Source of the DNA: an uncultured bacterium
GTDB taxonomy: Bacteria; Planctomycetota; UBA1135; GCA-002686595
Assembly (NCBI GenBank): GCA_937896235.1
Contig: CALBMX010000034.1
Coordinates: 1-64,000 of the forward strand
Length of the DNA stretch: 64,000 nucleotides
Direction of reading: 5' to 3'
A program made the translations under genes and the position numbers. Within the stretch, counting starts at the first letter, position 1, and every line of letters begins with the position of its first letter. The notes beneath the pieces were generated by a model, which did no database searches, was not told where the DNA came from, and saw only the letters and a program-made list of their open reading frames with translations. Shown piece after piece: positions 1 through 64,000 of the stretch.

Positions 1-5
1 ACGTC

Positions 6-76
6 GCGGCACGGTATGTACGTGCGCGGCACGGTATGTACGTGCGGCACGGTATGTACGTGCGGCACGGTATGTA
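6..76. repeat. 18-bp tandem repeat at window edge
   Basis: An 18-base unit, GCGGCACGGTATGTACGT, occurs at 6-23, 26-43 and 44-61, with a partial fourth copy at 62-76. A 2-base insert (GC) separates the first two copies. A degenerate tail rich in CGGTAT follows to about 100. The unit contains the palindrome GTAC, and copy junctions create ACGTGC/GCACGT dyads. The array may continue beyond the left edge. Function is unknown; a slipped-strand repeat or a protein-binding array are both possible. Confidence 0.8.
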
Positions 77-224
77 TACGGTCGGTATTTACGGTATGGG
101 GAGGTGCGGTCGTCGTGGCATTCTTCGGGGAGGCTCTAGACGGATCGATGGTTGCTCCACTTCGTGAAGGGGCTTACCAGACTTAGCCTGTTTTGCGCTG
201 TTTGGTGAAGGGGCGTCGTGCTGT

Positions 225-253
225 TTGTTCAGTGTGTTCGGTGCGGGTAGAAT
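225..253 (+). promoter_or_regulatory. candidate sigma-70 promoter, possibly leaderless
   Basis: A TTGTTC box (225-230) and a TAGAAT box (248-253) are separated by exactly 17 bases, the standard housekeeping-sigma layout. The -10 ends 6 bases before the ATG at 260, so transcription would start at or next to the start codon. No Shine-Dalgarno sequence is visible. Nothing else was recognised in 106-224. Confidence 0.5.
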
Positions 254-259
254 CTGCGC

Positions 260-1063
260 ATGAATGAAATTGGACCGCGCACCGAGCACCCGCTGATAGG
301 GATCAACGGCTACTTCACGCATACGGGTGGAGTACCGCGGGTTGAAGTCCGGTTGTCCTATGCCGATGCCATTCAGAGGGCCCACGGGGTGCCTATGGTG
401 ATTCCTCCGGTTGGGGCCGAGAGAGAGATGCGGCGCTTCCTTAGCTGTATCGACGGGCTTGTTCTCTCTGGTGGCGACGATTTTGATACGTCTCGGCTAG
501 GGCTCGGCGAGACCCACCCCAAGGCAATCGTCACGCATGCAGCCAAGCAAGACTTCGACTTGAGGCTAGCTGAGCTTGCGATTGAGGAGGGCATTCCCGT
601 GCTCGGCATCTGCTACGGCATGCAGGCGCTTGCGCTCTGCTCACCTCGCCAGGCTCCCTGTGGGCCGCTAGCCGGATTGCAAAATAGCTCCCTCCTACAG
701 CACCTTCCCGAAGACCGGCCAGGCTGTCAGGAACATGGCGGCCGGCGACTCCATCCCGTCCGAATCGCGGCAGGCTCGAAACTGCGTCGGCTAGTCGGGG
801 TAGAGACCCTGAACGTGGTCTCCAGCCACCACCAAGCCGTTGGCGCACCAGGCTCCCTATGGGACGTGGTGGGAAGGGACGACGAGGAGCTAATCGAAGC
901 CATCGAGCTGCGAGCGGACCTCGGCCACCCCTTTTGCATCGGCGTGCAGTGGCACCCCGAAGCGAGCCCCGAAGGCACACCCCACGATAAGCTCTTTCGC
1001 GGCCTAGTTGGCGCCGCTGGTATGCTGGCCTCGCGCCGGGAATTTCCGACTCAAGCAAGATGA
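260..1063 (+). CDS. class I glutamine amidotransferase-like hydrolase (peptidase C26 family)
   Basis: The 267-residue protein has the class I glutamine amidotransferase fold of gamma-glutamyl-GABA hydrolases (PuuD-like, peptidase C26). The nucleophile elbow GICYGMQ places the catalytic cysteine at about residue 118. The QWHPE motif near the C terminus supplies His232 and Glu234. A GLVLSGGDDFD segment before the elbow matches the family glycine loop. Such enzymes hydrolyse gamma-glutamyl amides in the cytoplasm, but the substrate cannot be told from sequence. The stop codon overlaps the next start (ATGA), so it is probably co-transcribed with the membrane protein that follows. A -10-like box lies immediately upstream. 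Family assignment is firm; a PuuD role is not, because no other putrescine genes are nearby. Confidence 0.85.
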   Translation: MNEIGPRTEHPLIGINGYFTHTGGVPRVEVRLSYADAIQRAHGVPMVIPPVGAEREMRRFLSCIDGLVLSGGDDFDTSRLGLGETHPKAIVTHAAKQDFDLRLAELAIEEGIPVLGICYGMQALALCSPRQAPCGPLAGLQNSSLLQHLPEDRPGCQEHGGRRLHPVRIAAGSKLRRLVGVETLNVVSSHHQAVGAPGSLWDVVGRDDEELIEAIELRADLGHPFCIGVQWHPEASPEGTPHDKLFRGLVGAAGMLASRREFPTQAR

Positions 1064-2415
1064 AAAACACACCTCCACGCATGTTTGGCGCAGCGCCGCC
1101 ACCCTCGAACGAAAACAAAAAACTGCTCATTATGTCGGGGGTAGCCTTACTCCTAATCGTCGCCCTGATAACGATGAAATCCGGTGGTTCCAATTCGGAT
1201 TTAAAGCTCGCTAAAAATGGACAGGGAGAAGGTGTCGCTGCCGACATCTCGATTCCCGAGTTCGACATGAATCTCCTAAATGCCCTCGTCTCGGACAAGT
1301 CCGAAGAGAGCCGAGTAATTCAAGAGGAGGAGGGCCGTGAACTTCTACTGAATTACACAGGAAAACTCGCCGACGCACACTACCGCGCACTCAAGGCAAC
1401 TGTCCTCACGAAGGACACAACAAGCCAGGTCGTTGCCAACCCAGACGCATGGCGTGGGAAAGCCGTTCGGATGCGCGGCTACATCGAAGAGCTTCGCGAG
1501 AAGGCGCGACCAAGTGGCCGTAGTTACTACACGGGAACACTGGTGCTAGATGACGGCAGCCAAGGGCACTTTGTGGTCGACCGACTTGAGAACACCAACA
1601 TGGGTGAGGGCAGCTCGGTGCGTATCGACGGCATCGTAATGAAGTTGTTCCGCGGTGAAGTGGGGAGCGCCTGGGTCGAGGCTCCGCTTGTAGTCGGACG
1701 TCTCGCCGCCCGCTCCTTTCCCGCGCTCTACACCGAAAATGTCGGCGAGTTTACGGAGTCCGAATTGGGTCACATCGTCAACGACAATATGCTCGATGGG
1801 ATTGGCAGCTTGCCCTTCGATGAGAAGTGGAAGCTACTTGGTCGCGCCGCCTATTCCGCGGACGAGGTGAACTGGGCGGACGCCCCGGTCCTCGATCGTC
1901 AAATGCTGGCCCAGCTCCTGGAGTCCGGTGACAACTTTCGCGGCATCCCCATTCGCCTTCCCCTTGATGGCGTCGCCGTCCTCAACAGCTCCACCGATCG
2001 CGTCGGTGAAAATCCGGCCCGAATCGACCGCGTGAGTGATGGCTGGATCGCGGAGACTTCGTGGATCTCCACCGTCCCGGCCGTTCACTTCCTTGGTCCA
2101 TTTGACATCGACTACCCGGTCAACGATCACACGGTCGCCATCGGCAAGGGCTTCTTCTTCAAGAACCTCGCCTATGAGTCCACGGAGGCCGGCCTCCGTC
2201 GCGCCCCCGTAATCATACTTGCAAATCTTGACCAACTCCCGGCGCGTGAGGAGAACATGGTCAGCTACCTCATGTACCTTGTCTTCACAGGCTGCGCCGC
2301 AATTCTCGCGGTGATTTTCTTCCTCCTCAAGAGGGACGCGAAGTCCTCAGAAGACTTTAAGAGGCGGCTGGCCGCACGTCGACGCCGCGCTCCCTCCGCC
2401 GACACAGCGAGCTAG
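1060..2415 (+). CDS. two-TM membrane protein with OB-like soluble region
   Basis: I do not recognise this 451-residue protein. A hydrophobic helix at about residues 23-42 follows a short cytoplasmic N terminus. A second helix at about 402-427 precedes a basic tail (KRRLAARRRR). The roughly 360 residues between would lie outside the membrane. They appear to contain two beta-rich OB-like modules: one around 130-220 (pattern AWRGKAVRMRGYI, then LVLDDGSQGHFVVD) and a weaker one around 300-390. OB-like envelope proteins of this shape occur in Planctomycetota, but a function is not established. The start overlaps the upstream amidotransferase stop by 4 bases, and aroB begins 13 bases downstream, suggesting a three-gene operon without an obvious functional link. 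Confidence 0.7.
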   Translation: MKNTPPRMFGAAPPPSNENKKLLIMSGVALLLIVALITMKSGGSNSDLKLAKNGQGEGVAADISIPEFDMNLLNALVSDKSEESRVIQEEEGRELLLNYTGKLADAHYRALKATVLTKDTTSQVVANPDAWRGKAVRMRGYIEELREKARPSGRSYYTGTLVLDDGSQGHFVVDRLENTNMGEGSSVRIDGIVMKLFRGEVGSAWVEAPLVVGRLAARSFPALYTENVGEFTESELGHIVNDNMLDGIGSLPFDEKWKLLGRAAYSADEVNWADAPVLDRQMLAQLLESGDNFRGIPIRLPLDGVAVLNSSTDRVGENPARIDRVSDGWIAETSWISTVPAVHFLGPFDIDYPVNDHTVAIGKGFFFKNLAYESTEAGLRRAPVIILANLDQLPAREENMVSYLMYLVFTGCAAILAVIFFLLKRDAKSSEDFKRRLAARRRRAPSADTAS

Positions 2416-2428
2416 CGACAATCCATCG

Positions 2429-3517
2429 ATGAGCAGGTCTCCCATCACGGTCGAAATCAACACGGCATGCGCCTCACGCGCCTGCCGTGTTGTTGTAGGG
2501 ACCGGCCACCTCGAAGCTGAACTCAACCCAAAAGATTGCTCGTTCTTAGTCGCCGACGAGTACGTACTAGGCCTCCACTTTGTGTCCCTGGGAGCCGCCG
2601 CCGACCTGCCAGGTGCGCGCCTCCCCCGGGGAGAAGATGCCAAGACATTTGGCAGGTTAGAGGCTATTCTCGACACTTTAGCTGTGATGGGGGCCGACCG
2701 CAGAAGCGTTCTCTTGGCGTTCGGCGGTGGCGCAACGTGCGACGTCTCAGGGCTCGCTTCAGCTCTGTTTATGCGAGGCATTTCCTGGGTCGCTGCACCG
2801 ACGACACTGCTCGCACAAGTGGACGCCTCGGTAGGCGGAAAAACCGCGATCAACACGCGAGTTGGGAAAAATCTCGTCGGGGCATTTCACCAACCGGAGC
2901 TCGTTGTGGCCGACACCTCGCTGCTGGCTACGCTCGACGATGCAGAGCTCCAGTCCGGCCTTGGAGAGGTGCTTAAGACCGCGCTACTTGGCGCGTGCAT
3001 TGACGGCGCTGGAGGTATGTTCGAGTGGCTCGAACGCATCGATACATCTCTACTGAAGCAGCGCGACCCCGAGGTTCTCGCGCAGATCGTTACCGGGTGC
3101 GTCCGCTTCAAAGCCGACATCGTCGCCAAAGACGAGCGCGAGGCCGGGCCGAGAAAGATGCTCAACTTAGGTCACACCTTCGCCCATGCGATCGAGCTCG
3201 TCGCAGGGTTCGGAACGATCCCCCATGGAGTCGCCGTCGCCGCCGGTATTGGCGAGGCCCTCCGGATCGCGAGACGCGAAGGGCTACTGAAGGACCGCGA
3301 CCTTCCCGAGCGGACGGCCCGACTTGCGGAGCGCCTCGGGCTACCTAAGAACACGGGCGACTTGCGCGCAGCGAGTGGCTTAGAGCTACCCGAAGAGCTG
3401 CTCGTCACCGCCATGGCGGGGGACAAGAAAAACAGAGCGGGCGAGCTGCGCTTGGTGATACCGAAGGCACTTGGTGAGGTTGCCATGGATGTCCATGTCG
3501 ACCCCTTTTCCACCTAG
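2429..3517 (+). CDS. aroB: 3-dehydroquinate synthase
   Basis: AroB converts DAHP to 3-dehydroquinate, the second step of the shikimate pathway, using NAD and a divalent metal. The 362 residues match the usual length. Visible hallmarks are the glycine-rich NAD loop GGGATCDVSGLAS, the PTTLLAQVDASVGGKT block, GLGEVLKTALL, and the metal-binding NLGHTFAHAIE and PHGVAVAAG segments. It follows the OB-like membrane gene by 13 bases with no visible Shine-Dalgarno sequence. Its stop lies 3 bases from the convergent stop of the glycosidase gene. No terminator hairpin is visible between them. Confidence 0.96.
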   Translation: MSRSPITVEINTACASRACRVVVGTGHLEAELNPKDCSFLVADEYVLGLHFVSLGAAADLPGARLPRGEDAKTFGRLEAILDTLAVMGADRRSVLLAFGGGATCDVSGLASALFMRGISWVAAPTTLLAQVDASVGGKTAINTRVGKNLVGAFHQPELVVADTSLLATLDDAELQSGLGEVLKTALLGACIDGAGGMFEWLERIDTSLLKQRDPEVLAQIVTGCVRFKADIVAKDEREAGPRKMLNLGHTFAHAIELVAGFGTIPHGVAVAAGIGEALRIARREGLLKDRDLPERTARLAERLGLPKNTGDLRAASGLELPEELLVTAMAGDKKNRAGELRLVIPKALGEVAMDVHVDPFST

Positions 3518-3520
3518 AAG

Positions 3521-4951
3521 CTAGTTCGCTAGATCCCTCAAGATCTTCCGCCACTCTGCGGCCGCCGGCTTCCCTCTCACGGTGTAAGTTTTGTCTTGCT
3601 CTCCACCCCGCCCCCAGTAGTCGTACAGGAAGGCTCCATCGAATCCGGCTGCGGGTTGACCATGGGGTAACAAGACCTCCCGGAACGCCTCGAAGGCAAT
3701 ACGCTGCGCCTCGACATCGACCGCAGTGTCCAACGTGTAGTCCCACGGCCCCGCCAATGCACCCGTTGCGCTGGGCACCCCGACCTCGCTAAACACGGCC
3801 GGCAGTCCACTCAAATGAGAGAGCCGCCAAACCTCGAACAGGCCCGCCTTCCAGCCCTCGACAACGCACGCGAGGTCCTCCATCGTCGCCGGTTCTTTTG
3901 CGCTCTCGCACAAGGTGAAGTAGGCCGTCATCGACGCAAAATCGAGTAGGTTCCAAAACGGGATTTTGTCGAAGTGATCCCAGTTCGCCGAGTACGTAAG
4001 CTGGCCCCGATACCGCATGCGAACGTTTGCGATCAGGAGGTTCCAAGCGTCCCTGTCCTGCTCCAAACTAGCGAGCTCGGAACCAATGCAAAAGACCTCG
4101 GCAGAGGCCTCGGAAGCCAGGTCTGCCATATGGCAAACGAAACGATCATACGAGCGCCAAAACTGATCACGATTCGACGGCGCAAGCGTGCCTCTCCAGT
4201 CTTTCGGCCCGGGACTCGCGATCAGAACAATCGGCATCAATTGCACTCGCAAACCAAGCTCGTGGGCAAGCGCAATCGTCTCTCGGATCCGGTGGTCGCT
4301 GGGGGTCCTTTCGGACGTCAGCGGAACGTGATTGGAGTCCACGTTTTCGATGCGCGTTGCGACAATCAGGTTGACCCATTCTGCACCGAGTTCAACGATC
4401 TCGGCCAGCTCCCAAGAATAGGTCTGGTGCTCTTCCTTGTGGTGCATCGGAAGCGCGACACCCGCGATAGTTCCGGCCCGTAGGCCATTTGGATCCGCGG
4501 ATTCAAATGCCAAGGCACGATTACCACCCACGCCGAGATCCCGAGTCCCCCAGAGCCCCGCCTCGGCCCTCTGCGCCTCGCTAGCGGCCTCCGCAAACAC
4601 CCGCAGGCGCTCCGGGGTCACTCCGGCCCCTTGCGGCAAATGCCCGACCCCCAAGCCTCGCCGGACCAGCTCGGCATTCTTGCTACCTCGCTCCCCCCCC
4701 GCTTTCGCCACCCACAGCTTCCGGACGGGCCGAAACGGCAGCTCGGCCCCAGGTGTCCACTCCCAAGTCTCCACCCACTCCGCCCCACCCTGGGGCCCCC
4801 TAGCCCCGACTCCCGCATCGCTAGCCATTTCGACGCCAAAGAGTGTGAGCTGGGCCCTCGGACGCAAGACAGGCGCTGATGAGTCTGGGCCGACGACCCA
4901 ATGCATCACAGCTACGGTGGCGATTGCGGAAGCTAGAAAGAGGCGCGTCAT
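3521..4951 (-). CDS. secreted GH113-like glycoside hydrolase (TIM barrel)
   Basis: The 476-residue protein begins with a hydrophobic export signal (LFLASAIATVAVMHWVV). The catalytic half resembles the GTA-type TIM barrel of glycoside hydrolase family 113 (beta-mannanase-like): GVALPMHH at strand 1, a long LGAEWVNLIVATRIENVDSN segment, GLRVQLMPIVLI, and the acid/base candidate glutamate in CIGSELASLE. The nucleophile candidate is in VFSEVGVPSA. The N-terminal 150 residues are not recognised. It likely acts in the periplasm or outside on mannan-like or other polysaccharide. It stands alone on the minus strand, convergent with aroB. Substrate is uncertain; family-level confidence is moderate. 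Confidence 0.75.
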   Translation of the reverse strand: MTRLFLASAIATVAVMHWVVGPDSSAPVLRPRAQLTLFGVEMASDAGVGARGPQGGAEWVETWEWTPGAELPFRPVRKLWVAKAGGERGSKNAELVRRGLGVGHLPQGAGVTPERLRVFAEAASEAQRAEAGLWGTRDLGVGGNRALAFESADPNGLRAGTIAGVALPMHHKEEHQTYSWELAEIVELGAEWVNLIVATRIENVDSNHVPLTSERTPSDHRIRETIALAHELGLRVQLMPIVLIASPGPKDWRGTLAPSNRDQFWRSYDRFVCHMADLASEASAEVFCIGSELASLEQDRDAWNLLIANVRMRYRGQLTYSANWDHFDKIPFWNLLDFASMTAYFTLCESAKEPATMEDLACVVEGWKAGLFEVWRLSHLSGLPAVFSEVGVPSATGALAGPWDYTLDTAVDVEAQRIAFEAFREVLLPHGQPAAGFDGAFLYDYWGRGGEQDKTYTVRGKPAAAEWRKILRDLAN

Positions 4952-5151
4952 GGGCTAGGTTTCGGGAAGAATAGGAGGCGAAAACGGCCTAAGTGCCTAA
5001 TCCTGGGCAGATGCTAAAGGATGAAGCCAGCTTGCCATCGACGCAGAGGGTCAGTTGTGGTTAAATCCTCCAGCTTCAGGGGCTACTTCAAACATTAGCC
5101 TCCGGAGCGACGCCTTTATCCCCCCTCCGCCGATTCTCCAGACGAGTAATC

Positions 5152-8100
5152 ATGCCGCGTCGCGACGACATCAAGTCGATTCTTATCATTGGTAGTGGCC
5201 CGATCGTAATCGGGCAAGCCTGTGAATTCGATTATTCTGGAACGCAAGCCTGCAAAGCGCTTCGAGAGGAGGGGTACCGCGTGGTGCTGGTCAACTCCAA
5301 CCCGGCCACGATCATGACGGACCCGGAGATTGCCGACGCGACCTACGTCGAGCCAGTCACCGCCGAAGCCGTCGCAAAGATCATTGAGAAGGAGCGCCCG
5401 TGCGCCTTGCTGCCGACCCTCGGTGGTCAAACGGCCTTGAACGTCGCCCTCGAGCTGCACGACACCGGTGTGCTTGAAAAATTTGGAGTGGACGTCTTGG
5501 GCGCGCTTCCGCACGTCATCCGCAAAGCCGAGGATCGCGACCAGTTCCGCGCAGCTATGGCCGCGATCAACCTGGGCGTCGCTCGCTCACGAGTCGCCCA
5601 CAATATCGAGGATGCGCGCCGCGGATTGGCCGAGATCGGTCTGCCCTGCGTGATCAGGCCCGGCTTCACCATGGGTGGATCGGGCGGTGGTATCGCCTTT
5701 AACATCGAGGAGTTCGAGAGCATCGTGGCTCGCGGCCTCGACCTCTCCATGAACACCGAAGTCCTTATTGAGGAGTACCTCAAGGGTTGGAAGGAGTTCG
5801 AGATGGAGGTCATGCGCGACTCGGCGGACAACGTCGTCATCGTGTGCTCGATCGAAAACCTAGACCCGATGGGTGTGCACACGGGCGACTCCATAACTGT
5901 CGCGCCCTCGCAGACCCTCACGGACCGCGAGTATCAGGCCCTACGCAACGCCTCGATCGCGATCATGCGCGAGATCGGGGTCGAGTGTGGCGGCTCCAAC
6001 TGTCAGTTCGCGATCCACCCCGAAACGGGGCGCATCATCGTGATCGAGATGAACCCACGGGTTTCCAGGTCCTCGGCACTCGCCTCGAAAGCCACCGGCT
6101 TTCCGATCGCAAAGTTCGCCGCCAAACTCGCGGTCGGTTACACCCTCGACGAGATCCAGAACGACATCACGAAGGTCACACCGGCTTGCTTCGAGCCGTC
6201 GATCGACTACACCGTGGTCAAAATCCCGCGCTTCGCATTTGAGAAGTTCCAAGGCGCCGACACGACCCTCACCACGCAAATGAAGAGCGTCGGCGAGGTG
6301 ATGAGTATTGGCCGCACATTCAAAGAGGCCCTACAGAAAGCTCTGCGCGGCCTTGAGACAGGGCTGCTCGGCTTCGGTCTGAGCGCAGCGGATGCTGTCA
6401 GTGGTGTCGATGTCGACCACGGCGAGATCAGCCGCTTGTTGCGCGTTCCCAACTGCGATCGCCTGCTTGCGATTCGCGAAGCCTATCGCGCCGGTTGGAG
6501 CACCGAGGAGATTCACGAGGCCACCAAAATCGACCCGTGGTTCCTGAACCCAATGCGCGAGCTGGTGGAATTTGAGCAAGAGCTCGCCGGTGCACTCCTC
6601 GACAAGGAGCTCCTGCACACCGCGAAGAAGCTCGGCTACTTGGACTCGCAGATCGCCATTGCAACGGGAACAACAGCCGAAAGCATCCGCGCGCTTCGGA
6701 CCGAGTACGGTTTGGAGCCGGTTTTCAAGGCTGTCGACACTTGTGCCGCCGAGTTCGAGGCGGTCACGCCTTACTTCTACTCCGCCTGGGAAGAAGAAAA
6801 CGAAGTCGCACCTAGCGGCAAAGACAAGATCATGATCCTCGGCGGCGGGCCCAACCGCATTGGTCAAGGTATCGAGTTCGACTACTGCTGCTGCCACGCC
6901 TCGTTCGCGGTGCGCGAGCTTGGCATGGAGTCCATCATGGTCAACTCCAACCCCGAGACCGTCTCTACCGACTTCGACACGTCCGATCAGCTCTTCTTCG
7001 AGCCCCTCACCCATGAGGATGTTATGCACATCGTCGACGCGGTGAAGCCCAAGGGAATCATCGTGCAGTTTGGCGGGCAGACACCCCTCAACTTGGCCGA
7101 GAGCCTCCAGCGCGCCGGGGCACCCTTGATTGGAACCTCCGTCGCCTCCATCGACCGCGCTGAGGACCGCAAGCAGTTCAGCGAGATGCTGGACAAGCTC
7201 GGACTGCTTCAACCGGAAAACGGTATGGCGTCAACTCCGGGCGAGGCGTTCGAGATCGCTCGCCGCATCGGCTACCCTGTTTTGGTTCGCCCCTCGTACG
7301 TGCTCGGCGGGCGCGCGATGGAGATCGTCTATGACGACGTCTCGCTCGATCGCTACATGACAACAGCGGTGCAAGCATCTCCCGACCGCCCCATTCTTGT
7401 CGACCGCTTCCTTGAAGACGCCATCGAAGTTGACGTCGACGCGATCTGCGACGGAACCGACGTGGTCGTCGCTGGCATCATGGAGCACATTGAAGAGGCC
7501 GGCGTTCACTCGGGTGACTCGACCTGCGTGCTTCCGCCGCACACCCTTAGCCTCGACATCCAGGCAAGGATCTGTGAGGCCACCGAAATGATGGCTCTCG
7601 AGCTTGGCGTTATCGGCCTGATGAACGTTCAGTACGCCGTCAAGAGAGACACGCTCTACGTTATCGAGGTCAACCCACGCGCCTCACGCACCGTGCCCTT
7701 CGTCGCCAAAGCCACCGGCATACCGGTCGCCAAGATCGCCGCGAAGGTCATGTGTGGCAAAACACTCAAAGAGCTGAACTTCACCAGTCGCCCGGTGCTG
7801 GACTACTTCGCGGTCAAGGCGCCCGTCTTCCCATACAACAAGTTTCCCGGCACCGAAGTCATGTTGGGCCCGGAGATGCGCTCGACGGGCGAGGTCATGG
7901 GCATGGACAAGAACTTGGGGGTTGCCTTCCTCAAGGCATTTTACGGCGCGGGCATGAAGCTGCCGAAACACGGGCGCGTGCTGATCACGGTGAAGAGCGA
8001 GCACAAGCGCTCGATTGTTCCCGAGGCGCAGCTGCTCTTGCACATGGGCTACGAGCTGATCGCGACCGAAGGGACGTGGCGAGCGCTACGGGCCAACGGT

Positions 8101-8412
8101 ATCGAATGCGAGCGCGTCAATAAAGTGCAAGAGGGCCGGCCCCATATCGTCGACCTCATCAAGAACCGCGAGATCGACTTGGTGCTCAACACTCCGTACG
8201 GAATGCAGCAGCGCCGGGACGACGGCAAGATTCGTGCTGCCGCGATCGACGCCAACATTCCCTGCGCGACAACCCGCGCGGGAATCAGCGCCGTGATCAG
8301 CGCTCTTTCGGCACTCCATCGGGGCGACTATGAGGTGCACTGCTTGCAAACCTTCGCCGGCGAGAAGGCGCCCGAAAGCGGTCCTGTTCGGGCCAGTAAA
8401 GAGCCCGTCTAG
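5152..8412 (+). CDS. carB: carbamoyl-phosphate synthase large subunit
   Basis: CarB makes carbamoyl phosphate from ammonia, bicarbonate and two ATP for pyrimidine and arginine synthesis, working with the small subunit CarA. The 1086 residues fit the family and show the duplicated ATP-grasp architecture. The N half starts [21 protein letters not shown] and the C half repeats it as [20 protein letters not shown]. Both halves carry HTGDS / HSGDS and the EMNPR / EVNPR metal-binding motifs. An MGS-like allosteric domain occupies roughly the last 130 residues. carA is not in the window. The TAG stop overlaps the convergent neighbour's stop by 4 bases (CTAG), so there is no room for a terminator between them. 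Confidence 0.98.
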
Positions 8413-9326
8413 ATCTGTGTAAGCGTCTCGACGAGCGTTGCCAAGTTGGACTTGCGCTGAGCTCGTAGGCCTTTGACTTTCGCCTTCAAATCGGCGACAT
8501 ACGGATAGCGGTCGCTAGTGATCGAGATGCGCGACTTCCAGCCTCCAGCGCTCGTGGTCTTCGAATAGACCTCGCCTTGGAGCTCGGAAGGACTCGGTTG
8601 CTTCAGAGGCGCCCTAGAGAGTCCGCTTGAATCAAACTCTCTGCTTAGGGCCTCGTCGAGTGCACTCATGTACTCGTGAATGACACGGTCTAGCTCCTCA
8701 TTCGCCATGGCCATGTCCGAGTCAATACGCTCGATATTGACCTCGTCCAACGCAGCGATTTTCATCTCACCCGTGGACCGCGAAAGACTCACCGCCGTCA
8801 ACTGCGAGTAGCCAGCATCTGGTATGACGACCTGGTCCGAATACTCCCGCCCTGGCCACGCCATGAGTGTGCGGAAGAAGACGTCGCGGCTGTACTCGCC
8901 GGAAGCCCGCATGCTGCTGCGGTGAATCGGCTCGGCGTCGCCCCAAGGGATCAGGGAGGGCAACTGGTCTTCGCTTACTCCATCGGGAAACAGCTCGGCC
9001 CGGGCGGTGGCCCACTCGTCCCCATAAAAATCCCGCAGTACATCCAAGGCGGATGGGGTGAAGTCCTCTATCAGTGGCGCCTCTTGCTCAACAGCGCGCG
9101 CCCCTTGGGGTGAGCGAAAAACGGACAGCTCCTTCGGATCGTCCTGAAGATTCAATCCGTTGACGCGAGGTCCCTGGGCAATCTCGGCCTCGGAAGCCGT
9201 ACCGAAAGCCACAACCCCAACCGACAGGAGCGCGGCTAGAAGCGCGACTCCTGACCACTGCGTACCTCTCTGAGATCGAGACTCTTGGACCATGCCTAGC
9301 ATTCTCGTCAGTTTGTGGGCAATCAC
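8409..9326 (-). CDS. exported hypothetical protein, paralogue of the upstream gene
   Basis: Family not recognised. The 305-residue protein has a hydrophobic segment at about residues 25-43 (signal peptide or anchor) after a basic N terminus. The rest is hydrophilic and largely alpha-helical. Its middle part (a [13 protein letters not shown] stretch, then a long helix with [11 protein letters not shown] and [17 protein letters not shown]) resembles the corresponding part of the 9323-10183 protein, so the two look like distant paralogues. The start overlaps the upstream stop (ATGA), which indicates translational coupling. It is the last gene of a three-gene minus-strand operon of exported proteins, and its stop overlaps carB's stop. 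Confidence 0.65.
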
Positions 9327-10183
9327 TGAAGTAGTCCGATAGAGGTTGCCAAATCTTCGTCGCGGGTATGAATGGCCCGCTGGAGGGTCTCACGAGCCAG
9401 TACGGCCTCGGGGTGCTCTCCTGTCCACAGGCAGACGTTAGCCACCCAACCTTGCCCAGCCCGGACTAGGCTGAAGAAGGGCGTGCCCGAAAACGCATCG
9501 TTTGCGGCGGCCCGTCCTTGGGGCCACGTCAGGAACGGCGAGGTTCTAACTCGGCCCATTGCTAACTCCATCGACATGGCCACTTCGAGGTTGTCGAGGT
9601 ACCCGTCAATCGCCACTTCGATCTCGGGGACGTAGAGACTCGCGAGCTGGTCGAGGCCCGCCAAATCCTCGGCGCTTAGATCAACTGCCAGCTGAAAATT
9701 GGCCCGAATATAGTCGTTCGTGAGCTGCTCAGGCCACTCCAAGAACTGGCGGTGCTTATCCAAGCGCTCCTCCTCGGAGAAGGCCATCCAGTTCGGCAAG
9801 AAGGATTCAAACTCAACTTGGGGAACCGGCGCAGGCAAGGTGGCCATATCGATCCCCTTCTCTCGAAGCGCCGCTAAAACGAGGCTTGCATCGGACCCAA
9901 AGTACTCCTCAACCATGAGCTCGGCGTCACTAAGGGGGCGTTGAGGCGCAGCCTCGACCGCCCGCTTGCTCGCCAGGGCGTGACTAGCCTCCAGCGCGCT
10001 GAATTCTTGCAGGTCTTCCTTGCCAGAAGTCTCACTGAGCTCCTTGGGTTCGCGTGCCTCTACGGTCTTTCCGTCTCCTGAACGCAAGGTCCAGAAACCA
10101 ACGGAAGTGAGGCAAATGGCGAGCATCAAAACTCCACCGGCCCTCCGGTCAGCTCGCACGATCTCTCCTTGGCTTGCTCCCAT
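9323..10183 (-). CDS. exported hypothetical protein, distant paralogue of the downstream gene
   Basis: Family not recognised. I place the start at 10183 (MGASQGEIVRAD...), 4 bases after the upstream stop. The longer reading to 10363 would overlap the upstream gene by 176 bases and puts a low-complexity basic stretch before the signal. From 10183 the protein is 286 residues with a hydrophobic segment at about 18-35 (LMLAICLTSVGFWTL). The region after about residue 70 is helical and parallels the 8409-9326 protein: a FLEWPEQLTNDYI stretch, then a long helix containing VPEIEVAIDGYLDNLEVAM. Tight coupling on both sides supports a single operon and perhaps a complex of the three products. Confidence 0.65.
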   Translation of the reverse strand: MGASQGEIVRADRRAGGVLMLAICLTSVGFWTLRSGDGKTVEAREPKELSETSGKEDLQEFSALEASHALASKRAVEAAPQRPLSDAELMVEEYFGSDASLVLAALREKGIDMATLPAPVPQVEFESFLPNWMAFSEEERLDKHRQFLEWPEQLTNDYIRANFQLAVDLSAEDLAGLDQLASLYVPEIEVAIDGYLDNLEVAMSMELAMGRVRTSPFLTWPQGRAAANDAFSGTPFFSLVRAGQGWVANVCLWTGEHPEAVLARETLQRAIHTRDEDLATSIGLLQ

Positions 10184-10187
10184 CGGT

Positions 10188-10781
10188 CTAATACTCCAGC
10201 AGCACGCAGGAAGTGCATCGACCGAAGCAGCCGGCTTCAAAAGGTCCACCGCAGGCCTCGCCCCTGATGAAGAAGTTCGTCTCTGCGCCACATGCCAACT
10301 GGGGGTTGCTGTCCGCATCAAATGTGATGGACCCCGCCTTGCCCTTCTCCCACGGCTCCCCATCAGGCCAGCCCCAGGTACTCTCCTGTGCGGGTAGAGG
10401 CGCGGCCTGCTGATAGCCGACCACTAGGCCGGCGTCCGCGACTTCACTGCCCCACGAGTAGGTCACCTTGCTCTCGCAAGCTGCCCCTAGGCAGGACGAC
10501 TTGCCCTTGCGTGTCACACTCGCGCACGTGCCGTCATAGACCTCTACCGCGACGGCGATCATCCACGCGCCATAGGGAGTCTTCGAGCAAGGTGCCGGCG
10601 CAAAGGCCGAGTCCCCATAACCCGTGAGACCGACACAGCCTTCGCACGAAGAGCTAACTTCACCGGACTGATCCTCCGCGACACCTTGGGCTGCCAAAAG
10701 GGACTGCCCACTTACCATCCAAACGAATGCAAGAGCCCCGGCAACAATGCCGCGGCCCCGTCCTATTGTCAATCGTGCCAT
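10188..10781 (-). CDS. secreted cysteine-rich hypothetical protein
   Basis: The 197-residue protein starts with a classical signal peptide (basic start, then IVAGALAFVWMVSGQSLLAAQG). The mature part has at least 12 cysteines, including CEGC near its N terminus, CLGAACES in the middle and CGGPFEAGCFGRCTSC at the end, so several disulphides are likely after export. A strong Shine-Dalgarno sequence (GAGGAGGAG) sits just upstream of the ATG. It is the first gene of the operon that continues with the paralogous pair. No homologous family is recognised. Confidence 0.7.
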   Translation of the reverse strand: MARLTIGRGRGIVAGALAFVWMVSGQSLLAAQGVAEDQSGEVSSSCEGCVGLTGYGDSAFAPAPCSKTPYGAWMIAVAVEVYDGTCASVTRKGKSSCLGAACESKVTYSWGSEVADAGLVVGYQQAAPLPAQESTWGWPDGEPWEKGKAGSITFDADSNPQLACGAETNFFIRGEACGGPFEAGCFGRCTSCVLLEY

Positions 10782-10924
10782 GACTCCTCCTCAAGAGTTG
10801 CTCGAACAAACGGGTCGACTCGCCCAACTCCCGCATGTTCGCGCGGGTGGCCGCCAGGTAAACCCGCGGGCTCGGCCACATTCATCATTGGATGGCCCGC
10901 CCTTCGCCGCTAGAACTTCGCATT

Positions 10925-10969
10925 AAAAAACAAAACCACCCGCTTCCTGTGCCGGAGGCGGGTGGTTTT
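10925..10969 (-). terminator. intrinsic terminator after the GspM-like gene
   Basis: A perfect 12-bp stem (10932-10943 with 10958-10969; AAAACCACCCGC) encloses a 14-base loop. On the minus strand it is followed by a run of six U (AAAAAA at 10925-10930 on the plus strand). It lies 18 bases past the stop of the gene at 10987, ending the five-gene sigma/GspL operon. Confidence 0.9.
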
Positions 10970-10986
10970 GGATTGATGCCGCTTAT

Positions 10987-11544
10987 CTACTCGGCTGGAA
11001 GTCGCGAGGTGATATCCGCTTTCCAAGTCCAACGGTCCGAACCGTACTCGTCGTCTTTTGCCTTGTCGATCGGGATAAACGAAGCCTTCGTAACCACCAC
11101 AAAAGGGTTCTCGACCTCAAGGATGTAGAAGTAGTTCGAGATGTTTCCACGCGGACGCCCCAGCTTGGGATCCTTAGGAGACAGGGACCACGTCTTGTCG
11201 GTAGAGCCCGCGACGTTACTTTTCTCACTGGGGGAAGCCACGTCCACAAAACCAAGCGCGACATCCGTTCGGCCGGCCATGGTCCGCGCGTATTCCCCTG
11301 CGTTTTGCAGCTCTTCATAAGAGAAGCCCGCACTCACTTTTTGAAGCTGATCGAGTTCGACAGCAAGCTGCTGAATCCTATTTGCGACCCGTCCAGCTAA
11401 GGCATTGTCTCCAACGACTTGCTCTTGAAGGGTGGCCTTGTGAACCATCGCCTCCTTAGACATGTAGCCCAAAACAAGAGCGCCCAAGAAACAGACGACC
11501 ATGACAGCGCGCACAAAATTCATCGTTGCAAAGAAGTTCTTCAC
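10987..11544 (-). CDS. PilO/GspM-like inner-membrane protein
   Basis: The 185-residue protein has one N-terminal transmembrane helix (about residues 9-28, FVRAVMVVCFLGALVLGYM). A coiled-coil-prone helix follows (VANRIQQLAVELDQLQKV), then a small alpha/beta domain. This layout (short cytosolic tail, TM, coiled coil, ferredoxin-like fold) is that of PilO and GspM, inner-membrane platform proteins of type IV pili and type II secretion. Sequence similarity is too low to choose between them. Position supports the call: its ATG overlaps by 4 bases the stop of a GspL/PilM-like gene, the usual partner. A strong terminator follows. Confidence 0.55.
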   Translation of the reverse strand: MKNFFATMNFVRAVMVVCFLGALVLGYMSKEAMVHKATLQEQVVGDNALAGRVANRIQQLAVELDQLQKVSAGFSYEELQNAGEYARTMAGRTDVALGFVDVASPSEKSNVAGSTDKTWSLSPKDPKLGRPRGNISNYFYILEVENPFVVVTKASFIPIDKAKDDEYGSDRWTWKADITSRLPAE

Positions 11545-13148
11545 GCTTCGCCTCCTTGTTCTTCAAGCACAGCCATGTCGACCTTGATTCTAATCCCTGG
11601 AACGGCGATGCCCACATTCCCGTCCAGCACGTCGGTTCCCACTTCTTTAAACTCAGAGCACCAAGGCATCGACTCGACCTCCTTGCGGAAGTTGTCCCAA
11701 GCGCGCGTTGCAACCACACTGGTTTCGGCGAAAAAAGACATGTCCATCGAGACGAGGACAAGGTCATCGGTATTCGCCCTGCCGGGCTGGAAATCACCGT
11801 CGATCTTCTTGATCTTGAAGCGAGCGGTCTCGTCTTCTGAGAGCTTCTCTAGAACGTTAAGCACCCGAGTCATCGCGCCAAATGCCGACTGTGGCTGGCG
11901 AATCTCGGAGTTCTGACCCAGCTTCTTTTTCAGGTTTTGGACTTCCTTATCCAAGCTCCGCTCGATTGCGAGCAGACCGTTAAAGTCGTTAGCGTCCGGT
12001 CCATCGTCCGCAAATAGGCGATCGGCTTGTGCAATCAACGCCGCGCTAGGAGAGCGAATGTAACCGGCGGTTCCCTCCTTGGGGACTCCAAGCATGAAGC
12101 GGTTAGACGAGTCCAGCCACTTGTGCAGGTCGGCCTCAAGAGGGGCGATCTCCTTCTGCAAGATCACGAAGTGAATCCCCATCACAGCTGCGATCAAAAG
12201 GGCCAGGACCGCGAGAGGTAACTCAAGACGCTCTAGCTTGCCGGAAAAGACGAGCTCTTCGCGACGCAAGCGCGGCTTCATCGGGCCGCCACCCATGCGA
12301 CCAAATGCGGCGCCAAAAACCACGGCAAAGGTTGAAGGTGTCGTACCTTCGGGAAGGTTTGTCCCCTCAAAAACCGGTAGCGCGCGGACGGCAATCTCAT
12401 CGAAGAGCTCGCCCTCGATTCCACTCACGGCAAGGCCCGCGAGATAAATTCCATCGAGTGAGTTCGAAGTCTGCAGACCCGTTACCGTTCTGGAGATCTC
12501 GCGCAGCAGGCGCGCGCGCGCCGCATCGTCGGTCCCCGACATATGCGCGGCGCGCATCATGCGCACCGAGCCGCCGTCAACAACAGCAATCACTGCCGTA
12601 TCGGTGCCGACGTTGATCAGGATTTGAGAGCCATCCGCACTAAGCACTCCAGCAGACCAAGCTGCATTCACAAGTGCGGACGTCTCCACTTCGGCCTCAA
12701 AAGGCTCAAGTCCCGCCTTGGTAGCGGCTGCGATTACAGCGCGAAGGGGCTCCTTGAGGACCGAGGTGACCAAGAGATGGGACTCGACACCTGTAGAGTT
12801 CACCGTGTGGAAATCGACGATCACATCGTCGATATTCCATTGGGGCAGCTGGCTTTCAATCTCGAACTTGATCACCTGCTCGATCTTCGCGGGATCATCG
12901 AAAGGCAAGGTCAGCGTGCGGAATGCAGCTGAGCTCGCATCGACTACAAGCCCGATCTCGTCGAGGGGGAGTTTCTGCTTCTTCGCGACGGCCTTCAAGG
13001 CAGCCGTTAGATCCCCTAGGGGATCCTCGGAGTCCGCGGAGATCTCGCCACGCGTACAAAAGCTTACGCTGGGTTTCTTCACGCTGCCGTCTAAGACGAG
13101 CAGCTCAAAATCGGTCCGGCCGATGCGGATTCCGCAAGTTCGTGCCAT
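11541..13148 (-). CDS. GspL / fused PilM-PilN-like assembly-platform protein
   Basis: The 535-residue protein starts with an actin/FtsA-like cytoplasmic domain (MARTCGIRIGRTDFELLVLDG). It includes the PilM/GspL-type segment KIEQVIKFEIESQLPQ followed by IDDVIVDFHTV, and a phosphate-loop-like ILINVGTDTAVIAVVDGG. A single transmembrane helix at about residue 310-330 (LAVLALLIAAVMGIHFVIL) leads into a periplasmic domain of about 200 residues. This fuses the functions of PilM and PilN, as in GspL. These proteins link the secretion ATPase to the inner-membrane platform. No ATPase, secretin or pilin gene is in the window, so this looks like an orphan platform pair with the GspM-like gene downstream. 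Confidence 0.65.
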   Translation of the reverse strand: MARTCGIRIGRTDFELLVLDGSVKKPSVSFCTRGEISADSEDPLGDLTAALKAVAKKQKLPLDEIGLVVDASSAAFRTLTLPFDDPAKIEQVIKFEIESQLPQWNIDDVIVDFHTVNSTGVESHLLVTSVLKEPLRAVIAAATKAGLEPFEAEVETSALVNAAWSAGVLSADGSQILINVGTDTAVIAVVDGGSVRMMRAAHMSGTDDAARARLLREISRTVTGLQTSNSLDGIYLAGLAVSGIEGELFDEIAVRALPVFEGTNLPEGTTPSTFAVVFGAAFGRMGGGPMKPRLRREELVFSGKLERLELPLAVLALLIAAVMGIHFVILQKEIAPLEADLHKWLDSSNRFMLGVPKEGTAGYIRSPSAALIAQADRLFADDGPDANDFNGLLAIERSLDKEVQNLKKKLGQNSEIRQPQSAFGAMTRVLNVLEKLSEDETARFKIKKIDGDFQPGRANTDDLVLVSMDMSFFAETSVVATRAWDNFRKEVESMPWCSEFKEVGTDVLDGNVGIAVPGIRIKVDMAVLEEQGGEA

Positions 13149-13154
13149 GGTCGG

Positions 13155-13523
13155 TCAGTTTCCTATAGATGGGAGGGCACCAACGGCAAGCTCATCAAAA
13201 GCTCGACGTTTGTCCTCGGGTAGAACCCTATCGCGAATCAGGTCGCGATACTTGCCGCCTATTGCAACGAGTTCGGGTTCAAGGGTCGACAGATGTCTGG
13301 ACTTTAAGTCGTCGAGTTCACGCTCGAAGCGGTCCAACAGGTACTTTAGGTTGCGCTCGCGGTCGTCGGAAAGGTCGAATTCAACCACCATCCGATCGCA
13401 ATAGGGGCCAAATCGCCCCTTGGAAGCCTCGACCGGGCCTGTGTGACGAAGTTCACCCGCCGCAAAGCCGGCAAGGCCTGAGACAAAGCTAAGCAGGAGG
13501 ATCCAAAAGTTCAGGGGCTTCAT
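13155..13523 (-). CDS. Spy/CpxP/CnrX-like periplasmic helical protein
   Basis: This 122-residue protein has an N-terminal hydrophobic helix (about 4-24) and then a short, highly charged all-helical domain: DLSDDRERNLKYLLDRFERELDDL, then a second helix ending LPEDKRRAFDEL. This matches the heavy-metal-resistance/periplasmic-sensor group (CpxP, Spy, CnrX), which bind metals or unfolded proteins and often signal to ECF sigma systems. It sits directly downstream of an ECF sigma and anti-sigma pair (10-base gap) and 6 bases upstream of the GspL-like gene. A role as the periplasmic sensor input is plausible. No cysteine-rich or histidine-rich metal site is evident. Confidence 0.6.
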   Translation of the reverse strand: MKPLNFWILLLSFVSGLAGFAAGELRHTGPVEASKGRFGPYCDRMVVEFDLSDDRERNLKYLLDRFERELDDLKSRHLSTLEPELVAIGGKYRDLIRDRVLPEDKRRAFDELAVGALPSIGN

Positions 13524-13533
13524 GCGTGTCAGT

Positions 13534-14094
13534 CTAGCGCCTGAAGTTGCCGCGCTCTTTCTCGAAATCCAAAGTGCTCAGGTCCTTCTTCTCTTTTGCG
13601 TTCATTTCATCGAGCTCCCGCAAGACCTCGGGAAGCATGTCGGGAAGCTGCTCGGCGGCAAGATCGGAGCCGGTCGGCTGCCCCTGCAATCCAAGAAGGA
13701 ATGAGAACGACAGAAGCAGGGCCGCAGCAACTGCCGTCAAGCTGAGCACAAAGGGCAGGATCGAGCTGTCCTTGACCCCGAGAGCTTGAGAGTGGGTACG
13801 AGCTGGTGCGATGGTGGGCTCGGGCTCGAGCTCGAAGACACTCTCCGCAAAAGCGGCGCTCGCGACGCGGGCCGAAAACCCCAAGGGGATTTCGAAGGAC
13901 TCACTCGGCACAGCTGCATCCATCCAACGCTTGACGTTGGTGAGGTCGGCAGCCCGCCCTCGACAGGGTGGGCACGAAAGGAGGTGCTGGCGTAACGGAC
14001 CCGCTTGGGTCTCGTTTAGCTCTCCATCGAGGTACCCGGGAATTAGAGTCTCGGCGCGCCCGCAAGCGACCGGATCTTGGCCATATGCTTTCAT
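13534..14094 (-). CDS. zinc-finger anti-sigma factor (membrane-anchored)
   Basis: The 186-residue protein carries an N-terminal zf-HC2/ZAS anti-sigma domain (PGYLDGELNETQAGPLRQHL followed by the ligand cluster H-x3-C-x2-C, HLLSCPPC). A single transmembrane helix at about residues 119-143 (FVLSLTAVAAALLLSFSFLL) precedes a periplasmic tail of about 45 residues. Such proteins sequester their cognate ECF sigma at the membrane until a periplasmic signal arrives. Its start overlaps the sigma-factor stop by 4 bases, the standard cognate-pair arrangement. The Spy-like gene follows after 10 bases and could be the sensor. Confidence 0.85.
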   Translation of the reverse strand: MKAYGQDPVACGRAETLIPGYLDGELNETQAGPLRQHLLSCPPCRGRAADLTNVKRWMDAAVPSESFEIPLGFSARVASAAFAESVFELEPEPTIAPARTHSQALGVKDSSILPFVLSLTAVAAALLLSFSFLLGLQGQPTGSDLAAEQLPDMLPEVLRELDEMNAKEKKDLSTLDFEKERGNFRR

Positions 14095-14687
14095 AGACTC
14101 TCTCCAAATTCAGGGAAGAGGCGCAAGAGCGCTTCCTTAAAGCGAGCTCTAGCTCGATAGAGTCGCGATTCGACGGTTCCAATCGAGATCTCCAAGAGAT
14201 CGGCGATTTCCTGGTAGCTGCGCTCTTCAAACTCGCGCATTACGATCACACTGCGGAAAATGTCCGGCAGCTCATCGAGGGCGGCGTGGGTCATGTCGGC
14301 GATCTCTTCACGCTCCATTCGCGCACTTGGCGCGAGAATCTGCGGTATCCGCTCGGCGACGAGCTCAGGATCCTCCACCGCGCGAATCGGGCTTCTCCCG
14401 CAGCGCTTGATAAAGTCCAGCGCCGTATTGACTGCAATCCTCTGGAGCCAAGTCGAGAATGAAGCTTGATGCTGAAAGGAGTCGAGCCGCCGGAATGCCT
14501 TGAGAAAGGAGTCCTGGACGATGTCCTCCACCTCGACAGCATGGCGAGTGTAGCTTCGGACCACGGCAAAAAGCCGCGACTGGTGACGCTCGACAAGTAG
14601 CTGAAAGGACAGCTGGTTGCCTTCTAGAGTCTCCCGGACGAGGTCTTTGTCAGTGGATACGGCGGGTTGCATAAGTGATAGAGCCAT
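14091..14687 (-). CDS. ECF-family RNA polymerase sigma factor (RpoE-like)
   Basis: An extracytoplasmic-function sigma factor with only regions 2 and 4. Region 2 includes VEDIVQDSFLKAFRRLDSF and FSTWLQRIAVNTALDFIKR. Region 4 includes LPDIFRSVIVMREFEERSYQEIADLLEISIGTVESRLYRAR. I prefer the ATG at 14687 (198 residues); the open frame extends upstream to a TTG at 14732 and another ATG lies at 14672. It overlaps the anti-sigma gene (ATGA) and heads the operon Spy-like, GspL-like, GspM-like. ECF operons are usually autoregulated, so its own promoter should lie in 14688-14778, but I could not identify a motif. Confidence 0.93.
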   Translation of the reverse strand: MALSLMQPAVSTDKDLVRETLEGNQLSFQLLVERHQSRLFAVVRSYTRHAVEVEDIVQDSFLKAFRRLDSFQHQASFSTWLQRIAVNTALDFIKRCGRSPIRAVEDPELVAERIPQILAPSARMEREEIADMTHAALDELPDIFRSVIVMREFEERSYQEIADLLEISIGTVESRLYRARARFKEALLRLFPEFGESL

Positions 14688-14778
14688 CGCGGGGAGACAG
14701 ACGCCCCCCCGAGCATGGTATTCCCGTCGCAAGGGAAAAGGGCCCCCAAAAGGGTGGCGCTTTTTCTCTTACCGGCCT

Positions 14779-16059
14779 CTAGAAGCCTTCGCCGGCGGCC
14801 TCAGAGACCCGGCCCATGAGGTGCCCCATCTTCTCCACTTTCGTTCGTAAGTACTTTTCATTAGTACTGTTATGCTCGATAACAAGGGGCTCTTGGGCAA
14901 CGATGTCCAACCCGTAACCGGCTAGGCCGGCGATCTTCTTCGGATTATTTGTGAGCAGACGCATGTGCCGAACACCCAAGAAGGTCAGCATTTGAGCGCC
15001 AAGGCCATATTCGCGCAGGTCGGCCGGGAATCCAAGCGCTTCGTTCGCCTCGACGGTATCCAAGCCGCTGTCTTGTAGGGCGTAGGCCCGCAGCTTGTTG
15101 GCGAGTCCGATCCCGCGCCCCTCGTGGTTGCGCATATAGATAAGGACGCCGTGGGGTTTCTCCGCCAAGATCCGGAGCGCGCCGTGAAGCTGATCCCCGC
15201 AATCACACCGCAAGGAGGCGAAAATGTCCCCTGTTAGGCACTCCGAGTGCACGCGCACGTAGGTCTCATCCACCATCGCCTCGCGGGGCTCCAGGGTGTC
15301 CTGCCCGTCGGCGCCCTTCTTTCCGGGGTTCATTCCTACGGTAAGGGCGACGTGCTCCTCGCCGGTCAGGCTGGAGCGGAAAATCGAGGCGTGGAACTCG
15401 CCAAAACTCGTAGGGAGCGGAATATCGAGGATTACCGGCTCGATGAGGCGCTCATTCTGACGGCGCCAAGCGATGAGGTCGGCGATCGTATAGAGCTTGA
15501 GGTCGTGCTTCTCCGCGAACTTCATAAGCGCGGGCATGCGCGCCATGGTGCCATCCTCGTTCATGATCTCACAGATCACCCCGGCCTCCCGTGCGCCACA
15601 CAAGCGCGCGAAGTCAACCGATGCCTCTGTGTGGCCACCCCGCACCAAAACTCCACCCCGAACCCCCCTCAGGGGGAAAATGTGGCCTGGCGAGACGAGG
15701 TCGCGCTCGGTTGCGTCGGCTGCAATGGCCGCCTGGACGGTCCGCGCGCGATCGGCAGCACTGATCCCGGTCGTCACACCTGTCGCCGCTTCGATCGACA
15801 CCGTAAATGCGGTGCTCATCCGACTCTGGTTGCGCTGAGCCTGCATCTGTAGGCCCAGCGTGTCGCAGAGCTCGCCGCTCATCGGCATGCAGATCAGCCC
15901 GCGGGCCTCTTTGGCCATGAAGTTGATCGCCTCTGGCGTGACGTGCTCGGCAAGCATGACCAGGTCACCCTCGTTCTCGCGGTCGGGATCGTCCACCAGA
16001 ACGATCATTTTGCCAGCGCGGAGCGCCTCGATAGCCTCGGGGATCGGAGAGATTTCCAT
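14779..16059 (-). CDS. ribBA: bifunctional 3,4-DHBP synthase / GTP cyclohydrolase II
   Basis: RibBA supplies both precursors of riboflavin synthesis, from ribulose 5-phosphate and from GTP. In the 426 residues, the RibB half shows [16 protein letters not shown] (metal and substrate binding), ICMPM and [13 protein letters not shown]. The RibA half has the zinc cluster C-x10-C-x-C in [19 protein letters not shown], the loop [11 protein letters not shown], and LLTNNPKKI. Both halves look complete. No FMN-riboswitch consensus is visible in the leader, but a hairpin lies 40-75 bases upstream (16098-16133). No other rib gene is nearby. Confidence 0.96.
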
Positions 16060-16384
16060 GACAGCGTCGGGAGCAAAGTCCCTAGGTATTGAGAGTTATG
16101 TTCCCCTTAGGAGAGAACCCAAGGGGAAAACATTCTAGCGAATCTTGAGCTGGAAAACCTCGGATGAGGCTGTGAAACAATTGCCCGTCAGGGATCGAGG
16201 CCTTTGTGGACAACTTGGTGGACAACCTTGTGGATACGTCAATCGGCAGCCGTAAGCCACTGTATTCAAGGTACTTATGTCGTCATTGCCCCCCACCTGA
16301 GGTTGTGGATGGGCTCGCCCTTTAGCGGATGGGCCTTTGGCCGATAACGGGGAAGCCCCCAACCCCTGCCTCTGCATCCTGCAC
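16060..16384. other. divergent intergenic region with hairpin and DnaA-box-like motifs
   Basis: The region lies between ribBA (minus) and a protease gene (plus). An 8-bp inverted repeat TTCCCCTT/AAGGGGAA (16101-16108 with 16121-16128) falls in the ribBA leader, with outer ATG/CAT able to extend it. Four TGTGGAYAA-like words occur at 16205-16213 (TGTGGACAA), 16217-16225 (GGTGGACAA), 16229-16237 (TGTGGATAC) and 16304-16312 (TGTGGATGG). These are one to three mismatches from the DnaA box. A perfect sigma-28-type -10 word, GCCGATAA, sits at 16340-16347, 37 bases before the protease start. No convincing coding sequence was seen. Confidence 0.5.
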
Positions 16385-17566
16385 ATGAAAACACAGCTAC
16401 TGATCACTTTCGCAACTGGCGCCATTATCGCTTCTGTCGCCGTCGTTGGCAGCAATGAGCTTCAACGCCTTGATACCGCCCTGATCAGCGCCAATGGCAA
16501 TGCGAACTCCGAGCGCCAAGCAGGAGCCGCCCTCGTCGCTCGCGAACTCAAACAGCAGCGCGAAGAGCGGACGGCCCTCACCCAGGAGCTGAATCGGCTC
16601 GAAATGGAGATCGACCGGCTCGAGGGAGAGCGGGCTACCGACATTGCGAAGCTGCAGGAGGATTACCTGCTAACTCGGAGTCAGCTAGAGGGACTATTGA
16701 CCTCGTCTAGCAGCCAACTCACTGTCCTTGAGTCTTCCGTATCACGCATCGAGGGTGCCGAGTACGCGTCCCTGATCAAGGAGCTAAACTCCAACATGTC
16801 GGAGCACTGGGGTGTTCTCGAGGCGCGCCTCGAACGCAACGCGGACGAGCTTGAGGAGAGTCGCAACGCGCTCACCGAGCTCGACCTGAAGGTCAAAGAG
16901 AGGCGCGACACGGACAAGATGTGGCGGGAGCTGCTTGGGCCCGTCGTGCAGCTTGCGGGTGAAAGCAGTGTGGGTAGTGGTGTGCTATTGAAGTCTCTGC
17001 CCGTCGGCGAGAGGTGGCGCACACTTGTGGTGACGGCGTGGCATGTGGTGCGCGACATTCAAGGTGACCAGGGTTTAGACACGAAGGTGCCCGTCACGAT
17101 TTACGACCAAGTTGGCGCTATGCGAATCGAATCCGCTTCGCTGGTTCGTCACGACGCCCTTATCGATGTTGCGGTGCTTGAGATCTTTAGTGCCCGTCCG
17201 TTTGCAAACGGCGCGGACCTACCGACCCGCGACACACTCCTGTCGCATCGCGTTTTTGATCCCATCTACGCCGTGGGATGTCCCCTTGGAAACGACCCGA
17301 TTCCCACTGCGGGCGAGCTTGCGGATACTAGCCACGATATCGATGGCATGAACTATTGGATGATCAACGCACCAACGTTCATCGGGAACTCCGGAGGCGG
17401 AATCTTTGACGCCGAGTCCCATGAGCTCTTGGGCATCTTCTCCAAGATCTACAACTATGGCGTCACGCAACAGACCATCATTCCCCACATGGGTTTGGTC
17501 ACCCCGATGGCGACGATTTACAGCTGGATCGAAGCCCAGGATTTGGACTTTGTGATACCGGAGTAG
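16385..17566 (+). CDS. trypsin-like serine protease with N-terminal anchor and coiled coil
   Basis: I take the ATG at 16385 (393 residues); the frame extends to 16337 but that puts a non-signal stretch before the export signal. A hydrophobic segment at about 4-22 anchors or exports the protein. Residues about 40-190 are a heptad-rich coiled coil (ELNRLEMEIDRLEGERATDI). The C-terminal domain is an S1C/HtrA-like protease with a complete triad: His220 in VVTAWHVV, Asp261 in LIDVAVLEI and Ser336 in GNSGGGIFD. No PDZ domain follows. A long coiled coil before a bare protease domain is unusual for HtrA. It stands alone, divergent from ribBA. Confidence 0.85.
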   Translation: MKTQLLITFATGAIIASVAVVGSNELQRLDTALISANGNANSERQAGAALVARELKQQREERTALTQELNRLEMEIDRLEGERATDIAKLQEDYLLTRSQLEGLLTSSSSQLTVLESSVSRIEGAEYASLIKELNSNMSEHWGVLEARLERNADELEESRNALTELDLKVKERRDTDKMWRELLGPVVQLAGESSVGSGVLLKSLPVGERWRTLVVTAWHVVRDIQGDQGLDTKVPVTIYDQVGAMRIESASLVRHDALIDVAVLEIFSARPFANGADLPTRDTLLSHRVFDPIYAVGCPLGNDPIPTAGELADTSHDIDGMNYWMINAPTFIGNSGGGIFDAESHELLGIFSKIYNYGVTQQTIIPHMGLVTPMATIYSWIEAQDLDFVIPE

Positions 17567-17591
17567 TCGCGCCGGACTCGGTGTGTAGAGG

Positions 17592-19781
17592 CTAGGAATC
17601 GAACCCGAGTCGCGTGACACTTGTACCCGGTGGAAGTGTCACGCGGACCTGAATATAGAGGCCGGGCGGCACTTCGCCACCGCCATTGCTCGCCTCTTCT
17701 GCGACCTCTTTCCAGTCGCCGTAATCCAGGCCATCCTCGCCGACGCGAACCGCGAAAGTAGGCTCCTGCTCGCCGGTCCAAGACCAATCCAATCGCAACC
17801 CCACGGGCCACACCTCCGGAAGCTCCTCACCAACCCGCATCGGGCCTCTCCGGGGATAGCCGGCACGTCGGAAGGTATATAGCGCGGTTCCACTCGCCTC
17901 GGGCCGTAATGCCAGACGCCAAACCTCGTCCAAAAATGTGTCCGTGTCTTGGCGGCCAAAGGGGACGACAAAGACATCCAGCCCCTCGTCATAAGCCATA
18001 CCGAAGTAGCCCCCGCGGGGACCCGGCGCACCGGCGGTCCGCATTTCCGCCCACGTGTTTGAGGCCGTCTCGTAGGTCCACAGATCACTCGTCCGAGAGT
18101 CCAGTCCGCCGGTGATGCCACCAAACAAAACCGACCGGTCGCGTTTGGTGTCATAGGCAACCGCGCCGCGCACCCGAGGGCTTGGCGCAAGCGGGGGCGT
18201 TTTGCGAAGGACCCACGCCGAATGTTTCGCCGAGTACATCATCATCGAGTTCGCACGGTCGAGCAGTGGAAGTTTCCTGTCGCCATCAGGTGGTGTAATG
18301 TCGAAGCCGCCGAAACGCAGAACAAGCTCGGAGTCGGGGTCATACCACGTCATCGCCTGTACCTGGGTACGCGGAGTTATTGCGGACAAGAGCTCGTCTA
18401 CAAACCCGGGATTGTTTTCATGTTCCAATACCCCTCCCCCTGAGTCCATCGAAAGCACGGCATCTCGAGTTGGAAACAAGAAGCGTTTTTTGGCTTCGTG
18501 ATAGACGGGGCTAATGTCGGTGATGGGCGGCACATTCTGGCTTTGCTTCTGCTCCGTCCACGTCCTCGAGTTGACGTTAAATGTCCAGACGTCGGGGTAC
18601 GAAACGTCTCCTCCGTTTTGGTTCGACCAACCCGAAAGCAGGAACGCATTGCGGGTGATGGGATCGTACGCCATGCCTTGATGACAGCGCGGTGCGGGCG
18701 CAAGAGCATAGGCTTCGGTCCAGCTAAACTTCGGTGCAGTCCAGCTTGGATCCTGCTCGTTCCTCAAACGCTCAAGCTCTAAGGCGCTTTCGAACTTTTC
18801 GATGGCGAGGTTGGCTTCGCGTCCGCTGCGGTTCGTGAAGCCCCCACCGACTCTCTCCCAGCGCTGCCCGGCGATGTCGTAGATCCAGGTGTCATCACCG
18901 TTGGCCATGTTCCCAAGGTCGGTGTCGCGCAGCTCGCCTCCGAACATCAACAACTTACCCTCACCGATGCTCAGCACAGCGTGACACGTTCGCGCGATCG
19001 GACCGAAGTTCGGCTGATCTTGCGTCCACTGGCCGGGTACCCAATCGATCGATTCCGGGCCCGCCGCGGTTTGGTTTTGAGTCCCTATAACCCAGTCTTC
19101 GGGTTGCACAAACGGGGTTGTGATTACGCTTTCCTTGGTGTCGATTCCGGAGCTGAAAGCCCAGGGAAGAGCCCGGAGTAATTCCGCCTGGTAGCGCGCA
19201 CGAATTTCGGAAGTCGAAACAAAGCGGTCGTAAAGGCGCACCTCGTCAAACACGATCGACGGGTCGCCGCAAAGTACGTCGATTAGGGCGCGTGGCGAAA
19301 CCCAAGCCGGACGGTTTTCCCTTGAGTCCTGCTCGCCCGGAGTTCCGAAGTTTTGGCTAGCGACCTCTCCATTGACAAAGACGCGCACCGTTTTTGTCGT
19401 TTGAAAGTCCACCGCGATCGCGACGTGGCTCCACTGCCCCGATTGAAGATCGAACTCCGCCCTGTCGCTCTTGGCTTTCTCACTAAACAAGACGCCGCCC
19501 GTATCCAGCCGAACGGTCCAGGCCTTAGCCCTTGGCTGTACCCAAAATTCCCAGCAGAAGACCGGCCCAAGATCGGCCTGGGTGTCCAACGCAAACTGGA
19601 TACCCCCTCCTTCCCTCCAAGACTCGGCTGCGGCCAAGACACCCAGCGTAAACCCAGCAGCTTCAACCGATGCTCGGTCAGCTTCCAAATCGCTCGTCAG
19701 GTGAAAGACGACGCCCTGCTCCTCGACTGCGGCCTGGGTAAAAATGGTCGAGGCGCAAAGCGCAAAGGCGAATAGGAACAT
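17592..19781 (-). CDS. secreted LamG-domain plus kelch beta-propeller protein
   Basis: I start at the ATG at 19781, which gives a clean signal peptide (MFLFAFALCASTIFTQA). The open frame runs to 19841 without one. The mature protein, about 710 residues, has an N-terminal concanavalin/LamG-like sandwich at about 25-200 (EFWVQPRAKAWTVRLDTGGV, WSHVAIAVDF, then VFDEVRLYDRFVSTSEI). A kelch or galactose-oxidase-type propeller follows with repeated blades such as GKLLMFGGELRD...TWIYD, AFLLSGWSN...WTFNV and SVLFGGITG...LWTYET. The last 90 residues are a beta-rich tail. Such proteins are extracellular carbohydrate-binding or adhesion proteins. No catalytic residues are evident. Monocistronic and convergent with the protease gene. 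Confidence 0.8.
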   Translation of the reverse strand: MFLFAFALCASTIFTQAAVEEQGVVFHLTSDLEADRASVEAAGFTLGVLAAAESWREGGGIQFALDTQADLGPVFCWEFWVQPRAKAWTVRLDTGGVLFSEKAKSDRAEFDLQSGQWSHVAIAVDFQTTKTVRVFVNGEVASQNFGTPGEQDSRENRPAWVSPRALIDVLCGDPSIVFDEVRLYDRFVSTSEIRARYQAELLRALPWAFSSGIDTKESVITTPFVQPEDWVIGTQNQTAAGPESIDWVPGQWTQDQPNFGPIARTCHAVLSIGEGKLLMFGGELRDTDLGNMANGDDTWIYDIAGQRWERVGGGFTNRSGREANLAIEKFESALELERLRNEQDPSWTAPKFSWTEAYALAPAPRCHQGMAYDPITRNAFLLSGWSNQNGGDVSYPDVWTFNVNSRTWTEQKQSQNVPPITDISPVYHEAKKRFLFPTRDAVLSMDSGGGVLEHENNPGFVDELLSAITPRTQVQAMTWYDPDSELVLRFGGFDITPPDGDRKLPLLDRANSMMMYSAKHSAWVLRKTPPLAPSPRVRGAVAYDTKRDRSVLFGGITGGLDSRTSDLWTYETASNTWAEMRTAGAPGPRGGYFGMAYDEGLDVFVVPFGRQDTDTFLDEVWRLALRPEASGTALYTFRRAGYPRRGPMRVGEELPEVWPVGLRLDWSWTGEQEPTFAVRVGEDGLDYGDWKEVAEEASNGGGEVPPGLYIQVRVTLPPGTSVTRLGFDS

Positions 19782-19854
19782 GGCACCATCATAAGGGCGG
19801 GCCAAAACGGGGTCACCTTTTGGGCACCACCGTTTTGCCAATTCTAGATTCCAC

Positions 19855-21450
19855 TTAGTGGCGGAAGTGGCGCGCGCCGGTCATCACCATCGGGACGCCG
19901 CGCGCATCACACGCATCGATCACGGCTTGGTCGCGCATGGAGCCGCCCGGCTGCAAGATCGCGGTCACACCCGCGTCCATTGCGCTTTCGACACCGTCGG
20001 GGAATGGGAAAAAGGCATCCGAGGCCATTACCGTCCCCTGCGCTTCGTCCCCCGACTTGCGGGCCGCCAAATACGTTGAATCGACACGGCTCATCTGCCC
20101 CGCACCGACACCGGTCACGCGAGTGCCCTTGACAAAAACGATTGCGTTCGACTTTACGTGCTTGCCAATCTTCTCTGCAAAACGAAGGGAGTTCAGCTGC
20201 TCCGGGCTGGGCTGCGTTTTGGTAACAACCTTCAGCTCATCCTCGCCAGCGACCTTCAAGTCGCGCCCCTGAAGCAAGAAGCCTCCGACTACTTTTTTGA
20301 CTTCGATATCGCTTGCGTCCCGTCCCGCGGCATCAAACGCGCCTAAGCTAAGAAGCCGGACGTTTTTCCCCCACTTGGGCTTTCTCGTCAGGAGCTCGAA
20401 TGCATCCTCGTCAAAACTAGGCGCGATAATCGCCTCGACAAAACGGTTGCCATCGACGAGGAATGTCGCTGACGCCAAGTTCACTGGACGGGTGAAAGCC
20501 AACACGGACCCAAAGGCGGAAACGGGGTCGCCCGCCCACGCCTCTTCGAGCGCTTGTTCGATCGACTCCGCCGCAGCCGCGCCACAAGGGTTGTTGTGCT
20601 TCGCAACACACACAAACGGCTCGGCGAACTCTTTTGCAAGCGCGAGGCATGCATCGATGTCGACGATGTTGTTGTAGGAGAGCGCCTTGCCGTTCAAGAC
20701 TTCAGCGGTTGCCACACTCGGCTCGTGGTTCGCCGTGTACTGGTAGAAGGCCGCCTTCTGATGGGGATTCTCCCCGTAGCGCATCTCGATCCGCTTCACG
20801 CCCGCCAAGCTAAAGCTGTCAGCGAAATCGCTGTGACTAAGGCCCTCGCGTGTCTCTTCATCAAACATCCAGCGACTGATCGCAGCGTCGTAACGCGCGG
20901 TCAACCCAAAGGCCTTGACGGCCAGCTCGCGACGAAGCTCCATTCCCAAGTCGCCACCGTTTTTCTCCATGGCGTCAATCACGCGACCATAGTCAGCGGG
21001 GTCGGTCACGATGCCAACGAAGCGGTGGTTCTTCGCCGCCGAGCGCACCATGGATGGACCTCCGATATCGATCTGCTCTACCGCATCGGCCCGAGAGACA
21101 CCCTCTTTTGCGATCGTCTCTTCAAACGGGTACAGATTCACCACAACGAGATCTATATCCGAAATGTCGTGAGCGCGCATTGCGGCTACGTGTTCGTCAT
21201 GGTCCCGCAGGGCCAGGATCCCCCCGTGAATCTTCGGATGCAATGTCTTGACACGCCCGTTCATCATCTCTGGGAAACCCGTGTACTCCGAGACTTCGCG
21301 AACGGCCACGCCAGCGTCCGAAAGTGCCTTGTAGGTCCCGCCAGTCGAGAGTAGCTCGACTCCCATTTGGGTGAGCATGCGGCCAAAGTTCTCGATACCG
21401 GTCTTGTCAGAGACGCTTACCAAAGCGCGCTTTATTCGTGACGTCATCAC
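19855..21450 (-). CDS. purH: bifunctional AICAR transformylase / IMP cyclohydrolase
   Basis: PurH carries out the last two steps of de novo IMP synthesis. The 531 residues include the MGS-like IMP cyclohydrolase domain (KRALVSVSDKTGIENF, LLSTGGTYKAL, MMNGRVKTLHPKIHGGIL, IDIGGPSMVRSAAKN). The AICAR transformylase domain follows with the catalytic KHNNPCGAA motif, DPVSAFGSVLAF and SDAFFPFPDGVE. Both halves look intact. A 7-bp hairpin (GAACCGA/TCGGTTC, 21482-21500) lies 31 bases upstream of the start in the leader, with no T-tract. No other pur genes are adjacent. Confidence 0.97.
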   Translation of the reverse strand: MMTSRIKRALVSVSDKTGIENFGRMLTQMGVELLSTGGTYKALSDAGVAVREVSEYTGFPEMMNGRVKTLHPKIHGGILALRDHDEHVAAMRAHDISDIDLVVVNLYPFEETIAKEGVSRADAVEQIDIGGPSMVRSAAKNHRFVGIVTDPADYGRVIDAMEKNGGDLGMELRRELAVKAFGLTARYDAAISRWMFDEETREGLSHSDFADSFSLAGVKRIEMRYGENPHQKAAFYQYTANHEPSVATAEVLNGKALSYNNIVDIDACLALAKEFAEPFVCVAKHNNPCGAAAAESIEQALEEAWAGDPVSAFGSVLAFTRPVNLASATFLVDGNRFVEAIIAPSFDEDAFELLTRKPKWGKNVRLLSLGAFDAAGRDASDIEVKKVVGGFLLQGRDLKVAGEDELKVVTKTQPSPEQLNSLRFAEKIGKHVKSNAIVFVKGTRVTGVGAGQMSRVDSTYLAARKSGDEAQGTVMASDAFFPFPDGVESAMDAGVTAILQPGGSMRDQAVIDACDARGVPMVMTGARHFRH

Positions 21451-21561
21451 TTGTTCCCACGCCTATTTCGACGTGGTCTAGGAACCGAGCTCTTCGGTTC
21501 AAGGAGGAGGGAAGATGGAGCCGACGAGTTTACACAAGGCAACGGCCCCTAATCTCACGAG

Positions 21562-24500
21562 CTAGGATTTCACGATCGATTCTCCGATCAGGTCGTCGAT
21601 CTTCCGCATCAAGCATTCGCGTGTATATGGCTTCCGAAGCAGTCCAACTCCGGAGCTGCCCTCAAAGTCACGCAGACTCTCGGTCGGATCGTGCCCCGTC
21701 ACAAAAAGGACGGCCTGTTTGGGATGACGCTTGCGGATCTCCCGGAAGACCTCTATGCCCGACATACCCGGCATCACAACGTCTAGCAGGATTACATCGA
21801 AGTCTGGGTTTGAGTCAAAGAGCGCGAGCGCCTCGTCTCCGCCACCTGCTGAGATCACCGTGTGGCCAACTCTCTCCAGCATGAGCAGAGTCACTCGCCG
21901 CACGGCCTCATCATCATCAACAACGAGCGAGCGCTTTCGAGTCTGTTTCTTCCTTGGAGCCTCTGCGGGCTCGGCCCGACCCCCTGATGGACTTTCTTGA
22001 GAGAGTGGTAGGTAGATACAAAACCGCGCCCCCTCGCCAGGTTCGCTCTTTGTCTCAATCCACCCCCCGTGCTGCCGGACAATCCCGTAAACAATGGAGA
22101 GGCCGAGGCCAATCCCCTTGCCCGTCTCCTGACCTATCGTCTTTGTTGTAAAGAACGGCTCAAATGCACGCCTTATTGTCGTGGAGTCCATGCCTATTCC
22201 GGTGTCGCTAACCACAATCGTGACGAAAGACTCACCGCTATTGTCCACGTGGCGGCTCAACTCAAGATGGATCTCGCCTCCATTGGGCATCGCATCCCTC
22301 GCGTTCACGACAAGATTCTCAATGACCTGCCCTAGCTGTCCAGCATCGGCGAGCACAAAAAAGTTGCCCGGCGAGATCTGCACCTTCAGCTCGATGTTCT
22401 CCGGGACAAGTCGATGCAAGCTTTCGACCGAGTCCCCCACGAGTTGAGAGATGTCGGTCTCGATGCGCTCCAACATTTGGTGGTGCGTGAATGCCTGAAG
22501 TTGGCTAGCCAAGCGCGTAGCACTCCGACCCGCCGCTTGGATTTCTAGAGCCCTTGCATGCAGCTCCTTGTCTTCTGAAGGTCCAGAGAGAAGGAGCTCT
22601 GCGTTTCCCAGAACGATCGTTAGCAGATTGTTGAAGTCGTGTGCGATCCCGCCCGCCAGGCCGCCGAGTGCCTCTAGCTTTTGAGACTGCCTCAAGCGCT
22701 CCTCCGCCTCTTGCAAGGTAACTGTAGCGCGGTGGCACCCTATCATGACCCCGATTGCTCGGATTGCCGCGGCTAGAGACTCGACATGTTCTGCGGGAGA
22801 GTCCCCGTTTTTTCCAAAAACCGAAAGCGTCCCCTGCACGCAAGCCCCCGAAAATATAGGCGTAACAACTCCCACTTCTCCGACATACAGATCGCATGAA
22901 GAGCATGTCTCACTAGTGAGATGCTGGGTCCCTAGGGTCCCCATTGCCTCATGGTGTGGGCAAGTTTTCCCCTTTTGCACATAGGGGTCTTTCCTTACGA
23001 CGCCATTCGAAATCCATGTTTCACATAGGTGCTCTTGACTGTCCTTTGAAAGTAGTCGTAGTCCTCCACTCAGGGTTGGTGGCGTCATTCCTCCGAGAAG
23101 AATCTTCATGGACCTTTGCAGCTTGTCATGTAATCCGAGAGGCAAGCTCGAGATCTCGAGTAGCTCGTTCACCTTGCGCTGTACGTCGAGACTGCTCTCT
23201 AGCTCATGCTGGACTCTCGCACGATTGAGCTCCGCTGCAGCACGGGTCGCGAAAAGGAGGGCAACTTTTTTGACGAGGGCGGGTTCATCAAAGGGCTTGT
23301 CGTGCATCAGTGCGAGGTGCCCAAGCACCAGGCCACGACTGTCCAGCATGCTCACACCAAGAAACGCGCGCGAACCGAGGGTAGCTAGATCGACATCTTC
23401 AGGGAACGCCTCTTGAGCGCCGTCGGCAATGGAGTAAAAGCCATCCCGCAAGACTTGAGCCCATGGAGTGCCTGCGGTGCGACACTGGAAAGGTGGAGCG
23501 AGCTCACCGTCCTTCACGAAAGAGAGACTGCGCACGGTTTCCGCTTCAAAAACACACGGCTCGGCAATCAGGACGTTCCTTATTCCAAGTGCTGCTCCCA
23601 ATTTCAGGGCGAGCACGTCAAAGAATTTTTGACCGGTGTAAGAGCCAACGGCTTCTAGCAAACCGGTGATTGCTGCGCTCGACCGGGCGGCCGCTCGGGA
23701 AAGCTCTAGACGCTCTACGATTGCGCTTGCATGGGAAACTACGCCGCGCGCAAACTCAAGCTGAATGGCGCACGGAGCTGGTACGTTTTCGTCTCCTAGA
23801 CTCACGAACTCCAGCACGATTCGCGGGCCCGAACTCGGGCCGGCCGCTACTCGTACGATGCTCTGCAATCCCAAGGACCGCACGTCCGTTTGATCCAAGC
23901 GCGGTTCCAACCTTGCCACCGGAATGACTTGTGTCTCTGCGCCCGCCAGCAGCTTCTCCATCAACTCGTCCCCCTCTATCGGGAAGGAGGCTCCGTCCTT
24001 GGGAGCTAAAAGGAGCTGGTTGCTCGAACGGATCGCAAGCCTTGTGCAATGCGTGCCGTTCGCTGGAGACCGGTACAGGGCGCTGTGGCTGAATCCGAGG
24101 TACTTCACCACGCGCAGGTGAATTGCATCCATGACACCGGGGATGTCGGTCACCTGCTCTAGCTCCCCCACAAGGTCGAGTAGGGCATTGGAATGTGTTG
24201 CCCGGAGCTCTCGTTCAGCCACAATCACTTGGCGCTCAGAGACATCGCGAACGATGGACGCGGTCAGCTCTCGGCCCTCCAGCCTCACCGTCCAAGCACG
24301 GAGCTCGGTCGGACAGAGGCTTCCGTCTGGTCGCATGATTGGCTGAGAAGAGCTGGTGGACCAGTCCCTCCTAGCGATCTCCTCAAAGTCCGGACTGGGA
24401 TTGGGCACCATCCCCGCTGGGTGCAACTGCCAGATTCGCATGGTCAGGAGCTCTTCCAGGGGGCGGGCAGTGAGCTCGCTGAAGCTTTCGTTCGCAAATA

Positions 24501-24633
24501 CGATTCTTCCCGAACGCGTCTCCGTCAAGACGACGCCGTAGGGCGAGGAGCCTAGGACTTGATGTAAGTCCCTGGGGAGGGAGAAGCCGGACTCCTCTCG
24601 CGACGAGCCGGACTGTGAATCTGGTGAACCCAT
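21562..24633 (-). CDS. hybrid sensor histidine kinase (PAS, GAF domains, HisKA, HATPase, receiver)
   Basis: A soluble 1023-residue hybrid kinase. An N-terminal PAS domain (about 25-130: SSPYGVVLTETRSGRIVFAN) is followed by two or three GAF-like regions (about 150-630). The last of these contains a cysteine set (GKTCPHH, then CSSCDLYVG) that could bind metal or sense redox state. The kinase core has the H-box GGIAHDFNNLL (His665), N-box VIENLVVNARDAMPNGG and G-boxes DTGIGM and GKGIGLGLSIVYGIV. The C-terminal receiver carries LVVDDDEAVRR and ILLDVVMPGMSG (phospho-acceptor Asp951). No transmembrane helix is visible, so it probably senses a cytoplasmic signal. No separate regulator gene is adjacent. 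An ACCTAT...ATAGGT dyad lies 28-49 bases upstream of the start. Confidence 0.92.
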   Translation of the reverse strand: MGSPDSQSGSSREESGFSLPRDLHQVLGSSPYGVVLTETRSGRIVFANESFSELTARPLEELLTMRIWQLHPAGMVPNPSPDFEEIARRDWSTSSSQPIMRPDGSLCPTELRAWTVRLEGRELTASIVRDVSERQVIVAERELRATHSNALLDLVGELEQVTDIPGVMDAIHLRVVKYLGFSHSALYRSPANGTHCTRLAIRSSNQLLLAPKDGASFPIEGDELMEKLLAGAETQVIPVARLEPRLDQTDVRSLGLQSIVRVAAGPSSGPRIVLEFVSLGDENVPAPCAIQLEFARGVVSHASAIVERLELSRAAARSSAAITGLLEAVGSYTGQKFFDVLALKLGAALGIRNVLIAEPCVFEAETVRSLSFVKDGELAPPFQCRTAGTPWAQVLRDGFYSIADGAQEAFPEDVDLATLGSRAFLGVSMLDSRGLVLGHLALMHDKPFDEPALVKKVALLFATRAAAELNRARVQHELESSLDVQRKVNELLEISSLPLGLHDKLQRSMKILLGGMTPPTLSGGLRLLSKDSQEHLCETWISNGVVRKDPYVQKGKTCPHHEAMGTLGTQHLTSETCSSCDLYVGEVGVVTPIFSGACVQGTLSVFGKNGDSPAEHVESLAAAIRAIGVMIGCHRATVTLQEAEERLRQSQKLEALGGLAGGIAHDFNNLLTIVLGNAELLLSGPSEDKELHARALEIQAAGRSATRLASQLQAFTHHQMLERIETDISQLVGDSVESLHRLVPENIELKVQISPGNFFVLADAGQLGQVIENLVVNARDAMPNGGEIHLELSRHVDNSGESFVTIVVSDTGIGMDSTTIRRAFEPFFTTKTIGQETGKGIGLGLSIVYGIVRQHGGWIETKSEPGEGARFCIYLPLSQESPSGGRAEPAEAPRKKQTRKRSLVVDDDEAVRRVTLLMLERVGHTVISAGGGDEALALFDSNPDFDVILLDVVMPGMSGIEVFREIRKRHPKQAVLFVTGHDPTESLRDFEGSSGVGLLRKPYTRECLMRKIDDLIGESIVKS

Positions 24634-24660
24634 AGGCGAGGTAGGTGAGCTAGGAGCAAA

Positions 24661-24682
24661 ACCTATCCCTGATCCTATAGGT
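24661..24682. promoter_or_regulatory. dyad upstream of the hybrid kinase gene
   Basis: ACCTAT (24661-24666) and ATAGGT (24677-24682) form an inverted repeat with a 10-base spacer. It is centred about 38 bases upstream of the kinase ATG, the size expected of a dimeric regulator's operator. No bound regulator can be named. Confidence 0.3.
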
Positions 24683-24742
24683 CAGGTAACTCCCGATAAC
24701 AGGTTCAAAATGTCACTGTGTTCCCCCGGGAGCACTCAATCG

Positions 24743-24765
24743 CCTTGACCCCATGGGGGTCAAGG
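24743..24765 (-). terminator. hairpin immediately after prfB
   Basis: A perfect 10-bp stem, CCTTGACCCC (24743-24752) with GGGGTCAAGG (24756-24765), has a 3-base loop and lies 2 bases after the prfB stop. There is no U-run on either strand, so it may be a weak or Rho-assisted terminator or an mRNA-stabilising 3' hairpin. Confidence 0.5.
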
Positions 24766-24767
24766 GC

Positions 24768-25875
24768 CTAGGCGCCACCCGTTTTTCGCAGGTAGTGCTC
24801 CATAAATTCGTCGATATCACCATCGAGAACGGCCCCAATGTTTCCCTTCTCAAAATTGGTCCGGTGGTCCTTGACCATTTGATAGGGATGCATCACATAG
24901 GACCGAATCTGGCTGCCCCACGCGATTTCGCCCTTGTTTCCGTACAGGCTGGCCAACTCGACGTTGCGCTCGGCCTCGCGAAGAGCAACGAGCTTACCTT
25001 TGAGCAATTTCATGGCCTGCGCGCGGTTCTTGTGTTGACTGCGCTGGTTCTGGCAGCGCACAACGATCCCTGTCGGGAGGTGCGTCATGCGGACCGCCGA
25101 CTCCGTCTTATTGACATGTTGGCCGCCCGCGCCCCCAGCGCGCATCGTATCTACCCGAACATCGGAGTCCGCGATTTCGACGTCGAGATCATCATCGATG
25201 TCGGGGTTGACATCGACCGAAGCAAAAGCCGTATGCCGTCTCGCCTGGCTGTCAAACGGGCTGATGCGAACGAGCCGATGGACGCCCGTTTCGGCCTTCA
25301 GGTAGCCAAATGCATAAGGCCCGACGATATGCAGTGTCGCCGTTTTGATGCCGCCTTCGGGCTCAGGTGTAAGCTCGATCTCTTCGACCTTCATCTGATG
25401 CGCTTCGGCCCAGCGAATGTACATACGCATGAGCATTCCAGCCCAGTCGCAGGAGTCGATACCACCCGCGCCTGCGTTGATCTGAATGAATGCATTGACG
25501 CCGTCGTGCTCGCCGCCGAGCATGACCTTGAACTCGAGGTCGGTCAGGCCACTCGTAAGGGCCGCGGCTACCGATTCGAGGTCGTCCGCCACGTCTTCAC
25601 CATCCGAATCGGCCCCCATTTCGATAAGCAGTTCGAGCTCTTCGATCTGCTCGTTCGCCTTCCGCACAGGCGTGACCACGGCGCGTAAACGCTGCATCTC
25701 CGCCACAACCAACTGGGCCTTTTCTTGGTCGTTCCAGAAGTCGGCAGACTCCTGGAGTTTCATCACCTCGGCTAGCCGAGCTTCCTTAGTAGAGTAGTCA
25801 AAGCCCCTCCTTCAACTGATCTAGCTGAGAGTTCGAGGCGGCGATGATGTCTTTGTATTCGCTAAGGGTGACCAT
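24768..25875 (-). CDS. prfB: peptide chain release factor 2 with programmed +1 frameshift
   Basis: RF2 terminates translation at UGA and UAA. The main frame shows the GGQ catalytic motif ([13 protein letters not shown]) and the codon-recognition SPF motif ([15 protein letters not shown]). The 5' part lies in another frame. From the ATG at 25875 (or 25884) 25 codons read [17 protein letters not shown]... to CTT and then an in-frame TGA (25798-25800). A +1 slip at CTT-TGA-C continues [13 protein letters not shown] into the main frame and yields about 368 residues, the normal RF2 length. The slip site has the internal Shine-Dalgarno expected for this autoregulatory switch. The conserved N-terminal domain is present only if the shift occurs. 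Confidence 0.96.
25797..25812 (-). promoter_or_regulatory. prfB programmed frameshift site
   Basis: On the minus strand the sequence is AAGGAGGGGCTTTGAC. It comprises an AGGAGG-type Shine-Dalgarno element, the slippery CTT codon, an in-frame TGA and the following C. This is the canonical RF2 frameshift layout, where a shortage of RF2 at the UGA promotes a +1 shift and completes RF2 synthesis. The stop is codon 26 counted from the ATG at 25875. Confidence 0.95.
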
Positions 25876-25985
25876 GGGCGGCATTGTAAGTCAGCAGCCC
25901 TGCGCGGCAAGTCCGGCCGGGCACTTCTCTGCCGGCCCGCCCGAATATTCCGCTAGGCGCACCCGCTGCGCCGCTCTTGGACAGG

Positions 25986-27356
25986 CTACTCGGTCCGATC
26001 CAAGATCCCGATTTCGGCAACAAGGGCGCTGATCTCACTGCGCACTTTCGTTACGCCTCTGGAGAGAACCTCGCAGCCGTCCTCGGTCACCACAACTACG
26101 TCTTCGATACGGATTCCGATATTCGCCTTCGTGTCGTAGAGGCCCGGCTCCACCGTAAACGCGACTCCTGGAACCAACTTCTTCTGGTAGTCGCCCACGT
26201 CGTGAACCTCCATTCCGATGAAGTGGCAGGCGCCGTGGCGAATGAGGTCGCCGAATCCTCGGTCGCGCAGGACCTTGGCACAGGCGCTCTCCACGTCGCC
26301 GATGGTGCCGCCTGGTTTCACGGCGGCAATTCCCGCTAGCTGCGATTCGAGCACGACGTCGTAAAGTTCCGCCATACGAGGCGTGAAAACCCCGTCTGTT
26401 GGCCACGAACGCGTGATGTCGCTGGTGTAGTGGTTGTACTCCGGCGCATAGTCAATCAGCAGCATCTCGGACGGACCGAGCGGGCGCGTGACCGCCATGT
26501 AGTGAAGAACATTGGCGTTTGGGCCACAACCGGCGATAGCACCATAAGCCGGACCAGCGGCGCGACCCTTCAAATGCACCCATGTCATGAGTGCCGACAG
26601 GTCCCACTCGCCAAGCCCAGGGCGCGTGGAGCGAATAGCCTCAACCATCGCCTCGGCGCCAATGTCAGCGGCCCGACGCATCGCGTCGATCTCCTCCGAA
26701 GTCTTCACCCTGCGCAGCTCGTCGAGTTGAGGCCCGCAGTTCTCCACCTTCGCGCCAAAGCGGTCTTTTAGCTGCATGGCGAGTGCGCTTTCACGGCTCT
26801 GCCTTCCATCGAGGGGATCACCGGTCACCTTGCGATCGTAGGGCACGGCCCTGTCGAAGCACCCAGCTAGCTCTACGTGTGGCGCCATAGAGGTCCAAAC
26901 CGTATCTCCTGCGGCAATGTGCTCTTCCAAATATTCCATTAGGCTGTCCGAGGAGCGCACGTCTTGGAATCCGCTGACCGCCGGGATCCACTTATCACCC
27001 GCATCCCACTTCTCGCCTTCCCAACTTTCGCCACGGCGGTTCTTGTTGGGCAGGAACAGAACCTCGGTGCCCGATGTGGCATCCATCACAAGGGTCACGT
27101 TGGGGCTCTCAATCCCCGTCAGATACCAAAAGAGCTTGTCCTGCTGAAAGGTCAGGTAGTCGCGCGTGTCGATCAAGCCGCGAAAGACCATAAGACCTTC
27201 GCCGACAGCGCTGCGCAGGGCGGAGCGGCGGCCCATGTGGAATTCCTTCCCGAGTCCGCATGTGATACTTTGCGGGACCTCGACCGGAACATCGACTGGG
27301 GTGGTGTCCGAGGAGAGAAACGCAAGGGCAAAAACTGGAAGGAAGGTCATCATCAA
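25986..27356 (-). CDS. exported M24B aminopeptidase (Xaa-Pro aminopeptidase-like)
   Basis: The 456-residue protein has the creatinase/aminopeptidase P fold. An N-terminal AMP_N domain (about 30-190, including FQQDKLFWYLTGIESPNV) precedes a C-terminal pita-bread metallopeptidase domain. The metal ligands are visible: two aspartates in LLIDYAPEYNHYTSDITRSWP, His in HFIGMEVHDVG, and glutamates in FTVEPGLY and GIRIEDVVVVTEDG. These enzymes remove N-terminal residues preceding proline. The first 15 residues (MMMTFLPVFALAFLS) look like a signal peptide, so it probably works in the periplasm, unlike cytosolic PepP. It is monocistronic, with prfB downstream. Confidence 0.88.
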   Translation of the reverse strand: MMMTFLPVFALAFLSSDTTPVDVPVEVPQSITCGLGKEFHMGRRSALRSAVGEGLMVFRGLIDTRDYLTFQQDKLFWYLTGIESPNVTLVMDATSGTEVLFLPNKNRRGESWEGEKWDAGDKWIPAVSGFQDVRSSDSLMEYLEEHIAAGDTVWTSMAPHVELAGCFDRAVPYDRKVTGDPLDGRQSRESALAMQLKDRFGAKVENCGPQLDELRRVKTSEEIDAMRRAADIGAEAMVEAIRSTRPGLGEWDLSALMTWVHLKGRAAGPAYGAIAGCGPNANVLHYMAVTRPLGPSEMLLIDYAPEYNHYTSDITRSWPTDGVFTPRMAELYDVVLESQLAGIAAVKPGGTIGDVESACAKVLRDRGFGDLIRHGACHFIGMEVHDVGDYQKKLVPGVAFTVEPGLYDTKANIGIRIEDVVVVTEDGCEVLSRGVTKVRSEISALVAEIGILDRTE

Positions 27357-27503
27357 GACACTTTAGCGCAGATTCGGTGTTTTGCACGAACCCCCAGAAA
27401 AATGGGCCCCATGCCTTACAGAAGGTGCTGGAGGCCCCCTCCACCGGCGCAAGTACTCGGTTCTCATGGGGATCGCGGCGGAGACTGCGCTATCCTTCCG
27501 CCC

Positions 27504-28202
27504 ATGAAAATCGAACAGCCCCTCGTCGAGGCCACCCTCGTCAAACGCTACAAGCGCTTCCTAACCGACGTCATTCTCCAGGACGGCAGTGAGCTAACGG
27601 CCCACTGTCCCAATACGGGAAGTTTGCTCGGTTGTAAAGATGAGGGCAGTCGGGTTTGGCTGCGCGACACCCAAAACGACAAGCGCAAGTACCGCATGTC
27701 GTGGCAGGCGATCGAGGTCAACGGCACTTGGGTCAACGTGGACACCGGGCTTCCAAATGAAGAAGTTTACACGGCGATTTGCGAGGGGCGCGTGCCCAAA
27801 CTTGCGGGATACGATTCGGCCAAACGCGAAGTCAAATACGGCGTCAACAGTCGCATCGACGTGCTGCTGCAAAACGAAAGTGGCGAAAAGTGTTACGTCG
27901 AAGTCAAGAACACAACTCTTGTGAATGGCGACGTCGCCCTGTTTCCCGATGCGGTGACGGAGCGCGGTCGCAAACACTTGGGCGAGCTCGTCAACGAGGT
28001 GAAGGCGGGCAACCGGGCCGTCCAGTTTTTCTTCGTGAGCCGTAACGACGTGACCAGCTTTAGGCCCGCCGACGACATCGACCCGAAGTATGCCGCTGCG
28101 CTCCGCGAGGCTGCCGCCGCCGGCGTCGAAGTGATGGCGTGGAGCGTCGACGTGGAGCGCGAATCGATCGCCTTGTGCAAAGAGCTGACGGTCGAGCTTT
28201 AA
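27504..28202 (+). CDS. sfsA: SfsA family DNA-binding / sugar fermentation stimulation protein
   Basis: The start is the ATG at 27504 (MKIEQPLVEATLVKRYKRF), giving 232 residues, the usual SfsA length. The much longer open frame to 26964 runs antisense through the aminopeptidase and is not real. Family hallmarks include ELTAHCPNTGSLLGC, the nuclease-like core NSRIDVLLQNE...CYVEVKNTTL, FPDAVTERGRKHL and AVQFFFVSRNDV. SfsA was described as a regulator of sugar fermentation genes in E. coli, but its biochemical role is poorly defined; the core resembles restriction-endonuclease-like folds. A TATCCT box ends 7 bases before the ATG, so a leaderless transcript is possible. A strong terminator follows. 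Confidence 0.93.
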   Translation: MKIEQPLVEATLVKRYKRFLTDVILQDGSELTAHCPNTGSLLGCKDEGSRVWLRDTQNDKRKYRMSWQAIEVNGTWVNVDTGLPNEEVYTAICEGRVPKLAGYDSAKREVKYGVNSRIDVLLQNESGEKCYVEVKNTTLVNGDVALFPDAVTERGRKHLGELVNEVKAGNRAVQFFFVSRNDVTSFRPADDIDPKYAAALREAAAAGVEVMAWSVDVERESIALCKELTVEL

Positions 28203-28246
28203 AGAAATAAGGGGCGCCTCGCAGGTTTGCGAGGCGCCCCGTTTTT
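28203..28246. terminator. bidirectional intrinsic terminator
   Basis: A perfect 13-bp stem, GGGGCGCCTCGCA (28211-28223) with its complement at 28228-28240, has a 4-base loop. It is followed by GTTTTT on the plus strand. An A-rich flank (AAGAAATAA) on the other side gives a U-rich tract on the minus strand. It sits between the convergent sfsA gene and the membrane-protein gene and can serve both. Confidence 0.92.
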
Positions 28247-28257
28247 CGGCCTAGCTC

Positions 28258-29367
28258 TTAGATCGAAACCTCAAAGTCCAGCTCTTCATCACCCACTCGG
28301 TAGCGAGGCCCGCCAGGGCCCCCGATCGAGGACTCCCACGGGTCTTCCACACCAAGCGGCTCTACAATCTCGCGGGTCACCTGAACTGCGGAGTGGTAGC
28401 GGGCAGCCCGGATGACCGTACGCGAGAGAACCACAATCACGCTGATGCCAAACAGGGTCCAAACGGTACCCACCCCGGACGAAGCCTCAAAGGAGTGGTT
28501 CAGTGATGACGCGACTAGGCCCAGTCCAACAAACAAGGTCACCTCGCAAAGGAGCAAGCCGACCATGGGCCGGAACGCTGTGATAGGCCGCGTTAGTAGC
28601 GTGAAAAACGTAGCGATTCCAGCCCAGAGCACTGAGCGCGTTCCGAGAAAGGCAAGGCGCGTGCGACTATAGTCTGCCCAGGTCATCACAAGGCCAACCC
28701 AGACGAAGAACCCCGCATCCAGCACCCAAGAATAGTGGCGTGCCGTGGCCTCGGAACTCAACGTGTTTAGGTCCCCCTTCTCGACCCCAAAGACGCGCTC
28801 GAGAACCCCGGCTCCCATCACCTCTTTGTAGATCGCGTAGTGACCAAGGGCGAGCAAAACTAGCACCAGTAATGCCAGCCTAAAGAAGCGCCAGAAATAC
28901 CGCGACCCGCCGTGAAAAAACCGATGAACGGAGTGCCCTTCCGTTCGCTCCAGGAAGACCTGCAGCCAACCGCCAGCACTAAAGACGCCAACTAGCATGA
29001 GCAAGAGTGCAAGCCAAGATGCCACCACTCCACTCTGAGTCCTTAGCAGGCCGAGGGACTCCGCGTGGTCGCTCCTAAAGTTCGCATCAAGCGACCCCAA
29101 CTGGCTGCCGACTTCGTAGTGATTGCCAACCGCGCCCTGGAGCCAGGTAAACCAGGGCAGCGCCATCAGGAGCGCAAGGAAGATGGGCGCAGCCGCTGTC
29201 AGAAGCCAAAGCGGTGGACGGCCCAATGTGACGCGAAGTGCCGTCAAGAAGGTCCAACTGACCGCTTTGGTCTCATCTTCAAGTCCGCTCAAGTCGTAAC
29301 CCGGCGGCAGATATTTCGACATTGGAGTCACTCCAACATCTCGGCCTTCGTCTTTTGATGTTTCCAT
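28258..29367 (-). CDS. polytopic membrane protein of unknown function
   Basis: The 369-residue protein is not recognised. About six or seven hydrophobic helices are visible, at roughly 37-58, 103-127, 150-170, 200-220, 232-250, 256-278 and 292-310. A hydrophilic tail of about 50 residues follows. The tail ends GGPGGPRYRVGDEELDFEVSI, which resembles the C terminus of the small 33996-34259 flagellar-operon protein. The gene starts 2 bases after the stop of the M1 aminopeptidase gene, so the two are surely co-transcribed. The membrane protein may position or partner with the exported peptidase. Confidence 0.7.
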   Translation of the reverse strand: METSKDEGRDVGVTPMSKYLPPGYDLSGLEDETKAVSWTFLTALRVTLGRPPLWLLTAAAPIFLALLMALPWFTWLQGAVGNHYEVGSQLGSLDANFRSDHAESLGLLRTQSGVVASWLALLLMLVGVFSAGGWLQVFLERTEGHSVHRFFHGGSRYFWRFFRLALLVLVLLALGHYAIYKEVMGAGVLERVFGVEKGDLNTLSSEATARHYSWVLDAGFFVWVGLVMTWADYSRTRLAFLGTRSVLWAGIATFFTLLTRPITAFRPMVGLLLCEVTLFVGLGLVASSLNHSFEASSGVGTVWTLFGISVIVVLSRTVIRAARYHSAVQVTREIVEPLGVEDPWESSIGGPGGPRYRVGDEELDFEVSI

Positions 29368-29369
29368 GA

Positions 29370-31736
29370 TTAGCCCCCGATCCCCATCTGCCAGTAAAAC
29401 GAATGAACGAACCTACTGAAGATCCGCTCGCCCCAGCGCAGAGGCGCGACCTTGTCTTTTTCTGAGTACCACTGGTTGTTTGACATGTCCTGATCTAGGT
29501 ACCACTTATGCTCGGGATCAAGCTCGACGGAGATCACCTTTGCCGTCTCCTCAAACTCCAACTTGATCCAGTTTTTTTCCGCCTGCTCTTCACGGGTCCA
29601 CACGAGATTCTCAACCTTGTCCCCTTCGAAGGTAACGCGAATATCGAGAGGCAAACTCAGCTGCCCCTCCCGTGTAACCATGACTTTCGCACGGTGGCCA
29701 ACCACGTCGTCTTTGTCCTCTTCGGGCTCGGCCCAGACGCCGTTCTCGTCCTGGTACATGCCGCGCGACTCCTCGATTGCTTTCGAGTTCACTGAGACGG
29801 CCCAGTCCACCGTTCCGGTTCCGCGGAAGAGCTCTTCAAAGTACCAGTTCATATCGACCCCTGCGCCCTCGTTGAAGGCCGCGAAAAAGTCGTCCGGAGT
29901 CGGGTGCTTGTAGCGCCAAGTCTCCGAGTAGTTCCGCATCCCCCTCAAAAAGACGTCGCGATTTACGAGGCCTTCCAGAGACCGCAAGATGACCGCCGGA
30001 CGCGGATAGCTGTTCGTTCGATAGCTCGCGCTGTTGGCGTACTCCCACACCGGTCTGTCGACTGGGTCGATCCAAGAGTCCCTCAAGTATCCGGTGCGAT
30101 CTTCCCATCGGGGATCAGTCTCCTCTGGCGAAAGCGCGAGTAGAGGTTGCTCGCGCCACCAGTCAACCAGCCCTGATTTCCCGAGCGGTTCGAACACCTT
30201 CCCACCAAGAAGGGGGACAAAGGACGGCACTTCATAGCGGCGTCCGGAGACGCCTTGCAGGAGCTTGCCGCCACCTTGCAGTGGTGCCATGCCGACTCCG
30301 TAAACCGCCACCTTGGAGTACCAGCTCGTCGAGCGCTGAGCTCCATAGGTACGCCACAAGACTTCAGAGTCGGTGTACGAGTTAAACCCCTCGTCCAACC
30401 ATGCGCTCTCGGCCTCGTTGTTGCCAACCAGCCCATACCAGAACTGGTGTCCGCACTCATGGACTGTTACAGACTCCGGCCTCTGCATGTCGGGTTCCGT
30501 GCCGAGGCTCGTGCCACACGTGAACAAGGTCGGATACTCCATCCCCCCGGCAGCGCCAGCACCCCAGGCGGGGTCGACTACGGTGATGTGTTCGTAGGGG
30601 TATTCGCCGAACCACAGCCCATAAAAGAACAGTGCGGCCATCGTCGCTTCGGCATGCCGCTCCGCTTGATCCTCGCGCTCTGGGTGAATCATCACCGTGA
30701 CCCGAACGGCTCCTAACTCCAGGTCTTTGTCCGAGCCTAGGGCTCCTTGAACAAAGTCCACCTCGCCGGGAAAACGCTTCTTCCAATCCGAGAAGTTGAA
30801 CGAAAACTCCTTGACCAAAAAATCGGGGTCTGCCGCCCAGGTGAAGTCGTGCAACCTCGGCAACCTTCCCGTGCGATCGAGCTCGATCCGATCCTCGTCC
30901 GAGGGCGCCTTGAATTTGACCATGTAGCGCCCATCCCCGACCCGGCGGTCCAGAGTTTTGACCCCCGATGCGCGAACCTTGTCCTCGTAGCGCTCCGGCA
31001 GATTCAGCGTGACCTCGTAGGTCCCGTAGTCGCTGAAGAACTCCGTGTTCAAGTGGAACTGGTGGCAGTTCCACCCGCGTCCGGCCTGATACACGCCCAG
31101 CTTCGGAAACCACTGAGCCGCGAGGATAAAGTCGTCCTTGTAGCCTGTACGTCGACGCACGCGGGGAAGTTGGCTCTCCCACTCCACGTGAACCTTGATC
31201 GAGCTGCCCGAGGGCACCGGCTCTGGCAAGTCTACGGAGAACACCGTGCGATCCGCCTCGTTCCCGTCATCCTGAGACCGCCAGGTCAGAGTGTCCCCGA
31301 CATCGGTCGCGGCATCGCCGACGGTGATGCTCTCGATGCGCATCCACCCCCATCCATCTTTAATCTGGGAGCCTCGGATTTTGCCTTCCCCCTCCGTGAG
31401 GTGGGTGGACTCCGTATTCGCAAAGGCGTTGAGATAGGTGTGGAACCACAAATCGCTAACGCTCTCGCCGCTCTTGTTGGTCCAGATGATGGTCTCTTCG
31501 CAGTGGAGGATTTGACTTCCCTCCTCTAACCGAGCGTCGATGGTGTATTCGAGCTCGTTTTCCGAGGCCGAGTCGCTCTGGCTAGGCGAAGTCTCCTGCA
31601 AATCTGTCTCGGAATTACTTTCCGAGATGGAAATTTCCGCAGATGCCCAGGATGCGAGCAGGAAAAGGCCGATAAGTGAGCCTCGCCCTATAGGGGCGAG
31701 ACTTTGTAGCCGTGAACGCAACATATTATTTGACAA
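29370..31736 (-). CDS. exported M1-family zinc metallopeptidase (aminopeptidase N-like)
   Basis: The 788-residue protein has an N-terminal signal (GSLIGLFLLASWASA) and the gluzincin active site HECGH (His426, Glu427, His430), with the third zinc ligand Glu449 exactly 18 residues later (NEAESAWLDEGF). The substrate-anchoring GxMEN motif is replaced by GGMEYP, a variant seen in some M1 enzymes and one that may change exopeptidase preference. The N-terminal beta-sandwich is typical of M1. It probably trims peptides outside the inner membrane. It heads a two-gene operon with the polytopic membrane protein and is transcribed divergently from the FlgM-like gene. Confidence 0.92.
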   Translation of the reverse strand: MSNNMLRSRLQSLAPIGRGSLIGLFLLASWASAEISISESNSETDLQETSPSQSDSASENELEYTIDARLEEGSQILHCEETIIWTNKSGESVSDLWFHTYLNAFANTESTHLTEGEGKIRGSQIKDGWGWMRIESITVGDAATDVGDTLTWRSQDDGNEADRTVFSVDLPEPVPSGSSIKVHVEWESQLPRVRRRTGYKDDFILAAQWFPKLGVYQAGRGWNCHQFHLNTEFFSDYGTYEVTLNLPERYEDKVRASGVKTLDRRVGDGRYMVKFKAPSDEDRIELDRTGRLPRLHDFTWAADPDFLVKEFSFNFSDWKKRFPGEVDFVQGALGSDKDLELGAVRVTVMIHPEREDQAERHAEATMAALFFYGLWFGEYPYEHITVVDPAWGAGAAGGMEYPTLFTCGTSLGTEPDMQRPESVTVHECGHQFWYGLVGNNEAESAWLDEGFNSYTDSEVLWRTYGAQRSTSWYSKVAVYGVGMAPLQGGGKLLQGVSGRRYEVPSFVPLLGGKVFEPLGKSGLVDWWREQPLLALSPEETDPRWEDRTGYLRDSWIDPVDRPVWEYANSASYRTNSYPRPAVILRSLEGLVNRDVFLRGMRNYSETWRYKHPTPDDFFAAFNEGAGVDMNWYFEELFRGTGTVDWAVSVNSKAIEESRGMYQDENGVWAEPEEDKDDVVGHRAKVMVTREGQLSLPLDIRVTFEGDKVENLVWTREEQAEKNWIKLEFEETAKVISVELDPEHKWYLDQDMSNNQWYSEKDKVAPLRWGERIFSRFVHSFYWQMGIGG

Positions 31737-31808
31737 GGGTTTACGCCTCTCTGTTGTTCCCAGAAGCCGAACTGGCTCAGGATCTCTACGATTCTAGGCA
31801 AAAAGCCC

Positions 31809-31835
31809 TAAGGTCCTCACCGGACCTTCCGATAA
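31809..31835 (+). promoter_or_regulatory. sigma-28 (FliA)-type promoter of the FlgM-like gene
   Basis: TAAGGTCC (31809-31816), an 11-base spacer and TCCGATAA (31828-31835) closely match the FliA consensus TAAAGTTT-N11-GCCGATAA: 7 of 8 in the -10, 5 of 8 in the -35, exact spacing. A 7-bp inverted repeat (AAGGTCC/GGACCTT, 31810-31828) overlaps the -35 and spacer. The predicted leader is about 55 bases. A sigma-28 promoter is what a late flagellar flgM gene would have. Confidence 0.65.
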
Positions 31836-31898
31836 AGGGAGCGGTAAGAATCTTCCATACACCGTAGACACGCATCTACGCCGGGGGCAAAGCAAACC

Positions 31899-32249
31899 AT
31901 GAACATCAATAACGAACCACTAAGACGCCCAGAATCGCAGCGACCGCCGACGGCCGCAGAGCGCGCCTCCATGGAGGATACGCGCAAGCACGTCCAACGA
32001 GCGAATGTCGAGGCCAAACGCGTCATCCAGGAGCGCACAGAGGCAACCCATACAGAGTCTAAGCGCCGCGAGGACCGCATCGAGATCTCCGTTCGGGCCC
32101 ACCGCTCCAACGAGGCGAAGGAGTCGAGCTCGAGTCGCCAAGATAAAATCGCACAGCTGAGAGAGCTACACGGCAGTGGGAACTTGAACTCCCCCGAGCG
32201 CACGCGCGCTGCGGCTGAGAAGCTTCTAAAGCGACTAAACCAAGCCTAG
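31899..32249 (+). CDS. flgM: FlgM-like anti-sigma-28 factor candidate
   Basis: A small, highly charged 116-residue protein with no membrane segment, predicted to be largely disordered in its first 75 residues. The C-terminal part, RQDKIAQLRELHGSGNLN followed by ERTRAAAEKLLKRL, follows the FlgM pattern (R-x-x-K-hydrophobic-x-x-hydrophobic, G-x-hydrophobic, then A-x-x-hydrophobic-hydrophobic). FlgM binds FliA until it is exported through the completed hook-basal body. Context supports this: fliA lies 2 kb away, a sigma-28-type promoter sits upstream and a terminator follows directly. Overall similarity is limited to the C-terminal helices, so the assignment is probable, not certain. Confidence 0.65.
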   Translation: MNINNEPLRRPESQRPPTAAERASMEDTRKHVQRANVEAKRVIQERTEATHTESKRREDRIEISVRAHRSNEAKESSSSRQDKIAQLRELHGSGNLNSPERTRAAAEKLLKRLNQA

Positions 32250-32268
32250 TACGAACTGGCCAGTAACC

Positions 32269-32308
32269 ACGGGGGCGATACCATGAAAGTGGTATCGCCC
32301 CCGTTTTG
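32269..32308 (+). terminator. intrinsic terminator after the FlgM-like gene
   Basis: A perfect 15-bp stem (32269-32283 with 32290-32304, ACGGGGGCGATACCA) has a 6-base loop and is followed by TTT. It lies 20 bases beyond the stop codon and ends a monocistronic transcript. Confidence 0.92.
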
Positions 32309-32344
32309 TAGGGACCAAGGGCCAAATGACCCGGACCGGGGGCT

Positions 32345-32384
32345 AAAAAGAGAGGCGCCAAGACTCTCGTCTTGGCGCCTCTCT
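32345..32384 (-). terminator. intrinsic terminator of the flagellar operon
   Basis: A perfect 15-bp stem (32349-32363 with 32370-32384, AGAGAGGCGCCAAGA) has a 6-base loop. On the minus strand it is followed by a U-tract (AAAAA at 32345-32349). It lies 20 bases after the last gene of the fliO-to-lipoprotein operon. Confidence 0.9.
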
Positions 32385-32403
32385 CTATTCAGTATCCGCT
32401 TGG

Positions 32404-33030
32404 CTAAAGCCCTTGGGCTATCTGCCAGGAGGCATAGCGCGCAAACTTGCTGGGCGACAGCAGCGAGACGCTCCAACTGTCGTCGGAAAGGCCCTTGCCA
32501 TTGCCGAAGAAAGCCTCCAGCCCGTCAACAACGTCCCTGTTTTCGCCTTTCAAGTTAACTCCACCGTTCCATATCGCCATTCCGGTCTCCGACGAGACCA
32601 AATCCACGGACAGACTCAACCGCTGGGGCGGGTACGCTTGCCTTTGGATTGCTGTCGGTACAAGAATGGCATCCAGTTGAAAGCGCCTGGAGATTTCAAC
32701 AATCGTCGCGGCCTTGTAGGTACCGCGCTGGTGTGGGTCACTGGCCGTAATTTCCATCAAATCCGAGGTGTTTAGCAGGACCACCTCCATTGGAATCGCA
32801 CTTGCGAACTCGGAAAACAGGATTCCCTGGAGTTCGGTCGAGTCGGAGTCGCTGAGCTCGGTCCCCACAACCGGCAAGATGCCGATCCTCGACAAATTGT
32901 AGGTGTTGTAATCGCTGGCGCGCTGAAAGGAGGCCAGTTGGACCTGGGGAAGATCCCGTGGATGGGTGATCGTCTGGCAACTTGCCGCGAAGGCCAACGC
33001 CAATAAAGCAGTAAGACGAGGTGCAGTCAT
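32404..33030 (-). CDS. lipoprotein, last gene of the flagellar operon
   Basis: The 208-residue protein carries a lipoprotein signal with lipobox LAFAASC, so the mature protein would start at Cys18. The mature domain alternates helices and strands (LSRIGILPVVG, ILFSEFASAIPMEVVLL, LDAILVPTAIQRQAYPP, LSLSVDLVSSETGMAIWNGGV). This resembles the alpha/beta repeats of small outer-membrane lipoproteins related to CsgG, LpoB or FlgT/FlgP-type accessory proteins, but no family can be assigned with confidence. It begins 2 bases after the preceding lipoprotein stop. Being the end of a long fliA-flhG-flhF-flhA operon suggests a flagellar envelope accessory role. Confidence 0.65.
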   Translation of the reverse strand: MTAPRLTALLALAFAASCQTITHPRDLPQVQLASFQRASDYNTYNLSRIGILPVVGTELSDSDSTELQGILFSEFASAIPMEVVLLNTSDLMEITASDPHQRGTYKAATIVEISRRFQLDAILVPTAIQRQAYPPQRLSLSVDLVSSETGMAIWNGGVNLKGENRDVVDGLEAFFGNGKGLSDDSWSVSLLSPSKFARYASWQIAQGL

Positions 33031-33032
33031 TG

Positions 33033-33749
33033 CTATCGGCCCCCGGCGTTCGCAAAGCTACCTGAGCCCATTCGGGACGCAGCTGGGGTCGCTTCCTCGG
33101 CAACTTTTAGTCGATCCTCGAGCAAGAGCTTTTCTGCTTGTAGGCGTCGGATCTGCGCTGTCACGAGCCGTGCCTCGAGGTCATCTTTCTCTTGAACTTT
33201 CTCGGCTAGGTCGAGCTTTAGCGCCGCGATCTCTTGTGCGTCAACAGAGGCGACGGCTTTGAGCGTCAGGATGTCAGCGAGCAGGCGGTCTACCGTGTCG
33301 CGCTCCAGGAACAGGCTCTTCTGGAGCTCCTCGTTCTTTGCAATCTCCTCGGTGTACATGTCGATCATGACGCCGCGCGTCTCCTCGCTGCCTTCCAACT
33401 GGTGCAGCTTGCGGGAGTTCTCATCCACGGGCTGGCCGTCCCATCCATAGGCGGGAGCCTTGCTGGGCATGTTCGCGTTTTCAACGTTCACGACGGCCTG
33501 TTCATCACCCCAGTCATCCGCACTCAAGCCGGTCGGAACAGTAGGTCTCACGGGCTCTTCTTGTTTTGCCGCGGGCGGGTTGGGAAGAGCGACAACAGTT
33601 GCCTCCACCTTTGGTACGGCCCTCTCACTTGGCGCAACCTGCTCGCTTACCGCTAAACCCGGTTCGGGCGCAAGGGGTTTGCGCCCCACGTAATACGGTG
33701 CACAGGAAACGGAAGCTAGGAGACAGGTACTGAGGATTAGGTTTTTCAT
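33033..33749 (-). CDS. coiled-coil lipoprotein in the flagellar operon
   Basis: I use the ATG at 33749 (MKNLILSTCLLASVSC), which gives an immediate lipobox (LASVSC) and follows the upstream stop by 7 bases; the frame also opens at 33770. The mature protein of about 220 residues has a proline-rich linker (residues about 25-100), then a continuous coiled coil from about 115 to 220 (ERDTVDRLLADILTLKAV through LQAEKLLLEDRLKVAEE). No family is recognised. Operon position between fliA-linked small genes and a second lipoprotein suggests an envelope structural protein of the flagellar basal region. Confidence 0.65.
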   Translation of the reverse strand: MKNLILSTCLLASVSCAPYYVGRKPLAPEPGLAVSEQVAPSERAVPKVEATVVALPNPPAAKQEEPVRPTVPTGLSADDWGDEQAVVNVENANMPSKAPAYGWDGQPVDENSRKLHQLEGSEETRGVMIDMYTEEIAKNEELQKSLFLERDTVDRLLADILTLKAVASVDAQEIAALKLDLAEKVQEKDDLEARLVTAQIRRLQAEKLLLEDRLKVAEEATPAASRMGSGSFANAGGR

Positions 33750-33756
33750 GGTGAGG

Positions 33757-33978
33757 TTACTTCTCTTCAAATTCCAGTTCGATCAGGTGGACTTCGCCAC
33801 AACTGCACGTCACTTCGACGGCCCGGGGAGCGCCATCGATTTCCACGAGTCGCGCCGACTTGGGAATGGTCCGCTTGCGAGTTGACGAATTGCCAACCGC
33901 TCCGGTGTCGGAGAAGTTGTTGACGTTATGCCCTTCGAGTTGAATCTGGGCCTTCTTGATAATTGATCGCATTGACAT
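33757..33978 (-). CDS. small conserved-looking protein with CxC motif
   Basis: A 73-residue soluble protein preceded by an AAGGA Shine-Dalgarno sequence about 9 bases before the ATG at 33978. The first half is basic (RSIIKKAQIQLEGHNV, then STRKRTIPKSARL). The second half is an acidic beta-rich end with a CSCGEVHLIELEF segment whose Cys-x-Cys pair and histidine could bind metal. A full zinc finger would need more ligands, possibly from a partner or dimer. Family unknown. Placed between the 87-residue protein and the lipoproteins in the fliA operon. Confidence 0.6.
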   Translation of the reverse strand: MSMRSIIKKAQIQLEGHNVNNFSDTGAVGNSSTRKRTIPKSARLVEIDGAPRAVEVTCSCGEVHLIELEFEEK

Positions 33979-33995
33979 GGTTTGTTCCTTATTGG

Positions 33996-34259
33996 CTAGG
34001 CGCTGAGGTCGAGCTCGCCACCAGCTTCGTCATCCACGCGGTAGCCGACAGGGCGCGTGCCGCCGCGAGAGATTCCGAAGGGATGGGGGGGGTCGGGGAT
34101 GGCTCTGGGCACTTCTTCTTTATGTGCGCCGTGCTCGCGGTGCTCCATCTCTTCCGCGAAGTCAAGCTGCTCCTCTCGCTCCCGGTCTCTCTTCGGGCTA
34201 ACCCGATCCGGTTGCGGAACAGCTCCACTGGTTGAAATCCTAGAAATGCCGTCACCCAT
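33996..34259 (-). CDS. small hydrophilic protein in the fliA operon
   Basis: The choice of frame rests on a strong Shine-Dalgarno (TAGGAGGATCG) 8 bases before the ATG at 34259; the overlapping frame 33989-34255 lacks one. The 87-residue product is charged in the first half (KRDREREEQLDFAEEMEHRE), proline-rich in the middle, and ends ISRGGTRPVGYRVDDEAGGELDLSA. That tail resembles the C terminus of the membrane protein at 28258-29367. It starts 12 bases after fliA. It is probably disordered, and may be an adaptor or binding peptide. No family recognised. Confidence 0.6.
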   Translation of the reverse strand: MGDGISRISTSGAVPQPDRVSPKRDREREEQLDFAEEMEHREHGAHKEEVPRAIPDPPHPFGISRGGTRPVGYRVDDEAGGELDLSA

Positions 34260-34271
34260 AACTCGATCCTC

Positions 34272-35000
34272 CTAATCCGCTAGTCCTACTTTTCCTTCCA
34301 TGTAGGTGTTTAGCCGGTACAGAGCGCGGCTGTGGATTTGACTTACTCTTGACTCTGTGACTTCGAGGATGTCTGCGATCTCTTTGAGTAGCAGGTCCTC
34401 AGCGTAGTACAGAGTGATTACAGACTGCTCGCGTTCGGGCAAGGACTGGATGGCCTTGGTGAGAAGCAGGCGCATTTCGTCCCACTCCGCACTTGACTCA
34501 GGACTCTCACATCGCGGGTCTTCCACGAGGCTTCCCAGGGTCTCCGAGGGACCATCGTCGAGCGAGGTCCGCAGCGCCGCACGTGCACTTTGAAGAATGG
34601 TGTCGACATCCACCTCGTCGATCTCCATCCCCTTGGCTATCTCTTCTGGGCTCGGTGGACGGAGATTTTCCTGTTCGAACTTTTGAACAAAACGGTCGAG
34701 GTCCTTCACTCGATCGCGGCGGCCGCGCGGAAGGAAATCCATTCGGCGAAGCTCGTCTAAGACGGCACCGCGAATACGTGGAAAGGCAAAGGTCGAGAAC
34801 TTCAGCCCACGCCCTGGATCAAAGGAGTCCGCTGCGCCGATCAGTCCGATCATGGCGTAGCCCTCCAGATCTTCACGGTCGGAGCCACCGGGAATATCAA
34901 CATACAGCTGGCCCACGATATGGTGAAGCAGTCCCATGTGATCAACGATCAATTGGTCACGAACTTCCGGGGCCAGAAGGCTAAGCGGCTTGATTGTCAT
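34272..35000 (-). CDS. fliA: flagellar sigma factor sigma-28
   Basis: FliA directs RNA polymerase to late flagellar genes. The 242 residues show region 2 (DREDLEGYAMIGLIGAADSFDPGRGLKFSTFAFPRIRGAVLDELR), a WhiG/FliA-type region 3 (FLPRGRRDRVKDLDRF, then PPSPEEIAKGM) and region 4 (LPEREQSVITLYYAEDLLLKEIADILEVTESRVSQIHSRAL). Its start overlaps the 79-residue membrane-protein stop (ATGA). Candidate target promoters in this window lie upstream of the FlgM-like gene and fliD. A weak ACCGATAA site lies upstream of its own cistron pair. Confidence 0.97.
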   Translation of the reverse strand: MTIKPLSLLAPEVRDQLIVDHMGLLHHIVGQLYVDIPGGSDREDLEGYAMIGLIGAADSFDPGRGLKFSTFAFPRIRGAVLDELRRMDFLPRGRRDRVKDLDRFVQKFEQENLRPPSPEEIAKGMEIDEVDVDTILQSARAALRTSLDDGPSETLGSLVEDPRCESPESSAEWDEMRLLLTKAIQSLPEREQSVITLYYAEDLLLKEIADILEVTESRVSQIHSRALYRLNTYMEGKVGLAD

Positions 35001-35236
35001 GCCTCATCCCCCTCGACTTTTGCGGACCTTGGCGGAGTGCTTTCGGCGCTCGCTCCCATAAGAAGGGCAGCCAGCTTCGCAACAAGGAGTAAGCCTAAGT
35101 AGGCGCCCGCGCCTCGCATGACTGCGATACTGACGGGTGCGTCATTCCATAGCGAAACGAGGGCCCCACCGGCTCCGGCCACAACGGCCAGTCGGCGGGT
35201 CAAGTCTTGCCATGCTGTGTGTAATGAGAATTCCAC
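34997..35236 (-). CDS. small two-TM membrane protein between flhG and fliA
   Basis: A 79-residue protein with two hydrophobic segments, at about 15-30 (RLAVVAGAGGALVSLW) and 38-60 (AVMRGAGAYLGLLLVAKLAALLMG), and a short charged tail. Its stop overlaps the fliA start (ATGA), so the two are translationally coupled. The start is 33 bases after flhG. No family is recognised. Coupling to fliA raises the possibility that it influences FliA level or activity at the membrane, but nothing in the sequence shows that. Confidence 0.6.
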   Translation of the reverse strand: MEFSLHTAWQDLTRRLAVVAGAGGALVSLWNDAPVSIAVMRGAGAYLGLLLVAKLAALLMGASAESTPPRSAKVEGDEA

Positions 35237-35243
35237 GTAGCTT

Positions 35244-35272
35244 TTATCGGTAGGTTGACTCCACAGTCTTTA
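35244..35272 (-). promoter_or_regulatory. weak sigma-28-like promoter inside the flagellar operon
   Basis: On the minus strand ACCGATAA (35244-35251) matches the FliA -10 in 7 of 8 bases. TAAAG starts at 35272, but the spacing is about 2 bases longer than consensus. It lies in the flhG-to-79-residue gap and would allow FliA to boost its own expression. Tentative. Confidence 0.3.
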
Positions 35273-36109
35273 GTTAGAAAGCGGTGTTGTTTTTAGTCCT
35301 GCGAGCGAAGCGACTCGAGCGGCGAGGCGCGCGACGCACTGGCCGGATAAAGATCGCGGTTCCGACAGCACAAAAGGGCGTTGCTGCAAGGAGCTCATGC
35401 GCACGGTCCGGGATTCGGGAATCCATCCTGCAAGGCGTGGATTCCTCGATAGAAACCGTTTCGCCACCTTGGAGAGTCGCAGCGCTAGCCCTTCGGCTTC
35501 GGCGGAACCGGAGACGCGATTCATCACCAGCGATGGCGTGGGCACTTCGATTCCGTGCTCTAGGCCCCAGCGATCCAGCGCCTTGAGGATTCCATAGACG
35601 TCCGTAATCGATGCGGGCTCCGGAGTGGCGACCGCGAGAACAAAGTCCGCGGCTGCGGCAAACGCTAGGACGTCAGGGCCAATGCCTGCGGAGCTGTCAC
35701 CCAAGATGAGGTCGTAGTCGCCCCGTAACGACGCGAGTCCGTCGAACAGCCTCGCGCGCCTCGCGCGATCTGGCCGGCCAAGCTCGCCCGTACCCGAGCT
35801 CCCCGCGAGAAGGCTCGCGCCGTTAGAAAGGGGGAAAATGCACTGCCGGATCTCCTCATCGCCATTGAGGAAGTCCTCAAGGTTTCTAGGTGGGCTTACC
35901 TTCGCCAGAATGTTGAGGTTCGCCAGGCCGAGGTCCAGGTCAACAACAAGGACGCGCAAGCCCAGCTTGCCCATGGCCAATCCAAGATTCAACGTGAGAC
36001 TGGACTTGCCGACGCCGCCCTTTCCACCCGTCAAAAAGACAAAGGGTATAGGCAGGCTAGTTCGCTCTTCGGTGACAATTACGCCAAGGCCTTTCGCTTG
36101 TTCGTTCAC
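35270..36109 (-). CDS. flhG: flagellar number regulator FlhG (MinD-like ATPase)
   Basis: FlhG (FleN/YlxH) is a membrane-associated ATPase that controls flagellar number together with FlhF. The 279 residues begin with the deviant Walker A motif TGGKGGVGKSSLTLNLGLA, followed by LRVLVVDLDLGLANLNILA and DYDLILGDSSAGIG (Walker B region; the usual D-T is D-S here). A DQAGQ/FlhF-binding N-terminal motif is not obvious; the first 15 residues are short. Its start overlaps flhF by 4 bases. The flhF-flhG pair indicates regulated, probably polar flagellation. Confidence 0.95.
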   Translation of the reverse strand: MNEQAKGLGVIVTEERTSLPIPFVFLTGGKGGVGKSSLTLNLGLAMGKLGLRVLVVDLDLGLANLNILAKVSPPRNLEDFLNGDEEIRQCIFPLSNGASLLAGSSGTGELGRPDRARRARLFDGLASLRGDYDLILGDSSAGIGPDVLAFAAAADFVLAVATPEPASITDVYGILKALDRWGLEHGIEVPTPSLVMNRVSGSAEAEGLALRLSKVAKRFLSRNPRLAGWIPESRTVRMSSLQQRPFVLSEPRSLSGQCVARLAARVASLAGLKTTPLSN

Positions 36110-37110
36110 TGGATTTTCCCCGTCAAGAGCAGGTCGGCGAAGCGTGAGGGCGACGCGCGGTGGATGTTTTTGTTTACGTCTTGCCCATCGCAGAGGAACG
36201 AAGCTTCGATTCCGTAGCGGAGGAAGAATTCGAGGGCAATTCCGCTTTCACGGGTCTCGTCAACTTTGGTCAGCACGGCTGACCGTGGGTTCAGGACGGC
36301 GTAGGCGGAGCGCGCCCTCTCGAGCGCATCCTTCCCTGACGCCGCGGATAAAACCAGGTAGGTATCGAGCTCGGCGTGCTTTCCCGCACGCTCAAGGTCG
36401 CGCGCCAAGACCATTAGATTTTCGGTATCAAGAGGGGAGCGCCCGGCCGTGTCTACGAGCAGAACGTCGAAGTCTCCAGCGGCGTCGATCGCAGACGCGA
36501 GCTCTTCCCCCCCATGAGCGACAAAAAGAGGTACCTGAAGCACTTCGGCGTAGGCGCGAAGTTGGTCAACGGCGCCTACTCGATAGGTGTCCATCGTGGC
36601 AAAAGCAATGCGCCGCCCACTCCGAAGTAAGAGCACGGCGAGTTTGGCGAGGCTAGTTGTCTTGCCGACCCCGGTTGGACCGACGACAGCCAAGACCCGT
36701 AAGTTTCCACTCGCCTTGGGTGACGTAGGCTTCTTGAACAGCCGGCCAACGATCTTCGCTGTTGCATCAATTGCGTGGACGCCCTGAGATTGGAGGCGCT
36801 TGACCGGGCCGAGAATACGTTCGACTAAGAGGCTCGAGCAGCCCGAGGCCAACAACCGCTGGCGCACCTCGACAATATCTGCCGACTCCACAAAGCCGCC
36901 CTGCGGTGTAGGTATGCTTCCACGTGGTGCAATACGCTTCTCTTTGCCGGCGGCACCGCCCACTTTGGGTGGGTCGGTAATAGAGAGGGTCACTCCTCCG
37001 CCCGCAATCGTTTCCTGTGCAAGCACGACGGCATCTTCACCACAAACCGAGCGAGCTCGTTGCAGTGCGTCTTCCATCGTCCTTCCTTTTACGCGATGTA
37101 TTTGCATCAT
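36106..37110 (-). CDS. flhF: flagellar placement GTPase FlhF
   Basis: FlhF is an SRP-type GTPase that marks the flagellar assembly site at the pole. The 334-residue protein is compact and has the FlhF B-domain start (MQIHRVKGRTMEDALQRARSVCGEDAVVL), a short linker, then the NG domain. The NG domain shows VVGPTGVGKTTSLAKLA (G1), ATMDTYRVGAVDQLRAYA (G2), LLVDTAGRSPLDTE (G3) and LTKVDETRESG (G4). Its ATG overlaps the flhA stop (TAATG) and it overlaps flhG downstream, so translation of all three is coupled. Confidence 0.96.
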   Translation of the reverse strand: MMQIHRVKGRTMEDALQRARSVCGEDAVVLAQETIAGGGVTLSITDPPKVGGAAGKEKRIAPRGSIPTPQGGFVESADIVEVRQRLLASGCSSLLVERILGPVKRLQSQGVHAIDATAKIVGRLFKKPTSPKASGNLRVLAVVGPTGVGKTTSLAKLAVLLLRSGRRIAFATMDTYRVGAVDQLRAYAEVLQVPLFVAHGGEELASAIDAAGDFDVLLVDTAGRSPLDTENLMVLARDLERAGKHAELDTYLVLSAASGKDALERARSAYAVLNPRSAVLTKVDETRESGIALEFFLRYGIEASFLCDGQDVNKNIHRASPSRFADLLLTGKIQ

Positions 37111-39242
37111 TAGTCATCCATCCTGACTATGCCTTGGGTCTCCACGGACTTCGCGGGGACAACCTCGTTGTAGGACAGCACCGCCACCTTGGGCATGGAG
37201 GCCTGCACAAGCTCGTGCAAGAAGCGACGCACATTCGAACGCACCAGCAAGACGACGTCTTTTCCGCCGGAGGTGGCCCCGGCAACCGTCTCTGCTACGT
37301 TCTCCATAAGTCTCTGTAGCCATGCCGGGTTAACCGGTGCGGCATCGGAGTCTGTTCTGTTCCCAACCGAGGCGGCTAGGCGCGCCTCGAGGACGGGATC
37401 CAAAGTCACTGCATGGACGGTACCGTCGCGGTCGGCGTGCTTCTCGCAGAGCGCGCGGCCAAGGCGCTGACGAACAAGCTCCGACAAAATCTCTGGGTCG
37501 CGACTGCGCGCGACGTTGTCGGAGAGGCTCTCCAGGATCACCGCCATGTTGCGGATCGGAACGGCCTCCCTGAGCAAGTTGCGCAAGACTTGATGAAGCT
37601 CACCGAACGTCATTCGCGTGGGGAGAAGCTCCTCGACGATTGCGGGTGAGGACCTCTTTAGATTCTCGACAAGGTCCATAACGTCATCGCGGGTGACGAG
37701 CTCGCCAAGGGACGCCTGGATGATCTCGGAGAAGTGAGTCACCAAAACACTCGTCGGATCAATCACCGTAAAGCCATTCATCTCCGCCTCGTCCTGCATG
37801 GATTCATGAATCCACCACGCGGGGAGCCCGAAGGTTGGGTCGACCGTTTCTTTGCCCTTCAACTTGCCCGTTGCAAGCCCCCCATCGAGCGCCATAACGT
37901 GGTTTGGCTCTACGGTTCCCCGGGCGATCTCTTGGCCACCAAGAAGAATGCGATAGGCATTTGGTTCGAGGCGCACGTTGTCTTTGATGCGAACTTGGGG
38001 AAGGAGCACGCCGTCCTTCATCGCGATCCGCCGGCGCAGCTGCCCGATGTGATCCAGGATGCCCGTACCGCTCTTATCTTGTACTAGAGAGATCAGGCGA
38101 ATGCCGATTTCCAACGACAGGCGATCTACGTTCAGAAGACCCTCCACCTCGTTGTCGGCCTCTGCGGATTCCGCGGCTTCGTCACTATGAGGCGAACGAT
38201 CCATACCAGGTGAGAAGGTGGTTTCGCCGTCGCCTAGCATGGACTCCGCGTTTTCAACACCTCTTGTTCCTGTCCACAAAACGGCCAAAATACTGGCGAG
38301 CACGAAGAAAGGAATCGCGGGCATTCCCGGGAGAAGCCCGAGGCAGAACACCATGCCCGACGCGATCAAGGTCGCTTTGGGGCGACTGGACACCTGAGCC
38401 AGCAGGTTGCTTCCCAGACTGTGATTTGACTTCGCCTTGGTGACCAATACGGCCGCGGCGGTAGAGACAAAGAGTGCCGGGATCTGCGAGACCAGGCCAT
38501 CTCCAATCGTGAGGTTCGTGTACGTGTCGGCTGCTGCCGCAATCGACTTGCCACTCATCGCGCCAATCGCGATTCCGCCCACTAAGTTGAGCGCTGTAAT
38601 GATTAGGCCAGCGATCGCGTCACCGCGAACGAACTTACTAGCACCATCCATGGCGCCATAAAATTCGGCTTCGCCGGACACGAGCGCCCGCCTGCGCTTG
38701 GCCTCGGCCGAGTCGATCAAACCTGCGTTGAGGTCGGCATCGATAGCCATCTGCTTGCCTGGCATGGCGTCGAGCACGAAGCGTGCGGACACCTCACTAA
38801 TCCGGCCAGCACCTTTGGTGATCACCACAAACTGGATGATGACCAAAATCAGGAAGACGATGATGCCGACGGTGCGGTTGGAACCAACGACATAGGAGCC
38901 GAAGGCCTCGATTACGCTTCCGGCCTTTCCCTCCGAGAGAATCAATCGGGTCGAGGCGACGTTTAGTCCCAATCGAAACAGCGTGACAAACAACAGGATG
39001 GTCGGGAAGGTGGTTAGCTCAGCAGAGCTCTTCACGTTCATCGTGACCAGCAGCAACATCAACGAAATCGTGATGTTGAAGGCCAGCATGATATCGAGCA
39101 CGAACGGGGCAACCGGCGTGAGCAGCGTGAGAAGCATCGCCAAAACGCCGACGCCAACGATCCAGTCCGCGTACCGAACGATCAGAATGCCAAAGCCCTT
39201 GGCTTCGCTATTCGTACCGTTATTGAAATGGGGTTCGGTCAT
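37110..39242 (-). CDS. flhA: flagellar export gate protein FlhA
   Basis: FlhA forms the nonameric export gate of the flagellar type III secretion system. The 710 residues contain about eight N-terminal transmembrane helices (to about residue 330). The conserved cytoplasmic FHIPEP-type loop is visible as VLDAMPGKQMAIDADLNAGLIDSAEAKRRR. The C-terminal cytoplasmic domain starts near DRLSLEIGIRLISLV and includes the chaperone-binding region. Length and order are normal. It lies between flhB and flhF in the canonical order. Confidence 0.97.
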   Translation of the reverse strand: MTEPHFNNGTNSEAKGFGILIVRYADWIVGVGVLAMLLTLLTPVAPFVLDIMLAFNITISLMLLLVTMNVKSSAELTTFPTILLFVTLFRLGLNVASTRLILSEGKAGSVIEAFGSYVVGSNRTVGIIVFLILVIIQFVVITKGAGRISEVSARFVLDAMPGKQMAIDADLNAGLIDSAEAKRRRALVSGEAEFYGAMDGASKFVRGDAIAGLIITALNLVGGIAIGAMSGKSIAAAADTYTNLTIGDGLVSQIPALFVSTAAAVLVTKAKSNHSLGSNLLAQVSSRPKATLIASGMVFCLGLLPGMPAIPFFVLASILAVLWTGTRGVENAESMLGDGETTFSPGMDRSPHSDEAAESAEADNEVEGLLNVDRLSLEIGIRLISLVQDKSGTGILDHIGQLRRRIAMKDGVLLPQVRIKDNVRLEPNAYRILLGGQEIARGTVEPNHVMALDGGLATGKLKGKETVDPTFGLPAWWIHESMQDEAEMNGFTVIDPTSVLVTHFSEIIQASLGELVTRDDVMDLVENLKRSSPAIVEELLPTRMTFGELHQVLRNLLREAVPIRNMAVILESLSDNVARSRDPEILSELVRQRLGRALCEKHADRDGTVHAVTLDPVLEARLAASVGNRTDSDAAPVNPAWLQRLMENVAETVAGATSGGKDVVLLVRSNVRRFLHELVQASMPKVAVLSYNEVVPAKSVETQGIVRMDD

Positions 39243-39254
39243 GATTTAGATCCG

Positions 39255-40361
39255 TTAGACAAGTACTGGAGGCGCTGACTTGTCGGCGCGGTAGACATGG
39301 GCGAGGACAGTTGCCATAGCGGCATACAGGTCCTCGGGAATGGGCTGACCGACTTCGACGTCGGCGTAGAGGGCGCGGGCGAGCGGGCGGTTCTCGTGGC
39401 AGAGAACGCCGCTTTCGCGAGCTACCTTTTTGATGCGCTGGGCCATGAAGTCAACACCCTTCGCCACCACGACCGGGGCGGCTAGAAGAGGGTTTCCATC
39501 TTTGTCTCGGGGGTAGCTGATCGCTACGGCGTAGTGCGTTGGGTTCGTAACGACAGCCGTTGCTTTCGGCACATCGGACATCATGCGATTGTTCGCCATC
39601 TCGCGCTGCATATGGCGAATGCGCGCTTTGAGGTGAGGGTCACCCTCGGTCTGCTTCGACTCCTCTTTGATCTCCTGCTTGCTCATGCGCTGCTCTTTTG
39701 AGAACTGTTGGCGCTGAAACAGGTAGTCGATCAAGGCGAGAAAAATCACGACGACCAGAATCGCCATGACCGTTACAAACAGGATCTTCCCGAGCGCGGA
39801 CATCATGGGCCCAATGTCGGTCATCCCCATCGAGAGTAAGTTGGGAACGTTCATGTAGCCAACCGAAACAACAATGCCGCAGATCAGAATCAGCTTGGCC
39901 ATGGCAAACCCGACCTTGACCCAACCGCGCATGCTGACCATGCGGCTCGCGCCTTGGATTGGATTTAGCTTTGAGAGATCGGCAGCAATCGCTTTGGGAG
40001 TAAATCGAAGCCCCGCTTGAGCCGCACCGGCTAACAGGGTGCCAAACGCTATCGGCGCGGCAATCGCGAGCAGGGGGAGGAACATGTCCCGCCCGAGTTG
40101 ACTCAACACTGCAGAGGCTGCGATGTTGTCTATGTCAGTGCGCGCTAGGCTTGAAGCCATCACCGGCGCAGATCGAAGGACCTGGCCAAAGCTACCCGCA
40201 ACCATCCCGCCGGAGACGAGGAATGCTCCAACTGCCAAGACAAGACCTACGGCGGCAATCATCTCTGTCGAGTAGGCCACCTGACCTTTGTCGCGGGTTT
40301 GGTCCAGCTTGTGGCTGGTTGCCTCTTCCGTCTTTTCGTCCTTAGGTGTTTGATCAGCCAC
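39255..40361 (-). CDS. flhB: flagellar export switch protein FlhB
   Basis: FlhB controls substrate specificity of the export apparatus. The 368 residues begin with the typical KTEEATSHKLDQTRDKGQVAYSTE segment, followed by four transmembrane helices. The cytoplasmic domain carries the autocleavage motif NPTH at residues 273-276 (VVTNPTHYAVAISY) and the downstream LARALYADVEVGQPIPEDLY region. The start overlaps the fliR stop by 8 bases. Confidence 0.97.
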   Translation of the reverse strand: MADQTPKDEKTEEATSHKLDQTRDKGQVAYSTEMIAAVGLVLAVGAFLVSGGMVAGSFGQVLRSAPVMASSLARTDIDNIAASAVLSQLGRDMFLPLLAIAAPIAFGTLLAGAAQAGLRFTPKAIAADLSKLNPIQGASRMVSMRGWVKVGFAMAKLILICGIVVSVGYMNVPNLLSMGMTDIGPMMSALGKILFVTVMAILVVVIFLALIDYLFQRQQFSKEQRMSKQEIKEESKQTEGDPHLKARIRHMQREMANNRMMSDVPKATAVVTNPTHYAVAISYPRDKDGNPLLAAPVVVAKGVDFMAQRIKKVARESGVLCHENRPLARALYADVEVGQPIPEDLYAAMATVLAHVYRADKSAPPVLV

Positions 40362-41151
40362 CGATCACCCGCGCTGTAACGACCTCGCCGGACATTCCGT
40401 CTAGGAGAAGTGAGAGCCACTCGGACTGCAGATCGTAGATGTGCATCAAGGCTGGGGAGATGATGGGTGCAAAGATGTACATCGCGATCATCGAGAGCGC
40501 GACTCGCAACGTAAATCCCATCTCCAGTACGTTGATCTGAGGAACGACCCGCGCGAGTACGCCGATCAAGACCGAGAGCAGCATCAAGAAGATCATGACA
40601 GGCGCTGCGAAGGTGATGCCTGCCTTGAACGTCTCACCGAAGAACTGAACGATCAAGTCCACGATAGACAGCTCTATATTTACTCGACCTACGGGGGCAC
40701 GTTGGAATGAGTCGGCTAGCGCTCTTAGCAGGACGTGATGTCCGTCTACTGCCAAAAACCCGATCAGAAATATTGTGTCGTAAATCCTGGAGACAAGGGC
40801 TGTCTGCACACCCGTTATGGGGTCGGCCTGGTTAGCCATTCCGAGCCCCATTTGGTTCCCGATAAGATCACCCGCCATTCGAGCGATGAGCTCAATAAGG
40901 ATCAAGACAAACGCCAACGAGAGTCCGATCATGAGCTCGCGCAACGCCATGATTCCGAACACAATGGGACTGAGGTCCTGGCTCAAGTCCGCGCCTGTTG
41001 ATCCAAAGAGAAGGAACGAAATCGCGAACACCAAAGAGATCCTATAGCCCGAAAAGGCCGCACCCGTTCCGAGTACAGGAGCGGCTACGAAGAGCGCTCC
41101 CGTTCGAACGAGGTACAGGCCGAAGGCGGCTATGGTTGCAGTGGTGAGCAT
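40354..41151 (-). CDS. fliR: flagellar export protein FliR
   Basis: FliR is an integral part of the FliPQR export pore. The 265 residues have the expected six or so hydrophobic helices, with segments such as LRELMIGLSLAFVLILI, GDLIGNQMGLGMANQADP and PQINVLEMGFTLRVALSMIAM that match the family. It follows fliQ by 25 bases and overlaps flhB by 8, so the genes are co-transcribed. Confidence 0.95.
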   Translation of the reverse strand: MLTTATIAAFGLYLVRTGALFVAAPVLGTGAAFSGYRISLVFAISFLLFGSTGADLSQDLSPIVFGIMALRELMIGLSLAFVLILIELIARMAGDLIGNQMGLGMANQADPITGVQTALVSRIYDTIFLIGFLAVDGHHVLLRALADSFQRAPVGRVNIELSIVDLIVQFFGETFKAGITFAAPVMIFLMLLSVLIGVLARVVPQINVLEMGFTLRVALSMIAMYIFAPIISPALMHIYDLQSEWLSLLLDGMSGEVVTARVIGG

Positions 41152-41176
41152 GGTGAAGGAGGGCCGAAAGTTAGAC

Positions 41177-41455
41177 TTAAGTCAGGCCGAAAGTGTTCAT
41201 TCTCTCGAGCACGCGGTGGGCGTACTCGGTTAGAAGCCCGAGTCCCGGTGCGAGCATCAGGATGGCGATGATCCCCACCACCAACATCTTTGGAACGAGG
41301 CTTAGGGTCTGCTCTTGAATAGAGGTTAGGGCTTGGAAAAGGCTGACGGCCAGGCCGACCAGCAGGCCTCCGATGAGCATGGGTCCAGCGAGCATGAGGG
41401 CGGTCATGAATAGCTCGCGGGCTAGGTCGGTGATAACTAGGTCTAGATTCTGCAT
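41177..41455 (-). CDS. fliQ: flagellar export protein FliQ
   Basis: A 92-residue protein with two transmembrane hairpin helices (LFMTALMLAGPMLIGGLLVG and LVPKMLVVGIIAILMLAPGL) joined by the conserved FQALTSIQEQTLS loop, diagnostic of FliQ. It is part of the FliPQR pore. It lies 13 bases after fliP. Confidence 0.96.
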   Translation of the reverse strand: MQNLDLVITDLARELFMTALMLAGPMLIGGLLVGLAVSLFQALTSIQEQTLSLVPKMLVVGIIAILMLAPGLGLLTEYAHRVLERMNTFGLT

Positions 41456-41468
41456 GGTTGGATTGGCG

Positions 41469-42413
41469 TCAAGCAGCGAAGGAGGTCACGAGGGACGAGA
41501 CGATCAAGTGCCAGCCGTCGACAAGGACAAACAGCAAGATTTTGAATGGTGTGGAGATCATCACTGGGGGCAACATGAACATGCCCATAGAGAGCAACAC
41601 GCTCGAGATCACTAGGTCGATAACGAGGAAGGGCAGGAACAATAAGAAGCCCATTTGAAAGGCCGTCTTTAGTTCACTCAAAATGAATGCGGGAACGACG
41701 ACACGCATGGGTGGCCTGTTCCCGGTAGCGGCTACAGCTGCTGCGGCGCTTCCGACTCCGGTTCCGACGTTGGCCTCTTGTGCACCTGCCGCTTTCGGGT
41801 CTGCGGTACTTGGCGTATTGGGTTCATAGCCAGCCATTCCTGTGAACAGTTCGATTTCACTCTGGCGTGTATTCGCCAACAAGAACACGGAGAGTTCATC
41901 CCAAGCGACATCGGAAGCCTCGCCTGCGGTCAGCTCTTCCTCTTGATAGGGAAGCCACGCCGACTCGTAGATGCTGCTTGCGATGGGCCCCATGACAAAT
42001 GCCGTCAAGAAGAGCGCAAGCCCGATCAACACGGGGTTCGGTGGCAGCTCGTTGATGGACATGGCGCGCCGTACAAACGACAGCACGATCACAATCCGCG
42101 TGAAGCAGGTCACCGTAATCAGGAGTGCCGGCAATACCGACAGCACCGTGAGGATGAGGGCGATCTCCACGGCCGTAGACGCAGGCGCCTCTGGGTCTTT
42201 GCTGCCCTCGCCCTCGGCGAGGGCCTGGTTTGGGCCCATGGCGGCGAGGCCATTGGTAAAACTCGCAACCATCGCGTCGCCAAGGCGCTCCCCCGATGAT
42301 GTGTTCGTCGGTCCGACGAAGCTGCTCTGCGCGTCGAAATCCTGCGCCTGGCTAGAAGCCGAGAACAGGATCGAGAGGCAGAGCCCTAGGATTAGGATCA
42401 AGCGACTACTCAT
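41469..42413 (-). CDS. fliP: flagellar export protein FliP
   Basis: FliP is the main ring of the export pore and has a cleavable signal peptide, seen here in the first 23 residues (LILILGLCLSILFSASSQAQ). The 314 residues include the hallmark LILTVLSVLPALLITVTCFTRIVIVLSFVR and the C-terminal LKTAFQMGFLLFLPFLVIDLVISS and MLPPVMISTPFKILLFVLVDGW segments. An insert of about 40 residues around 205-245 (rich in Ala, Gly, Thr and Pro) falls in the periplasmic loop and makes the protein longer than usual. The start overlaps fliO by 4 bases. Confidence 0.96.
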   Translation of the reverse strand: MSSRLILILGLCLSILFSASSQAQDFDAQSSFVGPTNTSSGERLGDAMVASFTNGLAAMGPNQALAEGEGSKDPEAPASTAVEIALILTVLSVLPALLITVTCFTRIVIVLSFVRRAMSINELPPNPVLIGLALFLTAFVMGPIASSIYESAWLPYQEEELTAGEASDVAWDELSVFLLANTRQSEIELFTGMAGYEPNTPSTADPKAAGAQEANVGTGVGSAAAAVAATGNRPPMRVVVPAFILSELKTAFQMGFLLFLPFLVIDLVISSVLLSMGMFMLPPVMISTPFKILLFVLVDGWHLIVSSLVTSFAA

Positions 42414-43159
42414 CCGACCCAGCCTCCGCCTACAGACTGCCTGTCCGTCGGTACCTCTTTGGGAGGCGAGGCCACTCGGGTGGCAGCTTCCGAGTACGTG
42501 ATTTCGGCGACGGCGGCCGGAGCGGCTGCCTTCGCTTGAGCGGCAGAGACCACTCGCGCCTCGCTGTGACCGCTATGGGCCAGGCTTTTGCGAGCAGAGG
42601 TCAATATGGAAGAGAAGAGGCCGACCTTCGGAGGAGCCGGTGCGGCCGGGATTAGGGCCGCTCCCTCTTCTTTGTTCTTTGGATGCGCAGCCTCGCGGTT
42701 TGCGATGATTTCGAGGTTCCCCTCGACATCTTCCGCAGCGTCGAGCTCGCTGATCAGGGTCACGTCACGCTCGCCCAACCCAAGAACGAAGGTGCGGTCA
42801 TAACAGCGAACGACTGCCAGCTGCCGCTTCCCACCTAAGGGAAGGATATCAACAACACGCATCGAACGTCGCGCAGCGCGACCACGCAGGTTGCCGGTTA
42901 GGACACGGCGGAATCCCCACGCCAGGGCCAGAATCGCAGCAACCAGGCCTAGGCAGACCATGGCATAGCGAGTCATGTCCACACCGGGCAGGCCGGTAGA
43001 TTTCTCCAGGGCGCTGGCAACCTCGGTACCTTCCGAGGTGATTTGAGCGAGGAAGGGCAGCCCAAAAAGGGCTCCCAGGGGGCTAAAAGCCGCGATTGGG
43101 GTGGTGTGGGTGTTGTTTTTCACTGCAGGTTTGGGGAAGACCCGGTTCTCCCGGGGCAT
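42410..43159 (-). CDS. fliO: flagellar biosynthesis protein FliO
   Basis: FliO is a bitopic scaffold for FliP assembly. I start at the ATG at 43159 (MPRENRVFPKPAV..., 249 residues); the frame opens at 43363 but the extra 68 residues look non-coding. One transmembrane helix lies at about residues 68-90 (AMVCLGLVAAILALAWGFRRV). The cytoplasmic FliO domain follows (RSMRVVDILPLGGKRQLAVVR, then YDRTFVLGLGERDVTLISEL). A long Ala-rich tail follows. It is the first gene of the fourteen-gene flagellar operon and is divergent from the glycosyltransferase island. Confidence 0.85.
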   Translation of the reverse strand: MPRENRVFPKPAVKNNTHTTPIAAFSPLGALFGLPFLAQITSEGTEVASALEKSTGLPGVDMTRYAMVCLGLVAAILALAWGFRRVLTGNLRGRAARRSMRVVDILPLGGKRQLAVVRCYDRTFVLGLGERDVTLISELDAAEDVEGNLEIIANREAAHPKNKEEGAALIPAAPAPPKVGLFSSILTSARKSLAHSGHSEARVVSAAQAKAAAPAAVAEITYSEAATRVASPPKEVPTDRQSVGGGWVG

Positions 43160-43415
43160 GCCACCTATCGGACGGCACACCGAAAAGCCTGATAGCACCA
43201 CGCATGCCATCTCCCGTTTTTGGGCGTAAAAACTTCCCTGGGCACCCCTAGGACCCTCTAAAGCATGTTCCTGCCCCCAAGAACCGCCCTTTCCCGGCCT
43301 CGCCCCACTAGTGAGAATTTTCCACATGTAGCGTTTTGCTACACAACCTGAACGCCCATTCACTCGATAGGAGCCGTGTACCGATCCAGAGCAAGAACCA
43401 CCTCTTCAAACTCTC

Positions 43416-45416
43416 ATGCCGCCAACAACAACCAATCCCGCACTTGCCCCTGTGCATCCGACCCGCATCCCCGCATTGCAGAGGGATGTGCGCTGGGCTA
43501 GTGCACTGCAGAGGGCCGTGCTTGCAAAAGAGCCGGCGGCCGCCCTGGCGCTTTGCGACGCGCTCGTATCCCATGAGCTGGATGACTTGGAGCGCTTCGC
43601 ATCCGCTGAAGAGCTAGATATTCGCCGGACGATCCATGAGATTGTCGATGACGCGCTGCGCGTGGTCGTCTTTACCCATGAGGCTCCTGGTGAAGAGTGG
43701 AGGCGAGTTTTCCTGCCTGACGAGTTTGGCCTCTTTGAGTTCCCCATGCTCATGTCGAATGCCGTTTGGCTGCGCCGTTGTGGATCGCGAGTCCCCGATG
43801 AAAATTCCGAGACCCTGCAGGCGGCGCAACTCAAGGCCCTCACTTTTAAGCAACAAGCACTAGCCGTCGGGCGCTTCTGCCTTTGCAACGACGGCCGAGC
43901 TGACATCAACTACGCTGCCGTGATTGCGGTCTTAGATCCGCGCCTTATCGCGAGCTTCAATAACTGGCTGCTGACGGTGCATTGCCTAAGTCCAAATCGG
44001 GTTGCCGAAGAAGACTCGGAGCAGAATCAAACCCGCGCACTCCAGGAATTCCTCGAGCTAGCGCAGCTCCCCCATGATCCACTTCCCGCATCTTCGTCAC
44101 AATCTGCGGCGTCCTTTGAAGGCGCCTATTGGACAGAGGGTTCGGTCCGAAAGCTCTCCGAGGAGCTCAACGGTCGGCAGATCAAAAACCTCTACAGGCA
44201 GTTTCATCCCAACGAGAGCGAGGAAGGGCCTCGCCGCGTCGAGCTCGATGCCCTGGAGAATACGGACACTCTTGTCATCTGCCCAAACTGGCACGACGAG
44301 CACGTGATCCACCGCTGCCTTTCTCCGCTCACCGAGGGCTTGCGCAGAGAGGGGGCTCTGAACCTCCGCGTTTTCGGCGCGGCGAGTGCCGGCCGCAAGC
44401 CAAAGGCCACGGACTGGGGCGAGCAGTCCATCGACGTCTTACACAGCGAGCAGTTCGTGCTTACCGATTTGTCGCTGATCAGCAGACGCATCCGAAATTC
44501 CGGCATCGACTTCGCCTTCTATCCAGAGATCGTCCCCTCGAACTCCTCCTCGTGGATGGCAACCGAACGTGTCGCGCGCGTCCAGGCAACAGGCTACGGA
44601 TTCCCCGTGACTAGCGGCCTTGCCACTATGGACTACTTCGTAGGCGGCGCCGCTGTCGAACCGAAGGAGACGGTCGGCAATGACCACACCGAGCAGCTCG
44701 TCCTCCTGCCTGGTTTGGGTGTAAGCACCACACCGCCACCTGTGCCACAAGTCAAACGACTGCGGCCCGTTGATGACGCGCAGGTTCACATCTGCGCGAC
44801 CTGCTCACAACAAAAACTGGGGACGAACCTACTGCGCGCTTGGGACTCCATCCAGCAAGGCGAATCAAATACGAGCCTCAGCCTGTTCACAAATATGACC
44901 GAGGCCCAGGCAAGCGCACGGTCCGCGGCAATCGGAAAGTTACTCGTTCACGGCGATGTCGATCTGAACTGCAGCATCCCCCGAGCCGACCTAATCGGCA
45001 TCATGGCCGACGCGGATCTCTACCTGGACTCCTTCCCCTATGGAGGGTTCAACTCTCTCGTCGAGGTCCTCGTTTGCGGTGTCCCCGTCCTTACACTGGA
45101 AGGCGATCAAGCTCGCAACCGCTTCGGCGCCGCCATACTTCGACGTCTCGGTCTCCCCGAGTTCCTCATCGCAAAAAGTTACGACGCGTACGTCCTTACG
45201 GCGAAGCGATTGATCCGCGACGCGGGGCTGCGGCAAGAGATCCGGGACAAGCTCGGCTCCCCTCAGAGCGTCCTTTCCAAGCTAGCCGATCCAGACATGT
45301 CGCATCACTTCGATGCTGCTGTCGAGTGGATGCGCCAGCAGGGACCACGTGGTCTATCGAGACGTGCACCGGTCCTAATCGAGGCCGGAGAGAAGCCTCG
45401 GTTCCTCATCAATTAA
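43416..45416 (+). CDS. HMW1C-like (TPR-less GT41) protein glycosyltransferase, copy 1
   Basis: The 666-residue protein ends in a GT41 (OGT/SPINDLY-type) catalytic domain: FAFYPEIVPSNSS, VQATGYGFPVTSG, ADLYLDSFPYGGFNSLVEVL, TLEGDQARNRFGAAILRRLGLPEFLIA. No TPR array is present. The first 270 residues are an all-helical domain ending in DPRLIASFNNWLLTVHCL, which parallels the alpha-domain of the bacterial cytosolic N-glycosyltransferase HMW1C. The expected catalytic histidine (His296 in WHDEHVIHR) and UDP-phosphate lysine (Lys467 in SQQKLGTNLLRAW) are conserved. It would transfer a hexose from a nucleotide sugar to a protein in the cytoplasm. Position next to fliO and upstream of a methyltransferase points to flagellin as target. 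N- versus O-linkage cannot be read from sequence. Confidence 0.82.
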   Translation: MPPTTTNPALAPVHPTRIPALQRDVRWASALQRAVLAKEPAAALALCDALVSHELDDLERFASAEELDIRRTIHEIVDDALRVVVFTHEAPGEEWRRVFLPDEFGLFEFPMLMSNAVWLRRCGSRVPDENSETLQAAQLKALTFKQQALAVGRFCLCNDGRADINYAAVIAVLDPRLIASFNNWLLTVHCLSPNRVAEEDSEQNQTRALQEFLELAQLPHDPLPASSSQSAASFEGAYWTEGSVRKLSEELNGRQIKNLYRQFHPNESEEGPRRVELDALENTDTLVICPNWHDEHVIHRCLSPLTEGLRREGALNLRVFGAASAGRKPKATDWGEQSIDVLHSEQFVLTDLSLISRRIRNSGIDFAFYPEIVPSNSSSWMATERVARVQATGYGFPVTSGLATMDYFVGGAAVEPKETVGNDHTEQLVLLPGLGVSTTPPPVPQVKRLRPVDDAQVHICATCSQQKLGTNLLRAWDSIQQGESNTSLSLFTNMTEAQASARSAAIGKLLVHGDVDLNCSIPRADLIGIMADADLYLDSFPYGGFNSLVEVLVCGVPVLTLEGDQARNRFGAAILRRLGLPEFLIAKSYDAYVLTAKRLIRDAGLRQEIRDKLGSPQSVLSKLADPDMSHHFDAAVEWMRQQGPRGLSRRAPVLIEAGEKPRFLIN

Positions 45417-45455
45417 CAAGCAAACTAGAATCCCCATACCTACGGCAATCGCTCC

Positions 45456-46796
45456 ATGACCCATAGCCACAAAGCACGTCAAACTGCCGATCCTATTACG
45501 CAAACACCACCGAATACCGATTCGGAAATCCTGGCAGCACTGCCAAACGTGACCGTTCCGCGATCGGCGAATATCTCGATAGCTAAGTTGATGGCACCGC
45601 CAGCAACGAAGTACTCCTGCCTTGCGTGCAAGTCGATCTACAACTATGAGATCGCTCACTGGGAGCGCATGCCGCTTTCGATCTTGGGGCTTCCTCGCAG
45701 CGAACGCGAAGCGCTTGACACACCAGATTACGAGATGAATGTGCGCCAATGCGCGAGCTGTAGTCACGTATTCCACACCGAGTTTCGCTACGAGCATGTC
45801 CCCTACCGGGATGGCTCCAACATGGTTTTCAATGAGAGCATCTTGTGGCGCGAATACCAAGACGACCTCGCCAAGGAGTGGGCACGGGACTACGGGATTC
45901 ACGACACGTGCGTGGTTGAGATTGGTTGTGGCGAGGGTCGCTTCCTCGAGCGCTTCCAGGCTTTCGGAAACCGCTGCATCGGATTCGAACCTGGACCGGA
46001 CTCCAAGCTCGTCATCGACCGTGGGATCGAGTGCTTCGCGGAGTACTTTCATGGCCGCAGACTATTCGACTTACAGCCCGAAGCTATCCTCTGCCGGCAC
46101 GTCCTCGAGCATCTCGACGCACCTGTCGACTTTCTAGAAGACATCGCGATTGCCTGCCGTGAAGCCGGCATGCAGCCTGTCGTACTTGCCGAAGTTCCCC
46201 TAATCGAAAAGGCGATTGAGCAGCGTCGGCTTAATGACTTCCAGTACGAACACGTCTCTTACTTCACTCAACTTTCGCTGCGAACCGCCTTTGAGCGAGC
46301 TGGCTTCGAAGTCCTAGATGTGCGTCCGCGATTTAATGAAGAGGTGGTGACGATCGCCGCGCGCCCGAAGATTGGCGCAACGCTTGAGCAGATTCGCAAC
46401 GGAGCTTTGGCCTTTAAGAATGGCGTCGACTCGCAAATTGTCAACGTGCAAACAACTCTCAAGAGCTGGCGCGATGCCGGAAAGAAGACCGCGCTCTGGG
46501 GAGGGACGGGACGCGGCACTGCCCTGATTAACATGTTTCGGATCACGCGGGATGTCGTAGACATCGTGATTGACTCCGACCTTCGAAAGTCTGGTGGATT
46601 CGTACCGGGTACCGGTCAAAAAATTCAACCGCCAAGTTTTCTCGACACCAACCCCGTGGACAGAATCGTTATCTGCACCAACTGGCGCGCACGTGACATC
46701 GAGCGCGAGATTCGAGAGGACTGTGGTCTAGATGCCGACCTCTTTGTCTATATCGAAGGGAAGCTTCGCCGGCTGACGGACTCTTCGCCGCTATGA
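45456..46796 (+). CDS. SAM-dependent methyltransferase with zinc-binding and C-terminal Rossmann-like domains
   Basis: The 446-residue protein has three parts. An N-terminal zinc-binding module has cysteines in CLACKS and CASCSHVF (about 46-102). A class I methyltransferase core has VVEIGCGEGRFLERF and ILCRHVLEHLDAPVDFL. A C-terminal half has KTALWGGTGRGTALINMF and a VDRIVICTNWRARDIEREI end. This is the layout of sugar C-methyltransferases (TylC3/NovU-like; Pfam Methyltransf_13/14 type). Those usually act on nucleotide sugars or glycans. It sits 39 bases after the first glycosyltransferase and overlaps the second by 4, so it probably tailors the sugar they use or transfer. Methylation of protein side chains is an alternative. 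Confidence 0.82.
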   Translation: MTHSHKARQTADPITQTPPNTDSEILAALPNVTVPRSANISIAKLMAPPATKYSCLACKSIYNYEIAHWERMPLSILGLPRSEREALDTPDYEMNVRQCASCSHVFHTEFRYEHVPYRDGSNMVFNESILWREYQDDLAKEWARDYGIHDTCVVEIGCGEGRFLERFQAFGNRCIGFEPGPDSKLVIDRGIECFAEYFHGRRLFDLQPEAILCRHVLEHLDAPVDFLEDIAIACREAGMQPVVLAEVPLIEKAIEQRRLNDFQYEHVSYFTQLSLRTAFERAGFEVLDVRPRFNEEVVTIAARPKIGATLEQIRNGALAFKNGVDSQIVNVQTTLKSWRDAGKKTALWGGTGRGTALINMFRITRDVVDIVIDSDLRKSGGFVPGTGQKIQPPSFLDTNPVDRIVICTNWRARDIEREIREDCGLDADLFVYIEGKLRRLTDSSPL

Positions 46797-48775
46797 TAAT
46801 GATCACCCAGCAAGATATCGCGCGCATCCAAGTGGACGCGGGGTTGGCTGCGACGATGCAGAGCGCTCTCCTCGCTGGCAACGAAGAGGCTGCCACGAGT
46901 GCGGCCCTTGTCTTACTTGCAACCTCACCCGAAGAGGTTGCCCGCGAGGCCTGCGCTGAGGAGCTCAGTATTCGCTTGATGGTCCACGAGATCGCTTCAA
47001 GTTTGATGACGGATCTGATTTTTAGCGACTCTCATGACGGGACGTTTTGGAGGCGCTTGATGCTCCCGACGGGCGGGGGAGTTCTCGGCTATCCCATCTG
47101 GATGGGGAACATTAAATGGATTCGATTATTCGGGGGCGAGCCGCCGAACCCCGACTCCCACACCCTGTGCGTAGAGGACCTGCGCAGCCGAAGTCTAGTG
47201 GCCCAGGCCAAAATGCTGGGGCGGTTTTGTGTCACTCACGATGCAGCTACTGCACTTGACTTCAGCAAGCTCGCCGACGCGCTCGACCCGCGCCTTATGC
47301 CGGTCTTCACCAGTTGGTTGTTGGGGACGTACATGCAAAGTCCTCACCATATGGTGAGCGATCTTGTTGCCTCGAACCAGGCGGCTGGGATGGACTCCTT
47401 CCTTGCTCGCTGGAAGAAGAAGCCGCTAAAGCAGGCGGCCTCTGCGATGGAGCTCACAACTTCGTTTCTCGTTGCCTATCGAGAAGACATCGACGTACGA
47501 GGGTCCGTTCAGGCGATACGCGGCAACCTAATGCGCGATCTCTTCACTTCGGTTAGGCCTCCCCCTGCCGAACATGGGGCCCAAGAGATACGCGACGAAC
47601 TACAACCACTTCTCACCACCGATGCGGCGCTGCTGTGCCCTAACTGGCGCGATGACCATGTTGCCTATCGGTGCCTAGCGGGTGCCGCCGAAGCCATGCG
47701 CAAACAAGGCAGTCTCGCCATTCAAGTTCATGCCAACGGCTCTCCCATCCGAGATCTCCGGGCAAAGTCCTGGCAGGACCAAACCGTGGCCGTCAACTTA
47801 TCCCCCAACAGTCACTACCTTCTGGAGCTCGGAAGGGTCGCTAACGAGATCGCTGCTGCGAACTTGGACTTTTTGTTCTATCCCGAAGTCACACCTAGCG
47901 ACTGCACTGCCTTTTTTGCAACACAGCGACTTGCTCGTGTTCAGGCTGTCGGCTATGGGTTCCCGCTCACTACGGGGTCTCCGCACATGGATTACTTTAT
48001 TGGAGGAAGTGAGGTTGAACTCGACAGCTCTGAGTACACCGAGCAGCTTGTTCTTCTTCCCGGGCTAGGGGTCAGCACGACTCCGCCACCTCTCTGTGAA
48101 TGGGAGCGAACGCGCGGCTACGACGACGGCGAGATCCGAATCGCCACGATTGCTTCGCACCAAAAACTGGGCGCCAACCTGCTACGTGCATGGGAGGCCA
48201 TCCTTGGCGATCGACCCCATGCTTCGATGGATTTGTTCCCCGCGCTAACTCCCAACCAAGCGAACGCGCTGCTGCCGGCTATGGCGACGCATCTGAAAGA
48301 TGCTTCGATAGATCTGCACCCTCGTGTCAAGAGGCAGGACATCCTGCGGTCGATTTGCGAGGCGGACCTCTACCTCGACACCTTCCCGTACGGCGGTTTC
48401 AACTCGCTCGTCGAGGTGCTTGTCGCTGGATGCCCGGTAGTCACTTTAGAGGGCAAACGTGCCCGGAACCGCTTTGGTGCCGCCATGTTACGCCGGCTCG
48501 AACTCCCCGAGTTCTTGATTGCAAAAACCCCTGCTGAGTTCGTCACCGCCGCGCGCCGGCTCATCGATGACCCCGGTTTGCGCATGGAGATTCGCGCGCA
48601 AATCGGCAGCCGCGAGCGGGTTCTTGCTCTTCTTGCAGACGATGACATTCACGAACACTTTGCCGCTGCGGTGGAGTGGATGCGCGAGCGCGGACCCAGC
48701 ACAGGAAAAAACCAACGCTCCAGGGCGCCCGTTCTAATTTGTGCCGGAGAGAAGCCTCAACTTCTCACCGCCTGA
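46793..48775 (+). CDS. HMW1C-like (TPR-less GT41) protein glycosyltransferase, copy 2
   Basis: A 660-residue paralogue of the 43416-45416 protein, similar along its whole length: helical N-terminal domain with DPRLMPVFTSWLLGTYM, then NWRDDHVAYRC (His289), ASHQKLGANLLRAW (Lys458), and ADLYLDTFPYGGFNSLVEVLVAG with LEGKRARNRFGAAMLRRLELPEFLIAKT. Active-site residues are kept in both copies, so both are likely active but may differ in acceptor or donor. Its ATG overlaps the methyltransferase stop. Both proteins end in a near-identical RAPVLI.AGEKP tail. It is convergent with the flagellar chaperone genes. Confidence 0.82.
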   Translation: MIMITQQDIARIQVDAGLAATMQSALLAGNEEAATSAALVLLATSPEEVAREACAEELSIRLMVHEIASSLMTDLIFSDSHDGTFWRRLMLPTGGGVLGYPIWMGNIKWIRLFGGEPPNPDSHTLCVEDLRSRSLVAQAKMLGRFCVTHDAATALDFSKLADALDPRLMPVFTSWLLGTYMQSPHHMVSDLVASNQAAGMDSFLARWKKKPLKQAASAMELTTSFLVAYREDIDVRGSVQAIRGNLMRDLFTSVRPPPAEHGAQEIRDELQPLLTTDAALLCPNWRDDHVAYRCLAGAAEAMRKQGSLAIQVHANGSPIRDLRAKSWQDQTVAVNLSPNSHYLLELGRVANEIAAANLDFLFYPEVTPSDCTAFFATQRLARVQAVGYGFPLTTGSPHMDYFIGGSEVELDSSEYTEQLVLLPGLGVSTTPPPLCEWERTRGYDDGEIRIATIASHQKLGANLLRAWEAILGDRPHASMDLFPALTPNQANALLPAMATHLKDASIDLHPRVKRQDILRSICEADLYLDTFPYGGFNSLVEVLVAGCPVVTLEGKRARNRFGAAMLRRLELPEFLIAKTPAEFVTAARRLIDDPGLRMEIRAQIGSRERVLALLADDDIHEHFAAAVEWMRERGPSTGKNQRSRAPVLICAGEKPQLLTA

Positions 48776-49042
48776 GCTCGGGGCCTCCTTGCTGCTTCGG
48801 CCTTTTCCAAGCCCAGTTCGGTCCCGAGTGGAACACCGGATGAGCTTCGAAAATTGTCAGGCGTAGCTGCGGTGCCCTTACCGGCGCCGGAGGTTGGTCG
48901 CCCCCAAGGGGGACTCATTGGGACCTGAATCAAAAGGTCGACCCGCCGAGCGGAGGTCTCTTTAAGAAAGCTGGCGAGCCCGGCCTAGCAAAAGCAGCCT
49001 TGCGGCCGCGGTGTCTCAGAAGGAACAAGACACCGGCCCCAT

Positions 49043-49408
49043 TTACCCGTGGAGGTTGCAGTCGATTCCCGTGCCACCCAAACTTACGAACTCCGCGTGG
49101 GAGTTTTGGCCGAGAGCCTTTCTAGATACGCGGACCTTCGAGATCTTCGCGGTAGTTGCAGCCATTTCAGCATTCATCATGTGCTTGACGAGCATATGAA
49201 TACCGTGGATTCGGTCCACCTTGGGCTTGAAGTGCTGGGGTAGCTTGCGCGCCCTTTGAAGCGCTTCGTTTAGGTCACGGTCCGCCTGTGTGTAACACTC
49301 CGTCAGGGTGTCGAGCTCGCGAGCGTCAAAGCCAACTCCCTCAAGCGCTGTCAATATACGTACAAGGGTTCCTTCAAAGCGGTCTAGGCTAGCTTCAAGG
49401 GTGCTCAT
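49043..49408 (-). CDS. FliT/FlgN-type flagellar chaperone candidate
   Basis: A 121-residue helical protein whose start overlaps the fliS stop by 4 bases. The first 75 residues form long amphipathic helices (LDRFEGTLVRILTALEGVG, then LTECYTQADRDLNEALQRARKL) like those of FliT or FlgN export chaperones. The C-terminal 45 residues (MLVKHMMNAEMAATTAKISKVRV...) are less typical. FliT binds FliD and blocks premature filament-cap assembly; the fliD-fliS-X order is where fliT normally sits. Similarity is low, so the name is positional. An 8-bp hairpin (49009-49016 with 49028-49035) follows the stop. Confidence 0.55.
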   Translation of the reverse strand: MSTLEASLDRFEGTLVRILTALEGVGFDARELDTLTECYTQADRDLNEALQRARKLPQHFKPKVDRIHGIHMLVKHMMNAEMAATTAKISKVRVSRKALGQNSHAEFVSLGGTGIDCNLHG

Positions 49409-49782
49409 CCTTGCTCCATCTCCAGGTCATTCCACGCAGAGAGAAGCGTCTGTAAAACCACCTTGGCATCCCCGACGCGCTCCAAACTGGAATCAGCGAT
49501 TGCTTCGATCAGACGAGCACTAATGAAAAGGTAGAGGCTCTCGAGCTCCACGCACAGCTCGGGTGCAGCGGACGCGTCCAAAGAGCACCGCAGCTCGCAG
49601 ACGATGGATTCAGCGCGCCCGACTCGCTCGTTGAAGCGCGGCAAATCGCCGGCCTCAAAAGCTTCCGCGGCTTGACCAAGAAAACGCAAGCTACCCTGAT
49701 ACAGCATGCGTACCAATTTCAGCGGTGGTGCGTTTTCAATCACAGCCTGCCGGTAGGCTGCAGTGGGATCAGAGTTACTCAT
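49405..49782 (-). CDS. fliS: flagellin export chaperone FliS
   Basis: FliS keeps flagellin unfolded and delivers it to FlhA. The 125-residue protein fits the family in length and in motifs: TAAYRQAVIENAPPLKLVRMLYQGSLRFL at the N terminus and a long helix with LYLFISARLIEAI in the C-terminal half. It starts 3 bases after fliD's stop and overlaps the FliT-like gene, a standard late flagellar trio. Confidence 0.92.
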   Translation of the reverse strand: MSNSDPTAAYRQAVIENAPPLKLVRMLYQGSLRFLGQAAEAFEAGDLPRFNERVGRAESIVCELRCSLDASAAPELCVELESLYLFISARLIEAIADSSLERVGDAKVVLQTLLSAWNDLEMEQG

Positions 49783-49785
49783 GGA

Positions 49786-51204
49786 TTACTGGTTATACCC
49801 AAGGGAAGTTAGATTATCGACGGCCGAACCCTGCACTTGGAGTTTGGCCATGAGGACTTCAAGCGCGGCGAACTTCGACACTTGGGCTTCCTCGAACTTA
49901 TCCAATCGATAGTTCATATCGATGATGTGATCTTTGAAGTCGGCGATGTTGTTGTTCAGGGCTTCCTTGCGAATAGCAAAGAGACCGTCCAGTGGGTCGC
50001 CGTTGATATCGTTGCCGGTAGAGTCGAGCAAGTAGTCGATTTCTGTGGAGAGCTTCGAGAATGCGCCGGTGGTCTCGTCACCGAAGAAATCGGCGAACGC
50101 GTTGATGTCGCCGGACATCTTCTCACCAAGCTTGTCGTCGTCAATTGTCAGGTTGCCGTTCTGATCGATATCAATGCCAACCAAACTCAGACTTGAATAG
50201 CCTTTGGTGTCCGCCATCACTGTGGCGGGGTCGGCTGCAATGAAACCGTTATACATACGCGACCGCACCGTCTGTAGGATGCGCTCGCCAAACAGCTCGC
50301 CGCCCGCTCCGTCGTCCTCCGAGTACTTACTCTGCACTTCGATGAAACTCGAGACTGCGTTGTAAGCTTGGACGAATTCCTTCAGGCTCTCTTTTATCGC
50401 CTCTTGGTCAACGGTTACGCCGAATGTGATGGGCTCGGTTGTAAGGGCAATCGCATCGATTGTCACTCCCGGAACGACGTCACTGAAGTCGTTGCCGGCC
50501 CGGTTCACGAGCAAGCCATCTATTTTGGCCTGTGCGTTAGAGGCCACCGAAAGCGGGACAGGATCGAAAGCGAGGTTGGCGTCTAAGGTGCCTGGTCCAG
50601 CGCCAGTTATGGTGAGATTCTCGATCGAGTAATCGGCACCGGTATCGTTTCCAGCGAGTACGAGCTGGTAGCTTGGTGACGATTCGGTTCCGGTGTTCAC
50701 CACACTCGCCGTAACGTCTGCACTGATCGTTGCGTCCCCATTGATCCTCGAAGCAATCTGATTCAGACTTGACTCCGCCGGGTCAACGACAAGCGTGTGG
50801 CTGGTTCCGTTATAGGTAAACGAGATCGCGCCTCCATCGAGCTGGGCATCTGGATCGGTAATGCCAACCGTTGCCCGGCGATCCGAAGCTGCCAGGCTAA
50901 TCACCTCTAGAGTGTGTGATCCGGTGAGCGGAGTTCCGGTAACCGTAAAGTTGGCATACCCATCTTTGCTGGGTGTAACCAGGTGACTTAGGAATCCGCC
51001 GAGGGAGCTCAGCGCGTTCGCTTTCTCCTGAACGGTCGCCACAAGCGCTTGCAGGCTAGAGATCAGGCTCAGCTTCTTCTCTTCAGCAGCCTGCTTGGCC
51101 TCCTCCGTTTTAATAGGGATCGCTTCCGCGCCAACAAGGGCATTGATAATGGCCGTCGTATCGAGGCCACTGGCTAATCCGCCAAAGCTAAGTGATGTTG
51201 TCAT
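49786..51204 (-). CDS. fliD: flagellar filament cap protein FliD (HAP2)
   Basis: FliD caps the growing filament and folds incoming flagellin. The 472 residues show the family N terminus (SFGGLASGLDTTAIINALV, then TKEEAKQAAEEKKLSLISSLQAL) and a C-terminal coiled-coil region (DFKDHIIDMNYRLDKFEEAQVSKFAALEVLMAKLQ) ending with the exposed LGYNQ tail. A Shine-Dalgarno AGGAG lies about 9 bases before the ATG. A sigma-28-type promoter lies 41-68 bases upstream of the ATG. It is followed by fliS and a fliT-like gene in one operon. Confidence 0.95.
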   Translation of the reverse strand: MTTSLSFGGLASGLDTTAIINALVGAEAIPIKTEEAKQAAEEKKLSLISSLQALVATVQEKANALSSLGGFLSHLVTPSKDGYANFTVTGTPLTGSHTLEVISLAASDRRATVGITDPDAQLDGGAISFTYNGTSHTLVVDPAESSLNQIASRINGDATISADVTASVVNTGTESSPSYQLVLAGNDTGADYSIENLTITGAGPGTLDANLAFDPVPLSVASNAQAKIDGLLVNRAGNDFSDVVPGVTIDAIALTTEPITFGVTVDQEAIKESLKEFVQAYNAVSSFIEVQSKYSEDDGAGGELFGERILQTVRSRMYNGFIAADPATVMADTKGYSSLSLVGIDIDQNGNLTIDDDKLGEKMSGDINAFADFFGDETTGAFSKLSTEIDYLLDSTGNDINGDPLDGLFAIRKEALNNNIADFKDHIIDMNYRLDKFEEAQVSKFAALEVLMAKLQVQGSAVDNLTSLGYNQ

Positions 51205-51244
51205 ATTGCGTCTCCTGTTCCCTGTCCGGGGGCGTTCTCCCTCG

Positions 51245-51272
51245 TTATCGGACCATTTCCCGAAGATGATTA
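51245..51272 (-). promoter_or_regulatory. sigma-28 (FliA)-type promoter of fliD
   Basis: On the minus strand TAATCATC, a 12-base spacer and TCCGATAA (51245-51252) approximate the FliA consensus TAAAGTTT-N11-GCCGATAA. The -10 word is the same one found upstream of the FlgM-like gene. It sits 41 bases before the fliD ATG, giving a short leader with a good Shine-Dalgarno. Confidence 0.6.
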
Positions 51273-51737
51273 GGTTTCAATTTGGGATTTCCTGACGACC
51301 CGCCTCTTCCTTCCGCTTTGCACCTCCTAGGTGTTGGACCCGCCTCTCACTTTTAGCCTGCCCAATGGGGAAACACTCAAGGGCAGGCTACAGGGAACAG
51401 CCCTTGCCCACTTTGGGCCCCAACCCCTCTTCCTATATATAAGGGACATGGGGAGTGGCTGTTTGGTCACTCCGGAGAGGTGCCCGAGACGGCCCGGCCC
51501 TAGCGCGCAGGCCCGTTGAGGTCTGCCTCGTTTTAGCCACGTTCAAACCGATCTCCCTTAGTCCCCCCTTCTTGGGAGTGCTCTTTGGTCTCAAGAGCTT
51601 GGCCCGAGTAAGGTCTCACGCCGACCACCGGAGCTTCCGGGTCCGGCGCGCTCGATTTGTTGTGAGCTCTAGGCACATTCCCGGCAAGGCCCTCCCTTAT
51701 CCATAGGTAACGCACCCAGCTCTCTGGCGAGATAGGC
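51273..51737. other. non-coding stretch between fliD and flagellin gene A
   Basis: I see no convincing gene here. A 10-bp inverted repeat TAGCCTGCCC/GGGCAGGCTA lies at 51354-51363 and 51381-51390 with a 17-base loop and no T-run. An AT-rich TATATATAAG lies at 51434-51443. A small RNA or leader is possible but unsupported. Confidence 0.4.
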
Positions 51738-51774
51738 AAAAAAAAAGGACTCTCCACTCGAAAGCGGAGAGCCC
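51738..51774 (-). terminator. intrinsic terminator of flagellin gene A
   Basis: A 9-position stem with one mismatch (GGACTCTCC at 51747-51755 with GGAGAGCCC at 51766-51774) is followed on the minus strand by a run of nine U (A-run at 51738-51746). It lies 20 bases after the flagellin stop. Confidence 0.88.
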
Positions 51775-51794
51775 AGCTCAAACTAGATGGTGAT

Positions 51795-52619
51795 CTAGCC
51801 GAGGAGGCTCAAAGCACTCTGCGGCTGGGAGTTCGCCTGAGCGAGCACCGATGTCGCAGCCTGTTGCAGGATCCGGTTCTTGGTGAGCTCGGCCGTTTCA
51901 GAGGCCACGTCCACGTCGCGGATCCGGCTTTCAGCGCCGGAGAGGTTTTCAGAGTTCGTTGCGATAGAACGCATTGCACTTTGAAGACGGTTTTGGGTTG
52001 CACCGAAGTCACCACGCTGGGTAACCACGGAGTCAACTGCCGTGTCGATAGCGGCCAAAGCCGTGCTCGCGGTAGCGGCGCTCGTGATGTTGAGAGTTGC
52101 CTTATCAACGCCAAGTGCAACGGCCTGCATGTCCGTCGTGGCGATCGCGATGGTCTGACCGGAGTCGACACCCACTTGGATGGCGATCGAAGCGGTCGAA
52201 CCGTCGAGAACTTTGATGCCGTTGAACTCGGTGTCGTTGCCAACACGTTCGACTTCGTCAGCAAGAGCACCGAACTCTGAGTTCAGAGACGCACGGTCCG
52301 CAGTGTTGAGCGTTCCGTTGGCCGCCTCAACGGCAAGTTCACGCATACGGACCAAGTTTCCGCTAACCTCGCCCAGAGCGCCTTCAGCGGTCTGAACCAA
52401 GCTCACGCCGTCCTGGGCGTTACGTGAAGCCATGTTGAGCGAGCGGACTTGGCCACGCATGCGCTCGGAAATACCGAGACCAGCGGCGTCGTCGGCCGCG
52501 GTTACGATACGAAGACCAGAAGACAGTTTGGCGAAAGATCCGCCAAGCTTTTCACCGTGAACGGCGAGGTTTTTCTGAGCGTTGATTGAATAGTTGTTTG
52601 TGTTAACTCTGAGAGCCAT
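51795..52619 (-). CDS. flagellin A
   Basis: A 274-residue flagellin made only of the D0/D1 core, with no variable D2/D3 insert. The N-terminal helices read ALRVNTNNYSINAQKNLA, FAKLSSGLRIVTAADDAAGL and NAQDGVSLVQTAEGAL. The C terminus has MRSIATNSENLSGAESRIRD and QAATSVLAQANSQPQSALSLL. I use the ATG at 52619; the longer frame to 52721 is non-homologous. N-x-S/T sequons include NYS, NGT, NDT, NIT and NLS, of interest given the HMW1C-like enzymes nearby. It is most similar to flagellin C (54448-55275). It is a separate transcription unit with its own terminator; no clear promoter match was found upstream. Confidence 0.95.
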   Translation of the reverse strand: MALRVNTNNYSINAQKNLAVHGEKLGGSFAKLSSGLRIVTAADDAAGLGISERMRGQVRSLNMASRNAQDGVSLVQTAEGALGEVSGNLVRMRELAVEAANGTLNTADRASLNSEFGALADEVERVGNDTEFNGIKVLDGSTASIAIQVGVDSGQTIAIATTDMQAVALGVDKATLNITSAATASTALAAIDTAVDSVVTQRGDFGATQNRLQSAMRSIATNSENLSGAESRIRDVDVASETAELTKNRILQQAATSVLAQANSQPQSALSLLG

Positions 52620-53232
52620 AACTTTTCTTTTGTTAGAGAATTTGGAGAAATTGGGAAGCCCACATGGGCCGGAAGCTCCACGCTTTTCCACCCGACCGTC
52701 GTTCGCCACAAGCTCCGGCACTAGGCCAGAGCCTAAGACGGTTTGAGTCGGGCGAGCGCGAATGCTCGAGTTTCTGCGGGGGCCTTATAACGACACTCGC
52801 TGCCGAGGAATAAGTCCGTTCAAAGGGACTAACGGCATGAGTGACCAGCGCGCCGAAGGTTCGGCGTGCTTAGGCATTCCCCAGACCTACAACTTGCGCT
52901 GCGGGCTGGGTCATTTCACGAATTGTTCAAAGAGCGATCGGCAAACTAGGTTTGTCGAATTCGGTTCTGCGCTATCGATGTAGCACAGTGATCTGGGGGC
53001 CTGGGTGCCGTTCCTGGAGCTGTCGCTCACAAGGGGATTGGCTCTCATACCTTCCTTGTTCAGCACCTTGGGTCCCCATATAGAGACTGCCCAAGCACGG
53101 CACTAACGAGAAATGCCACCCGTCCACAACCTGACACAACGCCAAACGTGCGCTCTTTGCGCGCCGCTTGATGAGGCTCAAAAGTTGGTGGTGATGGTGG
53201 CGTTCTAGATTATGCATGGTGACTAGGGCGGT
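52620..53232. other. non-coding stretch upstream of flagellin gene A
   Basis: About 610 bases hold the flagellin A leader and promoter, but I could not find a good sigma-28 or sigma-54 match. The best partial FliA -10-like word is at about 52945-52950 (ATCGGC on the plus strand). No credible open frame is present. The long leader-sized space is repeated between the other flagellin genes. Confidence 0.4.
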
Positions 53233-53273
53233 CCCAGGTGGGGCAGGCCGCGGACGGGCGGCCTGCCCCTGGG
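53233..53273 (-). terminator. GC-rich hairpin after flagellin gene B
   Basis: A perfect 12-bp stem GGGGCAGGCCGC (53240-53251) with GCGGCCTGCCCC (53258-53269) has a 6-base loop, extended by CCCA/TGGG outside a small bulge. There is no U-run downstream on the minus strand, so it may terminate weakly or stabilise the mRNA 3' end. Confidence 0.65.
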
Positions 53274-53288
53274 AACCAAAGCCCCAGA

Positions 53289-54110
53289 TCAGCCTTGAAG
53301 TAGGCTTAGTGCGATCTGGGGTTGCTGGTTGGCTTGCGCCAAGATGGACGCAGAAGCCTGTTGAAGGATTTGGTTTCGAGTGAGGGTTGCAGTCTCTGCA
53401 GCCACGTCGACGTCTCGGATTCGGCTCTCGGCCGCTGCGAGGTTTTCGACAGAGGTGGCAATCGAGCGCATCGCACTCGACATACGGTTCTGGCTTGCAC
53501 CGAGCTGCCCTCGGAAGGAGACAACGGTGTTGACTGCAAGGTCAATCGCACCGAGTGCTGCCGATGCGTTTGTCGCGTCGATGACACTCAATACGTCGAT
53601 GCCTAGGTCGCCGTCCGTAGTTCCACCGAGTGCTACGGTGATCACTTGGCCGGAGTCTGCGCCCGTTTGGATGTCGATCGGTGGGCTCAAGCCGTCAAGC
53701 AGATTGATTCCGTTGAACGCCGTAGTGAGGGCGATTCTGTCGATCTCAGCGACCAGCTCGGTGAACTCTGCGTTCAGTGAGGTTCGGTCGGATGTGTTCA
53801 AGGTTCCGTTGGCCGATTCGATGGCGAGTTCGCGCATCCGGACCAAGTTGGAGTTCACTTCGGAGAGCGCGCCCTCTGCGGTTTGCACCAGGCTGACACC
53901 ATCTTGGGCGTTGCGCTGGGCCATTTGAAGCGAGCGGATCTCGCTGCGCATGCGCTCGGAGATGCCGAGGCCGGCGGGGTCGTCCGCTGCGCTCACAATC
54001 CGGAGTCCGGAGGAGAGGCGAGCGAAGCTGCTCTGAAGTTGGTTCGAGTGATTGGCCAGGTTTTTCTGGGCAGTCATCGAGAAGATGTTGGTGTTTACTC
54101 TGAGGCTCAT
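53289..54110 (-). CDS. flagellin B (protein identical to flagellin D)
   Basis: A 273-residue core flagellin: SLRVNTNIFSMTAQKNLA, SSGLRIVSAADDPAGLGISE, and the C terminus SRIRDVDVAAETATLTRNQI then ASILAQANQQPQIALSLLQG. The central linker (about 150-185) is the only variable part and has a NAS sequon. The translated protein is identical to that of the gene at 55882-56703, while codons differ only near both ends (TCA versus CTA at the stop, for example). It has a short CACGGGAACCA leader element shared with flagellin D. No FliA-type promoter was found. Confidence 0.95.
   Translation of the reverse strand: MSLRVNTNIFSMTAQKNLANHSNQLQSSFARLSSGLRIVSAADDPAGLGISERMRSEIRSLQMAQRNAQDGVSLVQTAEGALSEVNSNLVRMRELAIESANGTLNTSDRTSLNAEFTELVAEIDRIALTTAFNGINLLDGLSPPIDIQTGADSGQVITVALGGTTDGDLGIDVLSVIDATNASAALGAIDLAVNTVVSFRGQLGASQNRMSSAMRSIATSVENLAAAESRIRDVDVAAETATLTRNQILQQASASILAQANQQPQIALSLLQG
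53343..54095. repeat. duplicated flagellin core block, copy 1
   Basis: This stretch of about 753 bases inside flagellin gene B appears identical to 55936-56688 inside flagellin gene D (constant offset 2593) at every position I compared. The overlapping translations in other frames also agree. The first 50 and last 15 bases of the two genes carry synonymous differences, which mark the block edges. This points to recent gene conversion or duplication. Confidence 0.85.
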
Positions 54111-54351
54111 GATTGGTTCCCGTGGTAGTGAGTTCTCATATGATTAGTCAGGCAGCTGAGTTGTCCGGCTCGGCTTCCCGTGTCCGAGTTTGTTCTCGGA
54201 GGGCCGGGGATCCGCATGAGTCTTTCCACCAATAAAGTTGGAAGTTTCTCGAGACGCGGCTCGATCCGGGGCACAGGAAGTGCGTTGCTGGGGCTGCTAG
54301 AGCTGTTTTAGAGAATCATCGTCCTTGGAAAAGCCTCGTCCGTGTGGAAGC
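54111..54351. other. upstream region of flagellin gene B
   Basis: No gene seen. It holds the flagellin B leader. On the minus strand a TGGAAAGACTCATGC word (around 54212-54226) has GG and GC doublets with 10-base spacing, as in a sigma-54 promoter, but it matches the rest of the consensus poorly and was not found before the other flagellin genes. Confidence 0.3.
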
Positions 54352-54431
54352 AAAAAAGGGGAGGAGGTGGGTCCTCCGCTGGACAAGCGGAGGACCCAAA
54401 GTCGGCGACCCACGGGAGAGTCGCCTCCTCC
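54352..54431 (-). terminator. branched terminator of flagellin gene C
   Basis: A perfect 12-bp hairpin (54369-54380 with 54386-54397, GGGTCCTCCGCT) and a second hairpin (GGCGAC/GTCGCC, 54404-54409 with 54420-54425) are both enclosed by an outer GGAGGAGG/CCTCCTCC pairing (54360-54367 with 54424-54431). On the minus strand the outer stem is followed by a U6 tract (54352-54357). It lies 16 bases after the stop. Confidence 0.75.
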
Positions 54432-54447
54432 AGAGAGGTTTATCTGC

Positions 54448-55275
54448 CTAGCCCTGGAGCAAGCTCATTGCGAGCTGCGGTTGGGTGTTGGCTTGTCCAA
54501 GCACCGAGGTTGCTGCCTGCTGCAGAATCCGGTTTTTGGTGAGTTCGGCCGTTTCGGCGGCCACATCGACGTCGCGGATACGACTCTCGGCACCCGAGAG
54601 GTTCTCCGAGGCGGTAGCAATCGAGCGCATGGCACTCGAGAGGCGGTTTTGGTTGGCACCGAAGTCACCTCGTTGGGCAACAACAGAGTCGATTGCGATA
54701 TCGAGTGCACCGAGTGCAGCGCTTGCACTTACGGCGGTGGTCACGCTCAAGGTAGCTTTATCAACACCTAGAGCGACGGCCTGCATGTCTGTGGACGTGA
54801 TGTCGATCGTCTGGCCGGATCCTGTGCCAACTTGGATGGAGATCGTGGCGGTTGTTCCATCGAGAATCTTGATGCCGTTGAACTCAGCGTCGTTACCAAC
54901 ACGTTCGATTTCATCAGCAAGGGCTGCGAATTCCTGGTCTAGGGAGGTCCGGTCGGCTGTGCTTAGCGTTCCGTTAGCTGCCTCGACGGACAGTTCGCGC
55001 ATTCGGATCAGGTTGCCACTCACCTCAGCGAGTGCTCCCTCTGCCGTTTGTACGAGGCTGACACCGTCTTGTGCATTTCGTTGAGCCATTCCAAGGGAGC
55101 GGATCTCAGCACGCATGCGTTCGGAGATACCGAGTCCAGCGGCGTCGTCTGCCGCACTTACGATGCGCAGTCCTGACGACAGTTTGGCGAAGCTACCAGC
55201 GAGTTTTTCGCTGTGGACGGACAAGTTCTTTTGTGCCGTCATGGAGAAGAGGTTTGTGTTGACTGCAAGAGCCAT
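54448..55275 (-). CDS. flagellin C
   Basis: A 275-residue D0/D1-only flagellin starting ALAVNTNLFSMTAQKNL and ending QAATSVLGQANTQPQLAMSLLQG. It is closer to flagellin A (shared FAKLSSGLRIVSAADDAAGL, DTEFNGIK/DAEFNGIK and MQAVALGVDKATL segments) than to B and D. The four genes therefore form two pairs. An AGGA sequence lies about 9 bases before the ATG. It has its own branched terminator. Multiple similar flagellins often form spatially or environmentally tuned filaments. Confidence 0.95.
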   Translation of the reverse strand: MALAVNTNLFSMTAQKNLSVHSEKLAGSFAKLSSGLRIVSAADDAAGLGISERMRAEIRSLGMAQRNAQDGVSLVQTAEGALAEVSGNLIRMRELSVEAANGTLSTADRTSLDQEFAALADEIERVGNDAEFNGIKILDGTTATISIQVGTGSGQTIDITSTDMQAVALGVDKATLSVTTAVSASAALGALDIAIDSVVAQRGDFGANQNRLSSAMRSIATASENLSGAESRIRDVDVAAETAELTKNRILQQAATSVLGQANTQPQLAMSLLQG

Positions 55276-55826
55276 GATGTGTCCTGGGTTATGTCTGGAG
55301 GAATGCCCGAATCAATGTGGTTTGGGCGGTTTGAATATCTCTAAAAGCCCGCGCAGTTAGAGTGGAAGGTTCATCTCAAACTCATAATGAGTTCGAGCTG
55401 GCCCGCCGAGCTGGCCCTACCACCATCCGGCACCCCGAGGGGCGACGGATGGATCGAAGCAAAGCCGAGAAAGGAAAAAAAACGGTATAGATGAACCCCT
55501 ATACCAGGGGTGTTTCTTTGTGCTCGGGGGGGGGCAGGGTGCATACCTAACTTGTTTGGAACAAGGCAGTTGGAGACGTCTGCGTATGCTGGTGGAAGCT
55601 CGCACACCGGGACCACACACGGGCCCTGTAGGGCTTTGGTATCAGCTCGTCGTGAGCGGTACTTTGTGGTGGAGTTAGGCATGACAAATAGGGGGTTTGT
55701 GGCTTCTTTTTGGACAGAGCGGTGGCCGCACTGTCGCTGGGTTACTCGTTGTTTTCGAGCTGCGGTTTTTATGGGACTCGTCACGACAACCGCAAGTTGC
55801 AACGAGTTGATTTAGGTTTTGAGGTG
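55276..55826. other. intergenic stretch between flagellin genes C and D
   Basis: Holds the flagellin C leader (55276-55380), an orphan minus-strand terminator (55474-55505) and little else that I recognise. A 44-codon plus-strand frame at 55681-55815 has a hydrophobic stretch with a lipobox-like TTASC close to its end. It has GGAG about 8 bases upstream, but the mature part would be only a few residues, so I do not call it. Confidence 0.35.
55474..55505 (-). terminator. orphan intrinsic terminator
   Basis: A 7-bp stem GGTATAG/CTATACC (55484-55490 with 55499-55505) has an 8-base loop and is followed on the minus strand by a U-rich run (A-run at about 55475-55482). No gene ends just upstream on that strand except flagellin D, 377 bases away, so it may end read-through from D or an unannotated small RNA. 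Confidence 0.65.
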
Positions 55827-55868
55827 CCCCGGATGGAGCAAATCACGGACGTGTGATTTGCTCCGGGG
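55827..55868 (-). terminator. hairpin after flagellin gene D
   Basis: A perfect 12-bp stem GGAGCAAATCAC (55835-55846) with GTGATTTGCTCC (55853-55864) has a 6-base loop, extended by CCCC/GGGG across a bulge. No U-run follows on the minus strand. It is 13 bases after the flagellin D stop. Confidence 0.65.
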
Positions 55869-55881
55869 AACCGCCCTCGGA

Positions 55882-56703
55882 CTAACCTTGAAGTAAGCTC
55901 AAAGCAATCTGGGGTTGTTGATTGGCTTGCGCCAGGATGGACGCAGAAGCCTGTTGAAGGATTTGGTTTCGAGTGAGGGTTGCAGTCTCTGCAGCCACGT
56001 CGACGTCTCGGATTCGGCTCTCGGCCGCTGCGAGGTTTTCGACAGAGGTGGCAATCGAGCGCATCGCACTCGACATACGGTTCTGGCTTGCACCGAGCTG
56101 CCCTCGGAAGGAGACAACGGTGTTGACTGCAAGGTCAATCGCACCGAGTGCTGCCGATGCGTTTGTCGCGTCGATGACACTCAATACGTCGATGCCTAGG
56201 TCGCCGTCCGTAGTTCCACCGAGTGCTACGGTGATCACTTGGCCGGAGTCTGCGCCCGTTTGGATGTCGATCGGTGGGCTCAAGCCGTCAAGCAGATTGA
56301 TTCCGTTGAACGCCGTAGTGAGGGCGATTCTGTCGATCTCAGCGACCAGCTCGGTGAACTCTGCGTTCAGTGAGGTTCGGTCGGATGTGTTCAAGGTTCC
56401 GTTGGCCGATTCGATGGCGAGTTCGCGCATCCGGACCAAGTTGGAGTTCACTTCGGAGAGCGCGCCCTCTGCGGTTTGCACCAGGCTGACACCATCTTGG
56501 GCGTTGCGCTGGGCCATTTGAAGCGAGCGGATCTCGCTGCGCATGCGCTCGGAGATGCCGAGGCCGGCGGGGTCGTCCGCTGCGCTCACAATCCGGAGTC
56601 CGGAGGAGAGGCGAGCGAAGCTGCTCTGAAGTTGGTTCGAGTGATTGGCCAGGTTTTTCTGGGCAGTCATCGAGAAGATGTTGGTGTTGACTCGGAGGCT
56701 CAT
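55882..56703 (-). CDS. flagellin D (protein identical to flagellin B)
   Basis: A 273-residue core flagellin with the same translated sequence as flagellin B. I use the ATG at 56703; the frame extends to 56763 with unrelated residues. The leader carries the same CACGGGAACCA element just upstream of the ATG as gene B. Differences at the gene ends are synonymous, so selection or gene conversion keeps the protein constant. It is divergent from the regulatory gene at 56917, with about 210 bases between the two starts. Confidence 0.95.
   Translation of the reverse strand: MSLRVNTNIFSMTAQKNLANHSNQLQSSFARLSSGLRIVSAADDPAGLGISERMRSEIRSLQMAQRNAQDGVSLVQTAEGALSEVNSNLVRMRELAIESANGTLNTSDRTSLNAEFTELVAEIDRIALTTAFNGINLLDGLSPPIDIQTGADSGQVITVALGGTTDGDLGIDVLSVIDATNASAALGAIDLAVNTVVSFRGQLGASQNRMSSAMRSIATSVENLAAAESRIRDVDVAAETATLTRNQILQQASASILAQANQQPQIALSLLQG
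55936..56688. repeat. duplicated flagellin core block, copy 2
   Basis: The counterpart of 53343-54095, in the same orientation. Flanking intergenic sequences of the two genes differ apart from a short leader element, so the repeat is confined to coding sequence. Confidence 0.85.
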
Positions 56704-56916
56704 TGTTGTGGTTCCCGTGGAATGAGTGGTGAGTTGAAAAATCCAGAGGCGCTTGCCGGTCATCGTCCAATGACCTTTTTGGTGGCGTGCTCCTTTGGTG
56801 TCCAGAGCAGTTCTCGGACCCCGCGGGTTCGGCTGAAGCTTAGATCGTGATTTTGTGTGGAAAGTCGTGCCCCAGCAGCCGAAGGTGGCGTCCAGAATCG
56901 GAGAACCTTCATCTCT

Positions 56917-57807
56917 ATGTATTACGACGACCCAAAACGCCCGGCAAAGATCTTTGGATCTCCTCTTACGAAGCGCCTCGAAGCCGAAATGATGCGCCTT
57001 GCGTCGACGCCGAAGACCACGGTTTCGATCCGGGGCGAGCTAGGTGTGGGCAAGCGAACCTTGGCAAACCGCCTGCACCTAGAGTCCGCACGGCGAGCTG
57101 GCCCCTTTGTCGCGCTGGGTGCGGGCGAGGCTCTCTCCGCAGCTGTGCTGGAGAGCGCGGTTGGGGGAACGCTGTACCTGTCCGACGTCACCAGCCTGGG
57201 AGCAGATGAACAAGAGGCGCTTGGCGCTCTTTTAGCCGGAAGGCTGGATTCCATCGCTCCCGAGCCTGGAATCCGGGTGATCTCGGCAGCCAGGGAGGAC
57301 CTTGAGCAAGCGGTCGCAGAGGGGCGGCTGCGGGAGGACCTCGAATATCGGCTGAACGTCCTGACGCTCGAGATCTCGCCACTCCGGGAGCGTGTTGAGG
57401 AGATTCTGGACTACGCCTGGCACTTTTTGAGCACCTTCGCGGCGCGTTTGCGGCTGGGGACTCCGGATTTGGCCCCCGACGCGGAGTCCGCGCTGCTCGG
57501 GCATATGTGGCCCGGGAACCTTCACGAGCTTAAATCTGTCATGGAACGGTCGTTTTTTGGACTGAAGGGCGCAAATATCCTAATTACGGGCGCCACTCTT
57601 GGGATTTCCGGCCTGGACGACCTCCCCATGGGGGTCGATTCGCTCTCCAGACCGGCCTCGGACACCCTCTCCCTCGAGATTCTAGAGGAGGAGGCCGTTC
57701 GCCGCGCCTTATCTGCCAGCGCAGGAAATCGCAGCCTGGCAGCACGCCAGCTAGGGATCCATAGGACGACTCTCTACCACAAGATGCGCCGCTTCGGGAT
57801 TCGGTAG
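56917..57807 (+). CDS. sigma-54 activator-like AAA+ protein lacking the GAFTGA loop, with Fis-type HTH
   Basis: I use the ATG at 56917 (296 residues); the frame also opens at 56857. The AAA+ core has Walker A GELGVGKRT (40-48), the arginine-finger region REDLEYRLNVLTLEISPLRER and MWPGNLHELKSVMERS (sensor II). The end is a Fis-type helix-turn-helix (GNRSLAARQLGIHRTTLYHKMRRFG). The segment that should hold ESELFGHEKGAFTGA is missing: about 12 residues separate FVALGAGEAL from GGTLYLSDV. Walker B reads LYLSDV instead of LFLDEI. It therefore should not open sigma-54 complexes normally and may act like TyrR, or as a DNA-binding partner. No receiver domain is present. It is divergent from flagellin D and upstream of a kinase-like operon. 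Confidence 0.8.
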   Translation: MYYDDPKRPAKIFGSPLTKRLEAEMMRLASTPKTTVSIRGELGVGKRTLANRLHLESARRAGPFVALGAGEALSAAVLESAVGGTLYLSDVTSLGADEQEALGALLAGRLDSIAPEPGIRVISAAREDLEQAVAEGRLREDLEYRLNVLTLEISPLRERVEEILDYAWHFLSTFAARLRLGTPDLAPDAESALLGHMWPGNLHELKSVMERSFFGLKGANILITGATLGISGLDDLPMGVDSLSRPASDTLSLEILEEEAVRRALSASAGNRSLAARQLGIHRTTLYHKMRRFGIR

Positions 57808-58042
57808 ACCTTTCACACCCCTGTTCGCTGCTCCGAAGGTTTTTAGGCACTTTTCCACAGCCCCTCCTTGGCTGTCCCGAATCGTGGCACGTGAGGCCGC
57901 AACAAATGCCCAAAGTGGGAAAGGATTACCGGATCTGGGCAATTGACCCCTAAAGCATTTCCGGGTCGGGGTCGATGAGTGCGGCAGAGCGGGACACCTA
58001 CTCCCGTCCTGCACCCCACTCCCCTACCAATCCCCCGCCGAG

Positions 58043-58720
58043 ATGACCACCGAATCCCACGCCTCCTCCAGAGAGAGCTCGCCCCAAACCGCCTGCGTAA
58101 CCCCAGCTGCAAACAACACCGTGCTTGGACACGCGGTGCAGCGTGGATTGCGCATTCCAATCGATAGCCTGCGGACTTCGATGGAGAACTTGCGGAGCGA
58201 ATTCGGCGGTGTCTCTATGAGTGATCTTGCGCTGGGCGAGGTGCTCGCCGAGGTGGATCGACTAGGTCGCAATGTGCAACACCTCCTGGATTACGCCTAT
58301 CAGCCCGAGGCTCACGCAATCGAATGCACGGTGAACGAGATCGTTTACACCGCTCGCTTTCAAGTCCCCCACGACATGTGGAGTGCTCTTTGGATTGCGC
58401 GGGATTGCGACCTTCCGGGCATGATCGTCGACGGCCCCGTGCTCTCGAGATCGATTGCGCGTTTGATCGAAGCTGCGGCGCCACTGGCCCAGAGCGGAGT
58501 GCTTCTCAATGTAAAGCGCACCGAGAAGGGCGTCTCTTTCTCCATCACCTACCAAGGCGCATCCGACCACCTCGGCGACCCGACCGGCTTGTGCCACGCC
58601 ATTGCATCGCGCGACCTAGCCGTCATCGGCTGCCCACTGACCGAGACGGCCAGCCGCTACGGCGACACGACAATCACCATCTGCGTTCAGAGCAACATGC
58701 TCTCGGAGTCGGCCGCCTAA
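58043..58720 (+). CDS. pseudo-histidine kinase (degenerate DHp and CA domains)
   Basis: A soluble 225-residue protein that aligns by eye with the kinase core of the PAS histidine kinase at the end of the same cluster. In the H-box HELRNPLNA becomes RGLRIPIDS, so the phospho-acceptor His is Arg. In the N-box RNLIANAL becomes ARLIEAAAPL, losing the Asn that binds magnesium. The D-x-G of the first G-box is not recognisable (YQGAS). It should neither autophosphorylate nor bind ATP normally. A scaffold, kinase inhibitor or phosphotransfer-like dimer is plausible. Its stop overlaps the next start (TAATG). It begins 235 bases after the AAA+ gene, with no good Shine-Dalgarno sequence. Confidence 0.6.
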   Translation: MTTESHASSRESSPQTACVTPAANNTVLGHAVQRGLRIPIDSLRTSMENLRSEFGGVSMSDLALGEVLAEVDRLGRNVQHLLDYAYQPEAHAIECTVNEIVYTARFQVPHDMWSALWIARDCDLPGMIVDGPVLSRSIARLIEAAAPLAQSGVLLNVKRTEKGVSFSITYQGASDHLGDPTGLCHAIASRDLAVIGCPLTETASRYGDTTITICVQSNMLSESAA

Positions 58721-59709
58721 TGCACCCTCCACGCCCTACTCTTTTCGTGCTCTTGGTGGCGGACGCCCTCGGCAACACCGAGCGCCTCGTGCCACTCGCC
58801 GCTGCACTGCGCACGCGCGGTCACGACGCCATCATGTGTTTGGATTCCGAAGCGGCGCTGGCCCAACCCACTCCCGATGTTCTTGTGGTTGACGCTGGCC
58901 GCTGTGAGCACACGACTGCGAACCTAGCTATCACCGGCGCCTTCCTGGCACCGGGTAATGAGATGCGGACGATTGCAATCCTCGCTATGGAGGACTACAT
59001 CACTTGCCGCGACGCACTCCGCGCTGGCGCCAACGACGTCTTCGCTGGCAGCTTCAGCATCGACGAAGTCCTTACAGCAATCGAAACCAAAACGCCGTGC
59101 ACCTCGACGTCCGCATTGGAAGCAACCCGCAGCTTGCACCGCAGCTTTGAGACGGGTGCAAAAGGCGAGGAGTCTCTCTGCCGCGAGCTTGTCGCCTTCG
59201 CCACACGCGTCGGCCTGGGCCGCAGCCATCGCTTCCGCATTGCAACCGCCGCTGCCGAAGTTGCCAACAACGCAACCGTGCACGCCTACGATGGCGCGAC
59301 TGGGCCGCTGCTCCTCTCCGCGAGTTACGACGGGGATCACATGTTCGTCGAGATCCGCGACCTCGGCGAAGGCTTCTCCCAAGGTGACTCCCCACTCGAA
59401 TCCGAAGGCGCCTGCCAGGGAATGGACATCATTCGCGGCCTTGCCGAGCGCGTCGACATCGATAGCACCAACGCGGGCACCAAGGTCACCCTTGAGTTCG
59501 TCCTGACGCCGACGTGCTTCGACGAAGAGCCGTCTTCCGCCGAGCATCTTGACTACCTCACACCCTCCGCTACTCGCCGCTTTTTGGAGCCATCCGAAGC
59601 CGGCGCAGACGAGTTCTACAGCCCTGCACTTAGCAGCACCGTCGGTCGCATTTTGCTGGCCTCGGTGAGCGCAACTTCCGGCCGCTCCCAATCAGCACTC
59701 TGGAGCTGA
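58720..59709 (+). CDS. pseudo-receiver plus RsbW-like GHKL ATPase
   Basis: The ATG at 58720 overlaps the previous stop (TAATG); the upstream extension of the frame to 58324 overlaps the pseudo-kinase and is discarded. Of 329 residues, the first 118 look like a receiver fold: LFVLLVADALG, VLVVDAGR as strand 3, AILAMED, then VFAGSFS where a Lys-Pro is expected. The middle is a GHKL domain of the anti-sigma/serine-kinase type, with N-box AAAEVANNATVHAYD, EIRDLGEGF and GMDIIRGLAERVDI. This resembles RsbW/SpoIIAB rather than histidine kinases. The last 60 residues are unrecognised. It could phosphorylate or sequester a partner under control of the receiver-like half. No STAS anti-anti-sigma gene is in the window. 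Confidence 0.75.
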   Translation: MHPPRPTLFVLLVADALGNTERLVPLAAALRTRGHDAIMCLDSEAALAQPTPDVLVVDAGRCEHTTANLAITGAFLAPGNEMRTIAILAMEDYITCRDALRAGANDVFAGSFSIDEVLTAIETKTPCTSTSALEATRSLHRSFETGAKGEESLCRELVAFATRVGLGRSHRFRIATAAAEVANNATVHAYDGATGPLLLSASYDGDHMFVEIRDLGEGFSQGDSPLESEGACQGMDIIRGLAERVDIDSTNAGTKVTLEFVLTPTCFDEEPSSAEHLDYLTPSATRRFLEPSEAGADEFYSPALSSTVGRILLASVSATSGRSQSALWS

Positions 59710-59725
59710 ACGACGCCCCTTCGCC

Positions 59726-60550
59726 ATGACTGACACCGACGACCTCTTCGAATTCGGAGACCTTGACGATACCGACTCTCTCGAGATTGATCTCGACGAG
59801 CTCTTCGGTGATCTCGAAATGCTTGCAATCGATCTCGATGTAATCGAGAGCGCGCCCGCAGAGCAAGTGCTTGCGGAGGCGACACCCGCCCCCGTCAATG
59901 CCTCGGCGGTAGCAGCGCCCGCCGCTGCACCCGCTGCCGTCCCGGCTCCCGTCGCAACGCAGGCAACAGCGCCACAGTCAAGCCAGGAGAACCAAGTCCT
60001 CCAGCCGGTAGCCCCTGCGGCTCAACCGCAGGCCCACTTCCAACAGCCACCCTTCGCAAACACAGGCGTGACTTCCAAGTTACGCCTAACCAAGACGACA
60101 GCGGCAATCGTCTTCGCAAGCATAGTCACCCTCGCGAATGTTGCCGTCACGATGGGCGGACCCTCCAGGCCTACCGTACAGACTCCCCCTGTCGCGGGCG
60201 CGACTCAGCTTGTGAATGTTCCAACTCCATTCCAATACGACAATAGCGCCGTCCAGGGAGAGATCGAGGTCCTTCGGGCCGAAGTCGAAATGCTGCGTTC
60301 CCAGGGCTCGCCGACAAAGCCGATCCCCGCTAGCTACACCAAAGGTGGCCACCCCGCCTTCGACGATGTCAGCAAAAGCCTTCTAGAGGGCAACTTCGTC
60401 GTAGCGCGTCAAACCCTCTACGGACTGCTCGCCATCGTCGATCGCTTCGACACCTATGAGCGAGACGCCATCGAGGCCACCGCCAGCTACATGCTTGCCG
60501 ACAGCTGGCGCATGGAAGCCGAAATGCCAACAACCGTAGGAGTCGAGTAA
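59726..60550 (+). CDS. membrane protein with acidic cytoplasmic tail and periplasmic helical domain
   Basis: The 274-residue protein has a strongly acidic N terminus (DDLFEFGDLDDTDSLEIDLDELF, continuing to about residue 40). An Ala/Pro/Gln-rich linker (about 45-115), one transmembrane helix (about 125-145, TAAIVFASIVTLANVAVTM) and a periplasmic part follow. The periplasmic part has a short coiled coil (VQGEIEVLRAEVEMLRSQ) and a helical end with TPR-like spacing. The family is not recognised. The acidic tail alternates D/E with L/F/I in short repeats, as in binding peptides for basic partners. It follows the RsbW-like gene by 16 bases and overlaps the next gene by 1, so it is probably the transmembrane link of this cluster. 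Confidence 0.6.
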   Translation: MTDTDDLFEFGDLDDTDSLEIDLDELFGDLEMLAIDLDVIESAPAEQVLAEATPAPVNASAVAAPAAAPAAVPAPVATQATAPQSSQENQVLQPVAPAAQPQAHFQQPPFANTGVTSKLRLTKTTAAIVFASIVTLANVAVTMGGPSRPTVQTPPVAGATQLVNVPTPFQYDNSAVQGEIEVLRAEVEMLRSQGSPTKPIPASYTKGGHPAFDDVSKSLLEGNFVVARQTLYGLLAIVDRFDTYERDAIEATASYMLADSWRMEAEMPTTVGVE

Positions 60551-62013
60551 TGTTGAAAGCACTTCTTCTCGTCGCCCTGCTCTCCTCGAGTGCATGGAGT
60601 CAAAACGATGTGAACCTTGTTGTTAGCGGTCATAACAACAACGGTGAGGCTCTCGTCTCTGTCAACGCAAAGAGCATGCGTGTGAGCGCTGTGGTCGAGG
60701 CCATCGCTGCCGAGTTCGGCCTAACGGTCTCAGGTTTCGCACCCAACACGATTCACCCATTGGTCACAGCGACCCTAAAGGACCGCCCTCTCGACTCCGC
60801 CGTCGAGATCGTCCTTGGAAGCTCTGGCCTGACCTACGAGCGCACCGGCAACACAATCTTTGTCCACGAGTACAGCCCAGGCGATCGCGAAGAGCTCTTA
60901 ATGTCCGCAAAGATCGCCTATGCCCATGCGGTTCGTGCTTTCCCCGAAAACGAGATGGCTCCCAGCGCGCACTTGAGCCAAGGTTGGGTTGAAGAGCAGT
61001 ACGGAAACTTCTCCACAGCGATCTCCATGTACGAGATCATCCCCGAGAAGTACCCCTTGTACAAAGAGGTCGCCGCAGCTTACTTTCACATCGCGCGCTT
61101 GAACGAAGAGCTCGGCAATTGGCGCGACGCGATTCAGTCCTACGACAGTCTTGAAAACCTACGTACCGAACACGAGTTTCACTCGGCCCAGCGGCTCGGT
61201 CGCGCCCGTTGCGATGTCGAGCTAGGGAATCCCCGTGCTGCCATCTACAAGATTGAAGTCTTGAATATGGAGCGTCGCACAAGCGACCCGGAGGAGCGCA
61301 CGGCCCGCCTGATGGTTCACGCCCGTGCGAACAACGGACTGCGCGAATACGGATCTGCACTTCGCGATCTGGATGTGATCGCCCAGCTGGACTCTCCGCT
61401 TGTCGCCACACCCGAATACCTGCAAGCAACAGCGATCTCCCTGGAAGGCCTGGGAATGTTCGGACCTGCCGCCCAGGCGTGGCTTGCCTATGCACACAAG
61501 GTCGACGGACAGAAGAGGCTAATCGCTGTGGAAATGGCGGTTGAGCTCTATCTTGATGAGGACGATGAGGTCAGTGCGATCCACGCGCTTCGATTTGGAA
61601 AAGAGGTTGGCCTTAGCGCCAAGCTCACCAGCCTCCAGCTTCAAATTGATGAGCGGCTTGGGCTCAACGTCAAACAGGAAAACCAAGTCGACGACCCGAC
61701 GAAACGTCTGGAGCGCGCTCAGGTCGCTTGGGATGGCGGTGACGCAATCGGCGCCTATCGCGAGATCTCCGCCCTCACCGATCGACACGGCGACTTCGCC
61801 GAGTCCACCCGGATTCAGCTCTACTCCCTCTGGGCTCGTTGCACGGCATCCATCGAAGGAATGCCGGCCGCCGTCGGCTTGATGCGCGAGCTTCGCAACA
61901 ACCTGGATGCACTAGAAAACCGCTCGGCGCTCGACCTCGTTGCAGCAGAACTCTACGAAGCAGCTGGCCTCTTTGATGAGGCCGTCGACTCCTACGGAGG
62001 AATATACCGATGA
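60550..62013 (+). CDS. exported TPR protein with STN-like N-terminal domain
   Basis: The 487-residue protein starts with a signal peptide (LLLVALLSSSAWSQ). Residues about 20-100 resemble a secretin/TonB short N-terminal (STN) domain: VSVNAKSMRVSAVVEAIAAEF, PLDSAVEIVLGSSGLTYERTGNTIFV. The remainder is TPR-like: YGNFSTAISMYEIIPEKYP, LGNWRDAIQSYDSLEN, YGSALRDLDVIAQ, then a C-terminal pair ending LFDEAVDSYGGIY. STN domains bind partners in outer-membrane systems; here it has no secretin or receptor barrel. The start overlaps the preceding stop by 1 base and the stop overlaps the next start by 4. Confidence 0.7.
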   Translation: MLKALLLVALLSSSAWSQNDVNLVVSGHNNNGEALVSVNAKSMRVSAVVEAIAAEFGLTVSGFAPNTIHPLVTATLKDRPLDSAVEIVLGSSGLTYERTGNTIFVHEYSPGDREELLMSAKIAYAHAVRAFPENEMAPSAHLSQGWVEEQYGNFSTAISMYEIIPEKYPLYKEVAAAYFHIARLNEELGNWRDAIQSYDSLENLRTEHEFHSAQRLGRARCDVELGNPRAAIYKIEVLNMERRTSDPEERTARLMVHARANNGLREYGSALRDLDVIAQLDSPLVATPEYLQATAISLEGLGMFGPAAQAWLAYAHKVDGQKRLIAVEMAVELYLDEDDEVSAIHALRFGKEVGLSAKLTSLQLQIDERLGLNVKQENQVDDPTKRLERAQVAWDGGDAIGAYREISALTDRHGDFAESTRIQLYSLWARCTASIEGMPAAVGLMRELRNNLDALENRSALDLVAAELYEAAGLFDEAVDSYGGIYR

Positions 62014-62996
62014 TGAAATACACAGGCACACTTGCCCTGGGAATGGGCGTCCTACTAGGCGTTCCCGCTTTCACCTTGGGAGGCGGGCTTCCCGGCTCTC
62101 TCAAAGATGCGCTCAACGATACGGTCCGGGCAATCGATGTTCTAAACCAGCTTGAAGAGCGCATGGGAACCGGCGAAGCCATTCCCGTGGACGCGGTCAA
62201 GAAACTCACCGAGGTTGCAATCCTGGATCCACGCGGACGCGACGAGCTCTTGGAGACACTTCGCAACGAAGTGGGTAGCTTGCAGAACAAAGTTGATGTG
62301 GCCGAGGCTTCCGTCGCACCCCCCCTTGCAGAGATCGATCCCCTCAACGGAACGAGCGCTTACGGGCCGGAATATTCTCAACCGAGCGTCACCGAAACCG
62401 TCGAGGACACCTCCACCGGCAACTTCGATGGACTCAACATCGCAGGAGTCTCCACAGGAATGTCAACGACCCTGCGCACATCCATCGCAGTGGGCAGTGG
62501 CTCCTCAAACGGTGGCCGTTCGGCCTTTGCGCCTGGAGAGACCGGGCCCGTAGCCACCTATCCCCTTCCTACTGAAACAGGAACGGAGACTGGTGCCGTC
62601 GACGAAGCGCGGAGCTCAAACTCGACAGCCACCGAAACGGGCCCGAAGATTTCCACGACGGATTCCACCAATAAAAAGCCAACGCCTGCGCCCGCCGCAC
62701 AATCACCTGAAGGCAAGGGCTATAGCGCAAACCCGCTACTTCAAGCGAAGGCTTGCTACCGCGCCAAGCGCTATCAGCAGGGCCTCGATCTATTGGTCGG
62801 CGCTTCGAAGAGCGCAGAGGTCACCTTCTGGAAGGCGCGGCTCGAAGACAAGTTGGGCAACTTAGATGAGGCGATTCGCCTCTATACCTTGCTCAAAGAC
62901 GACATGGCGGCTGGCGAGTATGCGGCCAAAGCCGAGAGCGAACTGGAGTTCTTGGTGTGGCGACGCGACTACGAAACCAAAGGTGACTCCAAGTGA
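62010..62996 (+). CDS. exported protein with low-complexity linker and C-terminal TPR-like repeats
   Basis: The 328-residue protein has a signal peptide (TGTLALGMGVLLGVPAFT). A short helical domain follows (about 25-95), then a Thr/Ser/Gly-rich disordered stretch (about 100-235) and a C-terminal TPR-like pair (LLQAKACYRAKRYQQGLDLL, KLGNLDEAIRLYTLL). The product is probably periplasmic. The family is not recognised. Its ATG overlaps the previous stop, and the histidine kinase GTG overlaps its own stop, so translation is coupled. Two exported TPR proteins in tandem upstream of a kinase suggest a protein-protein sensing scaffold. Confidence 0.65.
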   Translation: MMKYTGTLALGMGVLLGVPAFTLGGGLPGSLKDALNDTVRAIDVLNQLEERMGTGEAIPVDAVKKLTEVAILDPRGRDELLETLRNEVGSLQNKVDVAEASVAPPLAEIDPLNGTSAYGPEYSQPSVTETVEDTSTGNFDGLNIAGVSTGMSTTLRTSIAVGSGSSNGGRSAFAPGETGPVATYPLPTETGTETGAVDEARSSNSTATETGPKISTTDSTNKKPTPAPAAQSPEGKGYSANPLLQAKACYRAKRYQQGLDLLVGASKSAEVTFWKARLEDKLGNLDEAIRLYTLLKDDMAAGEYAAKAESELEFLVWRRDYETKGDSK

Positions 62997-64000
62997 GCCA
63001 AGTCCTTTCCCATACGCAGCAAGAGGACAAGCGAACGGACGAGATCGAGTCCGCGATGCGGACCTTCTCGGAGATCTCTTCGAACCTGCTGCAGAGCTAC
63101 AACGCACTTGAGGCGCGCGCTGCGCGCGTCGAGGACGAGCTCGAAGTCACCAACCGTCAACTCGAGGCTAAGGTCTGCGAGCTCGACGAAGTGACGCGGA
63201 ATCTCGAGGCCATCCTCACGGCTCTGCCTACAGGCGTTGTTGTTCGAAACAGCGCAGGTGCTATCGTTCGAATCAACGATGCTGCTGCCCAGACCCTTGG
63301 GCTGGATGAGGCGCACAAGAGCGAAGTGATTGGCAAGTCCGACATTCCAGCACTTGCCACTGCGCGCGCTGGAGACGGCGAGGTCGTCTTGGCGGGTGGC
63401 AACGCCCGCGTCCTCGACCTACGCTCATCCATGATTCGCGACGACCGAGGCGTAGTTGCTGGCACCGTCGAGATCATCGATGATCGCACGGAGATCACTG
63501 CCCTGGCCGAGCGTCTGCACTCTATGGACAAGATCGCCTCCCTTGGAACGATGGCTGGCGGCATTGCACACGAACTTCGCAATCCACTGAATGCCGTTGC
63601 TGGATTCGCCGACCTAATGAAGGCTCGAATCGACTCTTCCGCTATCGAAGATCCCAAAGTTATCCGCTGGGCCGACTTGATCTGTCAGGGCGCCCTCGAA
63701 GCAAACGCAATCATCACCAGCCTGCTCACGCTCTCGACCCCCGAAGGTCTCGAGCGCGTCGCAATTGAGACTGACGAGCTGTTCCAAGAAGCGCTGCACG
63801 CAGCCTCAACACCTGGCTCGGAACCCATACAGGCCTCGCTTGTTATCGAGGTCCCGTCCTTCTGTGGCGACCGCATCAAGCTGCGCCAAGCACTTCGCAA
63901 CCTGATTGCGAATGCCTTAGAGGTCGCGCCGGGTGCACCACTCTTGATCAAAGCAATCTCAACCGAAGAGGGCGAGCTCGCCCTTGAAGTACACGACGCT
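62993..64000 (+). CDS. PAS histidine kinase (3' end beyond window)
   Basis: The start is a GTG at 62993 (VSQVLSHTQQEDKRTDEIE) overlapping the previous stop. The frame is open to the window end, giving at least 336 residues. A coiled coil (about 15-80) leads into a PAS-like domain (about 85-170: ILTALPTGVVVRNSAGAIVRIN, then VEIIDDRTEITAL). The HisKA H-box AGGIAHELRNPLNAVAGFADLM has His193. The N-box QALRNLIANALEVAP and part of the ATPase domain follow before the cut. No transmembrane helix is present. The organisation matches NtrB/FlgS-type soluble kinases, which pair with sigma-54 activators. The degenerate activator at 56917 is the only regulator visible, so a true partner may lie downstream. 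Confidence 0.88.
   Translation, partial: MSQVLSHTQQEDKRTDEIESAMRTFSEISSNLLQSYNALEARAARVEDELEVTNRQLEAKVCELDEVTRNLEAILTALPTGVVVRNSAGAIVRINDAAAQTLGLDEAHKSEVIGKSDIPALATARAGDGEVVLAGGNARVLDLRSSMIRDDRGVVAGTVEIIDDRTEITALAERLHSMDKIASLGTMAGGIAHELRNPLNAVAGFADLMKARIDSSAIEDPKVIRWADLICQGALEANAIITSLLTLSTPEGLERVAIETDELFQEALHAASTPGSEPIQASLVIEVPSFCGDRIKLRQALRNLIANALEVAPGAPLLIKAISTEEGELALEVHDA

Follow-up and report, generated by a model that had tools for sequence, protein, structure and literature searches.

It is known that HMW1C-type N-glycosyltransferases (NGTs) such as ApNGT (3q3e) and AaNGT (8p0o/8p0q) are TPR-less, cytosolic GT41 enzymes that combine an all-alpha N-terminal domain with a GT-B catalytic domain and act on adhesins. 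In AaNGT, Arg177 and Asp215 bind the +2 Ser/Thr, and the alanine mutants R177A and D215A are inactive (PMC10507012). GT41 genes accompanied by methyltransferases are already known by sequence from the flagellin glycosylation islands of Enterobacteriaceae, where the enzymes carry SPINDLY-type domains (COG3914), mostly with an AdoMet_MTase in the same protein, and are encoded between fliC and fliA (PMC4875605). Caulobacter FlmG is a cytosolic glycosyltransferase that contains TPRs, binds flagellin through its N-terminal domain, acts before export and uses pseudaminic acid (PMC7591256). Agt and AmGGT (PMC12159676) were considered as an elongation-partner precedent and rejected; Agt belongs to GT4 and not GT41, and therefore offers no close precedent.

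The locus analyzed here lies in a window of 64,000 nucleotides, the whole stretch of DNA that was studied, from an uncultured member of the Planctomycetota. It resembles the enterobacterial islands in placing GT41 genes with methyltransferase functions in a flagellar cluster, but its enzymes are HMW1C-like and duplicated, the methyltransferase is a separate protein of the C-methyltransferase type, and the site is between fliO and fliS. The enzymes share only 16–18% identity with ApNGT and AaNGT and differ from them in their flagellar locus and methyltransferase partner; unlike FlmG and the TPR-type GT41 enzymes OGT and SPINDLY, they have no TPR array. We propose that this is a dispensable flagellar glycosylation operon with HMW1C architecture lacking the sequon-reading dyad, with cytosolic flagellin as its most likely substrate. 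A literature search found no paper dedicated to flagellin glycosylation in Planctomycetota, and the subject appears to be undescribed in this phylum.

Layout of the flagellar island

Two GT41 paralogues (GT1 and GT2) flank a methyltransferase gene (MT), all on the forward strand (Table 1). This agrees with the sequence-only reading, which had placed a glycosyltransferase duplication around a methyltransferase between fliO and the fliD/flagellin block; the Pfam matches of the neighboring genes confirm the site. GT1 and MT are 39 bp apart and the MT stop overlaps the GT2 start by 4 bp, and the three genes form an operon between fliO and fliS-fliD-flagellins. The ORFs are not due to chance because other genera have full-length homologues at the equivalent flagellar site. 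The operon has no accompanying genes for nucleotide-sugar synthesis. Horizontal transfer was considered on compositional grounds and rejected, as the GC and GC3 of the island resemble those of its flagellar neighbors.

Table 1. Features of the island and its flanks (positions in the window)
Feature	Position	Strand	Description
fliO	42410..43363	-	left flank, divergent; PF04347; true start uncertain, possibly near 43170
34-bp conserved block	43311..43344	.	candidate operator/promoter element, fliO/GT1 divergent region
GT1	43416-45416	+	666 aa; TPR-less GT41 glycosyltransferase, HMW1C architecture; PF13844
MT	45456-46796	+	446 aa; class I SAM methyltransferase, NDP-sugar C-methyltransferase layout; PF13489, PF08484
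GT2	46793-48775	+	660 aa; GT1 paralogue; corresponds to the lone GT of the G015 flagellar locus
Small flagellar-locus ORF	49043..49408	-	fliT-like chaperone position; kept in G001; no Pfam match
fliS, flagellin chaperone	49405..49782	-	PF02561
fliD, filament cap	49786..51204	-	PF07195, PF02465
Four flagellin genes (51795, 53289, 54448, 55882)	51795..56763	-	PF00669/PF00700; presumed acceptors; FlaC at 54448-55275

The 34-bp block upstream of GT1 is 97% identical in a genome of the same genus (G001) and contains the palindrome GTAGCGTTTTGCTAC at 43328-43342. An identical copy of the palindrome lies between fliO and MT in G015, a genome of another genus, and the element is single-copy in the genome.

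Fold and active site of the enzymes

GT1 and GT2 scored 42.6 and 48.3 bits against Pfam Glyco_transf_41 (curated cut-off, 25 bits), and neither matched a Pfam TPR family even at E values up to 1. The two proteins are 42% identical over 655 columns, and GT2 is 45% identical to the G015 enzyme. A full-length AlphaFold2 model of GT2 (pLDDT 83) displays the all-alpha N-terminal domain and aligns with HMW1C NGTs across both domains (554–565 residues, Z about 32), compared with about 420 residues for SPY and TtOGT. The N-terminal domain modelled alone gave a weaker model with low Z scores of 5.8–6.4 to NGTs over 186–202 residues, in line with the full-length match but not decisive. In this domain, W175, P184 and Q196 (GT2 numbering) are invariant and are candidates for an acceptor site. 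The equivalents of donor-site residues His277, Lys441 and Asn521 (ApNGT numbering) are retained in both enzymes; in AaNGT, Asn521 contacts the donor glucose. The proteins had been described from the letters alone as two HMW1C-like GT41 enzymes without TPRs, with a helical N-terminal domain and active-site His and Lys, and each of these points was borne out, the last by alignment with ApNGT H277 and K441.

The equivalents of Arg177 and Asp215, together with that of His214, are substituted in each of the seven family members. The Arg177 column reads H/N/A/G/S/D/E and the Asp215 column T/A/G/E/N/A/S, and the three GT1 equivalents of R177/H214/D215 are N/S/A. Ribose-binding Asp525 is Glu in every family member covering that region. 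Glu also occurs at this position in SPY and TtOGT. GT1 and GT2 scored 48.5 and 66 bits against the NCBIfam NGT model NF049992, below its cut-off of 1000. In a catalytic-domain tree, the island enzymes formed their own clade (support 90/100), and its joining with the NGTs was neither supported nor rejected (p-AU 0.42). The GT41 phylogeny suggested earlier as a check does not place the enzymes with HMW1C, nor does it reject such a placement.

MT matched Methyltransf_23 (PF13489) and the C-methyltransferase C-terminal domain Methyltransf_14 (PF08484), with no match to the N-terminal domain PF08421. Its best PDB profile matches were the NDP-sugar C-methyltransferases MtmC and TcaB9, at a weak 112 and 90 bits, and its nearest PDB relative is D-mycarose 3-C-methyltransferase. 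The Cys4 N-terminal site, SAM domain, Methyltransf_14 domain and EH motif align to 4rv9, and C55, C58, C99, C102 and E265-H266 (EHVS motif) are invariant. MT has the layout of a nucleotide-sugar C-methyltransferase, the type assigned to it beforehand. In contrast to MtmC and TcaB9, no deoxysugar pathway genes are adjacent to it.

Distribution among relatives

The gene order is fliO-MT-GT-fliS-fliD-fliC in G015 and fliO-MT-GT in G046, which belongs to another genus as well, and fliO orthologues adjoin the island in both. By this gene order, the flagellar link of the operon is conserved across genera. Between its fliO and fliS, G001 has decayed remnants of GT1 and of the MT C-terminus that follow the original order and include a stop, and it retains fliD and four flagellins. 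The decayed copy in this sister species shows that loss of the modification is compatible with retention of flagellar genes; judged from gene content, it is dispensable for having a flagellum.

Among 154 genomes of the class, the MT subfamily (>700 bits) was found in exactly five, all of them among the seven carriers of a full-length GT (hypergeometric 3e-8, phylogeny ignored), and MT adjoins an intact or partial GT in each of the five. Flagellins were present in 70 of 101 relatives and a GT match in only eight. The GT lies outside flagellar loci in Pla86 (G017) and G012, and in G012 MT sits among polysaccharide glycosyltransferases. In G057 the GT lies at the end of a contig, and prepilin-type genes are found on the partner contig. 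These contexts are non-flagellar, and therefore the enzymes are not inherently flagellar. For other GT41 genes, no flagellar context was found at five additional loci of the phylum or at eight loci among genome contigs.

Proposed function and alternative readings

The products of the three genes probably decorate the flagellum. The enzyme architecture, the pairing with MT and the conserved flagellar position make flagellin, or some other exported protein of the flagellum, the best-guess target of glycosylation. The all-alpha domain would bind unfolded or chaperoned substrate in the cytosol before export, with FlmG as a precedent, and the enzyme would then attach a sugar, supplied by a nucleotide donor, to side chains, Ser/Thr more plausibly than Asn-X-Ser/Thr. 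The paralogue may modify other sites or flagellins or add a second sugar, and MT may C-methylate the nucleotide sugar, or methylate the glycan, to give a methylated glycan. We consider this scheme reasonably likely as a whole. A nonulosonate donor in the style of FlmG/Maf was considered and rejected: G000 has a NeuB, but in the island carriers G015 and G046 no match to NeuB exceeded about 30 bits, so that route is not tied to the island. If the scheme holds, the operon would carry HMW1C-type architecture from adhesins over to the flagellum and provide a natural test of acceptor recognition, with the same two-domain scaffold lacking the known sequon-reading residues.

The sequence-only reading had also raised N-linkage, with both enzymes transferring hexose from UDP-hexose to Asn of N-X-S/T in flagellin. 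The fold match including the all-alpha domain, the retained Asn521 and an N-G-T sequon at position 101 of nearly all flagellins are consistent with this idea. That sequon, however, lies in the conserved D1 region with or without the island, and sequons are not enriched in carriers (4.0 per flagellin in 6 island-bearing sequences versus 4.5 in 49 others, p 0.40). With the Asn-site-reading residues of NGTs missing, N-linkage is not supported; Glu at Asp525 and the separate clade also count against it, and we regard it as quite improbable. Flagellin glycosylation as such is still the favored guess, and O-linkage seems the more likely form. In the middle region of flagellin, Ser/Thr content was, if anything, lower in carriers (0.24 versus 0.30, p 0.019, in a small, non-independent sample), and thus does not point to an enrichment of O-acceptors either. 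A cytosolic, flagellin-dedicated enzyme class placing a C-methylated branched-chain sugar onto Asn, through a new sequon-independent recognition by the all-alpha domain, would be a long shot.

It is also unlikely that the operon makes or modifies a polysaccharide of the cell surface, or a different surface protein (pili, for instance), and reached its flagellar site by chance insertion. The contexts in G012 and G057 and the patchy distribution would fit such a role, but the same flagellar position recurs in three genera, with remnants in a fourth genome, and no polysaccharide genes are nearby. To our knowledge, all GT41 enzymes with an established function have protein substrates, which also counts against this reading. 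Within the preferred reading, flagellar glycosylation, GT1 might initiate and GT2 extend a disaccharide with one residue methylated by MT. This refinement is a tentative possibility: the paralogues have diverged with MT between them, and HMW1C attaches di-hexoses as well as mono-hexoses (PMC3012730), but the sequence holds no mark telling an initiator from an extender, and G015 has a single glycosyltransferase with MT, so that one is enough there.

Operon layout and gene identities

The window corresponds to contig C34 in a 4.26-Mb draft genome, the named relatives of which are Planctomycetota, including Planctomycetes bacterium Pla86. The interval between fliO and the fliS-fliD-flagellin block is occupied by GT1, MT and GT2 on one strand, confirming the head-to-tail glycosyltransferase pair around a methyltransferase that had been proposed from the sequence alone. 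GT1 and MT are separated by 39 bp, and MT and GT2 overlap by 4 bp.

Coordinates of the operon and neighboring features in the window
Feature	Position	Strand	Description
Palindrome block	43311-43344		34 bp, between fliO and GT1
GT1	43416-45416	+	GT41 glycosyltransferase, Pfam match
MT	45456-46796	+	methyltransferase, Pfam match
GT2	46793-48775	+	GT41 glycosyltransferase, Pfam match
Small ORF	49043-49408		ahead of fliS, at the fliT position
Flagellin gene	53293-54133		one of a near-identical pair
Flagellin gene	55886-56727		one of a near-identical pair

GT1 and GT2 share 42% identity over their whole length. Both exceeded the Pfam cut-off for GT41, and no TPR was seen in either by Pfam search, as the sequence-only reading had stated. 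Scores with the NCBIfam model of HMW1C-type N-glycosyltransferases (NGTs) were 48.5 and 66 bits (cut-off, 1000). MT contains Methyltransf_23 and C-terminal Methyltransf_14 domains (Pfam), and its nearest PDB entries are mycarose 3-C-methyltransferase and TcaB9, in agreement with its earlier assignment to the nucleotide-sugar C-methyltransferase type. A branched-chain sugar is predicted from this type of enzyme.

The small ORF has no Pfam match, is kept in G001, a genome of the same genus (34% identity), and is a possible divergent flagellar chaperone.

Architecture and phylogeny of the glycosyltransferases

The AlphaFold2 model of GT2 (pLDDT 83, pTM 0.84) showed a GT-B domain preceded by the expected helical N-terminal domain. 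HMW1C NGTs took the top Foldseek ranks over the full length (TM-score 0.66-0.69), and VIA-align placed 554-565 residues on NGTs with Z of ~32; the TPR-type enzymes TtOGT and SPINDLY reached an equal Z over an aligned stretch of just ~420 residues. The isolated N-terminal domain was modeled with lower confidence and drew many helical matches with low scores, NGT domains ranking among the top ones; the HMW1C architecture is thus supported by the full-length comparison and by a profile alignment to the NGT structure 3q3e (ApNGT), which spans the N-terminal through the catalytic domain. In the catalytic-domain tree, the planctomycete enzymes formed their own clade (90/100) and the NGTs lay on a long branch. 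A joint clade was neither supported nor rejected (p-AU 0.42), and NGT-family membership is therefore not established.

Donor, acceptor and linkage

Alignment with ApNGT demonstrated that His277, Lys441 and Asn521 are kept in GT1 and GT2, including the active-site His/Lys noted previously, and that Asp525 is replaced by Glu. Retention of Asn521 suggests that the donor may be UDP-hexose-like. NeuB was absent or weak in the carriers G015 and G046, which argues against a nonulosonate donor. The Pla86 homologue (L029 9857-11926) lacks equivalents of His277 and Asn521 and may thus have no activity or rely on a different donor.

The unexpected element of the sequence-only reading, cytosolic N-glycosylation of flagellin, now looks improbable, with some evidence against it from both enzyme and substrate. 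In the all-alpha domain of AaNGT, the +2 and +3 sequon (N-X-S/T) residues are bound by Arg177, His214 and Asp215, and mutants R177A and D215A are inactive (PMC10507012). Across seven members of the planctomycete family, the Arg177 column, anchored by a common S/T-P motif immediately preceding it, holds H, N, A, G, S, D or E, and the Asp215 column holds T, A, G, E, N, A or S; what all members do share in this domain includes L168, W175, P184 and Q196 (GT2 numbering). At 17% identity to NGTs local misalignment is possible, yet no Arg adjoins the S/T-P motif in GT2. The family therefore resembles HMW1C NGTs in scaffold but differs in the known sequon-reading residues. Sequons were not enriched in carriers' flagellins (4.0 vs. 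4.5, p = 0.40), and the sole nearly constant one, N101-G-T, occurs regardless of whether a genome has the island. Ser/Thr content of the flagellin middle region did not rise in carriers either.

The paired flagellin genes of the window are 98% identical over 843 bp and encode identical proteins with another flagellin gene in between, indicating recent duplication or gene conversion.

GT41 glycosyltransferases, the majority with methyltransferase domains, have been reported from enterobacterial flagellin glycosylation islands (PMC4875605), and the Caulobacter enzyme FlmG is a characterized cytosolic flagellin glycosyltransferase whose N-terminal domain binds substrate (PMC7591256). A search of open-access literature turned up no description of a flagellar locus encoding an enzyme of HMW1C architecture; the operon is thus a variation on a known theme.

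Flagellar linkage among related genomes

The GT profile matched 8/81 genomes of the family; the match in G007 is a catalytic domain alone that groups with TtOGT/SPINDLY. The gene order is fliO-MT-GT-fliS-fliD-fliC in G015 and fliO-MT-GT up to the contig end in G046. The MT subfamily (above 700 bits) was found in 5/154 genomes of the class, each of them one of the seven that encode a full-length GT, and MT adjoins an intact or partial GT in every carrier.

This location is not universal. No flagellar genes were found near the GT in Pla86 or G012. In G012, an intact MT relative is accompanied by a truncated GT, reduced to a C-terminal fragment, and by three glycosyltransferases of polysaccharide type (L022 9718-16451). 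The GT relative in G057 spans a contig break (L023 1-4429), and genes with prepilin-type N-terminal methylation motifs on the other side suggest a pilus-like substrate. Flagellins were present in 70/101 relatives, and the modification is therefore optional.

In the fliO-fliS gap of G001, what is left of the GT1 C-terminus, interrupted by a stop codon, is followed directly by an MT C-terminal remnant (L106 7403-7940); fliO, fliP, flhB, fliS, fliD and four flagellins are retained. Since the remnants are in place, the genus ancestor had GT1-MT, and the operon was deleted while the flagellar genes survived, which makes G001 a clear example of how a flagellar modification operon is lost. The block between fliO and GT1, single-copy in the genome, holds the perfect palindrome GTAGCGTTTTGCTAC, which is kept in G015 and has one change in G001, where the operon was lost. 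This candidate flagellar regulatory site could act on fliO, on the operon or on the two together.

Follow-up and report, generated by a model that had tools for sequence, protein, structure and literature searches.

A planctomycete flagellar operon head with a candidate periplasmic TPR scaffold and a regulatory cassette retained after flagellar loss

Gene content of the locus

The window, meaning the whole stretch of 64,000 nucleotides that was analyzed, comes from a Planctomycetota metagenome-assembled genome (MAG) and ends in six plus-strand genes (58043-64000). All six frames are open and tightly coupled, and the overlaps and the single 16-base gap described by the sequence-only reading are real. 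O1 (58043..58720) encodes a degenerate histidine kinase with a HisKA and HATPase fold in which the phospho-acceptor His is replaced by Arg. It overlaps by 1 base with O2 (58720..59709), which consists of a receiver-like domain, an RsbW-type HATPase_c_2 domain, and a conserved C-terminal domain ending in ALWS. The 16-base gap separates O2 from O3 (59726..60550), which combines a disordered acidic cytoplasmic tail, one TM helix, and a short periplasmic TPR-like helical segment. O4 (60550..62013, 1-base overlap with O3) is exported and carries an N-terminal STN (secretin N0-like) domain followed by a TPR superhelix, while O5 (62010..62996, 4-base overlap with O4) is exported and comprises a linker and a C-terminal TPR-like pair. 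The last gene, HK, overlaps O5 by 4 bases and encodes a cytosolic PAS histidine kinase with an intact H-box. It begins at 62993 and is cut by the window edge at 64000; followed further on the contig (C34, locus L002), it ends at 64204 and is 403 aa long.

Immediately 3' of HK lies a gene for an NtrC-type sigma-54 regulator (RR), followed by flgB-flgC-fliE-fliF-fliG-fliH-fliI-fliJ-motE-motA-motB-motB-fliL. Consequently, O1 to HK form the head of a flagellar operon. These downstream genes were invisible to the sequence-only reading because the window stops inside HK, and the link to flagella that it suspected is borne out by them as well as by the joint loss of O3-O5 and HK with FliG described below. 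One gene of the operon (L002:16123-16842) is a candidate E-ring component of the MotE/FlgY/FlbB type, with an MgtE_N match that is sub-threshold in four members (E 3e-4 to 3e-3); proteins of this type have a coiled coil ahead of an MgtE_N-like domain.

Further flagellar genes lie on the minus strand of the window. They include a FliA-type sigma factor (34272..35000, TIGR02479 above cut-off) in the same flagellar gene region, as well as, in the same cluster, polar-flagellum and export genes identified with NCBIfam, namely MinD/FlhG-like, FlhF, FlhA, FlhB, and FliR (35270..41151). The left border of the cluster is an M1-peptidase-like gene (M1; 29370..31736, minus strand), which adjoins O1-O2-RR in relatives without flagella. 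The neighbor REG (56857..57807, plus strand; Pfam Sigma54_activat and HTH_8) had been called activator-like. It is indeed an NtrC/FleQ-like AAA+ regulator with a Fis-type HTH, but a degenerate one, as the receiver and the GAFTGA loop found in many relatives are missing from the window copy. A scan for sigma-54 promoters in the window and in the upstream regions of 20-odd relatives revealed no excess over shuffled sequences that would single out the O1-HK operon, and none was found upstream.

Domain assignments

Relatives of O1 and O2 were found with position-restricted profiles; all-frame iterative HMMs drift into HK and RR. Profile matches of O1 include KdpD, ZraS, and DivL, and HisKA/HATPase_c Pfam domains are recognized in 7 of 16 relatives. 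The H-box His of canonical histidine kinases is absent from the window O1; it is present in 4 of 30 family copies, which form a subclade, and is intact in families f8 and f54. In O2, HATPase_c_2 is recognized in 20/20 relatives and Response_reg in 16/20. The window copy of HATPase_c_2 (Pfam E 5e-14) conserves the motifs E..N..HAY and DxGxGF and the G2 box, as expected of an RsbW-type ATPase. A canonical receiver has an acidic pocket, an Asp, and a Lys, of which the window O2 keeps the Asp and has lost the acidic pocket and the Lys; the receiver is intact in f8 and f54. No SpoIIE (PP2C) domain was found in O2, which therefore does not have the HsbR architecture of receiver, PP2C (SpoIIE), and HATPase_c_2. 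That full architecture is found at the O2-equivalent place only in the counterparts from family f49.

The first 45 residues of O3 contain 17 acidic and no basic residues, and one TM segment is present. The strongly acidic cytoplasmic tail noted earlier is real; however, alignment shows that its conserved part is not overall acidity but a short (D/E)DLFxF motif (DDLFEF in the window). The structure model of O3, which is of low confidence and too poor to build on, has helices at 123-143 and 210-266. O3 shares the topology of PflB, with a TM segment ahead of a periplasmic segment, but the latter amounts to roughly one and a half helical pairs. When the profile of O3 was compared with the PDB, no convincing match came up.

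O4 is present in 34/37 family genomes and has STN and TPR domains in Pfam, with profile matches to the PilQ N-domain and to CpoB/YbgF. Its hydrophobic N-terminal segment and TPRs fit PflA, but an STN-like domain takes the N-terminal position. Confidence in the structure model of O4 is moderate (pLDDT 62, pTM 0.33). Among the generic TPR matches that Foldseek listed for this model, 9hmf_K, a periplasmic scaffold of the C. jejuni flagellum, ranks 17th. Given the moderate model and the low TM-scores to all PDB matches, the fold match of O4 is unspecific. O5 matches profiles of TPR proteins and is kept adjoining O4 in other families.

HK contains PAS, HisKA, and HATPase_c domains, and its His-Glu (HE) motif is present in 32/32 relatives. 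In RR, the phospho-acceptor Asp and GAFTGA/GSFTGA are found in 26/26 flagellates and are lost in 3/6 aflagellate copies. The intact H-box of HK, the Asp, GAFTGA, and Fis HTH of RR, and their encoding with rod/MS-ring genes are all features of FlgSR/FlrBC-like genes; neither protein reaches an equivalog cut-off in NCBIfam. The domain identities proposed from the sequence hold for all six proteins, with weak TPR matches in the case of O5.

Conservation and flagellar loss

Conservation of gene order in relatives had been proposed as a check, and the six-gene order recurs, far beyond chance, in more than 30 genomes. Within the family, almost every flagellate genome keeps it. The operon core (O4-O5, often with O3 and HK-RR, followed by flgB) extends to 13 further planctomycete families. 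O4-O5 lie upstream of flgB in f8, f11, f24, f26, f27, f34, f43, f49, f52, f54, f60, f64, and f71, with weak matches in f11, f43, and f52; in f34 and f60 they directly precede flgB, with no HK-RR between. At three loci (L111, L159, and L165), motAB stands beside O3/O4. O3-O5 are absent upstream of flgB at the loci of families f12, f17, f32, f68, f76, and f79, and are consequently not universal. O1 and/or O2 are absent from some flagellate relatives that retain O3-O5-HK-RR, and some flagellates with RR have lost O2 or both O1 and O2.

Nine genomes of the family have no FliG, and the six loci examined contain neither O3-O5, nor HK, nor any flagellar gene; among genomes carrying the full operon, FliG is present in 9/9 that were compared. 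O1-O2-RR remains in genomes that have lost O3-O5, HK, and the flagellum. In these aflagellates, the arrangement M1-[O1-O2-RR]-DAO occupies the place of the M1-flagellar cluster-DAO of flagellates. A paralogous origin of this cassette was rejected, since each genome has one O2 and the M1 and DAO flanks match those of the flagellar cluster. Both the O2 tree and an independent M1 tree indicate at least three losses of the flagellum, with four as the best estimate, and the retained cassette is under purifying selection (omega 0.15-0.34). O3-O4-O5 and HK therefore follow the flagellum, whereas O1-O2-RR was spared in place in at least three independent cluster deletions.

Interpretation

The best explanation of the locus, held with about even confidence, is a flagellar operon head of two modules, in which O3-O5 would act as a scaffold and HK-RR as a checkpoint, with O1-O2 modulating RR. 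The first module would comprise O3-O4-O5, HK, and the downstream RR. Membrane-anchored O3 and exported O4 and O5 may form an uncharacterized scaffold in the planctomycete periplasm, part of the basal body or stator of the flagellum and comparable in function to the TPR proteins PflA and PflB around the FlgY/MotE E-ring. HK-RR would serve as a FlgSR/FlrBC-like checkpoint at which completion of the MS-ring/export complex triggers activation of the rod and hook genes; the activity of such systems in other phyla depends on the MS-ring/rotor/export complex (PMC7064773). In the second module, O1-O2-RR, the proteins O1 and O2 would go back to a histidine kinase paired with a receiver protein, with phosphotransfer residues mostly lost. 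They may constitute an ATP-binding complex that modulates RR by contact, as the retention of the genes suggests, and this second task would extend beyond motility. Operon continuity, domain identities, gene order, loss together with FliG, repeated retention of O1-O2-RR in place, and the residue losses are observations; the scaffold, checkpoint, and contact roles are inferences. Points against this reading are the STN domain of O4 in place of the PflA beta-sandwich, the unspecific fold match of O4, the absence of O3-O5 at some flgB loci, and the negative search for an upstream sigma-54 promoter. The loss of O2, or of O1 and O2, in some flagellates with RR tells against contact regulation.

A scaffold is not the only role open to O3-O5. 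Their closest bacterial TPR profiles are CpoB/YbgF/YfiO and PilQ N-domains, as would be expected of general envelope assembly factors (BamD/CpoB/secretin-pilot like) serving the P/L rings or the outer membrane. Co-loss with flagella and a location beside flgB, motAB, and motE make this role unlikely. O2 could alternatively be a partner-switching kinase of the RsbW/HsbR type, with an anti-sigma or anti-activator role, acting on FliA or a STAS antagonist in place of FlgM, which was looked for and not found. The intact HATPase_c_2 motifs, weak SpoIIAB/RsbA matches, the f49 counterpart, and one STAS-PilZ-like protein, located beside a GAF-PP2C phosphatase in another part of the genome, fit such a switch. 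However, the operon has no STAS gene, O2 has no phosphatase domain and outlasts the flagellum, and the proposal is rather doubtful.

The sequence-only reading had treated the six genes as one undescribed signaling system. An integrated pathway of this kind, in which O4/O5 sense the state of assembly or of the envelope and the acidic tail of O3 signals to O1/O2 and HK to set RR, would accord with family-wide order, translational coupling of all genes, and the conserved cytoplasmic motif of the membrane-crossing O3. The gene set, however, dissociates in both directions: O1-O2-RR stands alone in aflagellates, O3-O5-HK-RR occurs without O1 and/or O2 in flagellates, and O4-O5 precede flgB without HK-RR in f34 and f60. 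The (D/E)DLFxF motif of O3 also persists in members without O1 or O2. The single system is not supported, and the pathway is decidedly improbable. That O1 and O2 are decaying two-component relics without present function, as the missing His of most O1 copies and the eroded receiver of O2 might suggest, is very improbable, because a comparison of congeners finds O1 better preserved (73%, dN/dS 0.14) than O2-O5 and purifying selection continues after flagellar loss.

Returning to the scaffold, checkpoint, and cassette, a more specific reading, given somewhat less than even chances, is that O3-O4-O5 are an undescribed three-protein periplasmic TPR motor scaffold that evolved apart from PflA/PflB, and that the operon also houses a cassette of phosphorylation-dead O1-O2 and a sigma-54 regulator. 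Because the cassette was kept at least three times after flagellum loss, it would have a conserved job beyond motility. A literature search for a planctomycete motor scaffold found no report in the library searched. If O3-O5 are motor scaffold parts, imaging and genetic studies of the motor gain named candidates for a whole phylum. The repeated in-place survival of O1-O2-RR is a natural experiment which shows that a regulatory cassette in a flagellar operon can function independently, and it makes the mode of action of degenerate kinase/receiver pairs clearly testable.

Comparison with known systems

The comparisons with PflA/PflB and FlgSR are drawn from PMC12222027, PMC13023049, and PMC7064773. 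PflA has a signal peptide, an N-terminal beta-sandwich, and a TPR superhelix; in PflB, a long array of TPRs in the periplasm follows a TM segment at the N-terminus. The Campylobacter/Helicobacter motors pair an exported TPR superhelix with a membrane-anchored TPR protein, as do O4 and O3, and the E-ring (MotE/FlgY) candidate and stator genes adjoining O3-O5 resemble the PflA/PflB setting. Unlike PflA, O4 has STN instead of a beta-sandwich; in O3, a short TPR-like segment stands in place of the long array of PflB; and O5 is an additional, third protein. The likeness would be one of function; no sequence homology emerged.

FlgS/FlgR, FlrB/FlrC, and FleS/FleR resemble HK-RR in that a soluble kinase and a sigma-54 regulator are encoded beside rod/MS-ring genes. 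HK-RR is, in contrast, coupled to O3-O5 and O1-O2, and no report of such coupling was found for these systems. FlhF and the MinD/FlhG-like gene both occur in the genome that carries HK-RR, another likeness to the FlgSR/FlrBC/FleSR settings.

HsbR of Pseudomonas and RsbW/SpoIIAB share with O2 an HATPase_c_2 domain behind a receiver-like domain. In O2, by comparison, the receiver is eroded, PP2C is missing, a further conserved C-terminal domain ends in ALWS, and no STAS partner is encoded close by. Atypical histidine kinases of the DivL type share with O1 the HisKA/HATPase fold without the His; unlike them, O1 is a small soluble protein that has no PAS domains and is tied to O2.

Setting in the flagellar operon

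O1 to O5 and the PAS kinase gene HK form six coupled plus-strand genes. HK (62993 onward) stops at 64204, outside the window, and is followed on the contig by RR, an NtrC-type sigma-54 response regulator gene, then flgB, flgC, fliE, fliF, fliG, fliH, fliI, fliJ, a MotE-like gene, motA, two motB genes and fliL. Genes for FliA, a MinD/FlhG-like protein, FlhF, FlhA, FlhB and FliR, as well as flagellins, lie within the window. This places the six genes at the head of a flagellar operon, bearing out the link to flagella suggested by the sequence-only reading. The genome (4.26 Mb, 88.5% complete) contains two RpoN genes; its nearest named relative is the Planctomycetota MAG JAQXEK010000013.1.

At least four flagellins are encoded in the window. 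Two minus-strand genes (53289-54110 and 55882-56763) encode identical 273-residue proteins, which suggests recent duplication or gene conversion; the second frame is open for 20 residues further upstream. Two large proteins remotely similar to N-glucosyltransferase (NGT) and a methyltransferase are encoded at 43416-48775, with the export genes on one side and the flagellins on the other; this may be a flagellin glycosylation island.

Conservation across genomes

The order REG-(O1)-(O2)-O3-O4-O5-HK-RR-flgB-flgC-fliE-fliF-fliG is kept throughout the family of the window genome, with O1 and O2 optional. Single-sequence searches recover O4 in 34 of 37 family genomes and, at that sensitivity, in 0 of 24 genomes from other families of the order. 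Using profiles, O4-like genes are found directly upstream of flgB or HK-RR-flgB in families f8, f11, f24, f26, f27, f34, f43, f49, f52, f54, f60, f64 and f71, the matches being weak in f11, f43 and f52. O3-O5 were not found upstream of flgB in f12, f17, f32, f68, f76 and f79. Here and below, gene absence is judged from profiles, in incomplete MAGs; genes of high-GC relatives were called with a simple ORF chooser. In f34 and f60, O4-O5 adjoin flgB with no HK-RR in between, and motA-motB stand beside O3/O4 at three loci (L111, L159, L165), an arrangement that associates O3-O5 with the flagellum, not with the kinase.

REG (56857-57807) is an NtrC-like regulator gene that has lost both receiver and GAFTGA loop; copies in the family range, by degrees, from intact to degenerate. 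HK encodes a soluble kinase whose His-Glu is kept in 32/32 relatives. In RR, Asp and GAFTGA/GSFTGA are present in 26/26 flagellate relatives.

Loss of the flagellum

Profile searches detect O2 in 36 of 48 genomes of the family and in two from f8, and find FliG absent in nine family genomes. The six FliG-less loci fetched lack O3-O5, HK, REG and every flagellar gene; all retain O2-RR, and five retain O1. This cassette is bordered by an M1-peptidase-like gene (29373-31601 in the window) and a DAO oxidoreductase gene. In flagellate genomes where M1 and O2 share a contig, they lie about 20-50 kb apart with flagellar genes in between, and in G017, G031 and G012 the flagellar operon has DAO past its opposite end; in the window genome only a weak 27% match to DAO turned up. 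Because aflagellate and flagellate loci share these flanks, the comparison indicates that O1-O2-RR stayed in place as flagellar genes were deleted. The O2 and M1 trees give at least three losses, best four, and the cassette is afterwards under purifying selection (omega 0.15-0.34). Flagellates lacking O1, O2 or both still carry O3-O5-HK-RR. The proposal of one single system is not supported, as O1-O2 and O3-O5-HK each persist without the other.

At three post-loss loci (L196, L198, L203), representing two lineages, neither the phospho-acceptor Asp nor the GAFTGA loop of RR remains. This fits phosphorylation-independent action, and these proteins have likely changed from sigma-54 activators to non-sigma-54 DNA binders.

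Origin and role of O1 and O2

O1 (58043-58720) is a degenerate histidine kinase by family profile, which matches KdpD, ZraS and DivL across the whole DHp-CA region; the window copy has no Pfam match of its own. HisKA and HATPase_c are each matched in 7/16 relatives. The phospho-acceptor position holds Arg in the window and His in 4/30 family copies, and the His is kept in f8 and f54. O2 (58720-59709) combines a receiver-like domain, an intact HATPase_c_2 and a conserved C-terminal domain, commonly ending in ALWS. Receiver proteins encoded at this locus in f8 and f54 share the terminal ALWS/CLWS (59695-59709 in O2), which looks like a short docking tail.

The same slot holds O1 with His and O2 with complete receiver, HATPase_c_2 and CLWS terminus in f8, and a complete small histidine kinase with a stand-alone receiver ending in CLWS in f54. 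In f49 (L113-L118), a receiver-SpoIIE-HATPase_c_2 protein, the HsbR architecture, lies between an NtrC regulator and O3 inside the flagellar operon. In the family of the window genome, O1-O2 are thus best read, from these slot contents, as a degenerate two-component pair.

Every functional step for O1-O5 is one that we infer. Because O1-O2 are retained with RR, the simplest reading is that they would modulate RR by contact. O2 may instead be a partner-switch protein of the HsbR type. A STAS protein with a C-terminal region PilZ-like by eye is encoded elsewhere in the genome (L178, G000:C65 near 52074), divergent from a GAF-PP2C-like phosphatase gene, and is a possible partner for O2.

Comparison with known systems

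The cytoplasmic tail of O3 (59726-60550) is acidic and disordered, its conserved part being (D/E)DLFxF; the protein also has a single TM helix and, in the periplasm, a short helical segment. O4 (60550-62013) combines a hydrophobic segment at the N-terminus with an STN domain and a superhelix of TPRs, and O5 (62010-62996) is exported with a TPR-like pair at its C-terminus. Their closest model is PflA/PflB, a TPR spoke-and-rim scaffold that connects E-ring and stators (PMC12222027, PMC13023049), and the MotE-like gene of the operon is an E-ring candidate. O4 has STN where PflA has a beta-sandwich, and by domain content it is not a PflA. Fold search with the O4 model is unspecific, the C. jejuni scaffold ranking 17th; both structure models are weak, with two input sequences each.

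HK-RR is best modelled on FlgSR/FlrBC/FleSR, a checkpoint found in polar flagellates. There, MS-ring/rotor/export-apparatus assembly is what the kinase senses, and the regulator, together with sigma-54, activates genes for rod and hook (PMC7064773). By analogy, HK-RR would act as a checkpoint dependent on the same assembly.
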